From: Lachnospiraceae bacterium UBA1818
Lineage (GTDB): Bacteria > Bacillota > Clostridia > Lachnospirales > Lachnospiraceae
DNA length: 59,245 nt
Reading direction: 5' to 3'
NCBI GenBank assembly: GCA_904419285.1
Contig: CAJFQZ010000013.1
Span: forward strand, 1-59,245
The notes beneath the pieces are model-generated. The model was given only the letters and a program-made list of their open reading frames with translations, made no database searches and had not been told where the DNA came from. Of the stretch, positions 1 through 59,245 are shown in pieces. Every line of letters starts with the position of its first letter. Within the stretch, counting starts at the first letter, position 1. Position numbers and translations under genes: made by a program.

Positions 1-89
1 ATGGAATGGAGCCTGAAGCCGCCCTCCTCTTATCGCAGAAGGAATTCTCCCGGCAGCTTTCCCTGTTTTCGGATGATATTCTGAGATAA
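1..89 (+). CDS. 3' end of an unidentified gene (partial)
   Basis: An open frame enters from the left edge (codons in phase with base 3) and ends at TAA 87-89. The visible tail reads GMEPEAALLLSQKEFSRQLS and continues LFSDDILR. It looks like an ordinary charged, helical protein C-terminus and converges on the ABC transporter gene with only about 20 bp between the two stops, which is typical of convergent genes. The fragment is too short to identify a family; another frame is also open across part of this stretch, so the coding call itself is tentative. Confidence 0.4.
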   Translation, partial: GMEPEAALLLSQKEFSRQLSLFSDDILR

Positions 90-111
90 AACTTACCTTA
101 CAAACCCGAAT

Positions 112-1836
112 TTACATATTGTAGTAGTGCGCGTAGATCCCGCCTTTTTCCAGCAGGCTTTCATGTGTTCCTCTCTCCGCGATCCCGTCCTCGGTGATGA
201 CGATGATCTCGTCCGCGTTGCGGATCGTGGAAAGGCGGTGTGCGATCGTGATGGTAGTCCGGTTTTTGGACAGTTCCTCCAAGCTCTGCTGGATCCAGCG
301 TTCGCTTTCATTGTCCAGGGCACTGGTCGCCTCGTCCAGGATCAGGATTGGAGGATTCTTCAGGAACACCCGTGCGATGGAGATACGCTGCTTCTGACCG
401 CCGGACAGACGGGTGCCCCGCTCGCCCACATAGGTGTCGTATCCGTCCGGAAGCTCCCGGATGAAGTCATGGATATTGGCTCGTTTTGCCGCCTCAATGA
501 TCTCATCCATAGATGCGTCCGGCTTTCCGTATGCAATGTTTTCCTTTATCGTGCCGCAGAACAGGTACACATCCTGCTGTACCATTCCGATCTGGCTGCG
601 CAGGCTTTTCAATGTCAGTGTCCGCACATCCTGACCGTCGATGGTGATCTTGCCGCCTGTTACGTCGTAGAAGCGGGGCAGCAGAGAGCAGATCGTCGTC
701 TTGCCGCTTCCGGAAGGTCCTACGAGCGCGATAGATTTTCCGGCAGGGATCTCAAAGGAGACGTGGGACAGCACGGAAGTGTTATCGTCGCTGTAGTGGA
801 AGGAGACGTCCTCATAGCAGACACGGCCGTGTACATTGGTCAGCTCTTTTGCGTCCGGCGCATCCTTGATTTCCGGCTCAGTCTCCATCACATCAAGGAA
901 GCGGCGGAATCCGGACAGCCCTTTCTGCATGGTCTCAATAAGCTCTACCAGGATCTGGATCGGACTGATGAAGATGCCGATGTAGAGAGCGTACATCGCG
1001 AGATCTGCCGGAACCATCATGCCATGTGCGATCAGATATCCTCCGTAGACGAGGGTCACAAGGTACATCATCCCCTGGAAAAACAGGTTCCATCCCATGA
1101 AACTTCCCATGCAGTTATAATTATCTCTCTTTGAGAGCAGGAAAGCGTGATTGCTCTTCTTGAATTTCTCCCGCTCAATGTCCTCATTGGCAAAAGACTG
1201 AACCACGCGGATACCTGCCAGTGTGTCCTGAAGGCTGGCGTTCACATCCCCGATCTTCCGGCGGTTTTCCATAAATGTTTCCTGCATCCGGCTGTTCTGA
1301 CGGAAAGAAAAGATGAACATGCACAGGACCAGGAAGACAAGCGGGAGTGCCAGGCGCCAGTTGATAAGGAACAGGAAAATGAATGAACCGATGATCTTTA
1401 CCAGTGAGATAAAGAGATTTTCCGGTCCGTGGTGTGCGAATTCTGCGATATCGAACAGGTCTGATACAAGCTTGCTCATCATCTGGCCGGAGTTATTTCT
1501 GCTGTAATAGGAAAAGGACAGCTTTTCATAGTGGTCAAAGAGCTGCTGGCGCATATCCCGTTCCATATGGGCGCCCATCATGTGTCCCTGATAGCTTACA
1601 TAATATTTGCACAGGCTCTGGATGAGATACATCGCCAGAAGCCCCAGGGCGATGAGCGGAAGCGCACGGAGAATCACGGCGCTGTTTTCTGTGAAAAGAG
1701 TGTTTGTCGCCGTACGCAGGATCTGCGGGTAGGCAAGGTCTGCCAGGCTGATAAATGCCGCACAGAGAAGATCGATGAAGAAAACTGTCTTGTACGGGCC
1801 ATAGTAGTGAATGAATTTTTTAATGGTCTGCATCAT
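112..1836 (-). CDS. ABC transporter, fused membrane and ATPase domains (MsbA/BmrA type)
   Basis: This is a half-size ABC exporter of 574 residues, the usual length. The first ~310 residues hold the transmembrane domain with about six hydrophobic segments; the rest is the nucleotide-binding domain. Walker A GPSGSGKTT lies near residue 373, the signature LSGGQKQR near 475, and Walker B LILDEATSALD near 497, followed by the switch histidine in TIAHRLST. All ATPase motifs are intact. It probably works as a homodimer, or as a heterodimer with a partner outside the window, to export lipids, peptides or drugs; the substrate cannot be read from sequence. An AAGGAGG site lies directly upstream. Two ATGs stand in tandem and the second (start 1833) has the better spacing. 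The gene appears to be transcribed alone, leftward. Confidence 0.93.
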   Translation of the reverse strand: MMQTIKKFIHYYGPYKTVFFIDLLCAAFISLADLAYPQILRTATNTLFTENSAVILRALPLIALGLLAMYLIQSLCKYYVSYQGHMMGAHMERDMRQQLFDHYEKLSFSYYSRNNSGQMMSKLVSDLFDIAEFAHHGPENLFISLVKIIGSFIFLFLINWRLALPLVFLVLCMFIFSFRQNSRMQETFMENRRKIGDVNASLQDTLAGIRVVQSFANEDIEREKFKKSNHAFLLSKRDNYNCMGSFMGWNLFFQGMMYLVTLVYGGYLIAHGMMVPADLAMYALYIGIFISPIQILVELIETMQKGLSGFRRFLDVMETEPEIKDAPDAKELTNVHGRVCYEDVSFHYSDDNTSVLSHVSFEIPAGKSIALVGPSGSGKTTICSLLPRFYDVTGGKITIDGQDVRTLTLKSLRSQIGMVQQDVYLFCGTIKENIAYGKPDASMDEIIEAAKRANIHDFIRELPDGYDTYVGERGTRLSGGQKQRISIARVFLKNPPILILDEATSALDNESERWIQQSLEELSKNRTTITIAHRLSTIRNADEIIVITEDGIAERGTHESLLEKGGIYAHYYNM

Positions 1837-1901
1837 AAACCTCCTTCTTTTATTCTATAAGATTTGTCCCGGGCTGACGGGACGTCTGAAGACCACAACA
1901 G

Positions 1902-2063
1902 TAACAGTTCAGCCCCCGCCATTCGCAAAGCCGTACATACGTGCTCCTGCGGCTGTGCCGCTCCTTTGCATATATGCGGGCGCTCAGCCCATAAGGGAAC
2001 GGGCAGACTGATCTTTATGCCAGCATAAATCAGTCTGCCCGTTCCCTTATGGCTGAACTGTTA
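1902..2063. repeat. MITE-like palindromic repeat, copy A
   Basis: This is a ~162-bp element with perfect 13-bp terminal inverted repeats, TAACAGTTCAGCC at 1902-1914 and its complement at 2051-2063. Near the right end is a perfect 22-bp stem (1991-2012 with 2029-2050) capped by a 7-bp inner stem (TTTATGC/GCATAAA) around a CA loop. It carries no coding capacity. A second copy lies at 28461-28622. Small size, terminal inverted repeats and intergenic placement fit a non-autonomous MITE or a REP-type structured repeat. It sits between the start of the leftward ABC gene and the dus promoter. Confidence 0.85.
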
Positions 2064-2094
2064 TCCACAACAATCTTAGCATAACCGTTTTGAC

Positions 2095-2123
2095 TTGACA
2101 ACCCGGTACGGATTGGGTATGTT
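2095..2123 (+). promoter_or_regulatory. sigmaA-type promoter for the Dus gene
   Basis: TTGACA (2095-2100) and TATGTT (2118-2123) are separated by 17 bp. The site lies immediately to the right of the palindromic repeat and about 60 bp before the Dus start. Confidence 0.6.
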
Positions 2124-2186
2124 TTTATAAGACTGCAAAAATACGTCGGCCTGCGGGCCTTGAATCTATATTGAGGAGAACGACAG

Positions 2187-3140
2187 ATGAAAGTATATCT
2201 TGCCCCGCTTGAAGGGATCACGGGATGGATCTGCCGGAATGCGATCAAGGAGTGTTTCGGGGGATTTGACAAATATTTTGTACCATTTATCAAGCCGAAC
2301 CAGAAGGGACATTTCAGCTCACGGGAGAAAAAGGACGTGATGCCGGAGCATAACATAGGGATGTACACGGTCCCGCAGATACTGACCAACAATGTGGAGG
2401 ACTTCCTCAGGACTGCGGAGAAGCTGCGGGAGTACGGCTATGAAGAGGTGAACCTGAATCTGGGCTGTCCGTCCCGGACTGTTGTCACGAAGGGGAGAGG
2501 AGCGGGATTCCTCGCAGATCCGGACCGGCTGGATGCGTTTCTGGACGCCGTTTTTTCACAATGCAGGCTGAGGATCTCTGTGAAGACGAGGCTTGGCATG
2601 GAGAATGCAGAGGAGTTCGCGGAACTGCTGGAGATTTATAATAAGTATCCCATGGAGGAGCTGATCATCCATCCGCGGGTACAGAAGGATTTCTATAAGA
2701 ATACACCCAATCTGGAAGCGTTCGCCGCTGCATTTGAGAACAGCAGAAATCCGGTCTGTTACAACGGAGATATTTTTTCTGTGGAAGATTACCAACGGTT
2801 CCGGGAGCGGTTCCCGGCAGCTGAGTGTATCATGACCGGACGGGGAGTCCTCGCAGATCCGGCGCTCGGAAGGGAACTTAAGGGAGGCGGCCGTGCAGAG
2901 AAAGAAGAACTGCGGCGGTATCATGACCTTCTCTATGCAGGATATTGTGAGGAAATGTCCGGGGACAGGACGATCCTGTACAAGATGAAAGAAATGTGGT
3001 CTTACATGGCACCCATGTTCACAAATTATAAAAAGTACGCAAAGAAGATTAAGAAATGTGAAAAATGCGCTGCCTATGAAGAGGTGGCGGAAGAACTTTT
3101 TGAAAAGGAAGAGCTGGCAGGAGCCGGCCTTCAGGAATGA
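2187..3140 (+). CDS. tRNA-dihydrouridine synthase family protein
   Basis: This is a flavoprotein that reduces specific uridines in tRNA to dihydrouridine with NAD(P)H. The protein is 317 residues, the normal Dus length. It begins with the characteristic KVYLAPLEGITG (compare the family's xAPMxGxT) and carries NLGCPS with the catalytic cysteine at residue 94. Further family features are KTRLGM, HPRVQKDFY and the FMN-phosphate loop around MTGRGVLADP. The C-terminal helical domain is Lys-rich and contains a CEKC pair, which is a little unusual. The start is set by a GAGGAG site 8 bp upstream. The next gene starts 11 bp after the stop, so the two are likely cotranscribed. I cannot say which D position it modifies. 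Confidence 0.9.
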   Translation: MKVYLAPLEGITGWICRNAIKECFGGFDKYFVPFIKPNQKGHFSSREKKDVMPEHNIGMYTVPQILTNNVEDFLRTAEKLREYGYEEVNLNLGCPSRTVVTKGRGAGFLADPDRLDAFLDAVFSQCRLRISVKTRLGMENAEEFAELLEIYNKYPMEELIIHPRVQKDFYKNTPNLEAFAAAFENSRNPVCYNGDIFSVEDYQRFRERFPAAECIMTGRGVLADPALGRELKGGGRAEKEELRRYHDLLYAGYCEEMSGDRTILYKMKEMWSYMAPMFTNYKKYAKKIKKCEKCAAYEEVAEELFEKEELAGAGLQE

Positions 3141-3151
3141 GGTGATAAGAT

Positions 3152-3682
3152 ATGGTTCAGACATTGCTGCAGATCGATCAGAATATCCTGCTGTTTATCC
3201 AGGATCATATCCGTCAGGAGTGGATGGACGGATTCTGGACAGCGATAACCCGTCTCGGAGACGCCGGAATGATCTGGATCGCCCTGGCGATCATCCTTCT
3301 CATCCCGAAAAAGACAAGACGTGCGGGAATCGCGGCTCTCATCGCGCTGGCTGTGGGTGCGCTGATCACGAATGTGGCGCTCAAGAATGTCGTAGAGCGG
3401 ATCCGTCCCTACGAGACGATCCCGGGGCTGGTGAGGCTGATCGAGGCGCAGCCGGACTTTTCTTTCCCGTCCGGGCACAGCTGCGCATCGTTCGCCGCAG
3501 CCTTTGCGCTCTTTAAGACCCTTCCGGGGAAACGGAAGATCTGGAAAATCCTCTGTATCGTCCTGGCGGTCCTGATCGCATTCTCCCGCCTGTATGTGGG
3601 AGTGCACTATCCGAGCGACGTGCTGGCGGGAATCCTGATCGGGATCTTCGCCGGATGGGCAGGGTGGAAGCTCTCCAAATAA
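3152..3682 (+). CDS. PAP2-family membrane phosphatase
   Basis: This is a 176-residue integral membrane acid phosphatase of the PAP2/undecaprenyl-pyrophosphate-phosphatase-like superfamily. The three-part active-site signature is complete: KNVVERIRP (motif 1), PSGHS (motif 2), and SRLYVGVHYPSD (motif 3, with the catalytic histidine). Four to five hydrophobic segments surround these motifs. Likely substrates are lipid pyrophosphates such as undecaprenyl-PP, but family members also act on phosphatidate or phosphatidylglycerol phosphate. A GAGGTGAT site overlaps the end of the Dus gene, indicating an operon. Confidence 0.9.
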   Translation: MVQTLLQIDQNILLFIQDHIRQEWMDGFWTAITRLGDAGMIWIALAIILLIPKKTRRAGIAALIALAVGALITNVALKNVVERIRPYETIPGLVRLIEAQPDFSFPSGHSCASFAAAFALFKTLPGKRKIWKILCIVLAVLIAFSRLYVGVHYPSDVLAGILIGIFAGWAGWKLSK

Positions 3683-3820
3683 ACTTCTGCGTATAGATTT
3701 CCGCAGCCGGAAGGAATGAAAACTTTATATCTGAGAAACGTACCGCAGGTCATTTTATCAATACATCGCAGTGCATGCTCCGCTTTACCTCATCCCCTGG
3801 AGTCCCTGTAACGGAAAGTC

Positions 3821-3848
3821 AAAAGCAGATCCATTGGAATCTGCTTTT
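3821..3848. terminator. putative bidirectional hairpin terminator
   Basis: AAAAGCAGAT at 3821-3830 pairs with ATCTGCTTTT at 3839-3848 around a short loop, and T-rich sequence follows on the + strand. It lies about 140 bp after the PAP2 gene, far for a dedicated terminator but the only candidate. Confidence 0.45.
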
Positions 3849-3876
3849 GCTTTCTTAACAGGGAAAACCAGGTGTA

Positions 3877-4250
3877 TTCGGAACGCTCCCGCATATCACA
3901 CTGCTCATGTATTGATAAGATGACCTGCGTTGTCTTACTCAAACATGAAGTTTCATTACATCCGGGACGTAAACTACATGCTCAGGCGGGAGCAGCGGGC
4001 GGAAAAGCCTTCCGATGAGATACCGTTCTTTCCGATATAGATAAAGTATATCCCGGCAGGGAATGTCATGTGAGCAAAACATGAAGTGAGAGCGTTCCGA
4101 AAAGCATTCGTTCTGGATGTTAGACGGAGTCAAATGGAGTTCCAATGAACGAACATTTGGCTCCGCCGTTACATCCATTCGAATCTTTGAGGTAGAGCGG
4201 AACGGTTTTGCGATATGACATCCCCTGCCGGGATGGACATTTATCTATAT
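3877..4250. repeat. gene-free block of interleaved inverted repeats
   Basis: The 3683-4258 interval holds no convincing gene. Within it, three inverted repeat pairs can be seen: 3877-3888 with 4090-4101 (12 bp, perfect); 4050-4069 with 4215-4234 (20 bp, one mismatch, extending outward to ATAGATAAA/TTTATCTAT near 4038 and 4240); and 4115-4136 with 4154-4176 (imperfect, around CGGAG-CAAATG). The first two pairs cross rather than nest, so they cannot all form at once. An 80-codon open frame inside on the minus strand is explained by this symmetry and lacks a ribosome-binding site. Confidence 0.7.
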
Positions 4251-4258
4251 GAAATGCT

Positions 4259-5869
4259 TTATCCTTCGTTCTGCTTTTTGAGCGCTGCCTCCACAAATCC
4301 CTTGAACAGAGGATGAGGCCTGTTCGGTCTTGACTTCAGCTCCGGATGGGCCTGTGTGGCGATAAACCACGGGTGGGACGGGATCTCGATCATCTCAACG
4401 ATACGGCTGTCCGGGGAAAGTCCGCAGAGAGACATGCCGTTCTCTTCGAGCACTTCGCGGTAGTCGTTGTTTACTTCATAGCGGTGGCGGTGACGCTCAC
4501 TGATCTCTTTCTGACCATACAGCTGATATGCAAGGGAGCCTTCCTTCAGGACGCAGGGATAAGCGCCCAGTCTCAGTGTGCCTCCGATGTCTTCTACGCC
4601 GATCTGATCCTCCATGATGTGGATGACCGGGTGGGTTGTATCGGGTTTGAGCTCCATGCTGTGGGCGTCGTTGTAGCCGATGACATCCCGGGCGAATTCC
4701 ACGATTGCGAGCTGCATTCCGAGGCAGAGACCGAGGAACGGGACATTGTGGGTGCGGGCATATTTGATAGCCTCGATCTTGCCTTCCACGCCGCGATGGC
4801 CGAAGCCTCCGGGGACAAGGATGCCGCTGACATCACCAAAGATCTCATCTACGTTTTCCGGTGTGACAGTCTCTGAATCGACCCACTTGATATTGACTGT
4901 GGTGTGGCTGTAGATCCCGCCGTGCTTCAGCGCCTCGACAACACTGATATAGGCGTCGTGAAGCTGGATATATTTTCCGACAAGGGCGACTGTGACTTCC
5001 TGGGTCGGATGGCGCAGGTTCTCAACCATCTCCGTCCAGTCCTTGAGATCCGGTTCTGGACAGTCAAGGTGGAGACACTCACAGACAACCTGCGCAAGAT
5101 GCTCTTTCTCCATGGCGAGAGGAGCCTCGTACAGATACTCTACATCCAGATTCTGGAGGACATGGTTCGCCGGCAGGTTGCAGAATAGAGAGATCTTGTC
5201 CTTCATTGCTGTGTCCAGCGGATATTCAGAGCGGCACACGATGATGTCCGGCTGGATTCCCATTCCCTGGAGTTCTTTTACACTGGCCTGCGTCGGTTTT
5301 GTCTTCATTTCCTGGGAGGCGCGCAGATAGGGGATCAGCGTGACATGGATCAGAATCACGTTCTCGCGTCCCTTCTCATGCTGGAACTGGCGGATGGACT
5401 CAAGGAACGGCTGGCTCTCGATATCGCCGACGGTTCCACCCACCTCGATGATGGCGATCTCCGTGTCCTCGGCCGCCGGATTGCGGTAGAAACGGCTCTT
5501 GATTTCATTTGTGATGTGCGGGATGACCTGCACTGTGCCTCCGCCGAAATCTCCGCGGCGTTCTTTCTGAAGGACAGACCAGTAGATCTTTCCTGTAGTG
5601 ACATTGGAATTCTTGGTCAGGCTCTCATCGATGAATCTCTCGTAGTGTCCGAGATCGAGATCGGTCTCAGCGCCGTCGTCAGTGACAAAAACCTCTCCGT
5701 GCTGTACCGGGTTCATTGTGCCCGGGTCAATGTTGATATAAGGATCGAACTTCTGCATTGTGACGGTGTAGCCGCGTGCTTTCAGAAGACGTCCCAGAGA
5801 AGCGGCGGTGATGCCTTTTCCGAGTCCGGAGACCACGCCGCCTGTAACGAATACATATTTTACTGCCAT
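4259..5869 (-). CDS. pyrG: CTP synthase
   Basis: This enzyme makes CTP from UTP, ATP and glutamine, the last step of pyrimidine nucleotide synthesis. The 536 residues have the standard two-domain layout. The N-terminal amidoligase opens with [14 protein letters not shown] and has the nucleotide site GTVGDIES. The C-terminal glutamine amidotransferase has GLCLGMQ with the nucleophile Cys382. The start is the ATG at 5867-5869 ([11 protein letters not shown]), preceded by GGAGG. The frame is open 35 codons further upstream, but that stretch runs through the leader hairpin and does not resemble any CTP synthase. Expression is probably controlled by the leader hairpin at 5910-5988. It is transcribed alone, leftward. 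Confidence 0.97.
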
Positions 5870-5909
5870 TTTTTTCCTCCTGCTTTTGTGTGACTGTTGA
5901 CAATGCTCT

Positions 5910-5988
5910 AAAAAAGAGTACAGCTCAGCCATAGACTCAGGAACCGCTCCATTACGGTCCTGATTCAAGCACATATGACTGAACTGTA
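5910..5988 (-). promoter_or_regulatory. pyrG leader hairpin, probable attenuator
   Basis: Read on the minus strand, 5988-5919 folds into a long hairpin. The outer arms are TATGACTGAACTGTA and TACAGCTCAGCCATA as written on the plus strand (two mismatches in 15), with an inner stem GACTCAGGAACCG/CGGTCCTGATTC. It is followed by CTCTTTTTT and ends about 40 nt before the pyrG ATG. A stem plus U-run in a pyrG leader fits transcription attenuation, known for pyrG in other Gram-positive bacteria. A possible -10 (TATACT on the minus strand, near 6005-6010) lies upstream. The G-run used for CTP sensing in Bacillus is not apparent, so the sensing mechanism is unclear. Confidence 0.65.
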
Positions 5989-6081
5989 ATAAAAATACTT
6001 TCTAAGTATACACCTGTTTAATTGAAAAATACAGAGTTTTTTTAAAAAATTTGTCCGGCTTGGAACCGGCAGGCTGCAGCT

Positions 6082-7560
6082 CTAGTGATACAGGTGCTCG
6101 TGCTCGTATACTGCTTCACAGGTGAGCTGTACGCCAAGTTTTTTGAAGATCTTGATATCCACGTCCGAGAGCATGACCGACGTATGCGCCTGGCATCCGT
6201 CCAGTTTGGGGAGCTGGGAGAGAGCGAGGCGTGCCTGCGGGTTATTGGCGGCGCTTGCGGAGAGCGCGATCAGGACCTCGTCTGTGTGAAGACGCGGGTT
6301 CCTGCTCTTCAGATAGTCCACTTTCAGTTTCTGGATCGGCTCAATGGACTCCGGAGAGATGATGTGGAGACTGTGATCCAGACCGGCGAGATCCTTCAGT
6401 ACATTCAGCAGCAGGGCTGCAGATGCTCCAAGCAGGTTTGTCGTCTTCCCTGTGATGATCCGTCCGTCTTCCAGTTCGAGAGCGGCAGCCGGCCCTCCCG
6501 TTTCCTTTGCGCGTTCGAGGGCTTTTACCGCCACTTTGCGGTCCTCTGTGCTGATCCCTGCCATATTCATGAGCAGTTCGATCTTCTGCGCCTCCCTGTC
6601 ATCAGAATTCCCCCTGACGATAGCATTCAGTGCAGCGTAGTAGCGGCGGATGATCTCCTGGCAGGACGCCTCCCGGCAGGCTTCGTCGTCACAGATACAG
6701 TTTCCTGCCATATTCACGCCCATGTCGGTGGGAGATTTGTACGGACTTTCGCCGTAGATCTTCTCGAAGATCGTGTTCAGGACAGGGAAGATCTCCACAT
6801 CCCGGTTATAGTTGACTGTTGTCTCGCCGTAAGCTTCCAGGTGGAACGGATCGATCATATTGACATCGTTTAAGTCCGCGGTGGCTGCTTCATAGGCGAG
6901 ATTGACCGGATGCTTCAGCGGCAGGTTCCAGATCGGGAAGGTCTCGAACTTGGCGTATCCTGCACGGATTCCGCGCTTGTGCTCGTGATAGAGCTGGGAA
7001 AGGCAGGTCGCCATCTTTCCGCTTCCCGGTCCCGGAGCAGTCACGATGACAAGAGGTCTGGTAGTCTGGATGTAGTCATTCTTACCGTAGCCTTCGTCGC
7101 TGATGATGAGCGGGATATTGGACGGATATCCGGCTATATTATAATGAAGGTATACGGAAATGTTCATCGACTCCAGTCTGTTCTTGAAGAGAACAGCGCT
7201 CTCCTGTCCCGAAAACTGAGTGATCACGACGCTGCCCACGTACAGATCCTGCTCCCGGTACGTCTCGATCAGGCGGAGAACATCAGAATCATATGTGATG
7301 CCGAGATCTCCGCGGATCTTATTTTTCTCAATATCTTTTGCGCTGATCGCGATCACGATCTCAGCCTGGCTGCTCAGTTCCTTGAGAAGGCGGAGCTTGC
7401 TGTCAGGAGCGAAGCCGGGCAGGACTCTGGACGCGTGGTAATCATCGAAAAGCTTGCCTCCGAACTCAAGATAGAGCTTATTGTCGAACTGGCCGATCCT
7501 GTCACGGATGTGTTCAGACTGCATCTTCAGATATTTTTCGTTATCAAAACCGATTCTCAT
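6082..7560 (-). CDS. DUF1846 family protein
   Basis: This 492-residue protein matches the DUF1846 family, common in Firmicutes and of unestablished function. Recognisable family segments are the start MRIGFDNEKYLKMQS, the nucleotide-binding-like APGPGSGKMATCLSQ near residue 180, the Cys cluster NCICDDEACREASC near 300, and HTSVMLSDVDIKIFKKLG near the C-terminus. The glycine-rich loop suggests a P-loop-like or ligand-binding role. No transmembrane segment or signal peptide is seen. The gene is single and divergent from ftsH, with about 140 bp between the two starts. Confidence 0.85.
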   Translation of the reverse strand: MRIGFDNEKYLKMQSEHIRDRIGQFDNKLYLEFGGKLFDDYHASRVLPGFAPDSKLRLLKELSSQAEIVIAISAKDIEKNKIRGDLGITYDSDVLRLIETYREQDLYVGSVVITQFSGQESAVLFKNRLESMNISVYLHYNIAGYPSNIPLIISDEGYGKNDYIQTTRPLVIVTAPGPGSGKMATCLSQLYHEHKRGIRAGYAKFETFPIWNLPLKHPVNLAYEAATADLNDVNMIDPFHLEAYGETTVNYNRDVEIFPVLNTIFEKIYGESPYKSPTDMGVNMAGNCICDDEACREASCQEIIRRYYAALNAIVRGNSDDREAQKIELLMNMAGISTEDRKVAVKALERAKETGGPAAALELEDGRIITGKTTNLLGASAALLLNVLKDLAGLDHSLHIISPESIEPIQKLKVDYLKSRNPRLHTDEVLIALSASAANNPQARLALSQLPKLDGCQAHTSVMLSDVDIKIFKKLGVQLTCEAVYEHEHLYH

Positions 7561-7644
7561 TTGTTATCCCCCGTTCAATGACATATTTCGTTTCCAGTAT
7601 ACTATAAACGACGGCTGATTTACAATATTTTCATAATGTTTTTA

Positions 7645-7673
7645 TTGATTTATGGAAAGGCTGTCCTTATAAT
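7645..7673 (+). promoter_or_regulatory. sigmaA-type promoter for ftsH
   Basis: TTGATT (7645-7650) and TATAAT (7668-7673) have an exact 17-bp spacer. The -10 lies 28 bp before the ftsH ATG, which rules out the in-frame starts further upstream. Confidence 0.75.
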
Positions 7674-7701
7674 GGAAATAGTTGATTTTAGGAGGCAAAG
7701 G

Positions 7702-10104
7702 ATGGACAACCAGAACAATAAAAACAATAGTCCGAACAACAATCGGCAGGGGTGGGGGATCATCCTCATTACAACTCTGCTGGTGGCTGTTGTTGTTATG
7801 GGATTATATTCTCTGATGCAGGGCACCGGCCCGGAAGAGATAAGTTATGATAAATTCCTGAAGCTTGTGGACAGCGGAAAAGTAGAAGAGGTCACACTCA
7901 GCAGCACCCGCATTTATATCACGCTGAAGGACAAAGCTGACACCGATGATTCGAAGGATGCTGCGTCAGACGCGCCGGAAAATACTGCGGCGGGGACTGG
8001 TGACGGCGGGGAAGCTTTGGGCAATGACACCGGCGACGGAGCCGGCGGAGCGGCAGATAATACAGCCGGCGGCGCGGATACGCCGGGGGATACAGATACC
8101 GCGGATGCGGCGGACAATTCTTCGGACGCCTCCGATGATGCTGCGGCAGGTACGGAAGACAACTCCGATGATGCTGCGGCAGGTACGGAAGACAACAGTG
8201 CAGATGTGTCGGATAACGCCGCAGACACGGAAGAACAGGATGGTAATACCGCAGACCTGGATTCTGAAGCGGACAATATCATCAGCCAGATCGAAAAGCA
8301 GGCAAGGGGCGGCAGAGAGAAAGAACCGGATTACTATACGGGCGTAGTCAATGATGATGCGTTATCCCAGCGGCTGGAAGAGCACGGCGTTACGTTCGGC
8401 GCAGAGGTGCCCGATACAGTAGGCTCCCTCTTTTTCGAGATCTTTGTCACTGTGATCCTGCCTATCGTCCTGCTGGTCATCCTGTTTAACTTCCTTATGA
8501 AGAAGATGACCAAGGGCGGCGGCATGATGGGGATCGGCAAGAGTAATGCCAAGATGTATATGGAGAAGGAGACCGGAGTCACTTTCCAGGATGTGGCTGG
8601 CGAGGATGAGGCGAAGGAGTCGCTCCAGGAGGTTGTCGATTTCCTTCACAATCCGGGAAAATACAGCGGGATCGGCGCGAAGCTCCCGAAGGGGGCTCTG
8701 CTTGTCGGACCTCCGGGAACAGGTAAGACGCTGCTCGCGAAAGCTGTCGCCGGGGAGGCAAAGGTTCCCTTCTTTTCCCTGTCCGGATCTGCATTCGTGG
8801 AGATGTATGTCGGAGTCGGCGCGTCCCGCGTGAGAGACCTGTTCAAGCAGGCGCAGCAGCAGGCGCCGTGCATCATCTTTATCGATGAGATCGATGCGAT
8901 CGGAAAAACACGTGATACGGCGATGGGCGGCAACGACGAGAGGGAACAGACGCTGAACCAGCTCCTTGCAGAGATGGACGGGTTCGATACGAACAAAGGA
9001 CTTCTGGTCCTTGCGGCGACGAACCGTCCGGAGATCCTCGATCCGGCGCTCCTGCGGCCGGGAAGGTTTGACAGGCGGATCATTGTGGACAAACCGGATC
9101 TGAAGGGGCGCATCGATATCCTGAAAGTACATGCGAAGGATGTCAGGATGGATGACAGTGTCGATCTTGAGGCAATCGCTCTTGCAACGTCGGGTGCGGT
9201 CGGCTCGGATCTGGCCAATATGATCAATGAAGCTGCGATCAATGCCGTGAAGCATGGCAGACAGGTCGTCAGCCAGAAGGATCTGTTTGAGGCAGTGGAG
9301 GTCGTCCTTGTTGGAAAAGAGAAGAAGGACCGCATCATGAGCAAGGAGGAGAGACGGATCGTCTCCTACCATGAAGTAGGCCACGCGCTTGTGACAGCCC
9401 TTCAGAAAAATACAGAACCGGTGCAGAAGATCACGATCGTGCCCAGGACGATGGGAGCGCTTGGATATGTGATGCAGACACCGGAGGAAGAGAAGTTCCT
9501 GAATACGAAGAAGGAGCTGGAAGCCATGATCGTCGTCGCTCTCGGCGGACGTGCGGCGGAGGAGCTGGTCTTTGACACTGTGACGACCGGAGCGGCCAAT
9601 GACATTGAGCAGGCAACCAAGATCGCGAGAGCGATGATCACTCAGTACGGAATGTCCGAACGATTCGGCCTGATGGGGCTTGAGTCCATCCAGAACCGTT
9701 ATCTGGACGGGCGTGCAGTAATGAACTGCGGCGAGGCTACCGCGAGCGAGATCGACGAAGAAGTCATGCGGATGCTGAAAGCAGCGTACGAGGAGGCAAA
9801 GAAGCTCCTGAGTGAGAACCGGGAGGCTCTTGACAAGATCGCAGCGTTCCTGATCGAGAGAGAGACGATCACAGGAAAAGAATTTATGAAGATCTTCCGT
9901 GAGGTGAAGGGAATTCCGGAGCCTGAATCAGATTCGGAAGGAGAAGCGCGCAGGGAAGAGCGAATCGCGATGAAGCCGGTGGAGGACAGACCGGGAACGG
10001 ATACAGAAGAGACTGCCGGTGAGATCCGGGAGGAGAACGTTCGTCCGGCGGCCGGAGAAGAGAGCGGGAACCCGGCGGTGCAGGATGAAAATGCACAGAA
10101 TTAA
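7702..10104 (+). CDS. ftsH: ATP-dependent zinc metalloprotease FtsH, with acidic insert
   Basis: This membrane-anchored AAA+ protease degrades misfolded and regulatory proteins. The 800 residues are longer than the usual ~600-650. Order: TM1 ~18-39, extracytoplasmic domain, TM2 ~240-266, AAA domain with Walker A GPPGTGKT (336-343) and Walker [10 protein letters not shown], then the M41 protease domain with zinc site HEVGH (557-561). A low-complexity Asp/Ala/Gly/Thr-rich stretch of roughly 125 residues (about 76-205) sits between TM1 and TM2, inside the extracytoplasmic domain, and contains an exact tandem repeat. The C-terminal ~60 residues are also acidic. The start is the ATG after AGGAGG. 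The core enzyme is certain; the role of the insert is unknown. Confidence 0.97.
8131..8196 (+). repeat. 33-bp exact tandem repeat in ftsH
   Basis: Bases 8131-8163 are repeated exactly at 8164-8196. They encode [11 protein letters not shown] twice within the acidic extracytoplasmic insert of FtsH. The period is a multiple of three, so copy-number change would keep the frame. Confidence 0.95.
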
Positions 10105-10121
10105 ATAGAGATGTGATAAGA

Positions 10122-10165
10122 GGATGCCGTCAGGACAGAAGAGTCCTGGCGGCATCCGTTTGTTT
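10122..10165 (+). terminator. rho-independent terminator after ftsH
   Basis: A 15-nt near-perfect stem (GGATGCCGTCAGGAC with its complement at 10143-10157) around a short AGAAGA loop is followed by GTTTGTTTT. Confidence 0.85.
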
Positions 10166-10256
10166 TACAGAATATTGAAAAAAGCACTGATTATACAGAT
10201 AAAACTGTGTAAAATACATACAAAATAGAAACGAGTATGATAATTGTTGGCAAATA

Positions 10257-10285
10257 TTGACAAAAGATGAGGGGGCATTTACAAT
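10257..10285 (+). promoter_or_regulatory. promoter of the first GH84 gene
   Basis: Consensus TTGACA (10257-10262) and TACAAT (10280-10285) are separated by 17 bp, about 76 bp upstream of the glycosidase start. The match implies a strong sigmaA promoter and a ~70-nt leader. Confidence 0.8.
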
Positions 10286-10361
10286 AAAATTATCTGTGGG
10301 ATCATAAGTCAGAAGTTCCACGCTTTGTGATCAAAAAGGAAGCAGAAAAAAGGAGGAAAAA

Positions 10362-13300
10362 ATGAAGAAAAATCTATGCAGAAAGGGGATCTGCGGATGG
10401 CTGTCGCTCTCCATGGTGCTGACCGGCATGAGCGGAAGCGCGCTTGCTCTTCATGCGGAAGAAGTGCAGGCAGAAGAGACTGCGTCGGTCACAGCTGACA
10501 TCTATCCGAAGCCCCAGAACGAGACCTACCTCTCAGATGAGGGAATGAACCTGTCCGGCGAAGTGAACATCGTTGTCCATGGAGACCAGGAGGAAGCGAC
10601 AATTCCGAAGCTTCAGGAAATGCTGGCAGACAATGGCTATACGTATGTCCAGGGAGACTACGATGCCTCAAAGTCGAATATTATCATCTCCTCGTCAAGA
10701 GAGCACTGTGACGAGTGTATGAAGACGGAAAGTGAAGCCCTGGATCATACGGAGGGCTATGTACTCTCGTCCTCAGACGATGAGAACGTGAATGGAGACG
10801 TCACGATCGTCGGCAGCGATGCAGACGGCGCATATTACGGAATCATGACGCTTCGGCAGATGCTGGAGCAGAAGAGCAGCGGAGGAAAGATCGCGGAAGT
10901 GACTATCGAGGACTATCCGGAGATCGAGTTCCGCGGCTATATCGAAGGTTTCTACGGGTATCCGTGGACTCATGAAGAGCGGATGAGCCTGATGGAGGAT
11001 ACGGCGAAATATAAGATGAATACATACATCTATGCGCCCAAGGATGATCCGTACCACAGGACCAACTGGAAGGAGCTTTATCCGGAGGAACAGGCACAGC
11101 AGATCGCGGAACTTGCTCAGGCTGGGCATGACAATAATTTCAACTTCTGCTGGACGATCCATCCCGGCGCGACACTGCAGTTCAACGATACGGATTTCCA
11201 GGCTCTGATCAATAAGTATGAGCAGCTCTACGATCTTGGCGTCCGCCAGTTCGGTGTGCTGTTCGACGACACCAATGACTGGTACAACGGATCTGCCCAG
11301 GTATCTTTCATCAACCGGATCGACGATGAATTCGTGAAGGCAAAGGGTGACGTGAGGCCGCTGATCGTTGTCTCTGCCCGTTATAATTCGGCGTGGGGAC
11401 CGACCGTGAGCTACTTCAGGCCTTATATGAGCGATCTTCATAAGGATATCCAGATCATGTGGACCGGCGCGGCAACAATGTCCAACATCTCACATGATGT
11501 ATATGAGTGGCCGAAGTCATGGACCGGCGTGGACAGAGATCTCGCAGTATGGTGGAACTATCCGGTAAATGACTACTGCGACGGCAAGCTTCTGATGGCT
11601 CCGCTCCACAACCTGAACCCGGATCTTGACAATGTGACCGGATTCTTCTCGAATCCGATGCAGCAGGCTGACGCTTCCAAAGTAGCGCTGTACAGTATTG
11701 CCGATTACACGTGGAATACGGATGCGTTTGACTATAAGAGCAGCTGGGAGCGCTCCATTGAAGAACTGGTGCCGGAGGCGAGCGATGCCTTCAAGCATTT
11801 CGCGGAAGATACATCCTATCTGAAGGATGACGGCGGAAGCAGCGGCGAATTCCTGTACAATGAGTCTTGGAACAGCGTTGACCTGATCAATAACCTGAAC
11901 GCTGCGATCACGGCAGGAACAGATATCAGTGCGCCCGCTCAGGCGCTGATGGACAAGTTTGTCCAGATCCAGGAAGATGCGGCTGCGCTGGCAGACATCA
12001 GCAATGCGAATCTCCTGGAAGAGATCAATGAACACAGAGAGGCTTACGCATCTCTTGGCGTGGCAGGAGAGAATGCCGTCAAGGCACTCCTCGCAGCGAC
12101 AGACGGAGATCTGGCGGGCTGGGTGAGCTGCAATGCAGAAGCGCTGGAAGCGCTGGATGATTCCAACAGCCACATTATCGTCAGCCTGGAAGACAGCGGA
12201 ATAAAGCAGAGCGCGGCAGAGGTCGGAACACAGTATCTTAAGCCGGCGGTTACCAATATCCTCAATGAGGCAGAATCCAGGATCGGCGGTTCCGCATTTG
12301 AGCAGCTGGAGACAGAGGTCACAGATGCGGACGGCGTGATCGAGTGCAGTGTGAGCCAGGATCAGGGCAGATACACGATCACCGACGCGTCAGCGTCTCT
12401 GGATCCGGATGAGGCGGTACAGATCGCGCTGCCGAAGGCAATGCAGATCAGCAGCATCGTGATGCAGGCAGATATCACAGAAGGACTTGTTATGGAGACA
12501 AGCCTGAACGGGATCGACTGGACTGCGGCCGAGACGTCCACAGAAGACGGTGTGATGACGATGAGCACACAGACAGCAGCTGCGTTTATCAGGATCGTCA
12601 ACACAGGAGAGTCTGCGATTGAGCTGAACATCAGCAGCCTGGCAGTATCGCCGGTGTATAAGGCAAGCCCGAGTATTTCCACGTCGATGGGAACTTATGA
12701 AAACTATGTGATCGGAAACGGACTGGACGGAAACATGGATACAAAGTACTGGTCCAATGCGGCTCCGTCAGTGGGAAGCTATATCCAGGTGGATCTTGGA
12801 AAAGTCATGCCTCTGTATGATATCAAGGGATATTTCGACATGACAGACACCTTTAACAGTGGAAAAGTAGAGATCTCCCAGGACGGCATTCAGTGGACGG
12901 ATATCGGAGCGATCGCATACGAGACCGTCAACGGCAAATATGTGACTACGAACAATGCAGAGGGCGCGATGACAAGATATTTCCGCTTTACGAACACTGC
13001 CAGCCAGAACAGCTGGATCCAGCTCTTTGATGTAGAGTTCAATACAACAGTGGCGGCGGGAGATGACACGGTGGTCGTCACGGAGGCGAGCAAAGGTGAT
13101 AATCACGTCTATGCGGCGGACGGCAGTCTCTCTACGGCATACACGCCGGAGACAGTGGAAGAGGGAGATTACCTGATCTACCATACGTCCCGCATCACAA
13201 CCATCGGAACTCTCCGTATCCTGCAGGACAGCGCGTCAATCTGTAATGCGACAGTGTCTATCCTGACCGCAGATTCTGATGAGTGGAAGGAGATCGGTAC

Positions 13301-14375
13301 TCTGGATTCTGCTCTTGCGGAATTCGAGATCAACGATACAGTGCTGGAAGTGAAGCTGACATTCCATGAAGGAAATCCGGCACCGGTGATCTATGAGATC
13401 ATTCCGTCCGCCGGCGAAAAGAAACCGGAAGAGCCGGAGCCGGCGGAAGAGATTTCCACAGCGGTTCTGGAATATTCGATCGATCTCGCAGAAAGCGTGG
13501 ATGTAGATGCGGATGTAGCGGATGTGGTGAAGGCAAACTTTGAAAATGCTCTTCAGAATGCGAAAGATATCCTTGAAAAAGTACAGGCGGGAGACGCCGG
13601 GGTGACACAGGCGGATGTTGACAGTGCATGGCAGAACCTGATCAAGGCGATCCAGTATCTGGAGTTCAAACAGGTGGACAAGACCGATCTTGAGAAAGTG
13701 ATCGCGCTGGCAGAGGAGATGAACAACAATCTGGATGCATATCTGGATGCCGGAAAAGAAGCGTTCACAACAGCTCTGGCAGCAGCGAAGGATGTTTACG
13801 AAGATGCCAATGTAGTGGATCAGGAAGAGGTCAGCGCAGCATGGCAGAACCTTCTGGATGCGATGGCGAACCTGATGCTCAAACCGGATAAGGGGCTCCT
13901 GGAAGATCTGATCGCACAGGCGGAAAGCCTGAATGAGGCGGACTACGAAGCGCAGAGCTTCGCGCTGATGCGTACTGCTCTTGCAGCAGCAAAGGAAGCG
14001 GCGGCAGATGAAAATGCAACACAGGAAGACGTGGATGCATCTGCGGCAGCCCTTAAGGATGCGATCGCAAATCTGACTGCTTCTGTCAGCACTGACGGAC
14101 AGCAGACCGGAGAGAGCCAGCCGGCAGGAAACAGTGGAAGCGGTACTCAGACAGGATCTGACATCAAGATCCAGGGACAGACAGCCGGCGCTTCAGGTAA
14201 GACAGGTTCTTCGTCCGCGGGCACGGCATCAGCTTCCAAGACATCTGTTTCTTCCGGAGCGAGTGCTGTAAAGACAGGCGACTCTGCCAATGTACTTCCG
14301 ATCGCGGCGGCTGCGGCAGCAGCGCTTACGGCCGGAGCGGCAGTGGTGCTTCTCAGGAAGAAAGAGAACAATTAA
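10362..14375 (+). CDS. secreted, wall-anchored GH84 beta-N-acetylglucosaminidase (hyaluronidase/NagH-J type)
   Basis: This 1337-residue surface enzyme should release beta-linked N-acetylglucosamine from glycans. Order: signal peptide (~1-33), a GH20b/GH84-type N-terminal domain starting IYPKPQNETY, a GH84 barrel with GYIEGFYGYPW and TYIYAPKDDPYHR, and the catalytic Asp pair in VLFDDTND (Asp302, Asp303). A helical region, a CBM32-like beta domain (~765-893), three FIVAR-like helical repeats (~1029-1239) and a Ser/Gly/Thr linker follow. It ends with sorting signal VKTGD (K1304), a hydrophobic segment and RKKENN. Both catalytic aspartates are present. It has its own promoter, AGGAGG site and terminator. 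The C-terminal module is shared with the enzymes at 45027 and 51392. Exact substrate (hyaluronan, mucin or O-GlcNAc) is not determinable. Confidence 0.93.
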   Translation: MKKNLCRKGICGWLSLSMVLTGMSGSALALHAEEVQAEETASVTADIYPKPQNETYLSDEGMNLSGEVNIVVHGDQEEATIPKLQEMLADNGYTYVQGDYDASKSNIIISSSREHCDECMKTESEALDHTEGYVLSSSDDENVNGDVTIVGSDADGAYYGIMTLRQMLEQKSSGGKIAEVTIEDYPEIEFRGYIEGFYGYPWTHEERMSLMEDTAKYKMNTYIYAPKDDPYHRTNWKELYPEEQAQQIAELAQAGHDNNFNFCWTIHPGATLQFNDTDFQALINKYEQLYDLGVRQFGVLFDDTNDWYNGSAQVSFINRIDDEFVKAKGDVRPLIVVSARYNSAWGPTVSYFRPYMSDLHKDIQIMWTGAATMSNISHDVYEWPKSWTGVDRDLAVWWNYPVNDYCDGKLLMAPLHNLNPDLDNVTGFFSNPMQQADASKVALYSIADYTWNTDAFDYKSSWERSIEELVPEASDAFKHFAEDTSYLKDDGGSSGEFLYNESWNSVDLINNLNAAITAGTDISAPAQALMDKFVQIQEDAAALADISNANLLEEINEHREAYASLGVAGENAVKALLAATDGDLAGWVSCNAEALEALDDSNSHIIVSLEDSGIKQSAAEVGTQYLKPAVTNILNEAESRIGGSAFEQLETEVTDADGVIECSVSQDQGRYTITDASASLDPDEAVQIALPKAMQISSIVMQADITEGLVMETSLNGIDWTAAETSTEDGVMTMSTQTAAAFIRIVNTGESAIELNISSLAVSPVYKASPSISTSMGTYENYVIGNGLDGNMDTKYWSNAAPSVGSYIQVDLGKVMPLYDIKGYFDMTDTFNSGKVEISQDGIQWTDIGAIAYETVNGKYVTTNNAEGAMTRYFRFTNTASQNSWIQLFDVEFNTTVAAGDDTVVVTEASKGDNHVYAADGSLSTAYTPETVEEGDYLIYHTSRITTIGTLRILQDSASICNATVSILTADSDEWKEIGTLDSALAEFEINDTVLEVKLTFHEGNPAPVIYEIIPSAGEKKPEEPEPAEEISTAVLEYSIDLAESVDVDADVADVVKANFENALQNAKDILEKVQAGDAGVTQADVDSAWQNLIKAIQYLEFKQVDKTDLEKVIALAEEMNNNLDAYLDAGKEAFTTALAAAKDVYEDANVVDQEEVSAAWQNLLDAMANLMLKPDKGLLEDLIAQAESLNEADYEAQSFALMRTALAAAKEAAADENATQEDVDASAAALKDAIANLTASVSTDGQQTGESQPAGNSGSGTQTGSDIKIQGQTAGASGKTGSSSAGTASASKTSVSSGASAVKTGDSANVLPIAAAAAAALTAGAAVVLLRKKENN

Positions 14376-14432
14376 GTGATTTTCCGTTCCGTTTTTTCTG
14401 AAACGAGGACAGTCTCTCCACAGAGAGCGTAT

Positions 14433-14471
14433 GGGCAGGATGCTTGAACAGGCATCCAGCCCTCTTTTTTT
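14433..14471 (+). terminator. terminator after the GH84 gene
   Basis: An 11-bp stem with one mismatch (GGGCAGGATGC / GCATCCAGCCC) and a 7-8 nt loop is followed by CTCTTTTTTT. It lies across the only longer in-frame extension of uvrC, showing that the extension is not translated. Confidence 0.85.
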
Positions 14472-14472
14472 C

Positions 14473-14501
14473 TTGTTCTTTCTGAGAGAAGACAGTATAA
14501 T
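14473..14501 (+). promoter_or_regulatory. possible uvrC promoter very close to the start codon
   Basis: A perfect TATAAT (14496-14501) with TTGTTC 17 bp upstream (14473-14478) ends only 7 bp before the uvrC ATG. Initiation at the usual distance would place the 5' end at or next to the start codon. Confidence 0.45.
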
Positions 14502-14508
14502 AGTTAGC

Positions 14509-16359
14509 ATGGAAAATAATAATTTTGATATACAGGAAGAATTGAAAAAACTGCCGGGGAGACCCGGCGTCTATATCATGCATGACGAGAAGGATAACAT
14601 CATCTATGTGGGGAAGGCGATCAGTCTGAAGAACCGTGTCAGACAGTATTTTCAGAGCAGCCGGAACAAAGGAGTCAAGATTGAACAGATGGTGACGCAT
14701 ATCCGGCGTTTTGAGTATATCGTGACGGACTCAGAGCTTGAGGCGCTGGTCCTGGAGTGTAATCTGATCAAGGAACACCGGCCGAAATACAATACCATGC
14801 TCATGGATGATAAGACATATCCGTTCATCAAAGTGACGACTAATGAACCATTTCCCAGAGTCATCCTTTCGCGGAAGATGCTGAAGGACAAGGCAAAATA
14901 TTTCGGACCCTACACCAGTGCGCAGGCAGTCAGGGATACGATCGATCTGATCCATAAGCTGTATCATGTCAGGAGCTGCAACAGGAATCTGCCCAGGGAC
15001 ACCGGGAAAGAGAGACCCTGCCTGAACTATCATATCAAGCAGTGCGATGCGCCCTGTCAGGGATATATCTCCCAGGAAGAGTACGGAAAATCGATCAATG
15101 AGGTGATCCGTTTCCTGAACGGGCACTATGACAGTATACTCAGCGAGCTGGAGAAAAAGATGAACGAGGCATCAGAGGCGCTGGAGTTTGAACGTGCGAT
15201 CGAGTATCGGGAACTGCTGAACAGTGTGAAAAAAGTAGCGCAGAAGCAGAAGATAACGGACTCCAGCGGCGAGGACAGGGATGTACTGGCAGTGGCGTCA
15301 GGAGAGGAAGATGCGGTCGTACAGGTATTCTTTATCCGGGGAGGACGTCTGATCGGCAGGGATCACTTTTATCTGCGGATCTCGAAAGGAGAGTCAAAGG
15401 GCAGTATTCTGGACAGCTTTATCAAACAGTATTATGCCGGTACGCCTTACATCCCGGGAGAACTGATGCTTCAGGAAGATGTGGAAGAGCGGGAACTCCT
15501 GGAGACGTGGCTCACAGCGAAGCGGGGACAGAAGGTTACGCTGCGGATACCGAAAAAAGGCACGAAGGAAAAGCTTGTGGAGCTGGCAGCGGAGAACGCC
15601 AGGCTTGTCCTTACCAAGGATAAGGAGCGCCTGAAGCGTGAAGAGGGGAGGACGATCGGAGCGGTGAAGGAGATCGCTTCGCTCCTCGGACTGGATGAGA
15701 TCACAAGGATGGAGGCATATGATATCTCCAACACAAACGGCTTTGAATCCGTCGGTTCCATGGTCGTGTATGAAAGAGGAAGACCGAAGCGGAATGATTA
15801 CAGAAAATTTAAGATCAAGGGGATCAAGGGCGCCGATGATTACGGCAGCATGAGAGAAGTGCTGACACGCAGATTTACCCACGGGCTGAAGGAGCGCCGG
15901 GAAAATAAGGAGCTGGGCAAATTTACGGTTTTCCCGGATCTGATCCTTATGGATGGAGGAAAAGGCCAGGTGAACGTAGCGCTTCAGGTGCTGGATGAGC
16001 TGCATCTGAACATTCCCGTATGCGGCATGGTGAAGGATGATTATCACAGGACAAGAGGGTTATACTACCATAATGAGGAGATCCCCATTGACAAGTCGTC
16101 GGAAGCGTTCCGCCTGATCACCAGGATCCAGGATGAGGCGCACCGTTTTGCCATTGAATATCACAGGCAGCTCCGCAGCAAAGGCCAGGTACACTCTATA
16201 CTGGATGATATCGACGGGATCGGCCCGGCCAGGAGAAAGGCGCTTATGCGCAGCTACTCAAGCCTTGACGCGATCCGGGAAGCGAGCGTGGAAGAGCTGG
16301 CAAAAATCCCTTCCATGAACGAAAAAGCCGCTGAATCGGTATACAACTTTTTTCATTAG
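14509..16359 (+). CDS. uvrC: excinuclease ABC subunit C
   Basis: UvrC makes both incisions around DNA lesions in nucleotide excision repair together with UvrA and UvrB. The 616 residues have the standard layout: GIY-YIG nuclease at the N-terminus ([18 protein letters not shown]), a cysteine-containing region ([14 protein letters not shown]), a UVR motif binding UvrB (~200-235), an RNase H-like nuclease domain ([21 protein letters not shown]) and terminal helix-hairpin-helix motifs ([13 protein letters not shown]). The start chosen is MENNNFDIQ; upstream codons run through a terminator. No good ribosome-binding site is seen, consistent with the close -10 box. The partner gene uvrB is interrupted at 55481 in this same window, which would compromise this pathway. 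Confidence 0.96.
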
Positions 16360-16438
16360 TGATATAATGAACGCATAGCGTCGAACACAGAATTTTCGGA
16401 GCACATAAGCAGAAAAATCAAGAAAAGGAGAAAGATAG

Positions 16439-17371
16439 ATGGAGCATGGCGTAACACTTACAGAAATGGTTCAGAAAATGAATTTGAAAAATCTGACGCC
16501 GAATGTTGAGCTGGTCGGGAAAGAAGTGAATATTCCGGATGTGAACAGACCGGCCCTGCAGCTTGCAGGTTTTTTTGAACATTTTGATTCGGACCGGGTC
16601 CAGATCATCGGATACGTGGAGTATACCTATCTGCAGACTCTTACGGAGGAGAGAAAAACAGAGATTTATGAGAAGATGCTGAAGCGCAAGGTACCCTGCG
16701 TCGTGTTCAGCAGGAGCCTTCCGCCGGAGGAGAGCTTCCTGAGGATCGCACAGGAGAGGGACGTGCCGGTGTTCAGCACGGAGAAGAAGACCTCTTCTTT
16801 CATGAGCGAGCTGATCCGCTGGCTGAATGTAAAGCTTGCACCCTGTATCTCCATTCATGGAGTCCTGGTCGATGTTTACGGCGTCGGCGTCCTTATCATG
16901 GGAGAGAGCGGGATCGGAAAGAGCGAGGCGGCACTTGAGCTGATCAAGAGAGGACACAGACTTGTAACGGATGATGTTGTTGAGATCAGGAAAGTCAGTG
17001 ACGAGACACTGGTCGGTTCAGCGCCGGATATCACAAAACATTTTATCGAGCTTCGCGGTATCGGTATCGTGGATGTAAAATCCATGTTCGGTGTTCAGAG
17101 CGTAAGAGAGACGCAGAACATTGATCTTGTCATCACTCTGGAAGACTGGAGCCGTGATAAGGAGTACGACAGACTCGGACTGGAAGAAGAGTATACAGAA
17201 TTTCTCGGAAATAAGGTGGTCTGCCACAGTATTCCGATCCGTCCGGGAAGAAATCTTGCAATCATTGTGGAATCAGCTGCTGTCAACCACAGACAGAAGC
17301 AGATGGGATATAATGCGGCACAGGAACTCTATAAGAGAGTCCAGGAGAACCTTGCCAAGAGAAGTAATTAA
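16439..17371 (+). CDS. hprK: HPr kinase/phosphorylase
   Basis: This bifunctional enzyme phosphorylates HPr of the PTS on serine with ATP and removes the phosphate again, setting carbon catabolite repression in Firmicutes. The 310 residues are the typical length. The N-terminal domain is followed by the catalytic P-loop GESGIGKSE (residues 155-163) and the family signature region around ELRGIGIVDVKSMFG. A AAGGAG site precedes the ATG. The glucokinase gene follows after 17 bp, forming a carbon-control pair. Confidence 0.97.
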   Translation: MEHGVTLTEMVQKMNLKNLTPNVELVGKEVNIPDVNRPALQLAGFFEHFDSDRVQIIGYVEYTYLQTLTEERKTEIYEKMLKRKVPCVVFSRSLPPEESFLRIAQERDVPVFSTEKKTSSFMSELIRWLNVKLAPCISIHGVLVDVYGVGVLIMGESGIGKSEAALELIKRGHRLVTDDVVEIRKVSDETLVGSAPDITKHFIELRGIGIVDVKSMFGVQSVRETQNIDLVITLEDWSRDKEYDRLGLEEEYTEFLGNKVVCHSIPIRPGRNLAIIVESAAVNHRQKQMGYNAAQELYKRVQENLAKRSN

Positions 17372-17388
17372 AGAGAGGAGAACGGAAA

Positions 17389-18324
17389 ATGAAATACTGT
17401 TTTGGAGTGGACATCGGCGGAACGACCGTCAAAATGGGCCTGCTGGAAGAAGGGGGAAGAATCGTTGAAAAGTGGGAGATCACCACAGATACTTCAGAGG
17501 AAGGCAGGGCAATCCTCCCCAATGTGGCAGCGTCAATAGAGAAAAAGATGGAGGAGCACAATCTTGACAAGAGCGATGTCATCGGTATCGGCGCAGGTGT
17601 TCCGGCTCCGGTGACCGCAGAGGGCGTTGTGAACGGAAGCGCCAATCTGGGATGGAATTATAAAGAAGTGAAGAAAGAACTGGAAGAGCTTACCGGTATG
17701 AAGGCATGCATCGGAAACGACGCGAATGTTGCGGCTCTGGGAGAAATGTGGAAAGGCGGCGGAGCCGGTGAGAAGAATGTGATCATGGTGACGCTCGGAA
17801 CAGGTGTCGGCGGAGGCGTTATCATTGACGGAAGAGTTCTTGTAGGTGCCAATGGAGCCGGAGGAGAGATCGGTCATCTCTGTGTAAATTATGAAGAGAC
17901 AGACAAGTGCGGATGCGGCAACTGCGGCTGCCTGGAGCAGTACGCGTCAGCTACCGGGATCGTCCGCCTTGCGAAGAAAAAACTGGGACAGGAACTGCGC
18001 CCGACAATCCTGAAAAAAGAGGATGTAACCGCAAAGGATGTGTTTGATGCGGTTAAGGCCGGAGATGAGACGGCGAAAGAGATCGCTGTAGAATTCGGAA
18101 GATATCTCGGATATGCGCTTGCAAATCTTGCGGCTGTTCTGGATCCGGCAGTGATCGTGATCGGCGGAGGCGTATCCAAGGCCGGAGAAGTGCTTATTCC
18201 GTACATAAGAGAGCCATTCATGGAGCGAGCTTTTTTCGCAAATAAAAATGTGAAGTTTGCTCTTGCTACGCTGGAAAATGACGCCGGAATCTGCGGCGCG
18301 GCAAAGCTGGTCCTGGAGGACTGA
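17389..18324 (+). CDS. glcK: ROK-family glucokinase
   Basis: A cytoplasmic glucose kinase of the ROK family, 311 residues. Visible features are the N-terminal ATP-phosphate motif FGVDIGGTTVKMGL, the sugar-binding GNDANVAALGE, and the ROK zinc motif CGCGNCGCLEQ near residue 170 with its histidine in GEIGHLCV. A GAGAGGAG site precedes the ATG, and hprK lies 17 bp upstream, so both are likely cotranscribed. ROK kinases can also act on N-acetylmannosamine or fructose; glucose is the best guess from the CNCGC type and hprK context. The symbol glcK follows Gram-positive usage. Confidence 0.9.
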   Translation: MKYCFGVDIGGTTVKMGLLEEGGRIVEKWEITTDTSEEGRAILPNVAASIEKKMEEHNLDKSDVIGIGAGVPAPVTAEGVVNGSANLGWNYKEVKKELEELTGMKACIGNDANVAALGEMWKGGGAGEKNVIMVTLGTGVGGGVIIDGRVLVGANGAGGEIGHLCVNYEETDKCGCGNCGCLEQYASATGIVRLAKKKLGQELRPTILKKEDVTAKDVFDAVKAGDETAKEIAVEFGRYLGYALANLAAVLDPAVIVIGGGVSKAGEVLIPYIREPFMERAFFANKNVKFALATLENDAGICGAAKLVLED

Positions 18325-18404
18325 GAACAGGGGCCTGTAAGGCGGCAGCATGACCTGCGGCCGTATAACCGATAGGGAAAAAGAAGAATAGAGGATAAGA
18401 ATAA

Positions 18405-18466
18405 GGAGGCTGTGCACCGCTGAAGATCTAAGATCTTTCGAGGCGGTGCGCAGCCTCCTTTATTCT
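18405..18466 (+). terminator. terminator after hprK-glucokinase
   Basis: A 16-bp stem with one mismatch (18405-18420 with 18443-18458) has an inner AGATCT dyad and is followed by TTTATTCTTT. Confidence 0.8.
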
Positions 18467-18486
18467 TTGCTATGCCTTATAGAGAC

Positions 18487-18518
18487 AAAAGCAGGCGGCA
18501 TATGTGTATGCCGCCTGC
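18487..18518 (-). terminator. terminator of the penicillin-binding protein gene
   Basis: On the minus strand a perfect 12-bp stem (GCAGGCGGCATA and complement, 4-nt loop) is followed by TTTTGTCTCT, just after the PBP stop codon. Confidence 0.85.
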
Positions 18519-18532
18519 CTTGAATATTGACC

Positions 18533-21088
18533 CTACTGCCCGGAAGCAGGAGGAGTGGATGAATCAGTTCCGGAAGAACCGGAAGAATCTGACGAACCGG
18601 ATGGTGCCGCCGGTTCTGTATCAGAGGAACCGCTGCCGCTGTTATCGGATCTGTTCGGACTATCCGCTGTGTCCGACGGATTATCGGAAGTATCGTCATC
18701 GTCGTCATCATCATCAGGATCCCTGTAGCTGTAATGGCCTGTGCAGCTCTGCGTCGGTACGTTATCCTCTGCGAAATATTCTGTCCTGGAAGGACAGCTG
18801 CTCGTTGCAAGGAGCCCTGTTGTGGTACATATAGATTTCTGTACGACAGAAGTCGGAATCGTGAAATCTTTGTAAGCAAGATTCTCATGGATCCGTTCCA
18901 TAATATTTTTCCACAGCCTCTGGTGCCAGCTCTGGCTCTGTCCGGACATTGCCTTGTTGCTGTCGTATCCGCCCCAGACAGAGGCTGTATAATACGGTGT
19001 GAAAGCAGAGATCCAAAGGTCGTTGCTCTCCTGGGAGGTACCGGTCTTCGCTGCGACGGGCATATTGCTCATCCTTGCAGTGCCTCCTGTTCCGCCGCTG
19101 CCTGTTACAACATCCTCCATGGCGCTGGTCAGGAGATAAGCTGAAGAATCCTTGAGAACCTGGCGTGTGTCAGGAGTTGTATTGTCAAGGAGTACATTTC
19201 CGTCGTGATCCAGGACCTGTGTATAGAGGATCGGCTCGATATATTCTCCGCCATTTGCGATGGCAGCATATGCGGCTGTCATCTCCAGGTTATAGACACC
19301 GCGGGTGATTCCGCCGAGCGCCATGGACTGGATGATATCGGTCTTGCCCGGATAGTTCTCGTCAGTTCCGTCCACCAGGGTAGTGAAACCGAAATCAAGA
19401 AGATACTGATATCCCAGTTCCGGAGTGACTACCTCAGTCAGTGTCCTGACTGCGCAGACATTCATGGAATGCTCGATCGCGTAGCGGAGAGGCGTTGAAC
19501 CGATATATTTGTGATCCCAGTTGTTCACCGGCTGACCGTTGCTGTACGTATAAGGCTCGTCCTCGATCTTGCTCGCGAGAGTAAGTCCGCACTCGTTCAG
19601 CCCGGGTGCATAAGTGGACAGGATCTTGAAACAGGAACCCGGCTGTCTCGGTGAATCGGTTGCGCGGTTGAGAGAAAGGCTTGAAGTCTTCTCACCGCGT
19701 CCTCCGACAATGGCTTTTACCTGGCCGGTGTACTGATCCATAACGACCACAGATGTCTGCGGCTGCAGAGTGATGTTGATGTTCTCGTCCACTGTGTCAT
19801 TCTCGGTGATGCCAAGAGTGCTCTTGTAATTCTCGATGGCCTGATGCGCCTCATCTTCAGTTGAGAAGATCAGCGGGTACTGTTTCCCTTCGGAAGCTTC
19901 GAGATACTCGGAGAGCATTTCCTGACTGTAGTTTTCTGATGTTCCGTCTGCACGGTGGATCGTGAGAGCATATTCAAGTCCGTATTCGGTGACGGTGAGA
20001 TAATCGGCAATATTGACGACCTCCTCGTCACAGATCTGCTGGATCCAGCTGTCCTGAGTGGAGATGATAGTGAGTCCTCCGGTGTACAGCAGATTGTAAG
20101 CCTGTGTCTCGGTATACCCTTTCTCGTCGCAGAGATCCTGCACCACCTGTTTGATCAATGCATCCGTAAAATAGGAATACGGAGTATCTGTGGTCGTGGC
20201 GGAAGCAGTCTGAAGGATTCGGTCATATACCGGATCTGCGACAGCATCATCATACTCTTCCTGACTGATGTATCCCTGCTCCAGCATATTGTCGAGCACT
20301 CTCTGGCGCCTCTTTGCATTATCCTCCGGATGTTTTACCGGATCATAGCCGGAAGGATTCTGAGTAATGGCCGCAATGACAGCACACTCGGAGAGCGTGA
20401 GATCAGAGACGTCTTTGTTAAAATACCGGAGAGAAGCAGTCTGCACGCCCAGGCAGCCCTGGCCGAGATTGATGGTGTTCATGTATGCTTCCAGGATATC
20501 ATCCTTGCTCATCTCTTTCTCGATCTGCAGTGCAAGATACATTTCCTGCAGCTTTCTCTCTACTTTGTCATAAAATGTATTTTCATTTACGAAATTCGGA
20601 AATACATTATTCTTGATCAGCTGCTGGGTGATCGTGCTGGCTCCTTCCGAGAAGGATCCGCTTGTAATGCCCACGACCCCGGCCCTGATGATTCCCTGAA
20701 GGTCAATACCTTTGTGCTTATAGAAACGCTCGTCCTCGATAGCGACAAATGCGTCTGCCATATACTTGGGGATCTCGTCAAAATTTTTATAGATCCTGTT
20801 GGAATTCGAGTCGTTCAGTGATTCCAGCTCCGTGCCGTTCAGATCAACGATAGAACTGGAAAATCCCTGGGGCATGATATCCTCTGCCGTAACTTCAGGA
20901 GTATTATCAATGATCCTCTTGGCGAGGATCGCGGCACCGGTGATCCCGAAAACGACCAGCAGGATGCAGCATACGATCAAAGCTTTAAAAAAGCGGACGC
21001 CGACGCGCTTTTTTTTCATCTTCTTTTTCGATGAAATGGATTGCTTCCTTTTGGAAACGTTTGATTTTCCGTAATTCACGAATAACAT
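18533..21088 (-). CDS. class A penicillin-binding protein (PBP1a type)
   Basis: A bifunctional cell-wall synthase, 851 residues. A short basic cytoplasmic tail and one transmembrane helix (~31-56) are followed by a GT51 glycosyltransferase domain (EDERFYKHKGID, GASTITQQL) and a transpeptidase domain with SxxK (Ser485-Cys-Phe-Lys488), SMN, and KTGTS. The C-terminus carries a long Ser/Thr/Asp/Pro-rich tail that includes eight consecutive Asp residues. The Shine-Dalgarno AAAGGAGG abuts the ATG at 21088 with no spacing, so initiation may really occur at the GTG three codons downstream (base 21079), which has a 9-nt spacing. The gene is transcribed alone, leftward, with its own terminator. Confidence 0.95.
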   Translation of the reverse strand: MLFVNYGKSNVSKRKQSISSKKKMKKKRVGVRFFKALIVCCILLVVFGITGAAILAKRIIDNTPEVTAEDIMPQGFSSSIVDLNGTELESLNDSNSNRIYKNFDEIPKYMADAFVAIEDERFYKHKGIDLQGIIRAGVVGITSGSFSEGASTITQQLIKNNVFPNFVNENTFYDKVERKLQEMYLALQIEKEMSKDDILEAYMNTINLGQGCLGVQTASLRYFNKDVSDLTLSECAVIAAITQNPSGYDPVKHPEDNAKRRQRVLDNMLEQGYISQEEYDDAVADPVYDRILQTASATTTDTPYSYFTDALIKQVVQDLCDEKGYTETQAYNLLYTGGLTIISTQDSWIQQICDEEVVNIADYLTVTEYGLEYALTIHRADGTSENYSQEMLSEYLEASEGKQYPLIFSTEDEAHQAIENYKSTLGITENDTVDENINITLQPQTSVVVMDQYTGQVKAIVGGRGEKTSSLSLNRATDSPRQPGSCFKILSTYAPGLNECGLTLASKIEDEPYTYSNGQPVNNWDHKYIGSTPLRYAIEHSMNVCAVRTLTEVVTPELGYQYLLDFGFTTLVDGTDENYPGKTDIIQSMALGGITRGVYNLEMTAAYAAIANGGEYIEPILYTQVLDHDGNVLLDNTTPDTRQVLKDSSAYLLTSAMEDVVTGSGGTGGTARMSNMPVAAKTGTSQESNDLWISAFTPYYTASVWGGYDSNKAMSGQSQSWHQRLWKNIMERIHENLAYKDFTIPTSVVQKSICTTTGLLATSSCPSRTEYFAEDNVPTQSCTGHYSYRDPDDDDDDDDTSDNPSDTADSPNRSDNSGSGSSDTEPAAPSGSSDSSGSSGTDSSTPPASGQ

Positions 21089-21185
21089 CCTCCTTTATCA
21101 ACTCTTATGATTATAGCAAATTTACTATTTTAAATAAAGTAAAAAAATACAAACTTCATATTTAAAGCGAAATCTTAAGAAAAAC

Positions 21186-21213
21186 TTGAAGTTTCCGGCA
21201 TGTCTGGTATAGT
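21186..21213 (+). promoter_or_regulatory. promoter of the YigZ-family gene
   Basis: TTGAAG (21186-21191) and TATAGT (21208-21213) are separated by 16 bp, about 32 bp before the ATG at 21245. Confidence 0.55.
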
Positions 21214-21244
21214 TAAAGCAGTTTACATACGGGAGGAAGAAAGC

Positions 21245-21913
21245 ATGGAGGCTTATAATACAGTATATTCAGGCGGCTCCGGTGAGATCGTTGAGAAGAA
21301 GTCAAGGTTCATTGCGGACGTGTTTCCGGTCACGTCAGAGGATGAGGCAATGGAATATCTGGAGGAGATCAGAAAACGATACTGGGACGCAAGACATCAC
21401 TGCTGGGCATATGTAATCGGAAGGAACCCGGCGGCGGAGCGGATGAGCGACGACGGGGAACCGGCGGGCACGGCAGGAAAACCGATCCTGGAGGTGATCC
21501 GGGGGCGGGGGCTCACAGATGTGCTGGTAGTTGTCACCAGATATTTCGGAGGGACGCTGCTCGGCACGGGCGGGCTTGTGCGCGCCTACACGGCTTCCGC
21601 GGCAGAGGGACTGAAGCACAGTGAGATTATTACCAGATTCCACGGTTTCAAACTGAAGATCTCCGCAGATTATACAGCACTGGGAAAAATCCAGTATCTG
21701 CTGGCTCAGAAGAAGATAAGTATACTTGAATCCGTGTATACAGACAGGGTGGAGCTCACGGCTCTGGTCCCTGATGAGGAGGAGAGGGAGCTTTACAAGG
21801 AGATCATGGACGGAACGAACGGCCAGGCGGAGCTTTATAAGGAGATGGAGTGCTGGTTCGCACAGACCGGGGAAGGCCTGAAGGTCTTCGAGGACCAGGC
21901 GAAAGGCAAATAG
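21245..21913 (+). CDS. YigZ/IMPACT family protein (UPF0029)
   Basis: A 222-residue cytoplasmic protein with the IMPACT N-terminal domain. Diagnostic segments are EKKSRFIADVFPV, DGEPAGTAGKPILE and VTRYFGGTLLGTGGLVRAY; the C-terminal ~70 residues form the DUF1949 ferredoxin-like domain. Related proteins in eukaryotes regulate Gcn2-dependent translation control; the bacterial role is not settled. The ATG at 21245 (MEAYNTVYSGG) follows GGGAGGAAG; the promoter overlaps the longer in-frame extension, which is therefore untranslated. Confidence 0.92.
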   Translation: MEAYNTVYSGGSGEIVEKKSRFIADVFPVTSEDEAMEYLEEIRKRYWDARHHCWAYVIGRNPAAERMSDDGEPAGTAGKPILEVIRGRGLTDVLVVVTRYFGGTLLGTGGLVRAYTASAAEGLKHSEIITRFHGFKLKISADYTALGKIQYLLAQKKISILESVYTDRVELTALVPDEEERELYKEIMDGTNGQAELYKEMECWFAQTGEGLKVFEDQAKGK

Positions 21914-21927
21914 AGAAGACGAAAAAA

Positions 21928-21960
21928 GAGGATGCCGAAAGCATCCTCTTGTTCATTTTA
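21928..21960. terminator. bidirectional terminator between yigZ-like gene and hpf
   Basis: GAGGATGC and GCATCCTC form a stem around CGAAA, with an A-run on the left and a T-rich tail on the right, so it can serve the genes converging from both sides. Confidence 0.8.
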
Positions 21961-21979
21961 CATTCCGTCCATCTGAAAT

Positions 21980-22540
21980 CTACGAAAATTCCGGCTCGAT
22001 CAGACCAAAGGAACCGTCCTTTCTCTTATAGACTACATTAACTTCATCTGTCTCGGCATTGGAGAAGACGAAAAAGCTGTGTCCGAGAAGTTCCATCTGG
22101 ATACATGCATCTTCCGGGTACATCGGTTTGATGCCGAACTTCTTGGTGCGGACGATCCGTATCTCGTCGTCCTCCGGAGATTCATCCTCCGACTCAAAGA
22201 ATTCCTTCTTGAAGCTGCTGCCTCCGGGTGCAGAAGCGGTGGGGTGTCCCTGGCTCCTGGCTACCAGCTTGTTTTTGTATTTGCGGAGCTGACGTTCGAT
22301 GACCTCCTCGACAAGATCGATGGAGACATACATATCATTGCTTGTCTGCTCGGAACGGATGATATTTCCCTTTACGGGGATCGTCACCTCGATCTTCTGA
22401 CGTTCCTTCTCCACACTGAGGGTTACGATGATTTCTGTTTCAGGAGTGAAGTACCTTTCAAGTTTTCCCAATTTCTGTTCGATAGCATCCTTTAATCCGG
22501 CTGTTACTTCAATGTTTTTTCCGCTGATAATAAAATTCAT
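21980..22540 (-). CDS. hpf: ribosome hibernation promoting factor, long form
   Basis: This factor dimerises 70S ribosomes into inactive 100S particles in stationary phase. The 186 residues comprise the N-terminal S30AE/YfiA domain (NFIISGKNIEVTAGLKDAIE, ~1-100), an acidic variable linker (~115-132) and the C-terminal dimerisation domain (~133-186, KPMYPEDACIQMELLGHSFF). Length and the C-terminal domain mark it as the long form typical of Firmicutes. The ATG at 22538-22540 (MNFII) has AAAGGAG 9 nt upstream; a TTG three codons earlier is adjacent to that site and less likely. It lies downstream of typA on the same strand, about 90 bp apart. Confidence 0.95.
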   Translation of the reverse strand: MNFIISGKNIEVTAGLKDAIEQKLGKLERYFTPETEIIVTLSVEKERQKIEVTIPVKGNIIRSEQTSNDMYVSIDLVEEVIERQLRKYKNKLVARSQGHPTASAPGGSSFKKEFFESEDESPEDDEIRIVRTKKFGIKPMYPEDACIQMELLGHSFFVFSNAETDEVNVVYKRKDGSFGLIEPEFS

Positions 22541-22637
22541 GCTGCTCAACTCCTTTGTTCATATTATACAGGAAGAATACGGATTCCCGCCTGTATTATG
22601 TTCATATTATAGCATGAAACAGCGGCAATGTATAGAA

Positions 22638-24470
22638 TCAATTGGATTTTAGATTGCTTCGTTTCCGCATCCTTGAGTCCAGGATCTTCTTCCGGATGCG
22701 CAGTGATTTCGGGGTCACTTCAAGCAGCTCATCCGTGTCGATAAAGTCCAGTGCCTGCTCCAGGCTGAGGATCCTAGGAGGCGTGAGCCTGAGGGCTTCA
22801 TCCGCGCTCGAGGAACGGGTGTTGGTCAGATGCTTGGTCTTGCACACGTTCAGCTCGATGTCCTCTGTCTTCGCGTTCTGCCCGATGACCATGCCGGCAT
22901 AGACGCGCTCGCCGGGACCGATGAACAGTGTGCCTCGTTCCTGGGCGCTGTAAAGTCCGTAAGTCACGGATTCGCCTGTCTCGAAGGCGATGAGAGACCC
23001 CTGCTTTCGGTACTGGATATCGCCCTTGTACGGCGCGTATCCGTCGAAGCTTGTGTTCAGGATCCCGTTTCCTTTTGTATCAGTGAGGAATTCACCTCTG
23101 TATCCGATCAGTCCTCTGGAAGGGATGGAAAATTCCAGACGTGTGTATCCCCCGTTGGAAGTCCCCATGTTCCGGAGTTCGCCCTTGCGCTGCCCCAGCT
23201 TTTCTATTACAACTCCGGTGAATTCATCCGGGACATCAATGTAGGCGAGCTCCATCGGCTCAAGTTTCTTTCCGTTTTCATCTGTCTTGTAGAGCACCTC
23301 TGCCTTGCTGACAGCGAACTCATAGCCTTCCCTGCGCATGTTCTCGATCAGGACGGAGAGGTGAAGCTCGCCGCGGCCCGATACCTTAAAGCTGTCGGTG
23401 TTGTCTGTCTCCTCGACTCTGAGGCTGACGTCTGTGTTCAGCTCCCGGAACAGCCGTTCACGCAGATGGCGGGAGGTGACATATTTTCCTTCCTGGCCTG
23501 CAAAGGGGCTGTCGTTGACGAGGAACTGCATGGAGATCGTCGGCTCGGAGATCTTCTGGAACGGGATCGCCTCCGGTTTCTCGGGAGAGCAGAGTGTGTC
23601 CCCGATGGAGATGTCAGAGATTCCGGAGATAGCGACGATGGAGCCGATCGTAGCCTCCCTGACTTCAATTTTGTCCAGTCCGTCAAATTCGTAAAGCTTG
23701 CTGATCTTTACTTTCTCCTGCTTGTCCGGATCGTGGTGGTTTACAAGCACCATCTCCTGATTGACCGCGATGGTGCCGTTATCTACTTTGCCGATCCCGA
23801 TCCGTCCGACATATTCGTTGTAGTCGATGGTGCTGATCAGGACCTGGGTCGGAGCTTCCGGGTCGCCCTCCGGAGCCGGGATATAGTTCAGGATCGTCTC
23901 AAAGAGAGGTTTCATGTCTCTCTCTTCATCTGAGAGGTCCAGTACGGCTACGCCGGCTTTGGCGGAGGCGTATACAAACGGGCATTCCAGCTGCTCGTCG
24001 GATGCACCCAGGTCGATGAACAGTTCCAGAACTTCGTCGATCACTGCGTCCGGGCGCGCCTCGGGGCGGTCGATCTTATTGATGCACACGATGACCGGGA
24101 GATCCAGCTCAAGCGCCTTGCGCAGGACGAACTTGGTCTGGGGCATGGCGCCCTCGAAAGCGTCTACCACGAGGATGACGCCGTTTACCATCTTGAGCAC
24201 ACGCTCCACCTCGCCGCCGAAATCGGCATGCCCCGGGGTGTCGATGATGTTGATCTTGGTTCCTTTATAATGTACGGCGGTATTCTTGGACAGAATGGTG
24301 ATGCCGCGCTCGCGCTCGATATCGTTGGAGTCCATGACACGTTCCGCCACTTCCTGGTTCTCACGGAAAACACCGCTCTGTTTCAGAAGTTCGTCTACAA
24401 GAGTCGTTTTGCCGTGATCGACATGGGCGATGATCGCAATATTTCTTACATCTTCACGTTTTGTCTTCAT
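22638..24470 (-). CDS. typA: ribosome-associated GTPase TypA/BipA
   Basis: A translational GTPase that binds ribosomes and assists 50S assembly and stress adaptation. The 610 residues are the standard length. The GTPase motifs are complete: G1 AHVDHGKTT (~15-23), G2 [10 protein letters not shown]3 [14 protein letters not shown], and G4 NKIDR. EF-G-like domains and the BipA-specific C-terminal domain follow, ending with a very basic tail ([20 protein letters not shown]). It is a single leftward gene with a weak upstream site (TAGGATATT). Confidence 0.97.
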
Positions 24471-24704
24471 AATATCCTACACTCTTTCCTTATAACAAAT
24501 CATTTCTATTGCTGCAACTTTTTTATTTTATCACAAAATCTTGTTTTGACAAGAGGTGAAAGCGCCAGATTCGGGCCGGAGGAGTGCGCTGACGCAGAAT
24601 ATGTCGAACGATTTCAGGACATTCCTGTTCTAAGAGGTACTGTCCGCACATAAATTTAGTAGTGACTCAAAAATACCAGTAAGAGGAAGGGAGAACTACA
24701 GATT

Positions 24705-25334
24705 ATGTCAGATAAGGTTATTGAGAACAATCAGGTGACGGTGATCGGAGAGGTGGTTTCGGAGTTTACATACAGCCACGAAGTCTTCGGAGAGGGATTT
24801 TATATGGTGGATATCCTGGTGAGAAGGCTGAGCAATTCCAATGACAGGATCCCTGTCATGGTGTCGGAACGACTCATCGATGTGACGCAGGACTACAGAG
24901 GGATGTGCATGATGATCTCGGGCCAGTTCCGGTCATACAACCGCCATGAGGAACAGAAAAACCGTCTGGTGCTGTCCGTGTTTGCAAGAGAGATCGAGTT
25001 CATCGAGGAAGAACCGGACGGGGCGAAGACAAATCATATCCTGCTGGAAGGATATATGTGCAAGAAGCCGGTATACAGGAAGACGCCGCTGGGGCGCGAG
25101 ATCGCGGACCTGCTGCTGGCGGTGAACCGGCCCTACGGGAAATCGGACTATATCCCATGCATCTGCTGGGGGAGGAATGCCCGCTATGCATCCGGCTTTG
25201 AGGTGGGAGAACATGTGCGGATCCTGGGACGCATACAGAGCCGGGAATATGTAAAGAAGCTTTCCGAGACAGAGACTGAGACGCGGACCGCGTATGAGGT
25301 CTCCGTGAGCAAGCTGGAATGTATTGAATCGTGA
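24705..25334 (+). CDS. tandem OB-fold single-stranded DNA-binding-like protein
   Basis: A 209-residue protein that appears to contain two SSB-like OB folds in tandem. The first is residues ~8-100 (QVTVIGEVVSEF ... FYMVDILVRRLS ... VSGQFR-like MISGQFRSYN). The second is ~108-205 (NHILLEGYMCKKPVYRKTPLGREI, IPCICWGRNA, VRILGRIQSREY). The second half matches the general SSB pattern of strand, loop and polar aromatic residues. It is not the housekeeping SSB, because it lacks the Gly-rich linker and acidic DDIPF-like tail. I infer binding of single-stranded nucleic acid; the physiological role is unknown. It is a single gene with a following terminator. Confidence 0.7.
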   Translation: MSDKVIENNQVTVIGEVVSEFTYSHEVFGEGFYMVDILVRRLSNSNDRIPVMVSERLIDVTQDYRGMCMMISGQFRSYNRHEEQKNRLVLSVFAREIEFIEEEPDGAKTNHILLEGYMCKKPVYRKTPLGREIADLLLAVNRPYGKSDYIPCICWGRNARYASGFEVGEHVRILGRIQSREYVKKLSETETETRTAYEVSVSKLECIES

Positions 25335-25339
25335 TCGAA

Positions 25340-25374
25340 GCCGGCTGCATCTGTGGCGATGCGGCCGGCTTTTC
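25340..25374 (+). terminator. terminator after the SSB-like gene
   Basis: GCCGGCTGCATC pairs with GATGCGGCCGGC (one mismatch) and is followed by TTTTC. Confidence 0.85.
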
Positions 25375-25528
25375 TGATGCCTGTCCATACCGGGCTGCCT
25401 CCTGGGATCCTGCTCTCTGGGCTCCGGTTCCCCGCAGCAGCGTGTTTTCAGATTCATGTGTTGTGATAAAGTTTTAAATGTGATATTCTTTTTATGATCG
25501 AGGAATTTACGAACAGGAGGACAAAAGA

Positions 25529-26287
25529 ATGACAAGAATATTGATGCATGGATGCAACGGTAAAATGGGAAGAATGATAACAGAGCTTGTGAAAAACGAT
25601 GACAGTGCCGTGATTGCGGCCGGTGTCGATACATATACAGGGGTTCCGAACGATTACCCGGTTTTCGAGTCTGTCGGACAGTGTGATGTGGACGTAGATG
25701 TGGTAATCGATTTTTCCAATGCGGGGGCAGTGGACGGGCTTCTTGACTACTGTGTGGAGAAGAACCTTCCGGTCGTTCTGTGTACGACGGGGCTTTCCGA
25801 TGAGCAGCTTGAGAAAGTGCAGAAGACGGCAGAGAAAGTGCCTGTCCTGAAGTCTGCGAACATGTCCCTGGGAGTCAACCTTCTCCTGAAACTCCTGAAG
25901 GATGCGGCGAAGGTCCTCGGAAATGCCGGATATGACATTGAGCTGGTAGAGCGCCATCACAATCAGAAGGTGGATGCGCCCAGCGGCACGGCCCTGGCGC
26001 TGGCAGATTCGATCAATGAGGCGCTGGGCGGCGCGTATCATTATGTATATGACAGAAGCCAGGTGAGACAGAAGAGGGACAGCAGAGAGATCGGAATCTC
26101 GGCTGTGCGCGGCGGCACCATCGTGGGTGAGCATGAGGTTATTTTCGCCGGCACGGACGAGGTTATCGAGTTCAAGCACACGGCTTATTCAAGAAATGTA
26201 TTTGCCAAAGGTGCTGTCGAGGCTGCAAAGTTCCTGAAAGGAAAAACGCCGGGAATGTATGACATGGGAGATGTGATTCAGTTTTAA
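25529..26287 (+). CDS. dapB: 4-hydroxy-tetrahydrodipicolinate reductase
   Basis: DapB reduces the DapA product in the diaminopimelate/lysine pathway using NAD(P)H. The 252 residues contain the Rossmann start [11 protein letters not shown], the family signature [19 protein letters not shown] with catalytic His pair and lysine, and the C-terminal [22 protein letters not shown] typical of DapB. AGGAGG precedes the ATG. dapA is not adjacent; instead a sigma factor gene follows after 10 bp, suggesting cotranscription. Confidence 0.97.
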
Positions 26288-26297
26288 GGGAGACAGT

Positions 26298-27134
26298 ATG
26301 GAGAAAGAACTTGATATGGCTGAAGGGACGATGACAGAGCCTCTGAAGATCTATCTGAATGAGATCGGGCAGATCCCGCTTCTCTCGGAAGAGGAAGAAC
26401 GTGAGCTGGGGAAAAGGAGCGCCCAGGGCGATGAGTCCGCCCGGAGGAAACTGGCGGAGGGGAATCTCCGGCTTGTCGTCTCTCTGGCCAAGCATTATAC
26501 GGGACGCGGCATACAGCTGATGGACCTGATACAGGAAGGCAACATGGGGCTCATGCGCGCAGCGGAAAAGTATGATTACACGATGGAGAACCGGTTCTCC
26601 ACTTATGCTTCATGGTGGATCAAGGAGGCGATGCAGCGCGCGATCGATCAGCAGTCCCGGGAGATCCGGGTTCCGGTCCACGTGGCGGAAAATATGAAAA
26701 AGGTGCAGAAGATCTCGAAAGAACTCCAGCAGGAGCTGGGGCGGGATCCCCTCCCGAAGGAGATTGCCGAGAAGCTGGGAAATAAGACAGAGGCGGAGGT
26801 AAAGGATATTCTTTCCTACCTTCAGAATCCGGTGTCCCTGGAGACACCCGTCGGTGAGGACGGAGAGAACAGCCTCGGCGATATGGTGGAGGACAGGCGT
26901 GAAGCCACTCCGGAGGAAGCGATGAACACGCTGGTCCAGAAGGAGGAAGTGAGTGAACTCCTCTCCAAGCTCACTGACCGCGAGCGCCAGGTGATCGGGC
27001 TGCGCTACGGTCTGGAGGACGGAAAGACGCATACCCTGGAAGAAATCGGGGGAATGCTCAATGTCACAAGAGAACGGGTCCGCCAGATCGAGGCAAGAGC
27101 GATGGAAAAGCTTCGCGAAAATGCAAAAAAATAG
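26298..27134 (+). CDS. compact sigma-70 family sigma factor (RpoD-like, group 2 candidate)
   Basis: A 278-residue sigma factor with regions 1.2 through 4 but no region 1.1. Region 1.2 begins at ~16 ([15 protein letters not shown]). Region 2 has the core-binding and -10 recognition segment [19 protein letters not shown] followed by [18 protein letters not shown]. Region 3 spans ~120-195 and region 4 has [15 protein letters not shown] and the helix-turn-helix [28 protein letters not shown]. Region 2.4 and 4.2 are close to housekeeping type, so it probably reads ordinary promoters. The absence of region 1.1 and short length suggest an alternative vegetative-type factor. Ten bp separate it from dapB. 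Whether it is the sole RpoD cannot be told from this window. Confidence 0.88.
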
Positions 27135-27210
27135 AACTCCTGCGCATAAATACTGTTGGTTGTGCAGATAGTAGATATGCAACAATATTTGTGGAAAGGG
27201 AGACATTCTT

Positions 27211-27552
27211 ATGAAAAAAATGAAACAGATTCTTCTGCTGATGACCTGTGTTTTCGTTCTGCTCGGCACGGCTGCGTGCAGCAGCAGGGACAAAGCGGAT
27301 AACGGGGCGGACCAGTCATCGGAGAGCGGCACGGACGGCGGCGATGTGAACGATGCCACGGACGGCGGCAAGGATGATAACAGCAATGTGAATGACGCGA
27401 CTTCCGGGGACGGGATCCTGGACGATGCAGTGGACGATGTGACCGACGGCGTGGATGACGTGACGGACGACATTACAGACGGCGTGGATAAAGCAGCGGA
27501 TGAGATGACAGAGGATAACGGAGCCGACAGCAGTACGCAGAGGAACAGATAG
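27211..27552 (+). CDS. small Asp-rich lipoprotein of unknown function
   Basis: A 113-residue predicted lipoprotein. The signal peptide MKKMKQILLLMTCVFVLLG ends in a lipobox-like LGTAAC, so Cys22-23 would be lipidated. The mature part is low complexity, rich in Asp, Gly, Asn and Ser, with a quasi-repeat of DDVTDGVDDVTDDITDGVD. It is extremely acidic with no recognisable domain. An AAAGGGAG site precedes the ATG. It sits alone between the sigma factor and the hisA-like gene. Confidence 0.75.
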   Translation: MKKMKQILLLMTCVFVLLGTAACSSRDKADNGADQSSESGTDGGDVNDATDGGKDDNSNVNDATSGDGILDDAVDDVTDGVDDVTDDITDGVDKAADEMTEDNGADSSTQRNR

Positions 27553-27576
27553 GAGATTCATGGATTTTCATACAGG

Positions 27577-27612
27577 ATGCCGCAAAACCGGAAGAGTCCG
27601 GCTTTGCGGCAT
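27577..27612. other. stable hairpin between lipoprotein and hisA-like gene
   Basis: A 15-bp near-perfect stem (27577-27591 with 27598-27612, one mismatch) with a 6-nt loop. There is no T-run on either side, so it is probably not a classical terminator; it could slow transcription or protect mRNA ends. Confidence 0.6.
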
Positions 27613-27676
27613 TGCTGTGCCGGGAATCGGAAAAATGCATGCGGCACGTCCGCGGCAGAGGACAAAGGAGAAGAGC

Positions 27677-28447
27677 ATGAGATTCAGACCTTGTATCGAT
27701 ATACATAACGGTAAGGTGAAACAGATCGTGGGCGGAAGCCTGCGGGATGAAGGCAACCGCGCTGCGGCGAACTTCTCGTCGGAGCTGGGAGCAGAGTACT
27801 ATGCAGATTTATATAGAAGGGACGGACTTAAGGGAGGACATGTGATCCTTCTGAACCCTGAAGGTTCAGAGTACTATGAAGCCACGCGCAGACAGGCGCT
27901 TGCCGCGCTCGCGGCCTGCCCGGGAGGACTTCAGGTCGGAGGCGGGATCAATGCAGAGAACGCGACGCAGTTCCTCGATGCGGGGGCGAGCCATGTGATC
28001 GTTACATCCTATGTCTTCCGAGGAGGCGTCTTCCGCAGAGAGAATCTGAAGGCACTGGTGGACGCGGCGGGGCGGGAGCATATTGTCCTGGACCTGAGCT
28101 GCCGGAAAAAGGAAGGAAGCTATTATGTTGTGACAGACCGGTGGCAGAAATTTACGGAAGTGAAGCTCTCGACGGAGATTCTTGACGAACTGTCAGAGTA
28201 CTGCGATGAGTTCCTGATCCACGGGGTGGATGTGGAAGGAAGATCAGCAGGCATGGAGACAGAGCTGGTCGAGATGCTCGCGGGCTGGGACGGGATCCCG
28301 GTGACATATGCGGGCGGCATCGGTTCGCTCGAGGATCTGGAAAAGTTCCGTGCTGTGAGCGGAGGAAGACTGGATTTTACGATCGGGAGCGCGCTGGACC
28401 TGTTCGGGGGAAAGATTCCCTATGAGACAGTGAAAGCTTACACCTGA
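27677..28447 (+). CDS. HisA-type phosphoribosylformimino-AICAR ribotide isomerase, eukaryote-like branch
   Basis: A 256-residue TIM-barrel of the HisA/HisF family. It starts MRFRPCIDIHNGKVKQIVGG and has GLKGGHVILLNP, QVGGGINAENATQFLDAGAS, DLSCRKKEGSYYVVTDRW, VDVEGRSAGM and VTYAGGIGSLEDL. These resemble the fungal/plant HIS6 and related bacterial HisA branch more than the usual bacterial HisA. The expected reaction is the Amadori isomerisation in histidine synthesis. No other his gene is nearby, which is unusual. The ATG at 27677 follows AAAGGAG; the in-frame upstream codons cross the hairpin at 27577. Confidence 0.85.
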   Translation: MRFRPCIDIHNGKVKQIVGGSLRDEGNRAAANFSSELGAEYYADLYRRDGLKGGHVILLNPEGSEYYEATRRQALAALAACPGGLQVGGGINAENATQFLDAGASHVIVTSYVFRGGVFRRENLKALVDAAGREHIVLDLSCRKKEGSYYVVTDRWQKFTEVKLSTEILDELSEYCDEFLIHGVDVEGRSAGMETELVEMLAGWDGIPVTYAGGIGSLEDLEKFRAVSGGRLDFTIGSALDLFGGKIPYETVKAYT

Positions 28448-28460
28448 CAGAGGTGAAATC

Positions 28461-28622
28461 TAACAGTTCAGCCCGCGCCATTCGCAAAGCCGCACATACG
28501 TGCTTCTGCGGCTGCGCCGCTCCTTTGCTCATATACGGGCGCTCTGCTCATAGGGTAAGGGACAGGCTGATCCTTATGCCAGCATAAATCAGCCTGTCCC
28601 TTACCCTATGGCTGAATTGAAA
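28461..28622. repeat. MITE-like palindromic repeat, copy B
   Basis: This is the second copy of the element at 1902-2063, in the same orientation relative to the window. The left terminal repeat TAACAGTTCAGCC is identical; the right one is decayed (GGCTGAATTG). The 22-bp stem at 28550-28571 with 28588-28609 is perfect. It differs from copy A at five positions, all matched by complementary changes in the other arm. It lies directly after the hisA-like gene and upstream of the secA promoter. Confidence 0.85.
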
Positions 28623-28643
28623 TGTAAACAAGTTATGAACTTG

Positions 28644-28672
28644 TTGAATTCGCGGGAGGTTAGTGTTAGAAT
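28644..28672 (+). promoter_or_regulatory. promoter of the secA operon
   Basis: TTGAAT (28644-28649) and TAGAAT (28667-28672) are separated by 17 bp, about 67 bp before the secA ATG and just right of the palindromic repeat. Confidence 0.65.
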
Positions 28673-28738
28673 GGAACACAGAGTGGCGTCGTCTATCAAC
28701 TGTCGCCAAATTTAGTTTTAAGGAGTTAGTTACGGAAT

Positions 28739-31318
28739 ATGGGCATAATAGAGAAGATTTTCGGAACCCACAGCGAGAACGAGCTGAAGCGGATCTATCC
28801 GATCGTGGACCGGATCGAGGCGCTGGGCCCCGAGATGGAGGCATTGAGCGATGAAGAACTGCGCGGCAAGACAAGAGAGTTCAAGAAACGTCTGGAGGAC
28901 GGCGAGACGCTGGACGATATCCTCCCGGAGGCATATGCAGTCGTGCGTGAAGGCGCATCGAGAGCGATCGGCATGAGACACTACAGAGTTCAGCTGATCG
29001 GTGGTATCATCCTGCACCAGGGACGTATCGCTGAGATGAAGACCGGTGAAGGAAAGACGCTTGTGTCAACGCTGCCGGCATATCTGAACGCGCTGGAAGG
29101 AAAGGGCGTCCACATCGTCACGGTCAATGACTATCTGGCAAAGCGTGACGCCGAGTGGATGGGAAAGGTACATGAATTCCTCGGGCTTACCGTTGGAGTA
29201 GTGCTGAACAGCATGAACAACGATGAGCGCCGCGCCGCATATAACTGCGATATCACATATGTGACGAACAATGAACTCGGATTTGATTATCTGAGGGACA
29301 ACATGGTCATCTACAAAGAACAGCTGGTACAGAGAGGGCTGCACTTCGCGATCATCGACGAGGTCGATTCCGTCCTGATCGATGAGGCAAGGACACCGCT
29401 GATCATTTCCGGACAGAGCGGAAAGTCAACCAAGCTCTATGAGGCGTGCGATATCCTCGCGCGTCAGCTTGAGCGGGGCGAGGCGAGCGGAGAGTTCTCA
29501 AAGATGAACGCCATCATGGGCGAGGATATTGAAGAGACCGGCGATTTTATCGTGAATGAGAAGGAAAAGACAGTGAACCTGACTGAGGACGGTGTGAAGA
29601 AGGTGGAAAAGTTCTTCCACATCGAGAATCTTGCAGACCCGGAGAATCTGGAGATCCAGCACAATATCATCCTGGCGCTGCGGGCGCACAATCTGATGTT
29701 CCGCGATCAGGATTATGTCGTGACGCCGGACGGCGAGGTTATGATCGTCGACGAGTTTACCGGACGTATCATGCCGGGACGCCGTTATTCGGACGGCCTT
29801 CATCAGGCGATCGAGGCGAAGGAGCACGTGAAGGTGAAGAGGGAGAGCAAGACCCTTGCGACGATCACGTTCCAGAACCTGTTCAACAAGTTTGACAAAA
29901 AGAGCGGTATGACAGGTACTGCGCTGACAGAGGAAAAAGAGTTCCGCGATATTTACGGAATGGATGTCGTTGAGATCCCGACCAATGTACCTGTACAGAG
30001 AGTGGATCTGGAGGATGCCGTATACAAGACAAAAGAAGAAAAATATAAGGCTGTCGTTCAGGCAGTCAAGGAAGCGCACGCTACCGGGCAGCCGGTGCTC
30101 GTCGGTACCATCACCATCGAGGTATCGGAGCTCCTGAGCAGGATGCTGAAGAAAGAAGGCATCCCGCATAATGTCCTGAATGCCAAATACCATGAGCTTG
30201 AGGCGGAGATCGTCGCGGACGCAGGTATTCACGGCGCTGTGACGATCGCCACGAACATGGCAGGACGTGGTACGGACATTAAGCTGGATGATGCTGCAAG
30301 GGCTGCAGGCGGCCTGAAGATCATCGGTACAGAACGACATGAATCACGCCGTATCGACAACCAGCTCCGCGGCCGTTCCGGACGTCAGGGAGATCCGGGT
30401 GAATCCCGTTTCTATATTTCCCTTGAAGATGACCTGCTGAGACTGTTCGGTTCGGAAAAACTGATGGGTGTGTTCAATACGCTTGGCGTGGAGGACGGAG
30501 AGCAGATCGAGCACAGGATGCTCTCGAGTGCGATCGAAAAAGCGCAGAAGAAGATTGAAAACAATAACTTTGGTATCCGCAAGAACCTGCTTGAGTATGA
30601 TCAGGTCATGAACGAGCAGAGAGAGATCATCTACGGCGAGAGGCGCCGTGTGCTGGACGGCGAGAGCATGCGCGATACGATCTACAGCATGATCACGGAA
30701 TATGTGGAGAATATGACGGACCGGTTTGCTTCCCCGGATGCCGCATCGGAAGACTGGGATCTGCAGGGGCTGGAAGTGAACCTGCACAATGTGATCCCCC
30801 AGCTTGAGCTGCCGGCTCCGGAGGAATGCCAGGATATGAGGCAGAAGGAGCTCAAACACCTGCTCAAGGAAAGAGCGGTCAAGGCCTATGAGGCGAAGGA
30901 GGCAGAATTCCCGGAGGCAGAGCAGATCAGGGAAGTAGAGCGTGTCGTTCTCCTGAAAGTGATCGATGCGAGATGGATGGATCACATCGATGATATGGAG
31001 CAGCTCCGCCAGGGAATCGGACTCCAGGCATACGGCCAGAGAGATCCGCTGGTTGAGTATAAGATGATGGGATACGATATGTTTGGAGAGATGACGAATC
31101 AGATCGCAGAGTCAACCCTGCGCACCCTCTTCCATATCCGCGTGGAGCAGAAGGTGGAGAGAGAAGAAGTGGCCAAGGTGACAGGTACGAACAAGGACGA
31201 CAGCGCTGTCAGGGCTCCGAAGAAGCGGGAGGAGAAGAAAATCTATCCGAACGATCCGTGTCCGTGCGGAAGCGGCAAGAAGTACAAACAGTGCTGCGGG
31301 CGCAAAAAAGGCGCATAG
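28739..31318 (+). CDS. secA: preprotein translocase ATPase SecA
   Basis: SecA is the motor that drives secretory proteins through SecYEG. The 859 residues contain the N-terminal MGIIEKIFG, Walker [13 protein letters not shown]-like [18 protein letters not shown], the PPXD and helical-wing regions, motif VI-type [20 protein letters not shown], and the zinc-binding C-terminus [14 protein letters not shown]. All are intact. AAGGAG precedes the ATG. prfB follows immediately, as in many Firmicutes. This protein would export the three large glycosidases encoded in the window. Confidence 0.98.
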
Positions 31319-31357
31319 GCGGCAGAAAAATAAAATGATTTGAAAGAGGTGATCAAG

Positions 31358-32480
31358 GTGGTTTTATTAGACGAGTTAAAATCCAGACTCAGTGCATATG
31401 AAGAACCGCTGAAAGATTTGAGGGATTCACTTTGACCTGGCTTCAAAGAAGTTAAGGATCGAAGAACTGCAGAAAAGGCTGGAGGAACCGGGATTCTGGG
31501 ATGACCCGGAGACCTCCCAGCAGGTGATGAAGGAACTGAAGGGGCTTCAGGATTCTGTCGAGCAGATCGAGAAGCTGTACTCGGATTACGAGGATCTTTC
31601 GCTCCTGATCGAGATGAGCGAGGAAGATGCGGATGAAGAGACAGTGTCCGGAATCGAGGAAGAACTGAAACAGTTTGAGGATACGTTTGAGGAACTCAGG
31701 ATCGGAACCCTTCTGACAGGCCCTTACGACCGGGACAATGCGATCGTTACGCTCCATGCAGGGGCAGGCGGGACAGAGTCCTGCGACTGGACGAACATGC
31801 TGTACCGTATGTATACCAGATGGGCGGAAAAGAAAGGATACCATGTGGAGGTCCTGGATTATCTGGAGGGAGATGTGGCCGGCATCAAGGGAGTGACCTT
31901 TGAGGTGAGCGGAGAGAATGCCTACGGATATCTGCGCTCCGAGAAGGGCGTCCACCGCCTGGTGCGTATTTCTCCTTTTAACGCGGCTGGCAAGAGACAG
32001 ACGTCCTTTGCTTCCTGCGACGTCATCCCGGATATCGAGGAGGATATCGACATTGAGATCAATGACGATGACCTGAAGATCGACACATACCGTTCCAGCG
32101 GCGCCGGCGGACAGCACATCAACAAGACGTCATCGGCGGTCCGGATCACACATCTGCCGACCGGGATCGTTGTACAGTGCCAGAATGAGAGATCACAGCA
32201 CATGAACAAGGACAAGGCGATGCAGATGCTCAGATCCAAGCTGTATCTTATGAAGCAGCAGGAACAGGCGGAGAAGATGTCGGACATCAGGGGCGAGGTC
32301 AAGGATATTAATTTCGGAAATCAGATCCGTTCCTATGTCATGCAGCCGTATACGCTGGTGAAGGACCACAGGACAAATGAAGAGATCAGTAATGTAGGCA
32401 GTGTTATGGATGGAAATATCGACCCGTTCATCAATGCATACCTCAGCATGACTTCAGAGGCACAGAAAGGGAGGAAGTAA
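31358..32480 (+). CDS. prfB: peptide chain release factor 2, with programmed +1 frameshift
   Basis: RF2 terminates translation at UGA and UAA. Translation starts at a GTG (31358, VVLLDELKSRLS) behind AAAGAGGTGAT, meets in-frame TGA at 31433-31435 after 25 codons, and continues in the +1 frame from GAC at 31434. The coding path is 31358-31432 joined to 31434-32480, giving 373 residues. The frame after the shift carries the peptide-release motif GGQ (SGAGGQHINKTSSAV) and the anticodon-like SPF tripeptide. The shift lets RF2 control its own level: when RF2 is scarce the ribosome pauses at UGA and slips. The stop overlaps the hom start by one base (TAATG). Confidence 0.97.
31421..31436 (+). promoter_or_regulatory. 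prfB programmed frameshift site
   Basis: The slip sequence CTT-TGA-C (31430-31436) is preceded by AGGG at 31421-31424, a Shine-Dalgarno-like element at the expected short distance. This is the standard RF2 autoregulation signal. Confidence 0.93.
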
Positions 32481-33697
32481 TGGTAAATATAGCAGTAATG
32501 GGATATGGCACAGTGGGGTCAGGTGTAGTGGAAGTCCTCAACCTGAACCACAGTGTGATCACACAGAGAGCAGGGGATGCGATCAATGTAAAATATGTAC
32601 TGGATCTGAGAGATTTCCCGGGAGATCCGATCCAGGAGAAGATCATCCATGATTTTGAGACGATCGTAAACGACCCGGAGATCCGGATCGTGGTAGAGGT
32701 CATGGGCGGCATCGAGCCGGCATACACTTTTGTAAAGCGCTGTCTTGAGGCGGGCAAGAGTGTGGCTACATCCAACAAAGCGCTTGTTGCAAAACACGGG
32801 GCGGAGCTTCTGTCCATCGCGAGAGAGAGGAACATCAATTTCCTCTTCGAGGCCAGCGTGGGCGGCGGGATCCCGATCATCCGTGCGCTGAACTCCTCTA
32901 TGACGGCGGATGTGATCGAGGAGATCACGGGAATCCTGAACGGAACGACAAATTATATGCTCACAAAGATGTTCTACGAGGGCGCGGACTATGACGAGGT
33001 CCTCAAAGAGGCGCAGGATAAAGGGTATGCGGAGCGCAATCCGGAGGCGGATGTGGAAGGCTATGACGCCTGCAGGAAGATCGCGATCCTTTCTTCGCTG
33101 ATCTCCGGCCAGCAGGTGGACTTCGAAGATATCTATACAGAAGGCATTACAAAAGTGTCGAGAAAAGATATGATGTACGCAAAGAAAATGGGAATGACCA
33201 TCAAACTTCTGGCGTCCAGCAAACGCCATGGAAATCATCTCCATGCGATCGTGTCTCCGGCACTTCTCGGAAAAGAGCATCCGCTGTACAATGTGGACGA
33301 CGTGTTCAACGCGGTCTTTGTCAGAGGCAATGTGCTCGGAGACGCCATGTTCTATGGAAGCGGAGCAGGAAAGCTCCCTACTGCCAGTGCAGTTGTGGCT
33401 GATGTCGTGGATGAGGTCAAACATCTCCACAGGAATATCATGACTATGTGGAAGAGCGAGAAGCTTGAGCTCCTTCCGATCGAAGATACAAGCAGACGGT
33501 TCTTCATCAGATTCCGCGGAACTCTGCAGGATCTTCAGGAAAAAGTGGAGAACTGTTTCGGTCCGGGAAAAGTCGTCAGTGTTCCGGAGCTGGAGGATGA
33601 ATTTGGCTATATGACGGAGCTGATGACAGAGGGAGAATACCTGAAGAAGGCAGAAGAATTCCCGGAGATCATCCATATGATCCGCGCGGAGGACTGA
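32480..33697 (+). CDS. hom: homoserine dehydrogenase
   Basis: This enzyme reduces aspartate semialdehyde to homoserine for threonine and methionine synthesis. The 405 residues begin with the Rossmann segment VNIAVMGYGTVGSGVVEVL, followed by VEVMGGIEPA and TSNKALVAKHGAEL, and the signature FEASVGGGIPIIRALN with GILNGTTNYML. The C-terminal ~80 residues resemble an ACT-type regulatory domain (RFFIRFRGTLQDLQEKVENCFG), suggesting feedback control by threonine. It overlaps prfB by one base and precedes an ApgM-type gene by 12 bp. Confidence 0.96.
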   Translation: MVNIAVMGYGTVGSGVVEVLNLNHSVITQRAGDAINVKYVLDLRDFPGDPIQEKIIHDFETIVNDPEIRIVVEVMGGIEPAYTFVKRCLEAGKSVATSNKALVAKHGAELLSIARERNINFLFEASVGGGIPIIRALNSSMTADVIEEITGILNGTTNYMLTKMFYEGADYDEVLKEAQDKGYAERNPEADVEGYDACRKIAILSSLISGQQVDFEDIYTEGITKVSRKDMMYAKKMGMTIKLLASSKRHGNHLHAIVSPALLGKEHPLYNVDDVFNAVFVRGNVLGDAMFYGSGAGKLPTASAVVADVVDEVKHLHRNIMTMWKSEKLELLPIEDTSRRFFIRFRGTLQDLQEKVENCFGPGKVVSVPELEDEFGYMTELMTEGEYLKKAEEFPEIIHMIRAED

Positions 33698-33709
33698 GAG
33701 GCAGAGAAG

Positions 33710-34915
33710 ATGAAATATATTGTGATTTTGTGTGACGGAATGGCGGATGAGCCGCTGGAGGAGCTGGGAGGAAGAACACCGCTTGAAGCTGCGCGGACAG
33801 AAAATATGGACCGCCTTGCCAAAAGCTCCGAAATCGGCATGGTGCAGACCGTGCCTGACGGAATGGCTCCGGGAAGCGACACGGCGAATCTCTCCGTGAT
33901 CGGATATGATCCGCGGAAGTATTATACAGGGCGTTCTCCTCTGGAGGCGCTTAGCATCGGCGCCCCGATGGAGCCCTCAGACGTATCCTTCCGCTGCAAT
34001 CTTGTTACATTGTCGGAAGAAGAGGAGAACTATGAAGACCGGCACATACTGGACCACAGCTCTGATGAGATCAGCACAGAGGAAGCGGCGGAACTGATCC
34101 GGGCTCTCAGCGAAGGGCTGAAGAGAGACGGGTATACCTTTTATGTCGGCACCAGCTACCGTCATCTTCTGATCCAGAAGAATGGGACTGTCGTGGAGCT
34201 GACTGCTCCCCATGATATCCTGACAAAGCGGATCGGAGAGTATCTTCCGGAGGATGAAGTGCTCCGTGAAATGATGATAAAGAGCTACGATATCCTGAAG
34301 GACCATCCGATCAATGTAAAGCGGAGGGCTGAGGGAAAGAATCCCGCCAACTCTGCATGGTTCTGGGGAGCAGGAACGCGTCCTATGCTTACATCCTTCG
34401 AAGAGAAGAACGGTGTGAAGGGAGCTATGATCTCGGCAGTCGACCTGCTCAAGGGGATCGCTGCAGGCGCCGGAATGCACAATATCATTGTGGAGGGCGC
34501 AAACGGCGGACTGAACACAAATTATTCGGGCAAAGCCGAGGCCGCGGTAAAGGCTCTGACAGAGGACGGGTTTGATTTTGTGTATGTCCATATCGAAGCA
34601 CCTGACGAGATGGGGCATCAGGGAAGTGTGGAGCGAAAGATCCAGGCGATCGAGAATATCGACGAAAAGATCATCGGACCTGTAAACCGCGCGCTGGACG
34701 CAGAGGGGACTGCTTACAGGATGCTGATCCTTCCGGATCATCCCACACCGATCCGCGTGCGCACCCATACATCGGATCCGGTCCCGTATCTTCTGTACGA
34801 CAGTACAAAGGCCATGGATGGCATGGATACTTACAGCGAAAAGACCGGCAGGGAAACAGGAATCTTTGAAAAAGAAGGATATCACCTGATCGATCATCTG
34901 CTTTCCGCAAAATAG
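33710..34915 (+). CDS. ApgM-family cofactor-independent phosphoglycerate mutase / candidate homoserine kinase
   Basis: A 401-residue alkaline-phosphatase-superfamily enzyme. It opens MKYIVILCDGMADEPLEELGGRTPLEAA and contains GMAPGSDTANLSVIGYDPRKYYTGRSPLEA with the catalytic serine, YVHIEAPDEMGHQG, and LPDHPTPIRVRTHTSDPVPY with metal ligands. These define the archaeal-type ApgM family. Copies next to hom are widely suspected of serving as homoserine kinase in bacteria lacking ThrB. The 12-bp gap to hom supports that reading here, but phosphoglycerate mutase activity is equally possible from sequence. Confidence 0.88.
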   Translation: MKYIVILCDGMADEPLEELGGRTPLEAARTENMDRLAKSSEIGMVQTVPDGMAPGSDTANLSVIGYDPRKYYTGRSPLEALSIGAPMEPSDVSFRCNLVTLSEEEENYEDRHILDHSSDEISTEEAAELIRALSEGLKRDGYTFYVGTSYRHLLIQKNGTVVELTAPHDILTKRIGEYLPEDEVLREMMIKSYDILKDHPINVKRRAEGKNPANSAWFWGAGTRPMLTSFEEKNGVKGAMISAVDLLKGIAAGAGMHNIIVEGANGGLNTNYSGKAEAAVKALTEDGFDFVYVHIEAPDEMGHQGSVERKIQAIENIDEKIIGPVNRALDAEGTAYRMLILPDHPTPIRVRTHTSDPVPYLLYDSTKAMDGMDTYSEKTGRETGIFEKEGYHLIDHLLSAK

Positions 34916-34980
34916 GATGATCGTCCTTCCGGATTCGGAAGATTCAGATATAGGCGGACACAGAGAAACCGCCGCACGTG

Positions 34981-35030
34981 AAAAAAACAAGCCACAGAAT
35001 ACTGCGCATGACGCAGCACTCTGTGGCTTG
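34981..35030 (-). terminator. terminator of the XRE regulator gene
   Basis: A 19-nt stem with a few mismatches (34988-35006 with 35012-35030) is followed on the minus strand by seven T residues (A-run at 34981-34987). It lies about 30 bp past the XRE stop, and may also act on rightward transcripts from apgM. Confidence 0.8.
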
Positions 35031-35061
35031 AAGTGATTCGGGGGCCCGGTTGTCATGAATA

Positions 35062-35445
35062 TCAGCTGTCCGGAAGATTAAGGACTTTCCGCGCCAGCCG
35101 GCGGTCATCTTCCGATGCGTTCCGGTAATGCAGGAGCAGCGACACTTCTTCCTTTGTCAGATAGATCGTGTCCCCGTTCTCGATCAGCATTCCGGTAAAA
35201 TACGGACCGGCACCTTCGCTGACCGTCTCGTCCTCAGAGCAGGGGAGCGCGATCAGCTGTTCCAGAGAGAGCCCGTAGATATCTGCCAGCCGGATGAGTA
35301 TATCGATATCAGGAATCCGTTTGCCTGTCTCGTAGTTGGAGTATGCCTGACGGGAAATGTTCAGCCGGCTGCTGATCTGCTGCTGTGTGTAGTTGTGCCT
35401 GTGCCTGAGGTTGCGCAGATTTTCTTTCAGTTGGACATTCGCCAC
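35062..35445 (-). CDS. XRE-family transcriptional regulator
   Basis: A 127-residue DNA-binding regulator. The N-terminal Cro/CI helix-turn-helix spans ~4-58 (LKENLRNLRHRHNYTQQQISSRLN ... RQAYSNYETGKRIPDIDILIRLADIYG). A C-terminal part of about 65 residues has no recognised fold. The best start is GTG at 35443-35445 (VANVQLKE) behind GGAGGTG; the frame stays open 37 codons upstream with no suitable site. Target genes are unknown; the divergent or nearby CYTH gene lies 147 bp upstream on the same strand. Confidence 0.85.
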   Translation of the reverse strand: MANVQLKENLRNLRHRHNYTQQQISSRLNISRQAYSNYETGKRIPDIDILIRLADIYGLSLEQLIALPCSEDETVSEGAGPYFTGMLIENGDTIYLTKEEVSLLLHYRNASEDDRRLARKVLNLPDS

Positions 35446-35592
35446 AGAAACACCTCCATTTACAAGAACTTGTTTTAATATTCCATCATTATAACAATTT
35501 TTCCTGTAAATAAAGGGATATGCAACGGATTGAAAATTATACTGAAAAAGCAACAAAACGTTGCTAATGCGGAACTCCGGCTTCCGCAGGCG

Positions 35593-36045
35593 TTATATGC
35601 GGCTCAGAGAGCTGTTGTGATACTCAGTGGAAAACGTGACATCCCTGCCCAGCCACCGGGGAGCCTGATAGGCCTCTGCAGATTCCCGGCTGGGAAATTC
35701 GATCTCCGCGAGAATGAGCGGAGCCAGGTCTCCGTGAAAGATGTCGAGCTCAAGGGAGAGTCCGTTCTCGAGAGGGATCACATATCTTGTCTTGGTGATC
35801 AGACGTCCGTCCGCTTTTTCTCTGAGGTGTTCATAGCTGTCTCTGGTCAGCGGAAGATTATATTCTTCCCGGGCCATGAGTCCTTTGGACTTGTAGGTGA
35901 GAAAATAGCTGTTCCCGTCCCTGCGCACGCGGACCACGGGATCAGTGCACAGGTAACCCTGCTCGATCTCACGGGAAGGATAGTCTTCCGGGCGGAAAGG
36001 GAGCTCCGCCAGTTCTTTTATAAGATATTTGCGCTCAATTTCCAT
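35593..36045 (-). CDS. CYTH domain protein
   Basis: A 150-residue protein of the CYTH (triphosphate tunnel metalloenzyme) superfamily. It begins with the diagnostic EIERKYLIK and has alternating charged beta strands: VRVRRDGNSYFLTYKSKG, ITKTRYVIPL, LELDIFHGDL, AEIEFPSRESA. Family members bind triphosphates and act as tripolyphosphatase, thiamine-triphosphatase or adenylate cyclase; short stand-alone bacterial forms are usually tripolyphosphatases. The start ATG has GGAGGCAGA upstream. No partner gene is evident. Confidence 0.88.
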   Translation of the reverse strand: MEIERKYLIKELAELPFRPEDYPSREIEQGYLCTDPVVRVRRDGNSYFLTYKSKGLMAREEYNLPLTRDSYEHLREKADGRLITKTRYVIPLENGLSLELDIFHGDLAPLILAEIEFPSRESAEAYQAPRWLGRDVTFSTEYHNSSLSRI

Positions 36046-36300
36046 AGTTATCTGCCTCCTTTGCTTACTCCATAATAATACGCGGAGAAAAGATTGTAAA
36101 CCATTGCAATTGACGAGTTATTTTGCTAAACTGTTATACAGTTGCTACTGTTCATGCCGTACTCAGAGGCAGAAAACTGCAGAGTTATGCCTGCATATAA
36201 GGGCGGACAGGTATGAACAGCTGCATACAGTTCGAAAGAAATCTCCGCCCTTTGACCGCGGAAGAGCGGGCAGGGGACAGAGCGGTAAGGAGGAAGATAT

Positions 36301-36849
36301 ATGAAGACCTGTGTTTTTTTGGCGGATGGTTTTGAAGAGATTGAAGGACTGACGGTTGTAGATATCCTGCGCAGAGCGGGAGTTGAAGTAAAGACAGTTT
36401 CGGTCATGGGGAGAAAGAGGATCCATGGCTCCCACGGCATTGAAGTGGAGGCGGACTGCCTGTTTGAAGAGGCTGAAGCCGAGAAAGCGGACCTTCTCGT
36501 GCTCCCGGGAGGCATGCCGGGAACGCTGAACCTGAAACAGCATGAGGGGCTGATCCGGCTTTTGAAGGAATTTGACAGAGAAGGCAGAAAGATCGCGGCG
36601 ATCTGTGCTGCACCGAGTATTCTCGGAGGCCTGGGGATGCTGGACGGCAGAGATGCATGTTCTTATCCTTCCTTTGAGGATCAGCTGGGCGGAGCGAATG
36701 TGCTGCAGGTCCCGGTCGTGACGGATGGACATATCACGACCGGCAGGGGAATGGGGGCTGCGATCCCGTTCGCGCTCAGGCTGACAGCGATCCTCTGCGG
36801 GGAGGAAAAGGCAGAGGAAGTCAGAAAATCCATTGTCTATGGAGATTAG
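36301..36849 (+). CDS. DJ-1/PfpI family protein (ThiJ-like)
   Basis: A 182-residue DJ-1 superfamily protein. It has the N-terminal FLADGFEEIEGLTVVDILRRAG with the conserved glutamate that contacts the reactive cysteine, and the nucleophile elbow AAICAAPSILG with Cys near residue 102. The closest pattern is bacterial YajL/ThiJ. These proteins are linked to oxidative-stress protection, and a glyoxalase/deglycase activity has been proposed. AAGGAGG precedes the ATG. The 255 bp upstream contain a possible promoter (TTGACG near 36110 with TGTTAT) and a GGGCGGA/TCCGCCC stem. Confidence 0.92.
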   Translation: MKTCVFLADGFEEIEGLTVVDILRRAGVEVKTVSVMGRKRIHGSHGIEVEADCLFEEAEAEKADLLVLPGGMPGTLNLKQHEGLIRLLKEFDREGRKIAAICAAPSILGGLGMLDGRDACSYPSFEDQLGGANVLQVPVVTDGHITTGRGMGAAIPFALRLTAILCGEEKAEEVRKSIVYGD

Positions 36850-36870
36850 GACGAAACGTGGAAAAAATAC

Positions 36871-36899
36871 TGGAAATATGAAGGCTTGTGTGCTATACT
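36871..36899 (+). promoter_or_regulatory. possible tig promoter
   Basis: TATACT (36894-36899) has TGGAAA 17 bp upstream (36871-36876). The leader to the tig ATG would be about 105 nt. Confidence 0.45.
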
Positions 36900-37010
36900 G
36901 TTTCAATGACTGCGAGTGTTTATTTGTTGAACAGCTGCAGTTCACTGAGGACTCCCGGTGATCTACGGAAGTTCAATATATAACAATCTGCGTAATCAAG
37001 GAGGAAGAAA

Positions 37011-38300
37011 ATGAGTTTACAGGTAGAAAATTTAGAACATAATATGGCGAAACTGACGATCGAGGTATCGGCAGAGGATGTGGAGAAGGCGCTTCAGCAG
37101 GCTTACCTGAAAGAGCGTAAAAGAATCAGCCTTCCGGGCTTCCGCAAGGGCAAAGTGCCGCGTCAGGTCATCGAGAAAATGTACGGACCGGAAGTGTTCT
37201 ATGATGAAGCGGCGAATCATATGATATCAGAGGCATATGGAAAAGCATATGACGAGTGCGAGCTTGAGATCGCATCCCAGCCGAAGGTTGAGATCGTTCA
37301 GCTTGAGAAAGGCAAACCGTTCATCTTTACCGCTGAAGTTGCAGTGAAGCCGGAGGTTGCACTCGGTGAATATAAAGGGCTGAAAGTGGATAAAGTCTCT
37401 GCAGAGGTGACAGACGAGGAAGTTGATGCAGAGATCGAGAAAGAGCGCGAGCGCAATGCAAGAACAGTGGATGTGACAGACAGGGCTGTTCAGGACAAGG
37501 ATCAGATTACCCTTGATTTTGAGGGATTTGTAGATGGAACTGCATTTGAAGGCGGGAAGGGAGAGGACTATCCGCTGACGATCGGATCCGGCGCGTTTAT
37601 CCCGGGCTTTGAGGATCAGCTGATCGGTGCCGAGATCGGAAAAGAGACTGAAGTGAAAGTGACATTCCCTGAGGAATACCAGGCGAAAGAGCTTGCAGGC
37701 AAAGAGGCTGTCTTCAAATGTACTGTGAAGACGATCAAAGTGAAAGAGCTTCCGGAGCTTGACGATGAGTTCGCTTCCGACGTTTCCGAGGAAGGCGAGA
37801 CGATGGAAGAATATAAGGCTGAAGTGAGAGGAAAGCTCAAAGAGCGCAAAGAGCGCGAGGCAAAAGAAAAGAAAGAGAATCAGGTTGTAGAGCAGGCAGT
37901 TGCAAATGCAGAGATCGATCTTCCGGAACCGATGGTAGATCTGCAGGCAAGACAGATGGCTGATGATTTTGCACGCCGCATCATGCAGCAGGGCATGACA
38001 CTTGAGCAGTACTTCCAGTTCACAGGACTGTCTGAAGAGAAGATGATGGAAGAACTGAAGCCGCAGGCTGAGAAGCGCATCCGTACAAGACTTGTGCTCG
38101 AGGCGATCGTGGCTGCAGAGAACATCGAAGTGTCTGACGAGCGTCTTGAGGAAGAACTCAAGAAGATGGCTGAGGCATATCAGATGGAAGTTGACAAGCT
38201 GAAAGAGTTCATGGGAGAAAACGAGAAGAAACAGATGAAGGAAGACATTGCCGTTCAGGAGGCGGTGACTCTCATCACAGAGGCAGCAGTAGAAGAGTAA
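37011..38300 (+). CDS. tig: trigger factor
   Basis: Trigger factor is the ribosome-bound chaperone and peptidyl-prolyl isomerase. The 429 residues show the ribosome-binding N-domain with the signature GFRKGKVPRQVIEKMYG (near residue 43), the FKBP-like PPIase domain (~155-245, DQITLDFEGFVDGTAFEGG), and the helical C-terminal arms. AAGGAGG precedes the ATG. clpP follows, then clpX and lon, a classic protein-quality-control block. Confidence 0.97.
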   Translation: MSLQVENLEHNMAKLTIEVSAEDVEKALQQAYLKERKRISLPGFRKGKVPRQVIEKMYGPEVFYDEAANHMISEAYGKAYDECELEIASQPKVEIVQLEKGKPFIFTAEVAVKPEVALGEYKGLKVDKVSAEVTDEEVDAEIEKERERNARTVDVTDRAVQDKDQITLDFEGFVDGTAFEGGKGEDYPLTIGSGAFIPGFEDQLIGAEIGKETEVKVTFPEEYQAKELAGKEAVFKCTVKTIKVKELPELDDEFASDVSEEGETMEEYKAEVRGKLKERKEREAKEKKENQVVEQAVANAEIDLPEPMVDLQARQMADDFARRIMQQGMTLEQYFQFTGLSEEKMMEELKPQAEKRIRTRLVLEAIVAAENIEVSDERLEEELKKMAEAYQMEVDKLKEFMGENEKKQMKEDIAVQEAVTLITEAAVEE

Positions 38301-38310
38301 ACAGATTCAT

Positions 38311-38341
38311 AAAAGGTGTGCCGCTCATGGTGCACCTTTTG
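38311..38341 (+). terminator. terminator-like hairpin between tig and clpP
   Basis: AAAAGGTG and CACCTTTT form a stem around GTGCCGCTCATGGTG-type loop sequence. The T-run is short, so partial read-through into clpP is likely. Confidence 0.55.
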
Positions 38342-38369
38342 TCAGAAAATTGAGAAGGAAGGAAGATAT

Positions 38370-38951
38370 ATGAGTTTAGTACCTTATGTCATTGAACAGA
38401 CGAGCCGCGGAGAACGTTCCTACGACATTTATTCCAGACTGTTGAAGGAAAGGATCATTTTCCTCGGGGAGGAAGTGAACGATGTCTCCGCCAGCGTGAT
38501 CGTAGCACAGCTCCTTTTCCTGGAGGCAGACGATCCGGAGAAGGATATCCAGCTTTATATCAACAGCCCGGGAGGGTCTGTTACAGCAGGACTGGCGATC
38601 TACGATACGATGCAGTACATCAAGTGTGATGTCTCTACAGTATGCATCGGAATGGCGGCAAGCATGGGTGCATTTCTGCTCTCGGGAGGCAAGAAAGGCA
38701 AGCGCTTTGCCCTTCCGAATGCGGAGATCATGATCCATCAGCCTTCCGGCGGAGCGCAGGGACAGGCGACAGAGATCCAGATCGCTGCAGAGCATATCCT
38801 GCGCACGAAGCAGAAACTGAATGAGATCCTGGCCGCCAATACAGGCAAGCCGATCGAGGTTATCAAGGCTGATACAGAGCGTGATAATTTCATGTCTGCG
38901 GAAGAGGCAAAGGCATATGGATTGATCGATGAGGTAATTACAAGCCACTGA
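38370..38951 (+). CDS. clpP: ATP-dependent Clp protease proteolytic subunit
   Basis: The serine peptidase core that works with ClpX or other Clp ATPases. The 193 residues are standard. Ser98 lies in GMAASMGAF, His in MIHQPSGG, and the Asp in the DTERDNFM region. The start is ATG 38370 ([11 protein letters not shown]) behind GAAGGAAGG; earlier in-frame codons overlap the tig hairpin. clpX starts 19 bp after the stop. Confidence 0.98.
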
Positions 38952-38970
38952 GGCAGTATGAGGTGACATT

Positions 38971-40242
38971 ATGGCAGGAAAAATGATGGATGATATTGTG
39001 AGGTGCTCTTTCTGCAATAAGACACAGGCACAGGTGCGCAAACTCATCGCGGGACCGAACGGTACCTATATCTGTGATGAGTGCATCGGGATCTGTTCGG
39101 AGATCATCGAGGAAGAACTGGATTATGACGACAGAACAGCCCTGAACGATATCAATCTTCTGACGCCCGAGGAGATCAAGGCTTTTCTTGACGATTATGT
39201 GATCGGACAGGACGAGGCGAAGAAGGTCCTCTCTGTGGCGGTATATAACCATTATAAGAGGATCCTGGCAGGCCAGGATCTTGGGGTCGAGCTTCAGAAG
39301 AGCAATATCCTGATGCTCGGGCCGACAGGCTGCGGCAAGACGCTGCTTGCCCAGACTCTTGCGAAGATCCTGAACGTTCCGTTTGCGATCGCGGACGCGA
39401 CGGCGCTCACAGAGGCCGGATACGTTGGAGAAGATGTGGAGAATATCCTACTGAAAGTCATCCAGGCGGCAGACGGCGATATTGAGCGGGCAGAGCACGG
39501 CATTATTTATATTGATGAGATAGACAAGATCACCAGAAAATCCGAGAACCCTTCGATCACCCGTGACGTGTCCGGCGAGGGAGTCCAGCAGGCACTCCTG
39601 AAGATCATTGAAGGAACGGTCGCTTCGGTCCCTCCGCAGGGAGGAAGAAAGCATCCCCATCAGGAGCTGATCCAGATCGATACGACGAATATCCTGTTTA
39701 TCTGCGGCGGTGCGTTTGAGGGAATCGACAAGATCATCGAGACGCGGCTGGACAGAAAGTCCATAGGATTCAATGCGGAGATCGCGTCAAAGCATGAATA
39801 CGACATGGATGTCCTGCTTCATCAGGCGCTGCCCCAGGATCTTGTAAAATACGGACTGATCCCGGAGCTTGTGGGAAGACTTCCGGTGACTGTTTCGCTT
39901 GATCTGCTTGATAAGGAGGCACTGATCCGCATCCTTACTGAGCCGAAGAGCGCGATCGTAAAGCAGTATCAGAAGCTTCTCGAACTTGACGGCGTAAAGC
40001 TCGAGTTTGACAGGGATGCCCTCACGGCTATCGCTGAGACAACGCTGGCGAGAAAGACAGGAGCCAGAGGACTGAGAGCGATCATGGAAAATATCATGAT
40101 GGACACAATGTTCACAGTACCGTCGGACGAGACGATCAAGGAATGCCGGATCACAAAAGATGTTGTGTTGGGAAAGGGAAAACCGCTTTATCTGCGGGAT
40201 GGTGAAGAACGCCATTCTTTCCTGACATCTGAGAGCGCATAG
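38971..40242 (+). CDS. clpX: ATP-dependent Clp protease ATP-binding subunit ClpX
   Basis: The AAA+ unfoldase that feeds ClpP. The 423 residues start with the C4 zinc-binding domain ([14 protein letters not shown] ... CDEC), then the AAA module with Walker A GPTGCGKT, Walker [11 protein letters not shown] and sensor motifs. The ClpP-docking loop (IGF-type, here SIGFNAEI) is present. GAGGTGAC precedes the ATG. A terminator follows before lon. Confidence 0.98.
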
Positions 40243-40270
40243 GAGAGCAGGAACGAGTTCCGCTTTTCAG

Positions 40271-40310
40271 GGCGGGTGCAATGGGTAAGTACCATCGTAC
40301 CCGCCTGTTT
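40271..40310 (+). terminator. terminator between clpX and lon
   Basis: GGCGGGT (40271-40277) pairs with ACCCGCC (40299-40305), with an inner AATGG/CCAT stem, followed by TGTTTAA. Confidence 0.65.
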
Positions 40311-40333
40311 AATATCAGGTGGGAGGAAAACAG

Positions 40334-42652
40334 ATGGACAACGAGAGAAAGAGTCTTCCTATGGTGGCACTTCGGGGCATGACGATCATGCCGGAGATGG
40401 TGGTTCACTTTGACGTGAGCAGGGAACGCTCCATTGCTGCGATACAGGAAGCGATGGTGGAAGAACAGAAGATATTTCTGGCAGCTCAGAAGTCGATCGA
40501 GACAGAGGATCCCGGACAGGAGGATGTGTACGATGTCGGTACGGTCGGCACGATCAAACAGCTGATCAAGCTTCCGAAGCATATCGTGCGTGTCCTGGTC
40601 TCGGGGGAGAACAGAGGAATACTCAGGAGGATCGAGCAGAAGGATCCGTATCTGCGCGCAGAGGTCGAGGTGATCGACGAATCCGGGCTTGTGATCCCGG
40701 ACGATCCGAAAAACCAGGCGATGGAGCGCAGCCTGAAAGACATGTTTGTGGAATATGCGTCGAAGAACGGCAAGATGTCAAAAGAAGCGGTGGCGCAGCT
40801 GGCTGATATCAAAGGTCTGAAAAAACTTGTAGATGAGATCGCCGCAAATATCCCGCTGTCCTACACGGACCAGCAGGAACTGCTGAGCGAGACAGATTTC
40901 TGGAAGCGCTATGAGAAACTCGCCTTCAGGCTGGTCAATGAAGTCCAGATCATGGATATCAAGGAGGAGATCCAGCGGAAGGTAAAGGAGCGCGTGGATA
41001 AGCATCAGAGGGAATATATCCTCCGAGAGCAGCTGAAGCTGATCCGGGAGGAACTGGGCGAGGATTCTACGGTGTCGGATGCGGAAGAATTCGAGGCTGA
41101 GCTGAAGAAGCTGAAAGCGCCGAAAGAAGTGAAAGAAAAATTGAAGAAGGAGATCAGCCGTTTCAAGAGTTCTCTGAATTCTCCTTCGGAAAATGCGGTG
41201 ATCCGGACCTATATCGAGACACTTCTGGAGATGCCATGGGATAAGGCGTCAAAGGATAATGAAGATATCGCATATGCGAAGCAGGTGCTGGACGAGGATC
41301 ACTACGGACTGGAGCAGGTGAAGGAGAGAATCCTGGAATTCCTGGCGGTGAGGACTCTTACAAAGAAGGGGGACAGCCCGATCCTCTGCCTCGTGGGACC
41401 TCCGGGAACCGGAAAGACGTCGATCGCTAAATCACTTGCGAGGGCAATGAAGAAGAAATATGTGAGGATCTCCCTCGGCGGCGTAAGAGATGAGGCTGAG
41501 ATCCGGGGACACAGGAAGACCTATGTGGGCGCTATGCCCGGACGGATCGCAAACGGGATCCGCGCGGCGGGTGTAAAAAATCCTGTCATGCTCCTGGATG
41601 AGATCGATAAAGTCAGCACAGACTATAAGGGAGACACGTTCTCTGCGCTCCTGGAGGTGCTGGACAGTGAACAGAACAGCAGATTCCGCGATCACTATCT
41701 GGAAGTCCCGCTGGATCTGTCCGAGGTGATGTTCATTACCACAGCGAACACACTGCAGACCATTCCCCGGCCGCTCCTGGACCGAATGGAAGTGATCGAG
41801 ATCAGCAGCTATACGGAAAATGAAAAGCTCCATATCGCTCTTGAACATCTGATCCCGAAGCAGCTGGAGAGGAACGGACTGAGTCCGGAGCAGCTCACAT
41901 TCAGCCGCCATGCCGTCTGGAAGATGGCGCGCAATTATACGAAGGAAGCCGGCGTCAGACAGCTGGAACGTGAGATCGGAAATGTCTGCAGAAAAGCAGC
42001 GAAGGAGCTCCTCACTACAGACCGGAAAAAGATCGCGGTGACGGACCGGAATATACAGAAGTTCCTGGGAAAAGAAAAGTACAGCTATCAGATGGTGAAT
42101 CCGGAACCGGAAGTGGGAATTGTGCGCGGACTTGCATGGACCAGCGTGGGAGGAGATACGCTCCAGATCGAGGTCAATGTCATGCCGGGCAGCGGTGAGA
42201 TCATGCTCACAGGCCAGCTTGGCGATGTGATGAAAGAGTCGGCAAGGACGGGGATCAGTTATATCCGTTCTGTCAGCAGAAACTATGGAATCGCGGATGA
42301 TTTCTTCGAGAAGCATGATATTCATGTACATATTCCGGAGGGGGCGGTGCCGAAAGACGGTCCGTCAGCCGGGATCACGATGGCGACGGCCATGCTGTCG
42401 GCTGTCACTGAGAGAAAGGTGCGTGCAGATCTTGCCATGACCGGTGAAGTAACGCTGCGGGGGAGAGTGCTCCCGATCGGCGGGCTGAAGGAAAAGCTCC
42501 TTGCAGCTAAGAATGCCGGGATGAAGACAGTGCTCGTGCCGAAGGAGAACAAGGCGGATGTGGAAGAAATTTCCACAGAGATCACAAAAGGGCTGGAGAT
42601 CCTGTATGTTGAGAACATGGATGAAGTCCTGAGACAGGCTCTGACCGAATGA
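40334..42652 (+). CDS. lon: ATP-dependent protease Lon
   Basis: A cytosolic AAA+ serine protease of 772 residues. It has the N-terminal substrate-binding domain, a coiled region (~190-300), Walker A GPPGTGKT, Walker B VMLLDEIDKV, and the Lon protease domain with the catalytic dyad Ser678 (PKDGPSAG) and Lys721 (43 residues later, as in other Lon enzymes). The start is ATG 40334 (MDNERKSLPMVALRG) behind GGGAGG. ysxC follows closely, as in many Firmicutes. Confidence 0.98.
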   Translation: MDNERKSLPMVALRGMTIMPEMVVHFDVSRERSIAAIQEAMVEEQKIFLAAQKSIETEDPGQEDVYDVGTVGTIKQLIKLPKHIVRVLVSGENRGILRRIEQKDPYLRAEVEVIDESGLVIPDDPKNQAMERSLKDMFVEYASKNGKMSKEAVAQLADIKGLKKLVDEIAANIPLSYTDQQELLSETDFWKRYEKLAFRLVNEVQIMDIKEEIQRKVKERVDKHQREYILREQLKLIREELGEDSTVSDAEEFEAELKKLKAPKEVKEKLKKEISRFKSSLNSPSENAVIRTYIETLLEMPWDKASKDNEDIAYAKQVLDEDHYGLEQVKERILEFLAVRTLTKKGDSPILCLVGPPGTGKTSIAKSLARAMKKKYVRISLGGVRDEAEIRGHRKTYVGAMPGRIANGIRAAGVKNPVMLLDEIDKVSTDYKGDTFSALLEVLDSEQNSRFRDHYLEVPLDLSEVMFITTANTLQTIPRPLLDRMEVIEISSYTENEKLHIALEHLIPKQLERNGLSPEQLTFSRHAVWKMARNYTKEAGVRQLEREIGNVCRKAAKELLTTDRKKIAVTDRNIQKFLGKEKYSYQMVNPEPEVGIVRGLAWTSVGGDTLQIEVNVMPGSGEIMLTGQLGDVMKESARTGISYIRSVSRNYGIADDFFEKHDIHVHIPEGAVPKDGPSAGITMATAMLSAVTERKVRADLAMTGEVTLRGRVLPIGGLKEKLLAAKNAGMKTVLVPKENKADVEEISTEITKGLEILYVENMDEVLRQALTE

Positions 42653-42689
42653 CGCGGACAGCGCCGGAACAGACCGTAAGGAGGGTGGC

Positions 42690-43307
42690 ATGGTAATAAG
42701 AAGTATCAACCTTGAAACAGTGTGCGGGATCACAAGTGCTCTGCCGGAGAACGACAAGCCGGAGATCGCCTTCGCGGGGAAATCCAACGTTGGAAAATCC
42801 TCCCTGATCAATGCGCTCATGAACCGGAAATCATATGCAAGGATCTCTGCTACTCCGGGAAAGACGCAGACGATCAATTTTTATAATATCAATGATGAGA
42901 TGTATCTTGTGGATCTTCCGGGATATGGATATGCAAAGGTATCGGAAAGGGAGAAGGCCCGGTGGGGGAAGATGATCGAGGGATACCTGCATGGCTCGGA
43001 ACAGCTCAGAGCGGTATTTCTTCTGATCGATATCCGCCACGCGCCTTCCGCAAACGACAGGCTGATGTATCACTGGGTGACGGATCAGGGATATTATCCG
43101 ATCATCATAGCGACCAAGCTGGATAAGATCAAGAGAAGTCAGATCCAGAAGCATCTGAAGATGCTCCGGGAAGGGCTCGAGCTCGTCCCGGGTACAAAGA
43201 TCATCCCGTTTTCCTCTGTTACAAAACAGGGCAGGGAAGAGATCTGGGAGCTGATCGAGACGGAGTACCTTGAGCCGAAGGCAGAGAATCAGGATCAAGC
43301 GAGGTGA
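42690..43307 (+). CDS. ysxC: ribosome biogenesis GTPase YsxC/EngB
   Basis: A small GTPase for late 50S subunit assembly. The 205 residues contain G1 GKSNVGKSS, G2 RISATPGKTQT, G3 DLPGYGYAKVS, and G4 TKLDK. AAGGAGGG precedes the ATG. It is placed directly after lon, and the next gene begins within its end region, indicating cotranscription. Confidence 0.97.
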   Translation: MVIRSINLETVCGITSALPENDKPEIAFAGKSNVGKSSLINALMNRKSYARISATPGKTQTINFYNINDEMYLVDLPGYGYAKVSEREKARWGKMIEGYLHGSEQLRAVFLLIDIRHAPSANDRLMYHWVTDQGYYPIIIATKLDKIKRSQIQKHLKMLREGLELVPGTKIIPFSSVTKQGREEIWELIETEYLEPKAENQDQAR

Positions 43308-43312
43308 GAGAG

Positions 43313-44488
43313 ATGGAAAGCAGACGACCATACTGGCAGGTGGGAATCCGGCTGCTGTTCAGCGTTCTTGCCACGGCGGCCTTCGTCCTGATCGGATTCC
43401 GGCTCCTGATCTTTCTGATGCCGTTTGTGATCGGATGGATCATCGCCTCGGTTGCAGCGCCGCTTGTGAACTGGCTTGAGAAAAGACTGAAGATCGTCAA
43501 GAAGCTGGGGTCAGCGCTGATCGTTATCCTTGTCCTTGCGCTGATCGTTGTGGCGTTGTATTTTGCCGTCAGCCGTATTGCTGAGGAGATCGCGGATCTG
43601 ATCCAGGATTTTCCTAGACTGTATGCCCAGCTTGAATCGGGACTGCGGCAGATCGGACAGAATATGTCCGTTGTCTTTAACAGGCTGCCTTCAGGGATCA
43701 AGGAAGGCTGGAATACTGTGGTGGAGAATCTGGATCAGTATATGGGGGATCTTGTGTCGCGCATCAGTGAGCCTACTGTAACGGCAGCAGGCAATTTTGC
43801 AAAGAGGGTCCCGTATTATTTGATCTCTTTTATCGTTGCAGTCATGTCGGCCTATTTCTTTACAGTGCAGAGGGAAGAAGTGATCCGCTGGTTCAAAAAG
43901 ACGGCGCCTGAGGCGGTAGAGCGCAGGATGACGCTGGTCATAGACAATCTGAAATATGCGGTAGGGGGATATTTCAAGGCACAGTTCAAGATCATGGGGG
44001 TCGTTTTCCTGATCCTTCTCGCCGGACTAGCATTCCTGCAGACGAGGTATTTTGTGCTTGTGGCCTTTCTCATCGCATTTCTGGATTTTCTTCCCTTCTT
44101 CGGAACAGGAACAGCGATGATCCCATGGGCAGTGTATACTTTTTTTATGGGAGAATATAAGACGACCGTGGCGCTGGTCGTGATTTATGTCGTGACCCAG
44201 GTAGTGCGTCAGCTTCTCCAGCCCAAGCTTGTGGGCGACAGCGTGGGCCTGAATCCGCTTGTGACTCTGATCCTGCTCTATATCGGCTACCGGATCCGTG
44301 GAGTGATCGGAATGATCATCGCGGTGCCTGTGGGCATGGTGCTCATCAATATGTGCCAGGCGGGCGCTTTTGATTATATTTTTGATGATGTGAGGATCTT
44401 GATCGACGGTATCCTCGGGCTCAGAGAAGAGGGCGGGGACAGAGGAGAAAAGAAGTCTTCTGCAGAGAAAAGCAGGACAGAGGAATGA
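43313..44488 (+). CDS. AI-2E family transporter (YdgH/PerM-like permease)
   Basis: A 391-residue polytopic membrane protein of the AI-2E/PerM family. Two N-terminal helices (~12-50) and a third pair (~60-90) precede a hydrophilic amphipathic region (~95-150). A C-terminal bundle of four or five helices includes the family-typical FLDFLPFFGTGTAMIPWA and the loop around QPKLVGDSVGLNPLVTL. Members export diverse small molecules or sodium; the substrate is not predictable. The ATG at 43313 follows AGGTGAG at the end of ysxC. The tail is charged (GGDRGEKKSSAEKSRTEE). Confidence 0.9.
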   Translation: MESRRPYWQVGIRLLFSVLATAAFVLIGFRLLIFLMPFVIGWIIASVAAPLVNWLEKRLKIVKKLGSALIVILVLALIVVALYFAVSRIAEEIADLIQDFPRLYAQLESGLRQIGQNMSVVFNRLPSGIKEGWNTVVENLDQYMGDLVSRISEPTVTAAGNFAKRVPYYLISFIVAVMSAYFFTVQREEVIRWFKKTAPEAVERRMTLVIDNLKYAVGGYFKAQFKIMGVVFLILLAGLAFLQTRYFVLVAFLIAFLDFLPFFGTGTAMIPWAVYTFFMGEYKTTVALVVIYVVTQVVRQLLQPKLVGDSVGLNPLVTLILLYIGYRIRGVIGMIIAVPVGMVLINMCQAGAFDYIFDDVRILIDGILGLREEGGDRGEKKSSAEKSRTEE

Positions 44489-44614
44489 ATTTGCCAATCC
44501 CTCGTTGAAAAAAGCGGCAGGCTATGCTATGATGTGAGTCGGGGAAGAGGATTCCCCGGAAAATGGAAATGTATGGAATTTATTTCCGAAGATGATAACA
44601 GGAGGTGCAGTGTA

Positions 44615-44776
44615 ATGAAAAAATATGTATGTGATGTATGTGGATACATTTATGATGAGGCTGCCGGAGATCCGGATAACGGGATCGAACCGGGAACAGC
44701 ATGGGAAGATGTACCGGAAGATTTTGTCTGCCCGCTGTGCGGCGTAGGAAAAGACCAGTTTTCCGAAGTTGAGTAA
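44615..44776 (+). CDS. rubredoxin
   Basis: A 53-residue iron electron carrier. The two iron-binding knuckles CDVCGY and CPLCGV are intact, with the usual [22 protein letters not shown] between them. AGGAGG lies 7 bp before the ATG. Rubredoxins in anaerobes deliver electrons to oxygen- and peroxide-detoxifying enzymes or desulfoferrodoxin. It is a single gene followed by a strong terminator. Confidence 0.98.
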
Positions 44777-44810
44777 ATTTTCAGGCAAAAGAAAAATTGA
44801 AGTGGAATTA

Positions 44811-44857
44811 ACTGCCGCTCTGTACAGTATAAAGCTGTATGGAGCGGCAGTTTTTTG
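44811..44857 (+). terminator. terminator after rubredoxin
   Basis: ACTGCCGCTC and GAGCGGCAGT form a perfect 10-bp stem with an inner TACAG/CTGTA stem, followed by TTTTTTG. Confidence 0.9.
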
Positions 44858-44863
44858 TGCAAA

Positions 44864-44882
44864 TTTCGTGCGAATCACGAAA
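44864..44882. promoter_or_regulatory. palindromic operator candidate upstream of GH101
   Basis: TTTCGTG and CACGAAA form a perfect dyad with a 5-bp centre, about 60 bp upstream of the GH101 -35 box. Two TTTGTAC motifs follow within 35 bp. No regulator gene is adjacent. Confidence 0.4.
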
Positions 44883-44941
44883 AGAATTTGTACAAAAAGC
44901 TCATATATTTGTACGATTAGATTAAAATTAATCTGCAATAT

Positions 44942-44970
44942 TGAAACAATATGGGCAAAATGCTAGAATA
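44942..44970 (+). promoter_or_regulatory. promoter of the GH101 gene
   Basis: TTGAAA (44942-44947) and TAGAAT (44965-44970) are separated by 17 bp, about 57 bp before the GH101 start. Confidence 0.65.
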
Positions 44971-45026
44971 GCAGTCAAAAAGAATGACAAAAATATCCAA
45001 TTTGTCAAAAGGAGAGGAGAAAGAGT

Positions 45027-48000
45027 ATGAAGAAGCGCAGACTCAAACTGCTGTGCCTGTTTCTGACAGCCAGTATGACAGCACCGACTATACTTCAGTA
45101 TGTGCCGGGAAGCATGTCACTTCCGTACGAAGTTCAGGCTGCGGGCGCAGAGGACGCCGCTGAAAACGTTCAGGTTTCAGCGAGAGATGCATCAGACGGC
45201 ATCGATGACGCATGGACCCAGGATCCGGAGAGCGTATCCGGTTCCGGCGCGGTCTGTGCAGTGGAAGACGGATGGCTCCACCTGAAGTCCGATCCGTCCA
45301 ACGGGAACAATCCCGGTACAAAGCCGGCGATCTTTGTGAACCCGAACACCTTTGATTTCAGCCAGGAGGGATTCTTTGACTTTACGCTGAAATCCAACAA
45401 CGGAAACACAGGCCAGAATGACAGCGACCGGTTCGGCGTTTATCTCGGGTATGACACGGATCAGAACGGCATGTTTGTCGGCTATGACAATGGCGGATGG
45501 TTCTGGCAGAAGTACACCGGAGGAAGCGGAGACTGGTATCAGGGCTCCAGACACGCCGCTCCCGCACAGGGAGAAGAGGCAGCGGTACATATTGAGTGGA
45601 CTGCGGACCACAAGATGACGCTCACGCTGGATGGAGAGACCGTCTTTGAAAATGAGGACTTCTCCGGTATCGCAGACGTGCTCGGCACCCAGATCGCATT
45701 CAAGTGTGGAAGCTGGAACCAGAATACGACAGACGTTCTGGTGAAGGACATCCATTATACGGGACAGGCACAGGCAGCCGTCTATCCGGTGACCGGAAAA
45801 GTCCTGGATACACAGGGCAGCCCGATCGAGGGGGCAAAGGTGACCATAGGCGATACGACGGTTGAGACGGACGCAGAGGGAACCTATACCGTGGAGCTCC
45901 CTGACGGCACCTACACTGTCACAGTTGTAAAAGACGGCTATATGAACGGCAGCGGAAGCATCACTGTGAGCGGGCAGGAGGCATCCGTGGGCGATATCAC
46001 ACTGGACGTGGAGCCGGATATTGAGACTGAGACGCTGTCCACGGAGGACATGGATGTCTATGTATCCAAGACCTTCCCGAGTGTTGTGAAGTATGAGATG
46101 AAGGGCGGTCTGGAAGGAAAGACCTTCTACGGACAGACGGAAGCCATCAATACGGTTCGGATCAACGGCGTGGATATCCAGGTCGCACCGGAGGATGTGA
46201 AAGCAGAGTTCGACGGAACGACAGCGACCTATGTCATGACAGTGAAGAATGAGAAGAAACACATTGACGCTGAGATCACTGCAGAGCTGAAGGCAGAGGC
46301 GAACCAGCTGGCGTTCAATATCACGAAGATCGAAAATAAGCTTCAGGATCAGACGACCACCAACAAGTACGGGGACAAGGTGGAGACTTATCCGCTCCAG
46401 ACGATCGGGATCCCGAACCACAGCCTGATCTCTGTCAGGAGTACGCAGAGCGGCGCCAACTTAAAGGGCGCGGTCATGTCCTCCAATACACACAAGAGCG
46501 GAGATGAACTGATCCAGGTCAACGGAGACATGGGCTCTTATAATAATAGAGACTACATGTACGCGTTCCTTTCTACAGATGAGATGAGCGCCGGCATGTG
46601 GAGCAACTCCGAGCATGAGGGACGTACTGTTGCGGCGCCGGTATACGGCGGAAGCCAGAATACCCGTATCTATGCAACATCGGAAGAGCGGGACGGCTAT
46701 AAGACTATGGGACTTGCCAGCGCGGAGTGGTACTATCACCGCAACGTGACAGATTCCAAGGGCGTGCAGTACACAGTGACAGAGACAGAGATGCCTCAGT
46801 CCAAGATCGTGATCGCGGGAGACACGAACGAGGACGCCCAGGTCAACTGGCAGGACGGCGCCATCGCATTCCGTGATATCATGAACAATCCGTATAAGTC
46901 GGAGGAGGTGCCGGAACTGGTGGCATGGCGCATCGCCATGAATTTCGGCGGACAGGCACAGAACCCGTTCCTGACTACGCTGGATAACGTAAAGCGCGTG
47001 GCTCAGCATACAGACGGTCTGGGACAGTCCATTCTTCTGAAGGGATATGCAAGTGAAGGACATGACTCCGGGCATCCGGATTACGATAACATCGGCGAAC
47101 GGATGGGCGGAGCCGAAGATATGAACACTCTGATGGAGAAAGGCGCGGAGTACGGCGCACGGTTCGGCATCCATGTAAATGCCAGCGAGATGTATCCCGA
47201 GGCGAAGGCGTTCAGCGAGGAGCTGGTGAGAAGGAATTCCGCCGGAGCGCTGAGCTACGGCTGGAACTGGCTGGACCAGGGCATCGGCATCGATGGTATC
47301 TATGACCTGGCAAGCGGCGAGAGACAGGCACGTTTCGACGCCCTGAAGGAGAAGGTCGGAGACAATATGGATTTTGTCTATGTGGATGTATGGGGCAACC
47401 TGACTTCAGGAAACAGTGAAGACTCCTGGGAGACAAGAAAGCTGTCTGATATGATCACGGACAATGGATGGCGGATGACCACTGAGTGGGGTTCCGGAAA
47501 TGAATATGATTCTACCTTCCAGCACTGGGCGTGCGACCTGACCTACGGCGGCTATACCTCCAAGGGTGAGAACAGTGAGGTCATGCGCTTCCTGAGAAAC
47601 CACCAGAAAGACTCCTGGGTAGGCGATTACCCGAGCTACGGCGGCGTTGCCAACGCACCGCTCCTGGGCGGCTATAACATGAAAGACTTCGAGGGATGGC
47701 AGGGAAGGAACGACTACGACGCATACATCACGAACCTGTACACCCATGACCTGATGACCAAGTTCCTGCAGCACTACCAGGTAGTGAAGTGGGAGGACGG
47801 CGATCCGGTCCAGATGACAGATAATGGAGAAACATATGCCTGGACCCCGGAGAAAGAGATCACGCTGAAGGCAGATCCGAAGAAATCTTCCGCTGAGACG
47901 GACACAGTCGTTGTCACAAGAGGAAGCACGGATCCGAGCGACGTGGCATACCGCGACAGGACAGTGACCCTGAACGGCATCGTGATCTCCCAGGGATCTG

Positions 48001-51000
48001 TGACCCAGGGCGACAACACGAACGCCAAGGGAACCGAATCTTATCTGATCCCGTGGAACTGGGATTCTGAGACGGGTGACCAGGTGGCTTCCGAGGAAGA
48101 GAAGCTGTACCACTGGAACACACAGGGCGGCGAGACGACCTGGGAGCTTCAGGACAGCTGGAAGAACCTGACGGATGTGAAGGTGTACAAGCTGACAGAT
48201 CTCGGAAAGACCGAGGAGCAGACCATACCGGTGGTGGACGGCACGATCACCCTGACCGCAGAGGCGGAGACTCCGTATGTGGTATGCAAGGGCGATGAGG
48301 CGAACCTGGAGATCACCTGGAGCGAAGGCATGCATATCGTGGATGCGGGCTTCAACTCCGGAAACGACGGGCTGAACGAGTACTGGGAGAAATCCGGGGA
48401 AGGCACCGCGGAGATCGCAAAGAGCCAGTACAGCAATCCGATGCTGAAGATGGACGGCGAAGTTTCCATGACCCAGGAACTGACAGACCTCAAAGCAGGA
48501 GAGGAATACGCGGTATATGTGGGTGTGGACAACCGAAGCGGGGCGAAAGCATCCATGACGGTCAAAGCTGACGATAAAGTTCTTGATTCCAACTATACAG
48601 AAGAATCTATCGCAAAGAACTATGTCAAGGCTTACACACACAGCAATTCCAGCGCAACTGTGGATGGAACCAGCTATTTCCAGAACATGTACGTCTTCTT
48701 CACCGCACCGGAGAGCGGAACAGTGACGCTGACGCTTTCCAGAGAAGCGGGAGAAGGAAGCACCTATTTTGACGATATCCGTGTAGTTGAGTCCGAGATG
48801 GATGTCGTGAAGAAGGACGAGGACGGAAACGTTGTCGGAATGGAACAGGATTTCGAGAACAACGCACAGGGTATCTACCCGTTCGTGGTCGGCGGGATCG
48901 AGGGTGTGGAAGATAACCGTACCCACCTGTCCGAACTGCATGATCCGTATACGCAGGCAGGCTGGGATGTAAAGAAGATGGACGACGTACTTGACGGAAA
49001 CTGGTCCATTAAGACAAACGGGCTTGTACAGCGCAACGCACTTGTTTACCAGACAATCCCGCAGAACTTCCGTTTTGAACCGGGCAGAACTTACAAGGTA
49101 AGCTTTGATTATCAGGCGGGAAGCGACGGGACATATGGCGTGACGATAGGAGACGGAGAGTTTGAAGGCGGCACATCGCTTGAGACTCTGGATATGGCAA
49201 TGGGCGCTGATCAGGACGGACACTATGAGACCACAATCGTCGGCTCTGCTTCCGGGCAGACCTGGTTCGGCATCTATTCTACGGGAACGGCTCCGGATCT
49301 TCAGGGAACGAGCGGATCTGCTGCAAACTTCGGCGGATATCAGGACTTTGTACTGGATAATCTCAAGATCGAACTGGTAGACGAAGAGGTTACAGCAGAT
49401 GCTCTTCAGGCATTGATCGAGGAAGCGGAAACCGGCTATGACAAGACAGAATATCTTGACGCAGACTGGGCAGTATTCCAGAGCGCTCTGACCGATGCGA
49501 AGGTTGCCCTGAACAAGGACAAGCAGGATCAGAAACAGATAGAGGATGCTTACTACGCACTGAAAGCTGCCATGATGACCCTGGATACCGCATCCGGAAC
49601 AGAGGCGGACGATAAATACGATATTGCGTCTGACAAGTATACAGTCGAGGCGGGCAGCGCACAGCCGCAGTCCGGAAATGAGGGACCGGTCGAGTTCGCT
49701 CAGGATGGAAACGGAAGCACTCACTGGCATACAAGCTGGGGCGCCGATGTTGTAGAGGCAGACGGCAGCGGAGACGGCTGGTATCAGTTTAACTTCAGCG
49801 AACCGATGACCGTGAACGGAATGAGATATCTTCCGAGGTCAGGAGCAGCCAATGCAAACGGAAAGATTATCAAAGCGGATATCCTTGTCAGCAGCGATAA
49901 TGGCGCATCTTGGGAGACGGCTGTGAAAGACGCGGAATTCAGCACGACGACAATGTGGCAGAAAGTCAGCTTTGATGCAGTCGAGGGCGTTACAAATGTA
50001 AGGATCGTGGCGACTGAAACTGCGGGACAGTCGGCGGCAGAGGCGAACAAATATGTCTCAGCGGCAGAACTGCGTGTACTTCAGCCGGTCGAAGATCAGA
50101 CAGAGACTGCAGACAAATCCGCTCTTGAGGCGGCAGTCAGCGGGGCGGAAGGTCTGAACAGCGGCGATTATACAGAAGAGTCCTGGAAGACAGTAGAAGA
50201 AAAGCTGGCAGAGGCAAAGGCTGTGCTTGAAAAAGAGGATGCCACAGCATATGATATCGCACTTGCCCTTGCAAATCTGAACGACGCAGTTGCGGATCTT
50301 GAGAAATCCGAAAATCCGCAGCCGGGTGAAGAAATCTCTACGGCGGTCCTGGAATATGCGATCGAGCTTGCCGGCGGCGTCAATACAGACGGTGTCATTG
50401 AAACTGTAAAAGAGAACTTTGAGAACGCGCTCCAGAACGCACAGGACATTCTTGCAAAAGTTCAGTCCGGAGATGCGTCTGTGACACAGAACCAGGTGGA
50501 CAATGCATGGCGGAACCTGATCAAGGCGATGCAGTATATGGAGTTCAAGGAAGCCAACAAGGACGATCTGGCGAAGGTCATCGCTCTGGCGGAAGAGATG
50601 AACGGTAAACTGGATAAGTATCTTGACGAAGGAAAAGCAGCGTTTACAACAGCTCTTACAGAAGCAAAAGAGGTTTATGAAAACGAGATCGCGACTCAGG
50701 AAGAAGTAACCAGCGCATGGCAGAACCTGCTGGATGCGATGGCGAACATGATGCTCAAACCGGACAAGGGTCTGCTGGAAGATCTGATCGCACAGGCAGA
50801 AGGACTGAATGAGGCAGACTACGAGGCACAGAGTTTTGCAGTGATGCGCACAGCCCTGGCAGCGGCGAAAGAAGTATTCGACAATGTGGATGCAGATCAG
50901 GAAGAGATCGACGCATCTGCATCAGCACTGAAGGATGCGATCGCAAAACTGACGCCGGCAGTCGGTACAGATCAGTCAGGAAACGGCGGTCAGTCAGACA

Positions 51001-51221
51001 GCACCGGCGGAAGCAAGACTGAGGGACAGACAGCTGCATCTGCGGACAAGAACAGCAGTACTGCATCTGCAGGAAAGACGTCATCTACACAGAATTCCGG
51101 CTCTGCGGCAAAAGCGACAAAGACAGGCGATACTGCAAATGCACTTCCATTTGCGGCAGCGGCGGTAGCAGCGCTTGCAGCAGGAGCGGCGGTCCTTCTG
51201 AAGAAGAAAGAGGAAAACTAA
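45027..51221 (+). CDS. secreted, wall-anchored GH101 endo-alpha-N-acetylgalactosaminidase
   Basis: This 2064-residue surface enzyme should release core-1 disaccharide from serine/threonine-linked mucin O-glycans. Order: signal peptide (~1-39), LamG-like domain (~55-245), carboxypeptidase-regulatory-like domain (~250-325), and the GH101 beta-sandwich and barrel. Catalytic residues by alignment to the family are Asp787 in VYVDVWGN (nucleophile) and Glu820 in TTEWGSG (acid/base). Further modules are a FIVAR-like repeat (~1455-1521), an F5/8-type CBM32 domain (~1528-1688), another FIVAR (~1694-1761) and the shared triple FIVAR block (~1768-1978). It ends with sorting signal TKTGD (K2032), a hydrophobic stretch and KKKEEN. 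Own promoter and terminator. A second GH84 gene follows, so the two likely cooperate in mucin breakdown. Confidence 0.95.
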   Translation: MKKRRLKLLCLFLTASMTAPTILQYVPGSMSLPYEVQAAGAEDAAENVQVSARDASDGIDDAWTQDPESVSGSGAVCAVEDGWLHLKSDPSNGNNPGTKPAIFVNPNTFDFSQEGFFDFTLKSNNGNTGQNDSDRFGVYLGYDTDQNGMFVGYDNGGWFWQKYTGGSGDWYQGSRHAAPAQGEEAAVHIEWTADHKMTLTLDGETVFENEDFSGIADVLGTQIAFKCGSWNQNTTDVLVKDIHYTGQAQAAVYPVTGKVLDTQGSPIEGAKVTIGDTTVETDAEGTYTVELPDGTYTVTVVKDGYMNGSGSITVSGQEASVGDITLDVEPDIETETLSTEDMDVYVSKTFPSVVKYEMKGGLEGKTFYGQTEAINTVRINGVDIQVAPEDVKAEFDGTTATYVMTVKNEKKHIDAEITAELKAEANQLAFNITKIENKLQDQTTTNKYGDKVETYPLQTIGIPNHSLISVRSTQSGANLKGAVMSSNTHKSGDELIQVNGDMGSYNNRDYMYAFLSTDEMSAGMWSNSEHEGRTVAAPVYGGSQNTRIYATSEERDGYKTMGLASAEWYYHRNVTDSKGVQYTVTETEMPQSKIVIAGDTNEDAQVNWQDGAIAFRDIMNNPYKSEEVPELVAWRIAMNFGGQAQNPFLTTLDNVKRVAQHTDGLGQSILLKGYASEGHDSGHPDYDNIGERMGGAEDMNTLMEKGAEYGARFGIHVNASEMYPEAKAFSEELVRRNSAGALSYGWNWLDQGIGIDGIYDLASGERQARFDALKEKVGDNMDFVYVDVWGNLTSGNSEDSWETRKLSDMITDNGWRMTTEWGSGNEYDSTFQHWACDLTYGGYTSKGENSEVMRFLRNHQKDSWVGDYPSYGGVANAPLLGGYNMKDFEGWQGRNDYDAYITNLYTHDLMTKFLQHYQVVKWEDGDPVQMTDNGETYAWTPEKEITLKADPKKSSAETDTVVVTRGSTDPSDVAYRDRTVTLNGIVISQGSVTQGDNTNAKGTESYLIPWNWDSETGDQVASEEEKLYHWNTQGGETTWELQDSWKNLTDVKVYKLTDLGKTEEQTIPVVDGTITLTAEAETPYVVCKGDEANLEITWSEGMHIVDAGFNSGNDGLNEYWEKSGEGTAEIAKSQYSNPMLKMDGEVSMTQELTDLKAGEEYAVYVGVDNRSGAKASMTVKADDKVLDSNYTEESIAKNYVKAYTHSNSSATVDGTSYFQNMYVFFTAPESGTVTLTLSREAGEGSTYFDDIRVVESEMDVVKKDEDGNVVGMEQDFENNAQGIYPFVVGGIEGVEDNRTHLSELHDPYTQAGWDVKKMDDVLDGNWSIKTNGLVQRNALVYQTIPQNFRFEPGRTYKVSFDYQAGSDGTYGVTIGDGEFEGGTSLETLDMAMGADQDGHYETTIVGSASGQTWFGIYSTGTAPDLQGTSGSAANFGGYQDFVLDNLKIELVDEEVTADALQALIEEAETGYDKTEYLDADWAVFQSALTDAKVALNKDKQDQKQIEDAYYALKAAMMTLDTASGTEADDKYDIASDKYTVEAGSAQPQSGNEGPVEFAQDGNGSTHWHTSWGADVVEADGSGDGWYQFNFSEPMTVNGMRYLPRSGAANANGKIIKADILVSSDNGASWETAVKDAEFSTTTMWQKVSFDAVEGVTNVRIVATETAGQSAAEANKYVSAAELRVLQPVEDQTETADKSALEAAVSGAEGLNSGDYTEESWKTVEEKLAEAKAVLEKEDATAYDIALALANLNDAVADLEKSENPQPGEEISTAVLEYAIELAGGVNTDGVIETVKENFENALQNAQDILAKVQSGDASVTQNQVDNAWRNLIKAMQYMEFKEANKDDLAKVIALAEEMNGKLDKYLDEGKAAFTTALTEAKEVYENEIATQEEVTSAWQNLLDAMANMMLKPDKGLLEDLIAQAEGLNEADYEAQSFAVMRTALAAAKEVFDNVDADQEEIDASASALKDAIAKLTPAVGTDQSGNGGQSDSTGGSKTEGQTAASADKNSSTASAGKTSSTQNSGSAAKATKTGDTANALPFAAAAVAALAAGAAVLLKKKEEN

Positions 51222-51270
51222 ATAATAACTGAACAGCCGACGGCGGCATAGGCCGTACGGTGACAGGAAA

Positions 51271-51300
51271 GACAGGATGCCCGGCATCCTGTCTTTTTTT
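51271..51300 (+). terminator. terminator after GH101
   Basis: Perfect 10-bp stem GACAGGATGC / GCATCCTGTC with a 3-nt loop, followed by seven T residues. It separates the GH101 and second GH84 transcripts. Confidence 0.92.
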
Positions 51301-51391
51301 ACATAAATATATTAAAAAAGTGTTTCTTTCTGGTAAAAATTACTATATTATTACAAATAGGGAAACAAAAAAAGACAGGAGGAGAAAGCTT

Positions 51392-54300
51392 ATGAAAAAC
51401 AGAGCGGTAAAAACAGTCCTTGCCGTGTCCATGGCTGCCGCAGTCGTGATGGGGAACGCATCGCCGGCAGCCCAGGTCCAGGCGGCAGGCACTGAAAGCG
51501 CGGGGGCAGAAAGCAGTGCCGAACTGATTCCGGTCCCTAAGGAAATGAGCGCGGACGGCACGGAGCTGACAGTGACCGATGCCGTGAATATCGCAGGAGC
51601 AGAGGAAGCGGATGCAGATGCGGTCAGAGATCTCAGAGAGTTCCTAGATGCGAATGGAATCACGGTAAACGAGCAGGCGGATGAGGCGGATACGACTTTT
51701 ATCCTGGGAGAAGCAGACGATGAGATCCCTGCACTTGAGGATGCCAAGGACAGGCTTTCGATGAGCGGGGCGGACGGTCTCGGAGATGAGGGATATGTCC
51801 TGAATGTGGATCCCGGGGATTCTGCAGGCGGAACTATAGTGATCGAGGGAAAAGACGGGGACGGAACTTTCTACGGAGTGCAGACCCTCCGGCAGCTGGC
51901 GGAAGTAAGAGACGGGAAAACTGTCATTGCATCTGCAGAGATCACGGATGAGCCCACGATGTCTGTTCGGGGAACGATCGAGGGCTTTTACGGGAATCCG
52001 TGGAGCCATGAGGACCGGATCAGCCAGATTGAATTTTACGGCGATATGAAGATGAACACTTATATCTATGCGCCTAAGGATGATCCGTATCACAGGGAGC
52101 AGTGGAGAGAGCCCTATCCCTCATCTGAGATGGAGCGCATGCAGGAGCTCATTGATGTGTCAAAGGAAAATAAAGTCGATTTTGTCTTCGCCCTCTCACC
52201 GGGGATCGACATCCAGTTTGACGGCGATGCCGGAGAGAGTGACTATCAGGCGCTGGTGGAAAAATGTCAGTCCCTGTACGACATGGGAGTGCGCAGCTTT
52301 GCGATCTTCTTTGACGATATCAGTAACAAGGACGGAGTAAAACAGGCAGAACTGCTCAACAGATTTAATAAGGAATTTATCCAGGAAAAGGGCGATATCA
52401 AGCCGTTGATCACTGTGCCTACAGAATATGATTCAAACGCTATGGGCGTTGCGAGCACAGTAAGCGCGTATACGACAGATTTTGCAGGCACACTGGATCC
52501 CAGTATAAAAGTACTGTGGACAGGCACTGCGGTCGTTCCGGAAGGGATCGATGTGGCAAATGCACAGCAGGTGAAGTCAGTCTACGGCGACAGGATGGGA
52601 ATCTGGTGGAATTATCCATGTACGGATTACATTCAGAATAAACTGGGGCTGGGTCCGGTCTACGGCCTGGATAAAGGGCTGGAAGACGAGGTGGATTTCC
52701 TGGTCCTCAACCCGATGGAGCATGCGGAGCTTTCGAAGATCACGCTTGCTACCGGCGCGGATTTCGGATGGAACACGGCAGCGTACGAGTATCAGGATTC
52801 TTTTGCCGCCTCGATCGATGTGCTGTACGGTGAGCTGGCACCATACATGTATACATTTGCAGATCACTCGACCAGACTGGTAGCAGGCTGGGCGTCTACA
52901 GGAAGAGCGGACGCACCGGAAGTCAGGGAACTGATGGATCTTATGATGTCCAAAGTGGCGAAAGGCGAGGATGCTTCAGAGGAGATCAGCGCGCTGAACG
53001 AAGAATTTGACAGTATGATACTGGCTGCTGATACACTGAAGGCTGAGCTTCCCGCAGACCAGCTCTCTCACTGCAGCGGCAATCTGGATAAGCTGAAAGC
53101 TCTCGGAGAGAATGACAAGACGGCGCTCCAGCTCTTTGTAGAAAAGAATGCGGATAACAGAAATGAAGATAAGATACAGACTCTGACAGCTCAGCTTCAG
53201 GGAAATCTGTCCTCACTGCAGTCCGGTAAGCTGGTGTCGGAGCAGACGGCGCTTGCATTTATCACGGATGTGCTGGACTATAATATTGAACCGAGCGCAG
53301 CGTTCAAAGTGTCTACCACTTTTGCAGCGCCGGGCGAGGAGATTCAGCTTACAAATGAAAGCTCTCTCTCATCCACAAATCTCGAGTGGACCATGAAGGG
53401 GGCGGACATTGAAACAAGCACGGAGGAAAATCCGGTCATTTCTTACGCAGAAGAGGGAATCTACACGATCAGCCTCAAAGCCTCCAATAGGAACGGTGAG
53501 GATGTGGCAGTGAAAACGAATATCATCACTGTGTCGGAGGAGGCAAAGGCAGAGCAGACGAACCTTGCGCTGAACAAAACGGCGACGGCAAGCGGATATA
53601 CCGCATCAAACGAGGCTCCGGGAAAAGCGGTCGACGGAATTACCAGCACAAAATGGTGTACTACAAATTATGGCCTTCAGTGGCTTAGGATCGATCTCGG
53701 AAAGACAGGAACGATCACGGAGATCATTATCAGTCACGCTGAGATGGGAGGAGAAGGATCCTCGCTGAACACGCAGGCTTACCGCGTAGAGGTGAGCAAT
53801 GACGGGCAGAACTGGCAGGAAATCTTAAGGGTGGAGAACAATTCTTCAGGTCTGACAGAAGACGCTGTCCCGGTTACTCAGGGAAGATATGTGAGGCTTC
53901 TGATCGATGAGCCGACCCAGGGCGGCGACAGTGCAGCGCGTATTTACGAAATGGAAGTCAGAGGACTGGATAAGGAAATCACCCTGCCGCCGGTTTATAC
54001 GGAAAAGATCTCCACTGCAGTGCTCGAATATGCGATCGAGCTTGCGGAGAGAGCAGATACAGACGGCGTAGTGGCCGCTGTGAAGGAAAACTTTGACACA
54101 GCTCTGAAAAATGCCCGGGATGTTCTCGCTCAGGTTGAGTCGGGCAGTGCGGAGGTGACGCAGTCAGACGTGGACCTTGCATGGCAGAATTTGATCAAAG
54201 CGATGCAGTATCTGGATTTCAAAGCAGGGGACAAGTCGGACCTTGAAAAAGTGATCGCGCTGGCAGATGAGATGGACAGCAGGCTGGACGACTATCTGGA

Positions 54301-54898
54301 CGCAGGAAAAGAGGCATTTACATCGGCTCTTGCCACTGCCAAAGAAGTATATGCAGATGGAAACGCGATGCAGGAGGAAGTGAACAGTGCATGGCAGAAT
54401 CTGCTCAATGCGATGGCAAATCTGAGGCTGATGCCGAATAAGGATCTTCTTGAACAGCTGATCATTCAGGCAGAAAATCTGAATGAATCGGATTATGAGG
54501 TGCAGAGCTTTGCAGTGATGCGGTTTGCTCTGGCAGCTGCGAAGGAAGTATATGACAATGAGAATGCAACTCAGGATGAGGTGGATGCCTCTGTTTCCAC
54601 ACTGAGGAATGCTGTTGCGAAGCTGACACTGTCCGGCAGCGAACAGGCCGGAACTACCGGCAGCACGGGTACTTCAGGTATCACGCAGAATAGTCAGACG
54701 CAGGCTGGCATCACAGCAGATAAGAACAGGACTTCTGACAATACCTCTGCAGCAGGAAAGACAGCTGTATCACAGAATTCTAATGCCAAATCTGTCAAGA
54801 CAGGAGATACGGCGAATGTACTTCCTCTTGCGGCGGCAGCAGCAGCTGCAGCGGTGCTGGCAGCAGGCGTTCTGGCATTCAGGAGAAAGAGGGGATAG
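51392..54898 (+). CDS. second secreted, wall-anchored GH84 beta-N-acetylglucosaminidase
   Basis: A 1168-residue paralogue of the enzyme at 10362. Order: signal peptide (~1-32), N-terminal GH84-associated domain (LIPVPKEMSADGTELTVTD), GH84 barrel with RGTIEGFYGNPW and TYIYAPKDDPYHR, and catalytic Asp308-Asp309 in FAIFFDDISN. A helical region, a PKD-like beta domain (~633-716), a CBM32 module (~723-858, NLALNKTATASGY ... LQWLRIDLG), three FIVAR-like repeats (~871-1077) and sorting signal VKTGD (K1136), hydrophobic segment and RRKRG follow. The start is the ATG after AGGAGGAG at 51377; upstream in-frame codons run from inside the GH101 terminator. It differs from the first GH84 copy mainly by having the PKD domain. 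Confidence 0.93.
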   Translation: MKNRAVKTVLAVSMAAAVVMGNASPAAQVQAAGTESAGAESSAELIPVPKEMSADGTELTVTDAVNIAGAEEADADAVRDLREFLDANGITVNEQADEADTTFILGEADDEIPALEDAKDRLSMSGADGLGDEGYVLNVDPGDSAGGTIVIEGKDGDGTFYGVQTLRQLAEVRDGKTVIASAEITDEPTMSVRGTIEGFYGNPWSHEDRISQIEFYGDMKMNTYIYAPKDDPYHREQWREPYPSSEMERMQELIDVSKENKVDFVFALSPGIDIQFDGDAGESDYQALVEKCQSLYDMGVRSFAIFFDDISNKDGVKQAELLNRFNKEFIQEKGDIKPLITVPTEYDSNAMGVASTVSAYTTDFAGTLDPSIKVLWTGTAVVPEGIDVANAQQVKSVYGDRMGIWWNYPCTDYIQNKLGLGPVYGLDKGLEDEVDFLVLNPMEHAELSKITLATGADFGWNTAAYEYQDSFAASIDVLYGELAPYMYTFADHSTRLVAGWASTGRADAPEVRELMDLMMSKVAKGEDASEEISALNEEFDSMILAADTLKAELPADQLSHCSGNLDKLKALGENDKTALQLFVEKNADNRNEDKIQTLTAQLQGNLSSLQSGKLVSEQTALAFITDVLDYNIEPSAAFKVSTTFAAPGEEIQLTNESSLSSTNLEWTMKGADIETSTEENPVISYAEEGIYTISLKASNRNGEDVAVKTNIITVSEEAKAEQTNLALNKTATASGYTASNEAPGKAVDGITSTKWCTTNYGLQWLRIDLGKTGTITEIIISHAEMGGEGSSLNTQAYRVEVSNDGQNWQEILRVENNSSGLTEDAVPVTQGRYVRLLIDEPTQGGDSAARIYEMEVRGLDKEITLPPVYTEKISTAVLEYAIELAERADTDGVVAAVKENFDTALKNARDVLAQVESGSAEVTQSDVDLAWQNLIKAMQYLDFKAGDKSDLEKVIALADEMDSRLDDYLDAGKEAFTSALATAKEVYADGNAMQEEVNSAWQNLLNAMANLRLMPNKDLLEQLIIQAENLNESDYEVQSFAVMRFALAAAKEVYDNENATQDEVDASVSTLRNAVAKLTLSGSEQAGTTGSTGTSGITQNSQTQAGITADKNRTSDNTSAAGKTAVSQNSNAKSVKTGDTANVLPLAAAAAAAAVLAAGVLAFRRKRG

Positions 54899-54949
54899 CC
54901 GGAGCAGACGGACAGCAGAAGCAAGTTACATAAGATAAGAAGCGGGACG

Positions 54950-54987
54950 ACCGGGCAGGATATTGAAAGATATCCTGCCCGGTTTCG
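54950..54987 (+). terminator. terminator after the second GH84 gene
   Basis: Perfect 14-bp stem (54950-54963 with 54970-54983) with a 6-nt loop, followed by a short T-rich tail. Confidence 0.8.
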
Positions 54988-55105
54988 GCGTCTGAGGATA
55001 AAACGGGTGGAGGGACTGTCATGTGAGTCTGGAATATGCAGGGAGAAATAGAAAGGACAGCGGCATCATTCTGTGCAGCTGCATGTGAAAGCATAAAAAG
55101 TGGAA

Positions 55106-55134
55106 TTGACACGGAAAATAATATGGGATAGAAT
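55106..55134 (+). promoter_or_regulatory. promoter of uvrB
   Basis: Consensus TTGACA (55106-55111) and TAGAAT (55129-55134) with a 17-bp spacer, 75 bp before the uvrB ATG. The promoter is intact although the gene it serves is broken. Confidence 0.75.
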
Positions 55135-55208
55135 GATGGGGAACACTTGTTCTTGGAATGATAGTTATACGACTGCGTATATAAGCGGTCACAAGGAAGG
55201 ATAGAGTC

Positions 55209-55481
55209 ATGGATCATTTTGAATTGGTATCAGAATATAAACCTACCGGCGATCAGCCCGAAGCGATCGAACAGCTGGTCAAAGGGTTCAAGGAAGGCAA
55301 CCAGTGCCAGACACTTCTCGGTGTCACCGGTTCCGGCAAGACCTTCACGATGGCAAATGTCATCCAGCAGTTAAATAAACCGACGCTGATCATTGCGCAC
55401 AATAAGACTCTGGCGGCGCAGCTCTACGGCGAGTTCAAGGAATTTTTCCCGAACAATGCCGTAGAGTATTTCGTCTCCTAG
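55209..55481 (+). pseudogene. uvrB: uvrB, 5' fragment interrupted after codon 90
   Basis: The first 90 codons of excinuclease subunit B are perfect in sequence: [20 protein letters not shown], Walker [29 protein letters not shown] and NNAVEYFVS. UvrB normally continues YYDYYQPEAYVP, the beta-hairpin region that clamps damaged DNA, for a total of ~660 residues. Here the reading frame runs from TCC into TAG at 55479-55481 and the sequence becomes AT-rich and unrelated from there. Every catalytic helicase motif after motif Ia is missing. The remainder of uvrB presumably lies beyond the right window edge, on the far side of the insertion. Confidence 0.92.
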
Positions 55482-55520
55482 TGTGCCGGAGTCGGAAAAT
55501 GAGGTATATTTAGTGCTTTT
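55482..55520. repeat. element terminal repeat R1 at the uvrB junction
   Basis: A 39-bp sequence starting TGTGC and containing GAGGTATATTT. It begins at the base after the artificial uvrB stop codon. It matches R2 (55893-55931) ungapped, 30 of 39 positions, in the same orientation. Position and TG start suggest the end of a mobile element. Confidence 0.75.
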
Positions 55521-55545
55521 TTGTGCTGTTCAGTCCAGATTTTGT

Positions 55546-55602
55546 GGACAGAATGATACTAAACGGACTGGATGATACCAGGCGGACAAAATGATTTTGT
55601 GA
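55546..55602. repeat. three 19-bp iterons next to the junction
   Basis: Three head-to-tail copies at 55546-55564, 55565-55583 and 55584-55602 share GGACNRRATGAT. Repeated binding sites just inside a terminus are typical of DDE transposons with multiple transposase sites (IS21 or Tn7-like ends); no transposase gene is visible here. Confidence 0.7.
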
Positions 55603-55745
55603 CTTTTTGAAGAATAAATTCGGCAATAGAAATTTTATTGTATAATGACGGAAAAGCAAGTATAATTATATTAAAATTGTTTAATAAGTAGTAAAATAGG
55701 TTTTATAAACAGTATTGACGTATTATATGGAATAGAGAAGATAAT
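55603..55745. other. AT-rich stretch without a gene
   Basis: Sequence between the iterons and the broken reading frame. It holds no open frame of useful length. A TTGACG at 55715-55720 could be a -35 box for the degraded gene that follows. Confidence 0.5.
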
Positions 55746-55892
55746 ATGAGGCATAATGAAAGAGATTTCTAATTTATTGTAGAGCACTATATTACAAAAT
55801 AGTTGAATGAGAATATTTCAAAACTAGAAGGAACGGTTTTAGTAATCGTAAAGAAAGCATATAACGAGAATAAGGTAGGCTTTTGCATGTAA
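55746..55892 (+). pseudogene. degraded reading frame cut off by R2
   Basis: From ATG 55746 one frame reads protein-like sequence: MRHNERDF, stop, FIVEHYITK, stop, LNENISKLEGTVLVIVKKA, then YNENKVGFCM, ending in TAA at 55890-55892. The two internal stops (TAA 55770-55772 and TAG 55800-55802) could each come from a single C-to-T change in a Gln codon. The final TAA is formed at the junction with R2, as the uvrB TAG is at R1. I do not recognise the protein. Random AT-rich sequence could mimic this, so it is tentative. Confidence 0.3.
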
Positions 55893-55931
55893 TGTGCAGA
55901 GTGCGAAAAACGAGGTATATTTGGTACTTTT
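55893..55931. repeat. element terminal repeat R2
   Basis: Second, diverged copy of R1 (30/39 identical, no gaps), same orientation, also starting TGTGC and containing GAGGTATATTT. It begins immediately after the stop codon of the degraded frame. No iterons follow it. Confidence 0.75.
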
Positions 55932-56098
55932 CAATGGTTTGTGACCTTTTACAAAGTAAACTCCAAATAGAAGTTGCTTTTAAAAGAATTGATAGTCTTT
56001 TATATTCTATTTATGAAACAGTTGTTATAGAATATTAAATAAGCTTTATTTTTTTAATAAATTGAACCATATTATGAATGAAAAGGAGTCAATAGAAA
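55932..56098 (+). promoter_or_regulatory. leader of the four-gene island operon
   Basis: AT-rich non-coding sequence up to the first island gene. A possible promoter is TTGATA (55989-55994) with TATGAA 17 bp downstream (56012-56017). The Shine-Dalgarno AAGGAG lies near 56083, 10 bp before the TTG start. A 16-codon frame at 56074 has no ribosome-binding site. No obvious precursor-peptide gene is seen. Confidence 0.35.
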
Positions 56099-56875
56099 TT
56101 GAAGAGAAAGTTTTTTTCTGGTAATGTTCCATGCGGAGCAAGTTGTTCATACTGCTTTGCTAAATGGCAAAATGTAGAGTCGAAGCACCCAATATTTGCT
56201 GTTGAAAAGCTAATCAAATCAGATGATGATTCTGTGATAATTTACCCATGTTGTGATAGTGAGTTTTTTGAACAAAGTATTCCTTTAAAAGATATTTTAA
56301 AATTAAAAAATCGATTTATTTATGTAAGTATTTCTACTAAACAAATGATAAATACGAATCAGTTAAATTATTTAAAATTGTTGGATAATGAATTAAAACG
56401 CGAAAATCGAGGTTTTGTAAAATTAAGTGTTTCGTTTTCTAACAAATATTATATTGATAGGTTAGAAAAGGGAACAACAACTTATAGGCAAAGAGTAAAT
56501 TTGCTTGAACAAGTACAGAATATGGGGATATACACGAGTGCAATTATAAAACCTATTTTGCCGTTTATTACTTTAACAGAGTATAAAGAAATAATAGATG
56601 ATTTGGCTTTTATAAAAAAGTTTGTGTTGGGAGATTTATATGTCGACATTAACTCCAGATTTTATAAAGAATACATAGAGGGCAAATACGATGTGTCTAT
56701 AAGAAAAGTTGCTTGGCTTAACGAACCAGAGTATTGGAATGTGATTGAAGACGTTGAAAAGAAACGCCAGCTATATGAATATATAGAAAAAAAAAGTTGT
56801 GAATATTTTGAATCGGATAACAATTTAATTTTATCCTATATTCATAAAAAAATGGGGGACTTTATTGATGAGTAG
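56099..56875 (+). CDS. short radical-SAM protein of the island operon
   Basis: A 258-residue protein with the canonical radical-SAM iron-sulfur motif CX3CX2C near its N-terminus (Cys12, Cys16, Cys19 in NVPCGASCSYCFAKW). A second feature is YPCCDSEFFEQ (~52-63). The remainder fits a partial TIM barrel with alternating strands and helices. No SPASM, B12 or other auxiliary domain is seen, so it would be a minimal enzyme. The only sensible start is TTG at 56099, ten bases after AAGGAG. Substrate is unknown. It overlaps the next gene by 8 bp. Codon use is strongly AT-biased compared with genes to the left, indicating transfer. Confidence 0.8.
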   Translation: MKRKFFSGNVPCGASCSYCFAKWQNVESKHPIFAVEKLIKSDDDSVIIYPCCDSEFFEQSIPLKDILKLKNRFIYVSISTKQMINTNQLNYLKLLDNELKRENRGFVKLSVSFSNKYYIDRLEKGTTTYRQRVNLLEQVQNMGIYTSAIIKPILPFITLTEYKEIIDDLAFIKKFVLGDLYVDINSRFYKEYIEGKYDVSIRKVAWLNEPEYWNVIEDVEKKRQLYEYIEKKSCEYFESDNNLILSYIHKKMGDFIDE

Positions 56876-57932
56876 CTTTTTTGATACAGTCATATTGTTT
56901 CTTTTAGGTTTAGATTCTGTTAGAATGATAGTCGCTATTTTGGGTATTGTAAAACCAACTTCAAAATATTCATGGCTGATTTATGGGCGTTATGATATTA
57001 ATATTATGGAAAGGGCTTTATTGCAATTAGGATATAGCGTTGATCTCGCAAAAGAAATTACGGATGATATTTCGGATTTAAGCAGAAAAATTAAGGATAA
57101 TTCTGGAATTAACGAAGGAAATGCAAGTGAAAAGCTTATCATATTGTTAAGTAGATACTTTACTTATTTTGAAAAACCGATAAATTATGGTGGAAAATCA
57201 ATCTCAAAAAGTTTATATTATATTAACACAATGGAAATATCACATAATGAAAATGATTTAAATGAATTAACCAGTATCATGCTGAATTTAATGATAGACA
57301 ATAATATAGATATGCCAGATTTCATTATTGTTCCTAAGGGGGGAAATCTGCTTTTTGCACAAGCAGTGGCTAAATGTCTAAATGCGGAACTAATTGTGGT
57401 AAAGGATAGTGAAGATAAGTCATCAGTCATTGCCCCTGGACAAGCCCTTTCTGAAGCGGTAATTCGAGTTAATTTTGAAGGGTCGTATTCAGTATTGAAT
57501 AAAAGCAAAAATAGTAAGAAAAAACTCATTGGATACCTAGTTGATTGTAACACATCTGGAGGAACACAGTTGTTATCTACATTAAAAAAATTTAATGAAA
57601 TGATAGATGCGTGTAAAATGAATATTTTAAAACCTCAAAAAGCATTCGTTTTATTTAGAGCAGATAGAGATAAGGGGGATATTGATCAAAAGTTTGGTGA
57701 ATTAAATTGTAAATTATACAGATATTTTGATCTTGATGAGCAGTCGAAAGGTCAAATTTATAATGCAACTATTGATGCAAAAACTAGGAAAGAAAAAGAA
57801 AGTATTGATAAACCTAGTTGTGATGTGTTAAGTTACTACATAAAAGAAGATAGAGAATTGGTTGATAATATTATTGCAGAATTAAAAAGAAATAAGAAAT
57901 TTTATTATGGAGGTAATACAAATGAGCATTAA
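56868..57932 (+). CDS. phosphoribosyltransferase-like protein of the island operon
   Basis: A 354-residue protein whose C-terminal two thirds fit the type I PRTase fold. The PRPP-binding motif is LIGYLVDCNTSGGTQL, with the loop at Asp226-Thr233 (family pattern is hydrophobic strand, acidic pair, TG/S-G-T). A further strand pattern is FIIVPKGGNLLFAQAVAKCL, resembling the PPi-loop region. One member of the usual acidic pair is replaced by Cys227, so activity may be altered. The N-terminal ~150 residues are helical and not recognised; the extreme N-terminus is hydrophobic. The ATG at 56868 overlaps the radical-SAM gene end, and its own end overlaps the next gene by 11 bp. Confidence 0.65.
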   Translation: MSSFFDTVILFLLGLDSVRMIVAILGIVKPTSKYSWLIYGRYDINIMERALLQLGYSVDLAKEITDDISDLSRKIKDNSGINEGNASEKLIILLSRYFTYFEKPINYGGKSISKSLYYINTMEISHNENDLNELTSIMLNLMIDNNIDMPDFIIVPKGGNLLFAQAVAKCLNAELIVVKDSEDKSSVIAPGQALSEAVIRVNFEGSYSVLNKSKNSKKKLIGYLVDCNTSGGTQLLSTLKKFNEMIDACKMNILKPQKAFVLFRADRDKGDIDQKFGELNCKLYRYFDLDEQSKGQIYNATIDAKTRKEKESIDKPSCDVLSYYIKEDRELVDNIIAELKRNKKFYYGGNTNEH

Positions 57933-58326
57933 TGAAGAATGGAGTAAAGTTAAAGAATTTCAAATCAAATTTGGACATCCCGTTTCCGAAAAGCCTATCA
58001 TGATGGATGAAAGTAGGGCAAAAAAACGATACACATGGATGTTGGAAGAGATCAATGAGTTTATAGAGGCTCCGGATATTGTAGAACAGGCTGATGCGAT
58101 GATTGACTTGATTTATTTTGCATTAGGTACACTTGTTGAAATGGGAATAAAACCAGAAAAGCTTTTTAGCGTTGTACACAACGCTAATATGAGTAAATTA
58201 TGGAATGACGGGAAACCGCATTATGGGGTGGATGGAAAAACTATAAAACCTAAAACATGGAAAGATCCTCATTCAGAATTAGAAAACATCATAAATAAAA
58301 TGTTAGAGGAGAGTGAAAATAGATGA
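57922..58326 (+). CDS. all-alpha NTP pyrophosphohydrolase (PRA-PH/DR2231-like) of the island operon
   Basis: A 134-residue enzyme of the MazG-related all-alpha NTP pyrophosphatase group. Signature features are FGHPVSEKP, the metal-binding LEEINEFIEA (Glu42, Glu43, Glu46), EQADAMIDLIYFALG (Glu55, Asp58, Asp62), and the tail VHNANMSKLWNDGKP ... DGKTIKPKTW. These match the phosphoribosyl-ATP pyrophosphohydrolase-like family that includes the dUTP-cleaving DR2231 and phage homologues. It should hydrolyse a nucleoside triphosphate or related pyrophosphate to a monophosphate. The ATG at 57922 follows GGAGG inside the previous gene; the next gene starts at an ATGA overlap. Confidence 0.85.
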   Translation: MSINEEWSKVKEFQIKFGHPVSEKPIMMDESRAKKRYTWMLEEINEFIEAPDIVEQADAMIDLIYFALGTLVEMGIKPEKLFSVVHNANMSKLWNDGKPHYGVDGKTIKPKTWKDPHSELENIINKMLEESENR

Positions 58327-58868
58327 AAAATGTTATAGCCGAAAATTATTTGTGCTTTCCGGCTCTGTTAGAAATGATTATAAATGATGCATTTGATATG
58401 AATATTAGTCAATTTGAGATTGCAGAGTATTTTGGAATTGTTGTACCTTGTGGATATAAAAGGATTATTAATAATCAATCGGAGAGTTCATCTTCATTAG
58501 ATTTTGGCATTCATATTGATCTGGAAAAGATCCAAGAATTTTTTGAAAAAAATAGAATAAAATTTAAAATTAATTATTACGAAATAAATAGAGTTTCCGA
58601 TATTTGCTTTGCGGATTTTATCAGAAAACATTTAAGGCATAGAGAATATCTTATATGTAGTTATAGTTATGGAATACTATATGGAAAAGAATATGCTAAT
58701 GAGTTGGGGCATGTTAGTCTAATTAGCGAGGTAAATGTAAATGATGAGGTTATAATATATGATCCAGGACCGGATGGCTATGGGAAGAAACTTGTAAATG
58801 AGTTGCATTTATATGATGCCATCCAATATAGACATGGCGGAATTTATACGTTTTCTATTGACTCATAA
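58323..58868 (+). CDS. C39/papain-like cysteine-peptidase-fold protein of the island operon
   Basis: A 181-residue protein with the layout of peptidase C39-like or BtrH-N-like papain-fold domains. A Cys at residue 11 at the start of a helix (ENYLCFPALLEMI) is followed far downstream by GHVSLISEV with a His and then IIYDPGPDGYG with the Asp. This order (Cys, His, Asp) is that of the family. It could be a protease cleaving a leader peptide or a transferase of the BtrH type. No signal peptide or transmembrane segment is present, so it is not the ABC-exporter-linked C39 form. It starts with ATGA overlap to the preceding gene. Family assignment is by motif order only. Confidence 0.55.
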   Translation: MKNVIAENYLCFPALLEMIINDAFDMNISQFEIAEYFGIVVPCGYKRIINNQSESSSSLDFGIHIDLEKIQEFFEKNRIKFKINYYEINRVSDICFADFIRKHLRHREYLICSYSYGILYGKEYANELGHVSLISEVNVNDEVIIYDPGPDGYGKKLVNELHLYDAIQYRHGGIYTFSIDS

Positions 58869-59133
58869 AATGTTGGATCCACAAAGTTAATTAGAGTTTC
58901 CTAGAGTTTTGGCGGGAACATAGGTAGCGGAAAGCATTGAAAATAATTAGGTTTAGAGTAGCTTTATTATTTTGAAGAAAGAATTTGTAATGGGGAAATA
59001 TTAACTTAATAGAATAATATCTCTTGGATAATATGGCTGGTTGTTTAGATAAAAGGCAACCGGCTTTTCTTATTATAGTGCATAGTTTTGGTTGCTTGTC
59101 CATGATATAATAGGACAGGAAGTGAAGAAGTAT
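58869..59133. other. intergenic AT-rich spacer after the island operon
   Basis: No open frame of note. It contains the operon terminator at 59035-59070 and a TATAAT at 59106-59111 that could serve the following partial gene, though no good -35 box is visible. Confidence 0.5.
59035..59072 (+). terminator. terminator after the island operon
   Basis: GGCTGGTTG at 59035-59043 pairs with CAACCGGC near 59057-59064 (one G-T pair) and is followed by TTTTC. Confidence 0.6.
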
Positions 59134-59245
59134 ATGAGGCAAAGTGATGTTATCAACCTAAAGAAAAATGAGAATTACTATTATATAAGTAAACGAGTAC
59201 TTCTTCTTAACATATTTGAAAAAGTACATTTAGTTAAAATAAGAA
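59134..59245 (+). CDS. 5' end of an unidentified island gene (cut by window edge)
   Basis: From ATG 59134 the frame stays open to the window end for 37 codons, reading MRQSDVINLKKNENYYYISK and then RVLLLNIFEKVHLVKIR. A GGAAGTGAAGAAG site precedes the ATG, and a TATAAT lies just upstream. The composition is the same AT-rich type as the four preceding genes. Its identity cannot be told from the fragment. Confidence 0.55.
   Translation, partial: MRQSDVINLKKNENYYYISKRVLLLNIFEKVHLVKIR

Follow-up and report, generated by a model that had tools for sequence, protein, structure and literature searches.

Four overlapping genes, lying in an AT-rich island that interrupts the housekeeping gene uvrB, form a single transcription unit which we consider, from its sequence, to be a good candidate for a new defence operon. 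This status derives both from the nucleotide-chemistry look of the genes and from their siting at a place where related elements carry anti-phage genes. The account that we find most likely, while holding it tentatively, is that of an anti-phage cargo acting through nucleotides, of which a radical SAM protein and a phosphoribosyltransferase (PRTase)-like protein would be the core.

An AT-rich element behind uvrB codon 90

The window, that is the whole stretch of DNA that was analysed (59,245 nucleotides), is the entire contig CAJFQZ010000013.1, positions 1-59245, so that the island ends incomplete at 59245 and its continuation is known from a related contig, L010, only. The original prediction of an AT-rich island within a housekeeping gene was borne out: GC content is 0.298 in positions 55479-59245 (about 30%) versus 0.520 in positions 1-55478, the lowest value elsewhere on the contig being 0.492 (207 windows of 3,767 nt), and the gene is uvrB. 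The insertion point lies behind codon 90, which ends at 55478, and the first bases of the island create an in-frame TAG (Table 1). Within the genus, the uvrB fragment is 89% identical to its counterpart in G609, 87% in G618 and 77% in G595.

Matches to the left end of the element were found in eight genomes besides its own, in G181 and G067 as the search match alone, and in the six others, which were fetched, the terminus stands directly behind uvrB codon 90. A PADLOC scan covered four of these six slots (those other than L074 and L076). Three of the four contained PADLOC-listed genes, one set per slot (AbiTi/AbiTii; PDC-M69A/B/C; PDC-S05 with PDC-M28C), and the fourth, L072, gave no PADLOC match. 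In L010 the operon is followed by lmuA, lmuC and lmuB (E 3e-31, 2.9e-27 and 2.2e-96, respectively), then by the start of a ParA gene; the joint presence of LmuA, LmuB and LmuC identifies a Lamassu system, in these downstream genes of L010 only. It is on account of this Lamassu and of the contents of the scanned slots that the place behind the constant end of about 144 bp looks like an exchangeable defence-cargo slot, the four genes themselves being sited among defence genes in one element only. The element, bearing ParA, is presumably integrative and conjugative, and no description of uvrB-inserted elements was found among the titles and abstract openings of the papers listed. The codon-90 slot, with its constant end, offers a simple means of gathering the exchangeable defence genes of this bacterial family, and this value holds independently of any role of the operon in defence.

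The copy of the element in L010 differs from that of the window by two mismatches over 3,767 element positions, while it adjoins a clearly different uvrB (10 of the 41 first bases differ), from which we conclude that the element was recently transferred. The genome in which L010 was binned, G1025, was rejected as its true host: it has an ordinary uvrB with no element adjoining, and L010 therefore looks misbinned.

The operon and its four products

The four open reading frames were confirmed between 56099 and 58868, and their junctions overlap by exactly 8, 11 and 4 bp, as had been noted at the outset, if gene 3 is taken to start at the ATG at 57922 (134 aa, with GGAGG upstream); the other possible start is an in-frame ATG at 57907 (139 aa). 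A purine-rich stretch precedes the start codon of every gene. The terminator-like hairpin originally noticed downstream of gene 4 also stood up to scrutiny, with 12 pairs followed by a T tail, 166 nt past the stop codon (stability z -3.2; none of 200 shuffles equally stable). The pattern scan gave two sites (1.1 expected, sd 1.0), of which the second is a 6-pair hairpin within gene 1, and the sequence immediately 3′ of gene 4 has no unusual structure (z 0.26). It is the overlaps and this terminator that make the four genes one operon; the promoter scan was uninformative (21 sites versus 22.7 expected).

Table 1. Features of the island and its uvrB border (positions in the window)
Feature	Positions	Strand	Basis
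uvrB 5′ fragment, 90 codons, closed by element-derived TAG	55209..55481	+	ORF calls, uvrB comparison
Mobile-element left terminus, conserved, about 144-156 bp, begins TAGTGTGCCGG	55479..55634	+	Six other genomes
Degenerate second terminus copy, 81% over 43 positions	55890..55931	+	
Gene 1 (P0001), 258 aa, TTG start, putative radical SAM, SplB/SPL-like, C12xxxC16xxC19	56099..56875	+	
Gene 2 (P0002), 354 aa, probably PRTase-like, hydrophobic N-terminus, loop D226-C-N-T-S-G-G-T	56868..57932	+	
Gene 3 (P0003), MazG/DR2231-like pyrophosphohydrolase, EExxE and ExxD motifs intact	57922..58326	+	
Gene 4 (P0004), 181 aa, matching no family; residues C11, H130, D147 in papain/C39-like order	58323..58868	+	
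Intrinsic terminator downstream of the operon	59035..59065	+	Pattern scan and fold stability
Start of a small ORF that precedes lmuA, broken by contig end; complete in L010:3709-3942	59134..59245	+	

Gene 3 is, by its sequence, a member of the MazG/DR2231-like pyrophosphohydrolase family, in agreement with the NTP pyrophosphohydrolase first proposed: it matches PF01503 with 68.8 bits for a cut-off of 21.3, and its EExxE...ExxD motif occupies residues 47-63 in the numbering of the 139-aa form. PMC13092281 names MazG as a predicted, unvalidated defence domain.

Gene 1, originally called a radical SAM gene, deserves that name on weak yet consistent matches, its best families being SPL, Rv2578c and PA0069, all below curated cut-offs, which give weak support to a protein of the SplB/spore-photoproduct-lyase type. 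A relative in genome G013, P0005, has the same best family matches, and both proteins display the CxxxCxxC motif (C12, C16, C19), which is common to the radical SAM superfamily at large. The SPL family itself, PF20903, scores 22.4 bits (21.4 in the genome search), under its cut-off of 27. By default, the profile aligned to residues 91-239 of P0001 only; when a full alignment is forced, C52-D53 is placed near the ATSD segment of SPL, an enzyme with C141 as its catalytic cysteine. Identification of gene 1 as a viperin was rejected (NF038283, 15.7 bits versus a cut-off of 180).

The PRTase-like core ascribed to gene 2 is probable on weak evidence, which comes from a structure model of low confidence (pLDDT 41.9). 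With this model, Foldseek returned 70 PDB matches at E<=0.001; among the 50 listed, 43 are named PRTases and seven are others (JW0458, HP1257, PurR, UMP synthase), which have the PRTase fold as well. TM-scores by query length, computed from this low-confidence model, do not exceed 0.31. There was no PRTase family match in Pfam, no match at the sequence level to solved PRTases in the PDB (queries with alignment A2 and with P0006 gave chance matches or none), and P0006 reached 18.3 bits against an orotate-PRTase-like model with a cut-off of 115. The PRPP loop reads DCNTSGG[TS] in both relatives, D-C and not D-D, and this absence of the usual second acidic residue makes catalysis by gene 2 doubtful. 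Both PRTase-like proteins have a hydrophobic N-terminus (mean KD 2.2 and 2.0 over 19 residues), and the gene 2 protein is possibly held at a membrane.

As for gene 4, the papain-like Cys-His-Asp order that had been noticed is indeed there, and the cysteine-peptidase fold read from it was not established: alignment with 25 C39_2 sequences by hhalign gave a probability of 1.5%, 4 of 200 shuffles scoring as high, and the structure model has a pLDDT of 35.7. PADLOC, NCBIfam, Pfam and PHROGs gave no family match, C39 models included, and a sequence search of the PDB returned chance matches or nothing; a C39 peptidase assignment of gene 4 was accordingly rejected as unproven. No credible relative was found among 298 other genomes of the family, five weak matches (E 8.5e-4 to 0.008) being taken as chance, three in frames with stops and two in longer, unrelated-looking ORFs. 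The protein is possibly a papain-like hydrolase or acyltransferase.

Recurrence and proposed function

In unrelated genomes the order of the four genes was not found again: the full set was seen in one element only, and what recurs independently is the radical SAM and PRTase-like pair, in one other genome, G013. There the two genes are adjacent in reversed order (41% and 36% identical, respectively), flanked by rpsF and a surface-protein gene, and no defence gene was recognised among the neighbouring ORFs. G013 also has a gene 3 relative, 61% identical, elsewhere in the genome. The status of a system thus rests on one element and one related pair. The view that no named system has this set of genes held in PADLOC, NCBIfam, Pfam and PHROGs, and in the literature as judged from titles and abstract openings; in PADLOC the four genes had no defence family match beyond short motif matches. 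Genes 1, 2 and 4 had no match in plasmids and phages, nor had P0006 in plasmids, and viral contigs gave none to any of the four genes or to the alignments A1 and A2. The contig search with gene 1, limited in its reach to close relatives, found L010 and also L011, an Acinetobacter locus that was rejected as a relative, its match spanning only 28 residues. Against 392 genomes of the order and 398 of the phylum, A2 found its own genome only, and a match of gene 2 in G052 (E 2.4e-4), inside an ORF of 479 aa with the look of a dGTPase-type protein, was taken as chance.

We infer the following scheme. An element that bears ParA and inserts at uvrB codon 90 would carry the operon as cargo at its left end, and the operon would counter phages by acting on nucleotides. 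In its conserved core, the SplB-type radical SAM protein and the PRTase-like protein, the latter perhaps attached to the membrane, would together produce an altered base or nucleotide, or else sense one. The MazG/DR2231-like enzyme would trim the matching (d)NTP pool, either to provide this core with monophosphates or for the protection of the host; gene 4 may contribute a fourth part, possibly as a hydrolase or acyltransferase. In favour of nucleotides as the target, relatives of gene 3 were found next to thymidylate synthase and dihydrofolate reductase, or next to ribonucleotide reductase, in three neighbourhoods. It is somewhat unlikely that the functional unit is limited to genes 1 and 2, the others being hitch-hikers or modulators gained in this element. 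G013 carries just this pair, and relatives of gene 3 are common in phages (331 records) and plasmids (46 records), in neither of which genes 1 and 2 were found; against this, every junction overlaps in one operon, and G013 does have its own gene 3 relative. The genes might also serve nucleotide and DNA upkeep under DNA damage, with SPL-type repair, a PRTase-like salvage enzyme or sensor and a dNTP-sanitising MazG aiding the element or its host without being directed at phages. The SPL-like match of gene 1 speaks for this, as does the DR2231-like character of gene 3, with its relatives next to genes of thymidylate synthesis or ribonucleotide reduction in those three neighbourhoods, whereas the sub-threshold score and short length of gene 1, together with the PADLOC-listed cargo of most scanned slots, make it unlikely.

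An abortive-infection or toxin-antitoxin device, in which a membrane-held PRTase-like protein would be the toxic effector controlled by the other genes, appears improbable: the hydrophobic N-termini would suit it, and so would the finding of abortive-infection genes (AbiT, Lamassu) in this slot, be it here or in related elements, but no toxin or antitoxin family was matched. More improbable still is the biosynthesis of a small molecule or peptide, with a radical SAM maturase and a C39-like protease or acyltransferase yielding a nucleotide-derived product for competition or signalling. The Cys-His-Asp order and a borderline C39 profile score of gene 4 argue for it; against it stand the want of a C39 family match, the fact that no transporter was recognised among the island ORFs and no precursor peptide noticed on initial reading of the sequence, and the resemblance of gene 3, and probably gene 2, to nucleotide enzymes. 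If the anti-phage reading is right, radical SAM and PRTase chemistry would join nucleotide-based immunity.

Comparison with known systems

SPL and the SplB-type proteins (Rv2578c, PA0069) can be aligned with gene 1 across the segment given above, but gene 1 is shorter (258 aa versus the 338 positions of the SPL model) and is partnered with a PRTase-like protein. Viperins produce ddhNTPs. The prokaryotic pVip proteins resemble gene 1 as radical SAM proteins in a defence setting with a similar CxxxCxxC stretch; the match, however, spans 20-30 residues, far under the family cut-off (E 0.0019 over 20 residues with the pVip model). In its boldest form, to which we give a small chance, our proposal is of an undescribed immune system built around the radical SAM protein and an atypical PRTase-like protein that may be anchored in the membrane. 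This core would produce a new altered nucleotide, or sense one, with the dNTP pool set by a MazG-type enzyme, and radical SAM chemistry would have a second way, besides viperin, of reaching antiviral nucleotides. MazG/DR2231-like enzymes (3nl9, DR2231) share family and catalytic motifs with gene 3, whereas their partners in the three neighbourhoods are dNTP-synthesis or phage genes instead of radical SAM and PRTase genes. PMC5512222 proposes that PRTases of conflict systems and mobile elements produce or sense a nucleotide; the likeness is a PRTase-like domain carried by a mobile element, and the difference is the characteristic DD motif there, replaced by D-C in both relatives here. Lamassu, from which the four genes are separated by a terminator and none of whose models they match, nevertheless shares with them the same element and a common cargo slot, directly 3′ of the four genes (L010:3911-7369).

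Setting of the operon and the break in uvrB

The original prediction had placed four overlapping genes on an AT-rich mobile island, inserted in a housekeeping gene. The reading frames, their overlaps, the base composition (29.8% GC in the last 3.77 kb of the window, which is itself an entire contig of 59,245 bases, against 52.0% elsewhere in it) and the terminator are all borne out, and the interrupted gene is uvrB, broken after codon 90, where the first bases of the island supply an in-frame TAG.

Features of the four-gene operon in the window
Feature	Position	Arrangement	Basis
Gene 1	56099-56875	head to tail with genes 2-4	ORF
Gene 2	56868-57932	8 bp overlap with gene 1	ORF
Gene 3	57922-58326	11 bp overlap with gene 2	ORF
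Gene 4	58323-58868	4 bp overlap with gene 3	ORF
Terminator hairpin, 12 pairs	59035-59065	downstream of the four ORFs	

Identity of the 90-codon uvrB piece on this contig (C13) to three genomes of the same genus (89% to G609, 87% to G618 and 77% to G595) argues, at the level of sequence, that the piece is probably the host's own. The remainder of the gene opens another contig, C4, at about codon 57. Codons 57-90 there match the C13 piece poorly (73% over codons 63-88) and are identical to G595 at 100 of 102 bases; from codon 91 identity to G595 falls abruptly to 800 of 930 bases, with G609 equal (800) and G618 near (792). This fall, visible directly when C4 is compared with G595, marks the C4 gene as a mosaic whose two parts join at codon 90/91.

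Three other genomes (G028, G035 and G191) display a uvrB 5' fragment that runs straight into the element terminus. After another 3.1-4.0 kb they have a complete uvrB, the 5' end of which is a diverged second copy (without gaps, 189, 225 and 194 of 261 positions agree). The gene is thus restored by a replacement 5' end borne by these elements; as the element in our genome is not closed, we infer a uvrB-restoring arrangement at its right end. Members of this element family (window 55479-55634; loci L071, L072, L073, L074, L076 and L077) are inserted exactly after uvrB codon 90, start with TAGT[GC]TG and carry a uvrB 5' end that has diverged; in the literature searched, uvrB was not found described as an insertion site of such elements. 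The insertions at L073 3548-6699, L074 5325-9309 and L077 9473-12567 are of only 3.1-4.0 kb, and none of their ORFs was recognisable as a site-specific recombinase, although that of L074 contains a putative transposase-like fragment; they may be decayed or non-autonomous elements, or cargo that has been exchanged. A further element of about 25 kb lies at nearly the same uvrB place in G013, but its terminus is different, and tyrosine-integrase-type ORFs (partial domains) stand there beside a complete uvrB.

Two features of the window may be recorded here. A degenerate second terminus (55890-55931), about 170 bp upstream of the operon, might represent the boundary of an earlier element or insertions stacked one on another, and two very large proteins of 2064 and 1212 residues, encoded upstream of uvrB (45027-54898), read like putative secreted glycosidases for host glycans.

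A variable cargo slot and recent transfer

A contig assigned to an uncultured Clostridium genome (L010, CAMMNR010000082.1) matches the window from 55426 onward with 12 mismatches in 3,820 positions, 10 of them in the first 41 bases, which belong to uvrB, and two in the 3,767 element bases. As the mismatches cluster in uvrB, the same element is present in two different uvrB backgrounds; L010 itself has probably been binned wrongly, for the genome to which it is assigned contains another, ordinary uvrB with no element adjoining. Judged by L010 and the other relatives, the window's host probably belongs to a Clostridia-type family. Beyond the four genes L010 continues with lmuA, lmuC and lmuB (PADLOC E-values of 3e-31, 2.9e-27 and 2.2e-96 for their products), then with the start of a ParA-type gene, 95% identical in DNA to one in G629 that is an AAA/ParA protein by Pfam. 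Lamassu is presented in PMC10586767 as an SMC-like system thought to work by abortive infection. The predicted start of lmuA is overlapped by a small ORF (L010 3709-3942) that lies upstream of it.

When 397 family genomes were searched at the DNA level with the L010 element, 30 of them, the window's own genome included, had matches, most of these being to the ParA end or the Lamassu genes. The left end was matched in eight genomes besides the window's own, and the terminus follows a uvrB 5' fragment in all six loci fetched; in one of these genomes (G104, locus L076) two terminus copies occur about 8 kb apart (6935-7067 and 14787-14905), only one adjoining the uvrB fragment, beyond which lie putative RhuM, two-component system and ABC transporter genes. 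The terminus is constant over 144-156 bp, after which the sequences diverge into differing cargo. Ten ORFs from four of the six slots (G629, G028, G035 and G1099) were scanned with PADLOC, and three slots gave matches: AbiTi and AbiTii in G629, with an ApeA-type HEPN protein by Pfam; PDC-M69A/B/C in G028; PDC-S05/RhuM and PDC-M28C in G035. The G1099 slot had no PADLOC match. PDC entries are candidates, not proven defence systems. It is on these three slots, together with Lamassu, that the reading as a slot for defence cargo is founded.

The four proteins

Gene 3 had been called an NTP pyrophosphohydrolase, and this is upheld by a PRA-PH/MazG match well over the cut-off, the closest solved structures being 3nl9 (2e-20) and DR2231 (4e-9). 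Among 50,697 phage records 331 contain a relative, as do 46 of 72,556 plasmid records. Of three neighbourhoods of such relatives, two hold ribonucleotide reductase genes and one holds genes for thymidylate synthase and dihydrofolate reductase, which points to a role in deoxynucleotide metabolism. In this last one, locus L128 (691-5977, Parabacteroides distasonis NZ_OY725790.1), the genes run in the order ThyX-type thymidylate synthase, AAA ATPase, HIT protein, gene 3 relative, dihydrofolate reductase.

The other assignments stood in part. Gene 1 has the CxxxCxxC radical SAM motif (residues 12-19) and SPL-type matches, but all its family scores, the best being to the SPL, Rv2578c and PA0069 types, are below cut-off; it also matches a PHROG of unknown function (E 4e-7). 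A profile built with its G013 relative matches SPL structures (E 7e-4) and, set against seven SPL proteins from the same class, aligns over residues 91-239 at an hhalign probability of 83%, a comparison with a single target and hence no database E-value. The protein is thus SplB-like by sequence and at most a putative SPL; viperin was considered and rejected.

For gene 2, predicted to be phosphoribosyltransferase (PRTase)-like, Pfam and PHROGs gave chance-level matches and NCBIfam and PADLOC none, and PDB sequence searches with the protein and its G013 relative found no PRTase. Among family models, this relative reaches an orotate-PRTase-like one at E 0.0015 (18.3 of 115 bits). The AlphaFold model, made from two sequences, is poor (pLDDT 41.9; core 50-56), but its core has 70 matches to PDB structures at E<=0.001, with low TM-scores (<=0.31 by query length). 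Of the 50 listed, 43 carry PRTase names (orotate, adenine and others), and the remaining seven (JW0458, HP1257, PurR, UMP synthase) we take to have the PRTase fold. The protein and its G013 relative both have a strongly hydrophobic N-terminus, and DCNTSGG[TS] in place of the classic acidic pair; the DD motif of PRTases is named in PMC5512222.

Gene 4 retains the Cys-His-Asp order expected of a papain-like peptidase (C11, H130, D147), the fold itself being a prediction: its C39 profile score is borderline, being equalled by 4 of 200 shuffles, Pfam, NCBIfam, PHROGs and PADLOC gave chance-like matches only, structure prediction failed to give a usable model, and no credible relative was found among 298 other family genomes.

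Recurrence, function and known systems

Outside this element, the four-gene order was not found in the genomes, plasmids, phages and viral contigs searched. Only one of the 298 other family genomes, G013, has a relative of gene 2 (a weak match in G052 was taken as chance), and it adjoins a relative of gene 1, in the order PRTase then radical SAM, genes 3 and 4 not being alongside. The two-sequence profile matched only the window's genome among 392 genomes of the order and 398 of the phylum (partly overlapping samples), and genes 1, 2 and 4 had no match in the plasmids, phages and viral contigs searched. We may therefore take the four-gene set as that of a single element, and the radical SAM and PRTase pair as the conserved unit. 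Away from this pair, G013 encodes a 61% identical gene 3 relative (L081 7367-7849), next to a putative polysaccharide-type gene.

The setting of the operon is solid, and the set itself is rare. Its location in a cargo slot with defence-like neighbours, Lamassu adjoining, favours an anti-phage role, and the families of its proteins suggest nucleotide chemistry. We favour a core of genes 1 and 2 that would make or sense an altered nucleotide, with gene 3 possibly working on the (d)NTP pool. Its chief rivals are a module for repair or pool cleaning, an abortive toxin unit, small-molecule biosynthesis, or a core of two genes with hitch-hikers.

As had been predicted, no named system with the four-gene set was found in PADLOC, NCBIfam, Pfam, PHROGs or the literature searched; in PMC13092281, MazG figures as a predicted, unvalidated defence domain. 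Set beside the known systems, the operon rates as a candidate for nucleotide-centred mobile defence cargo.
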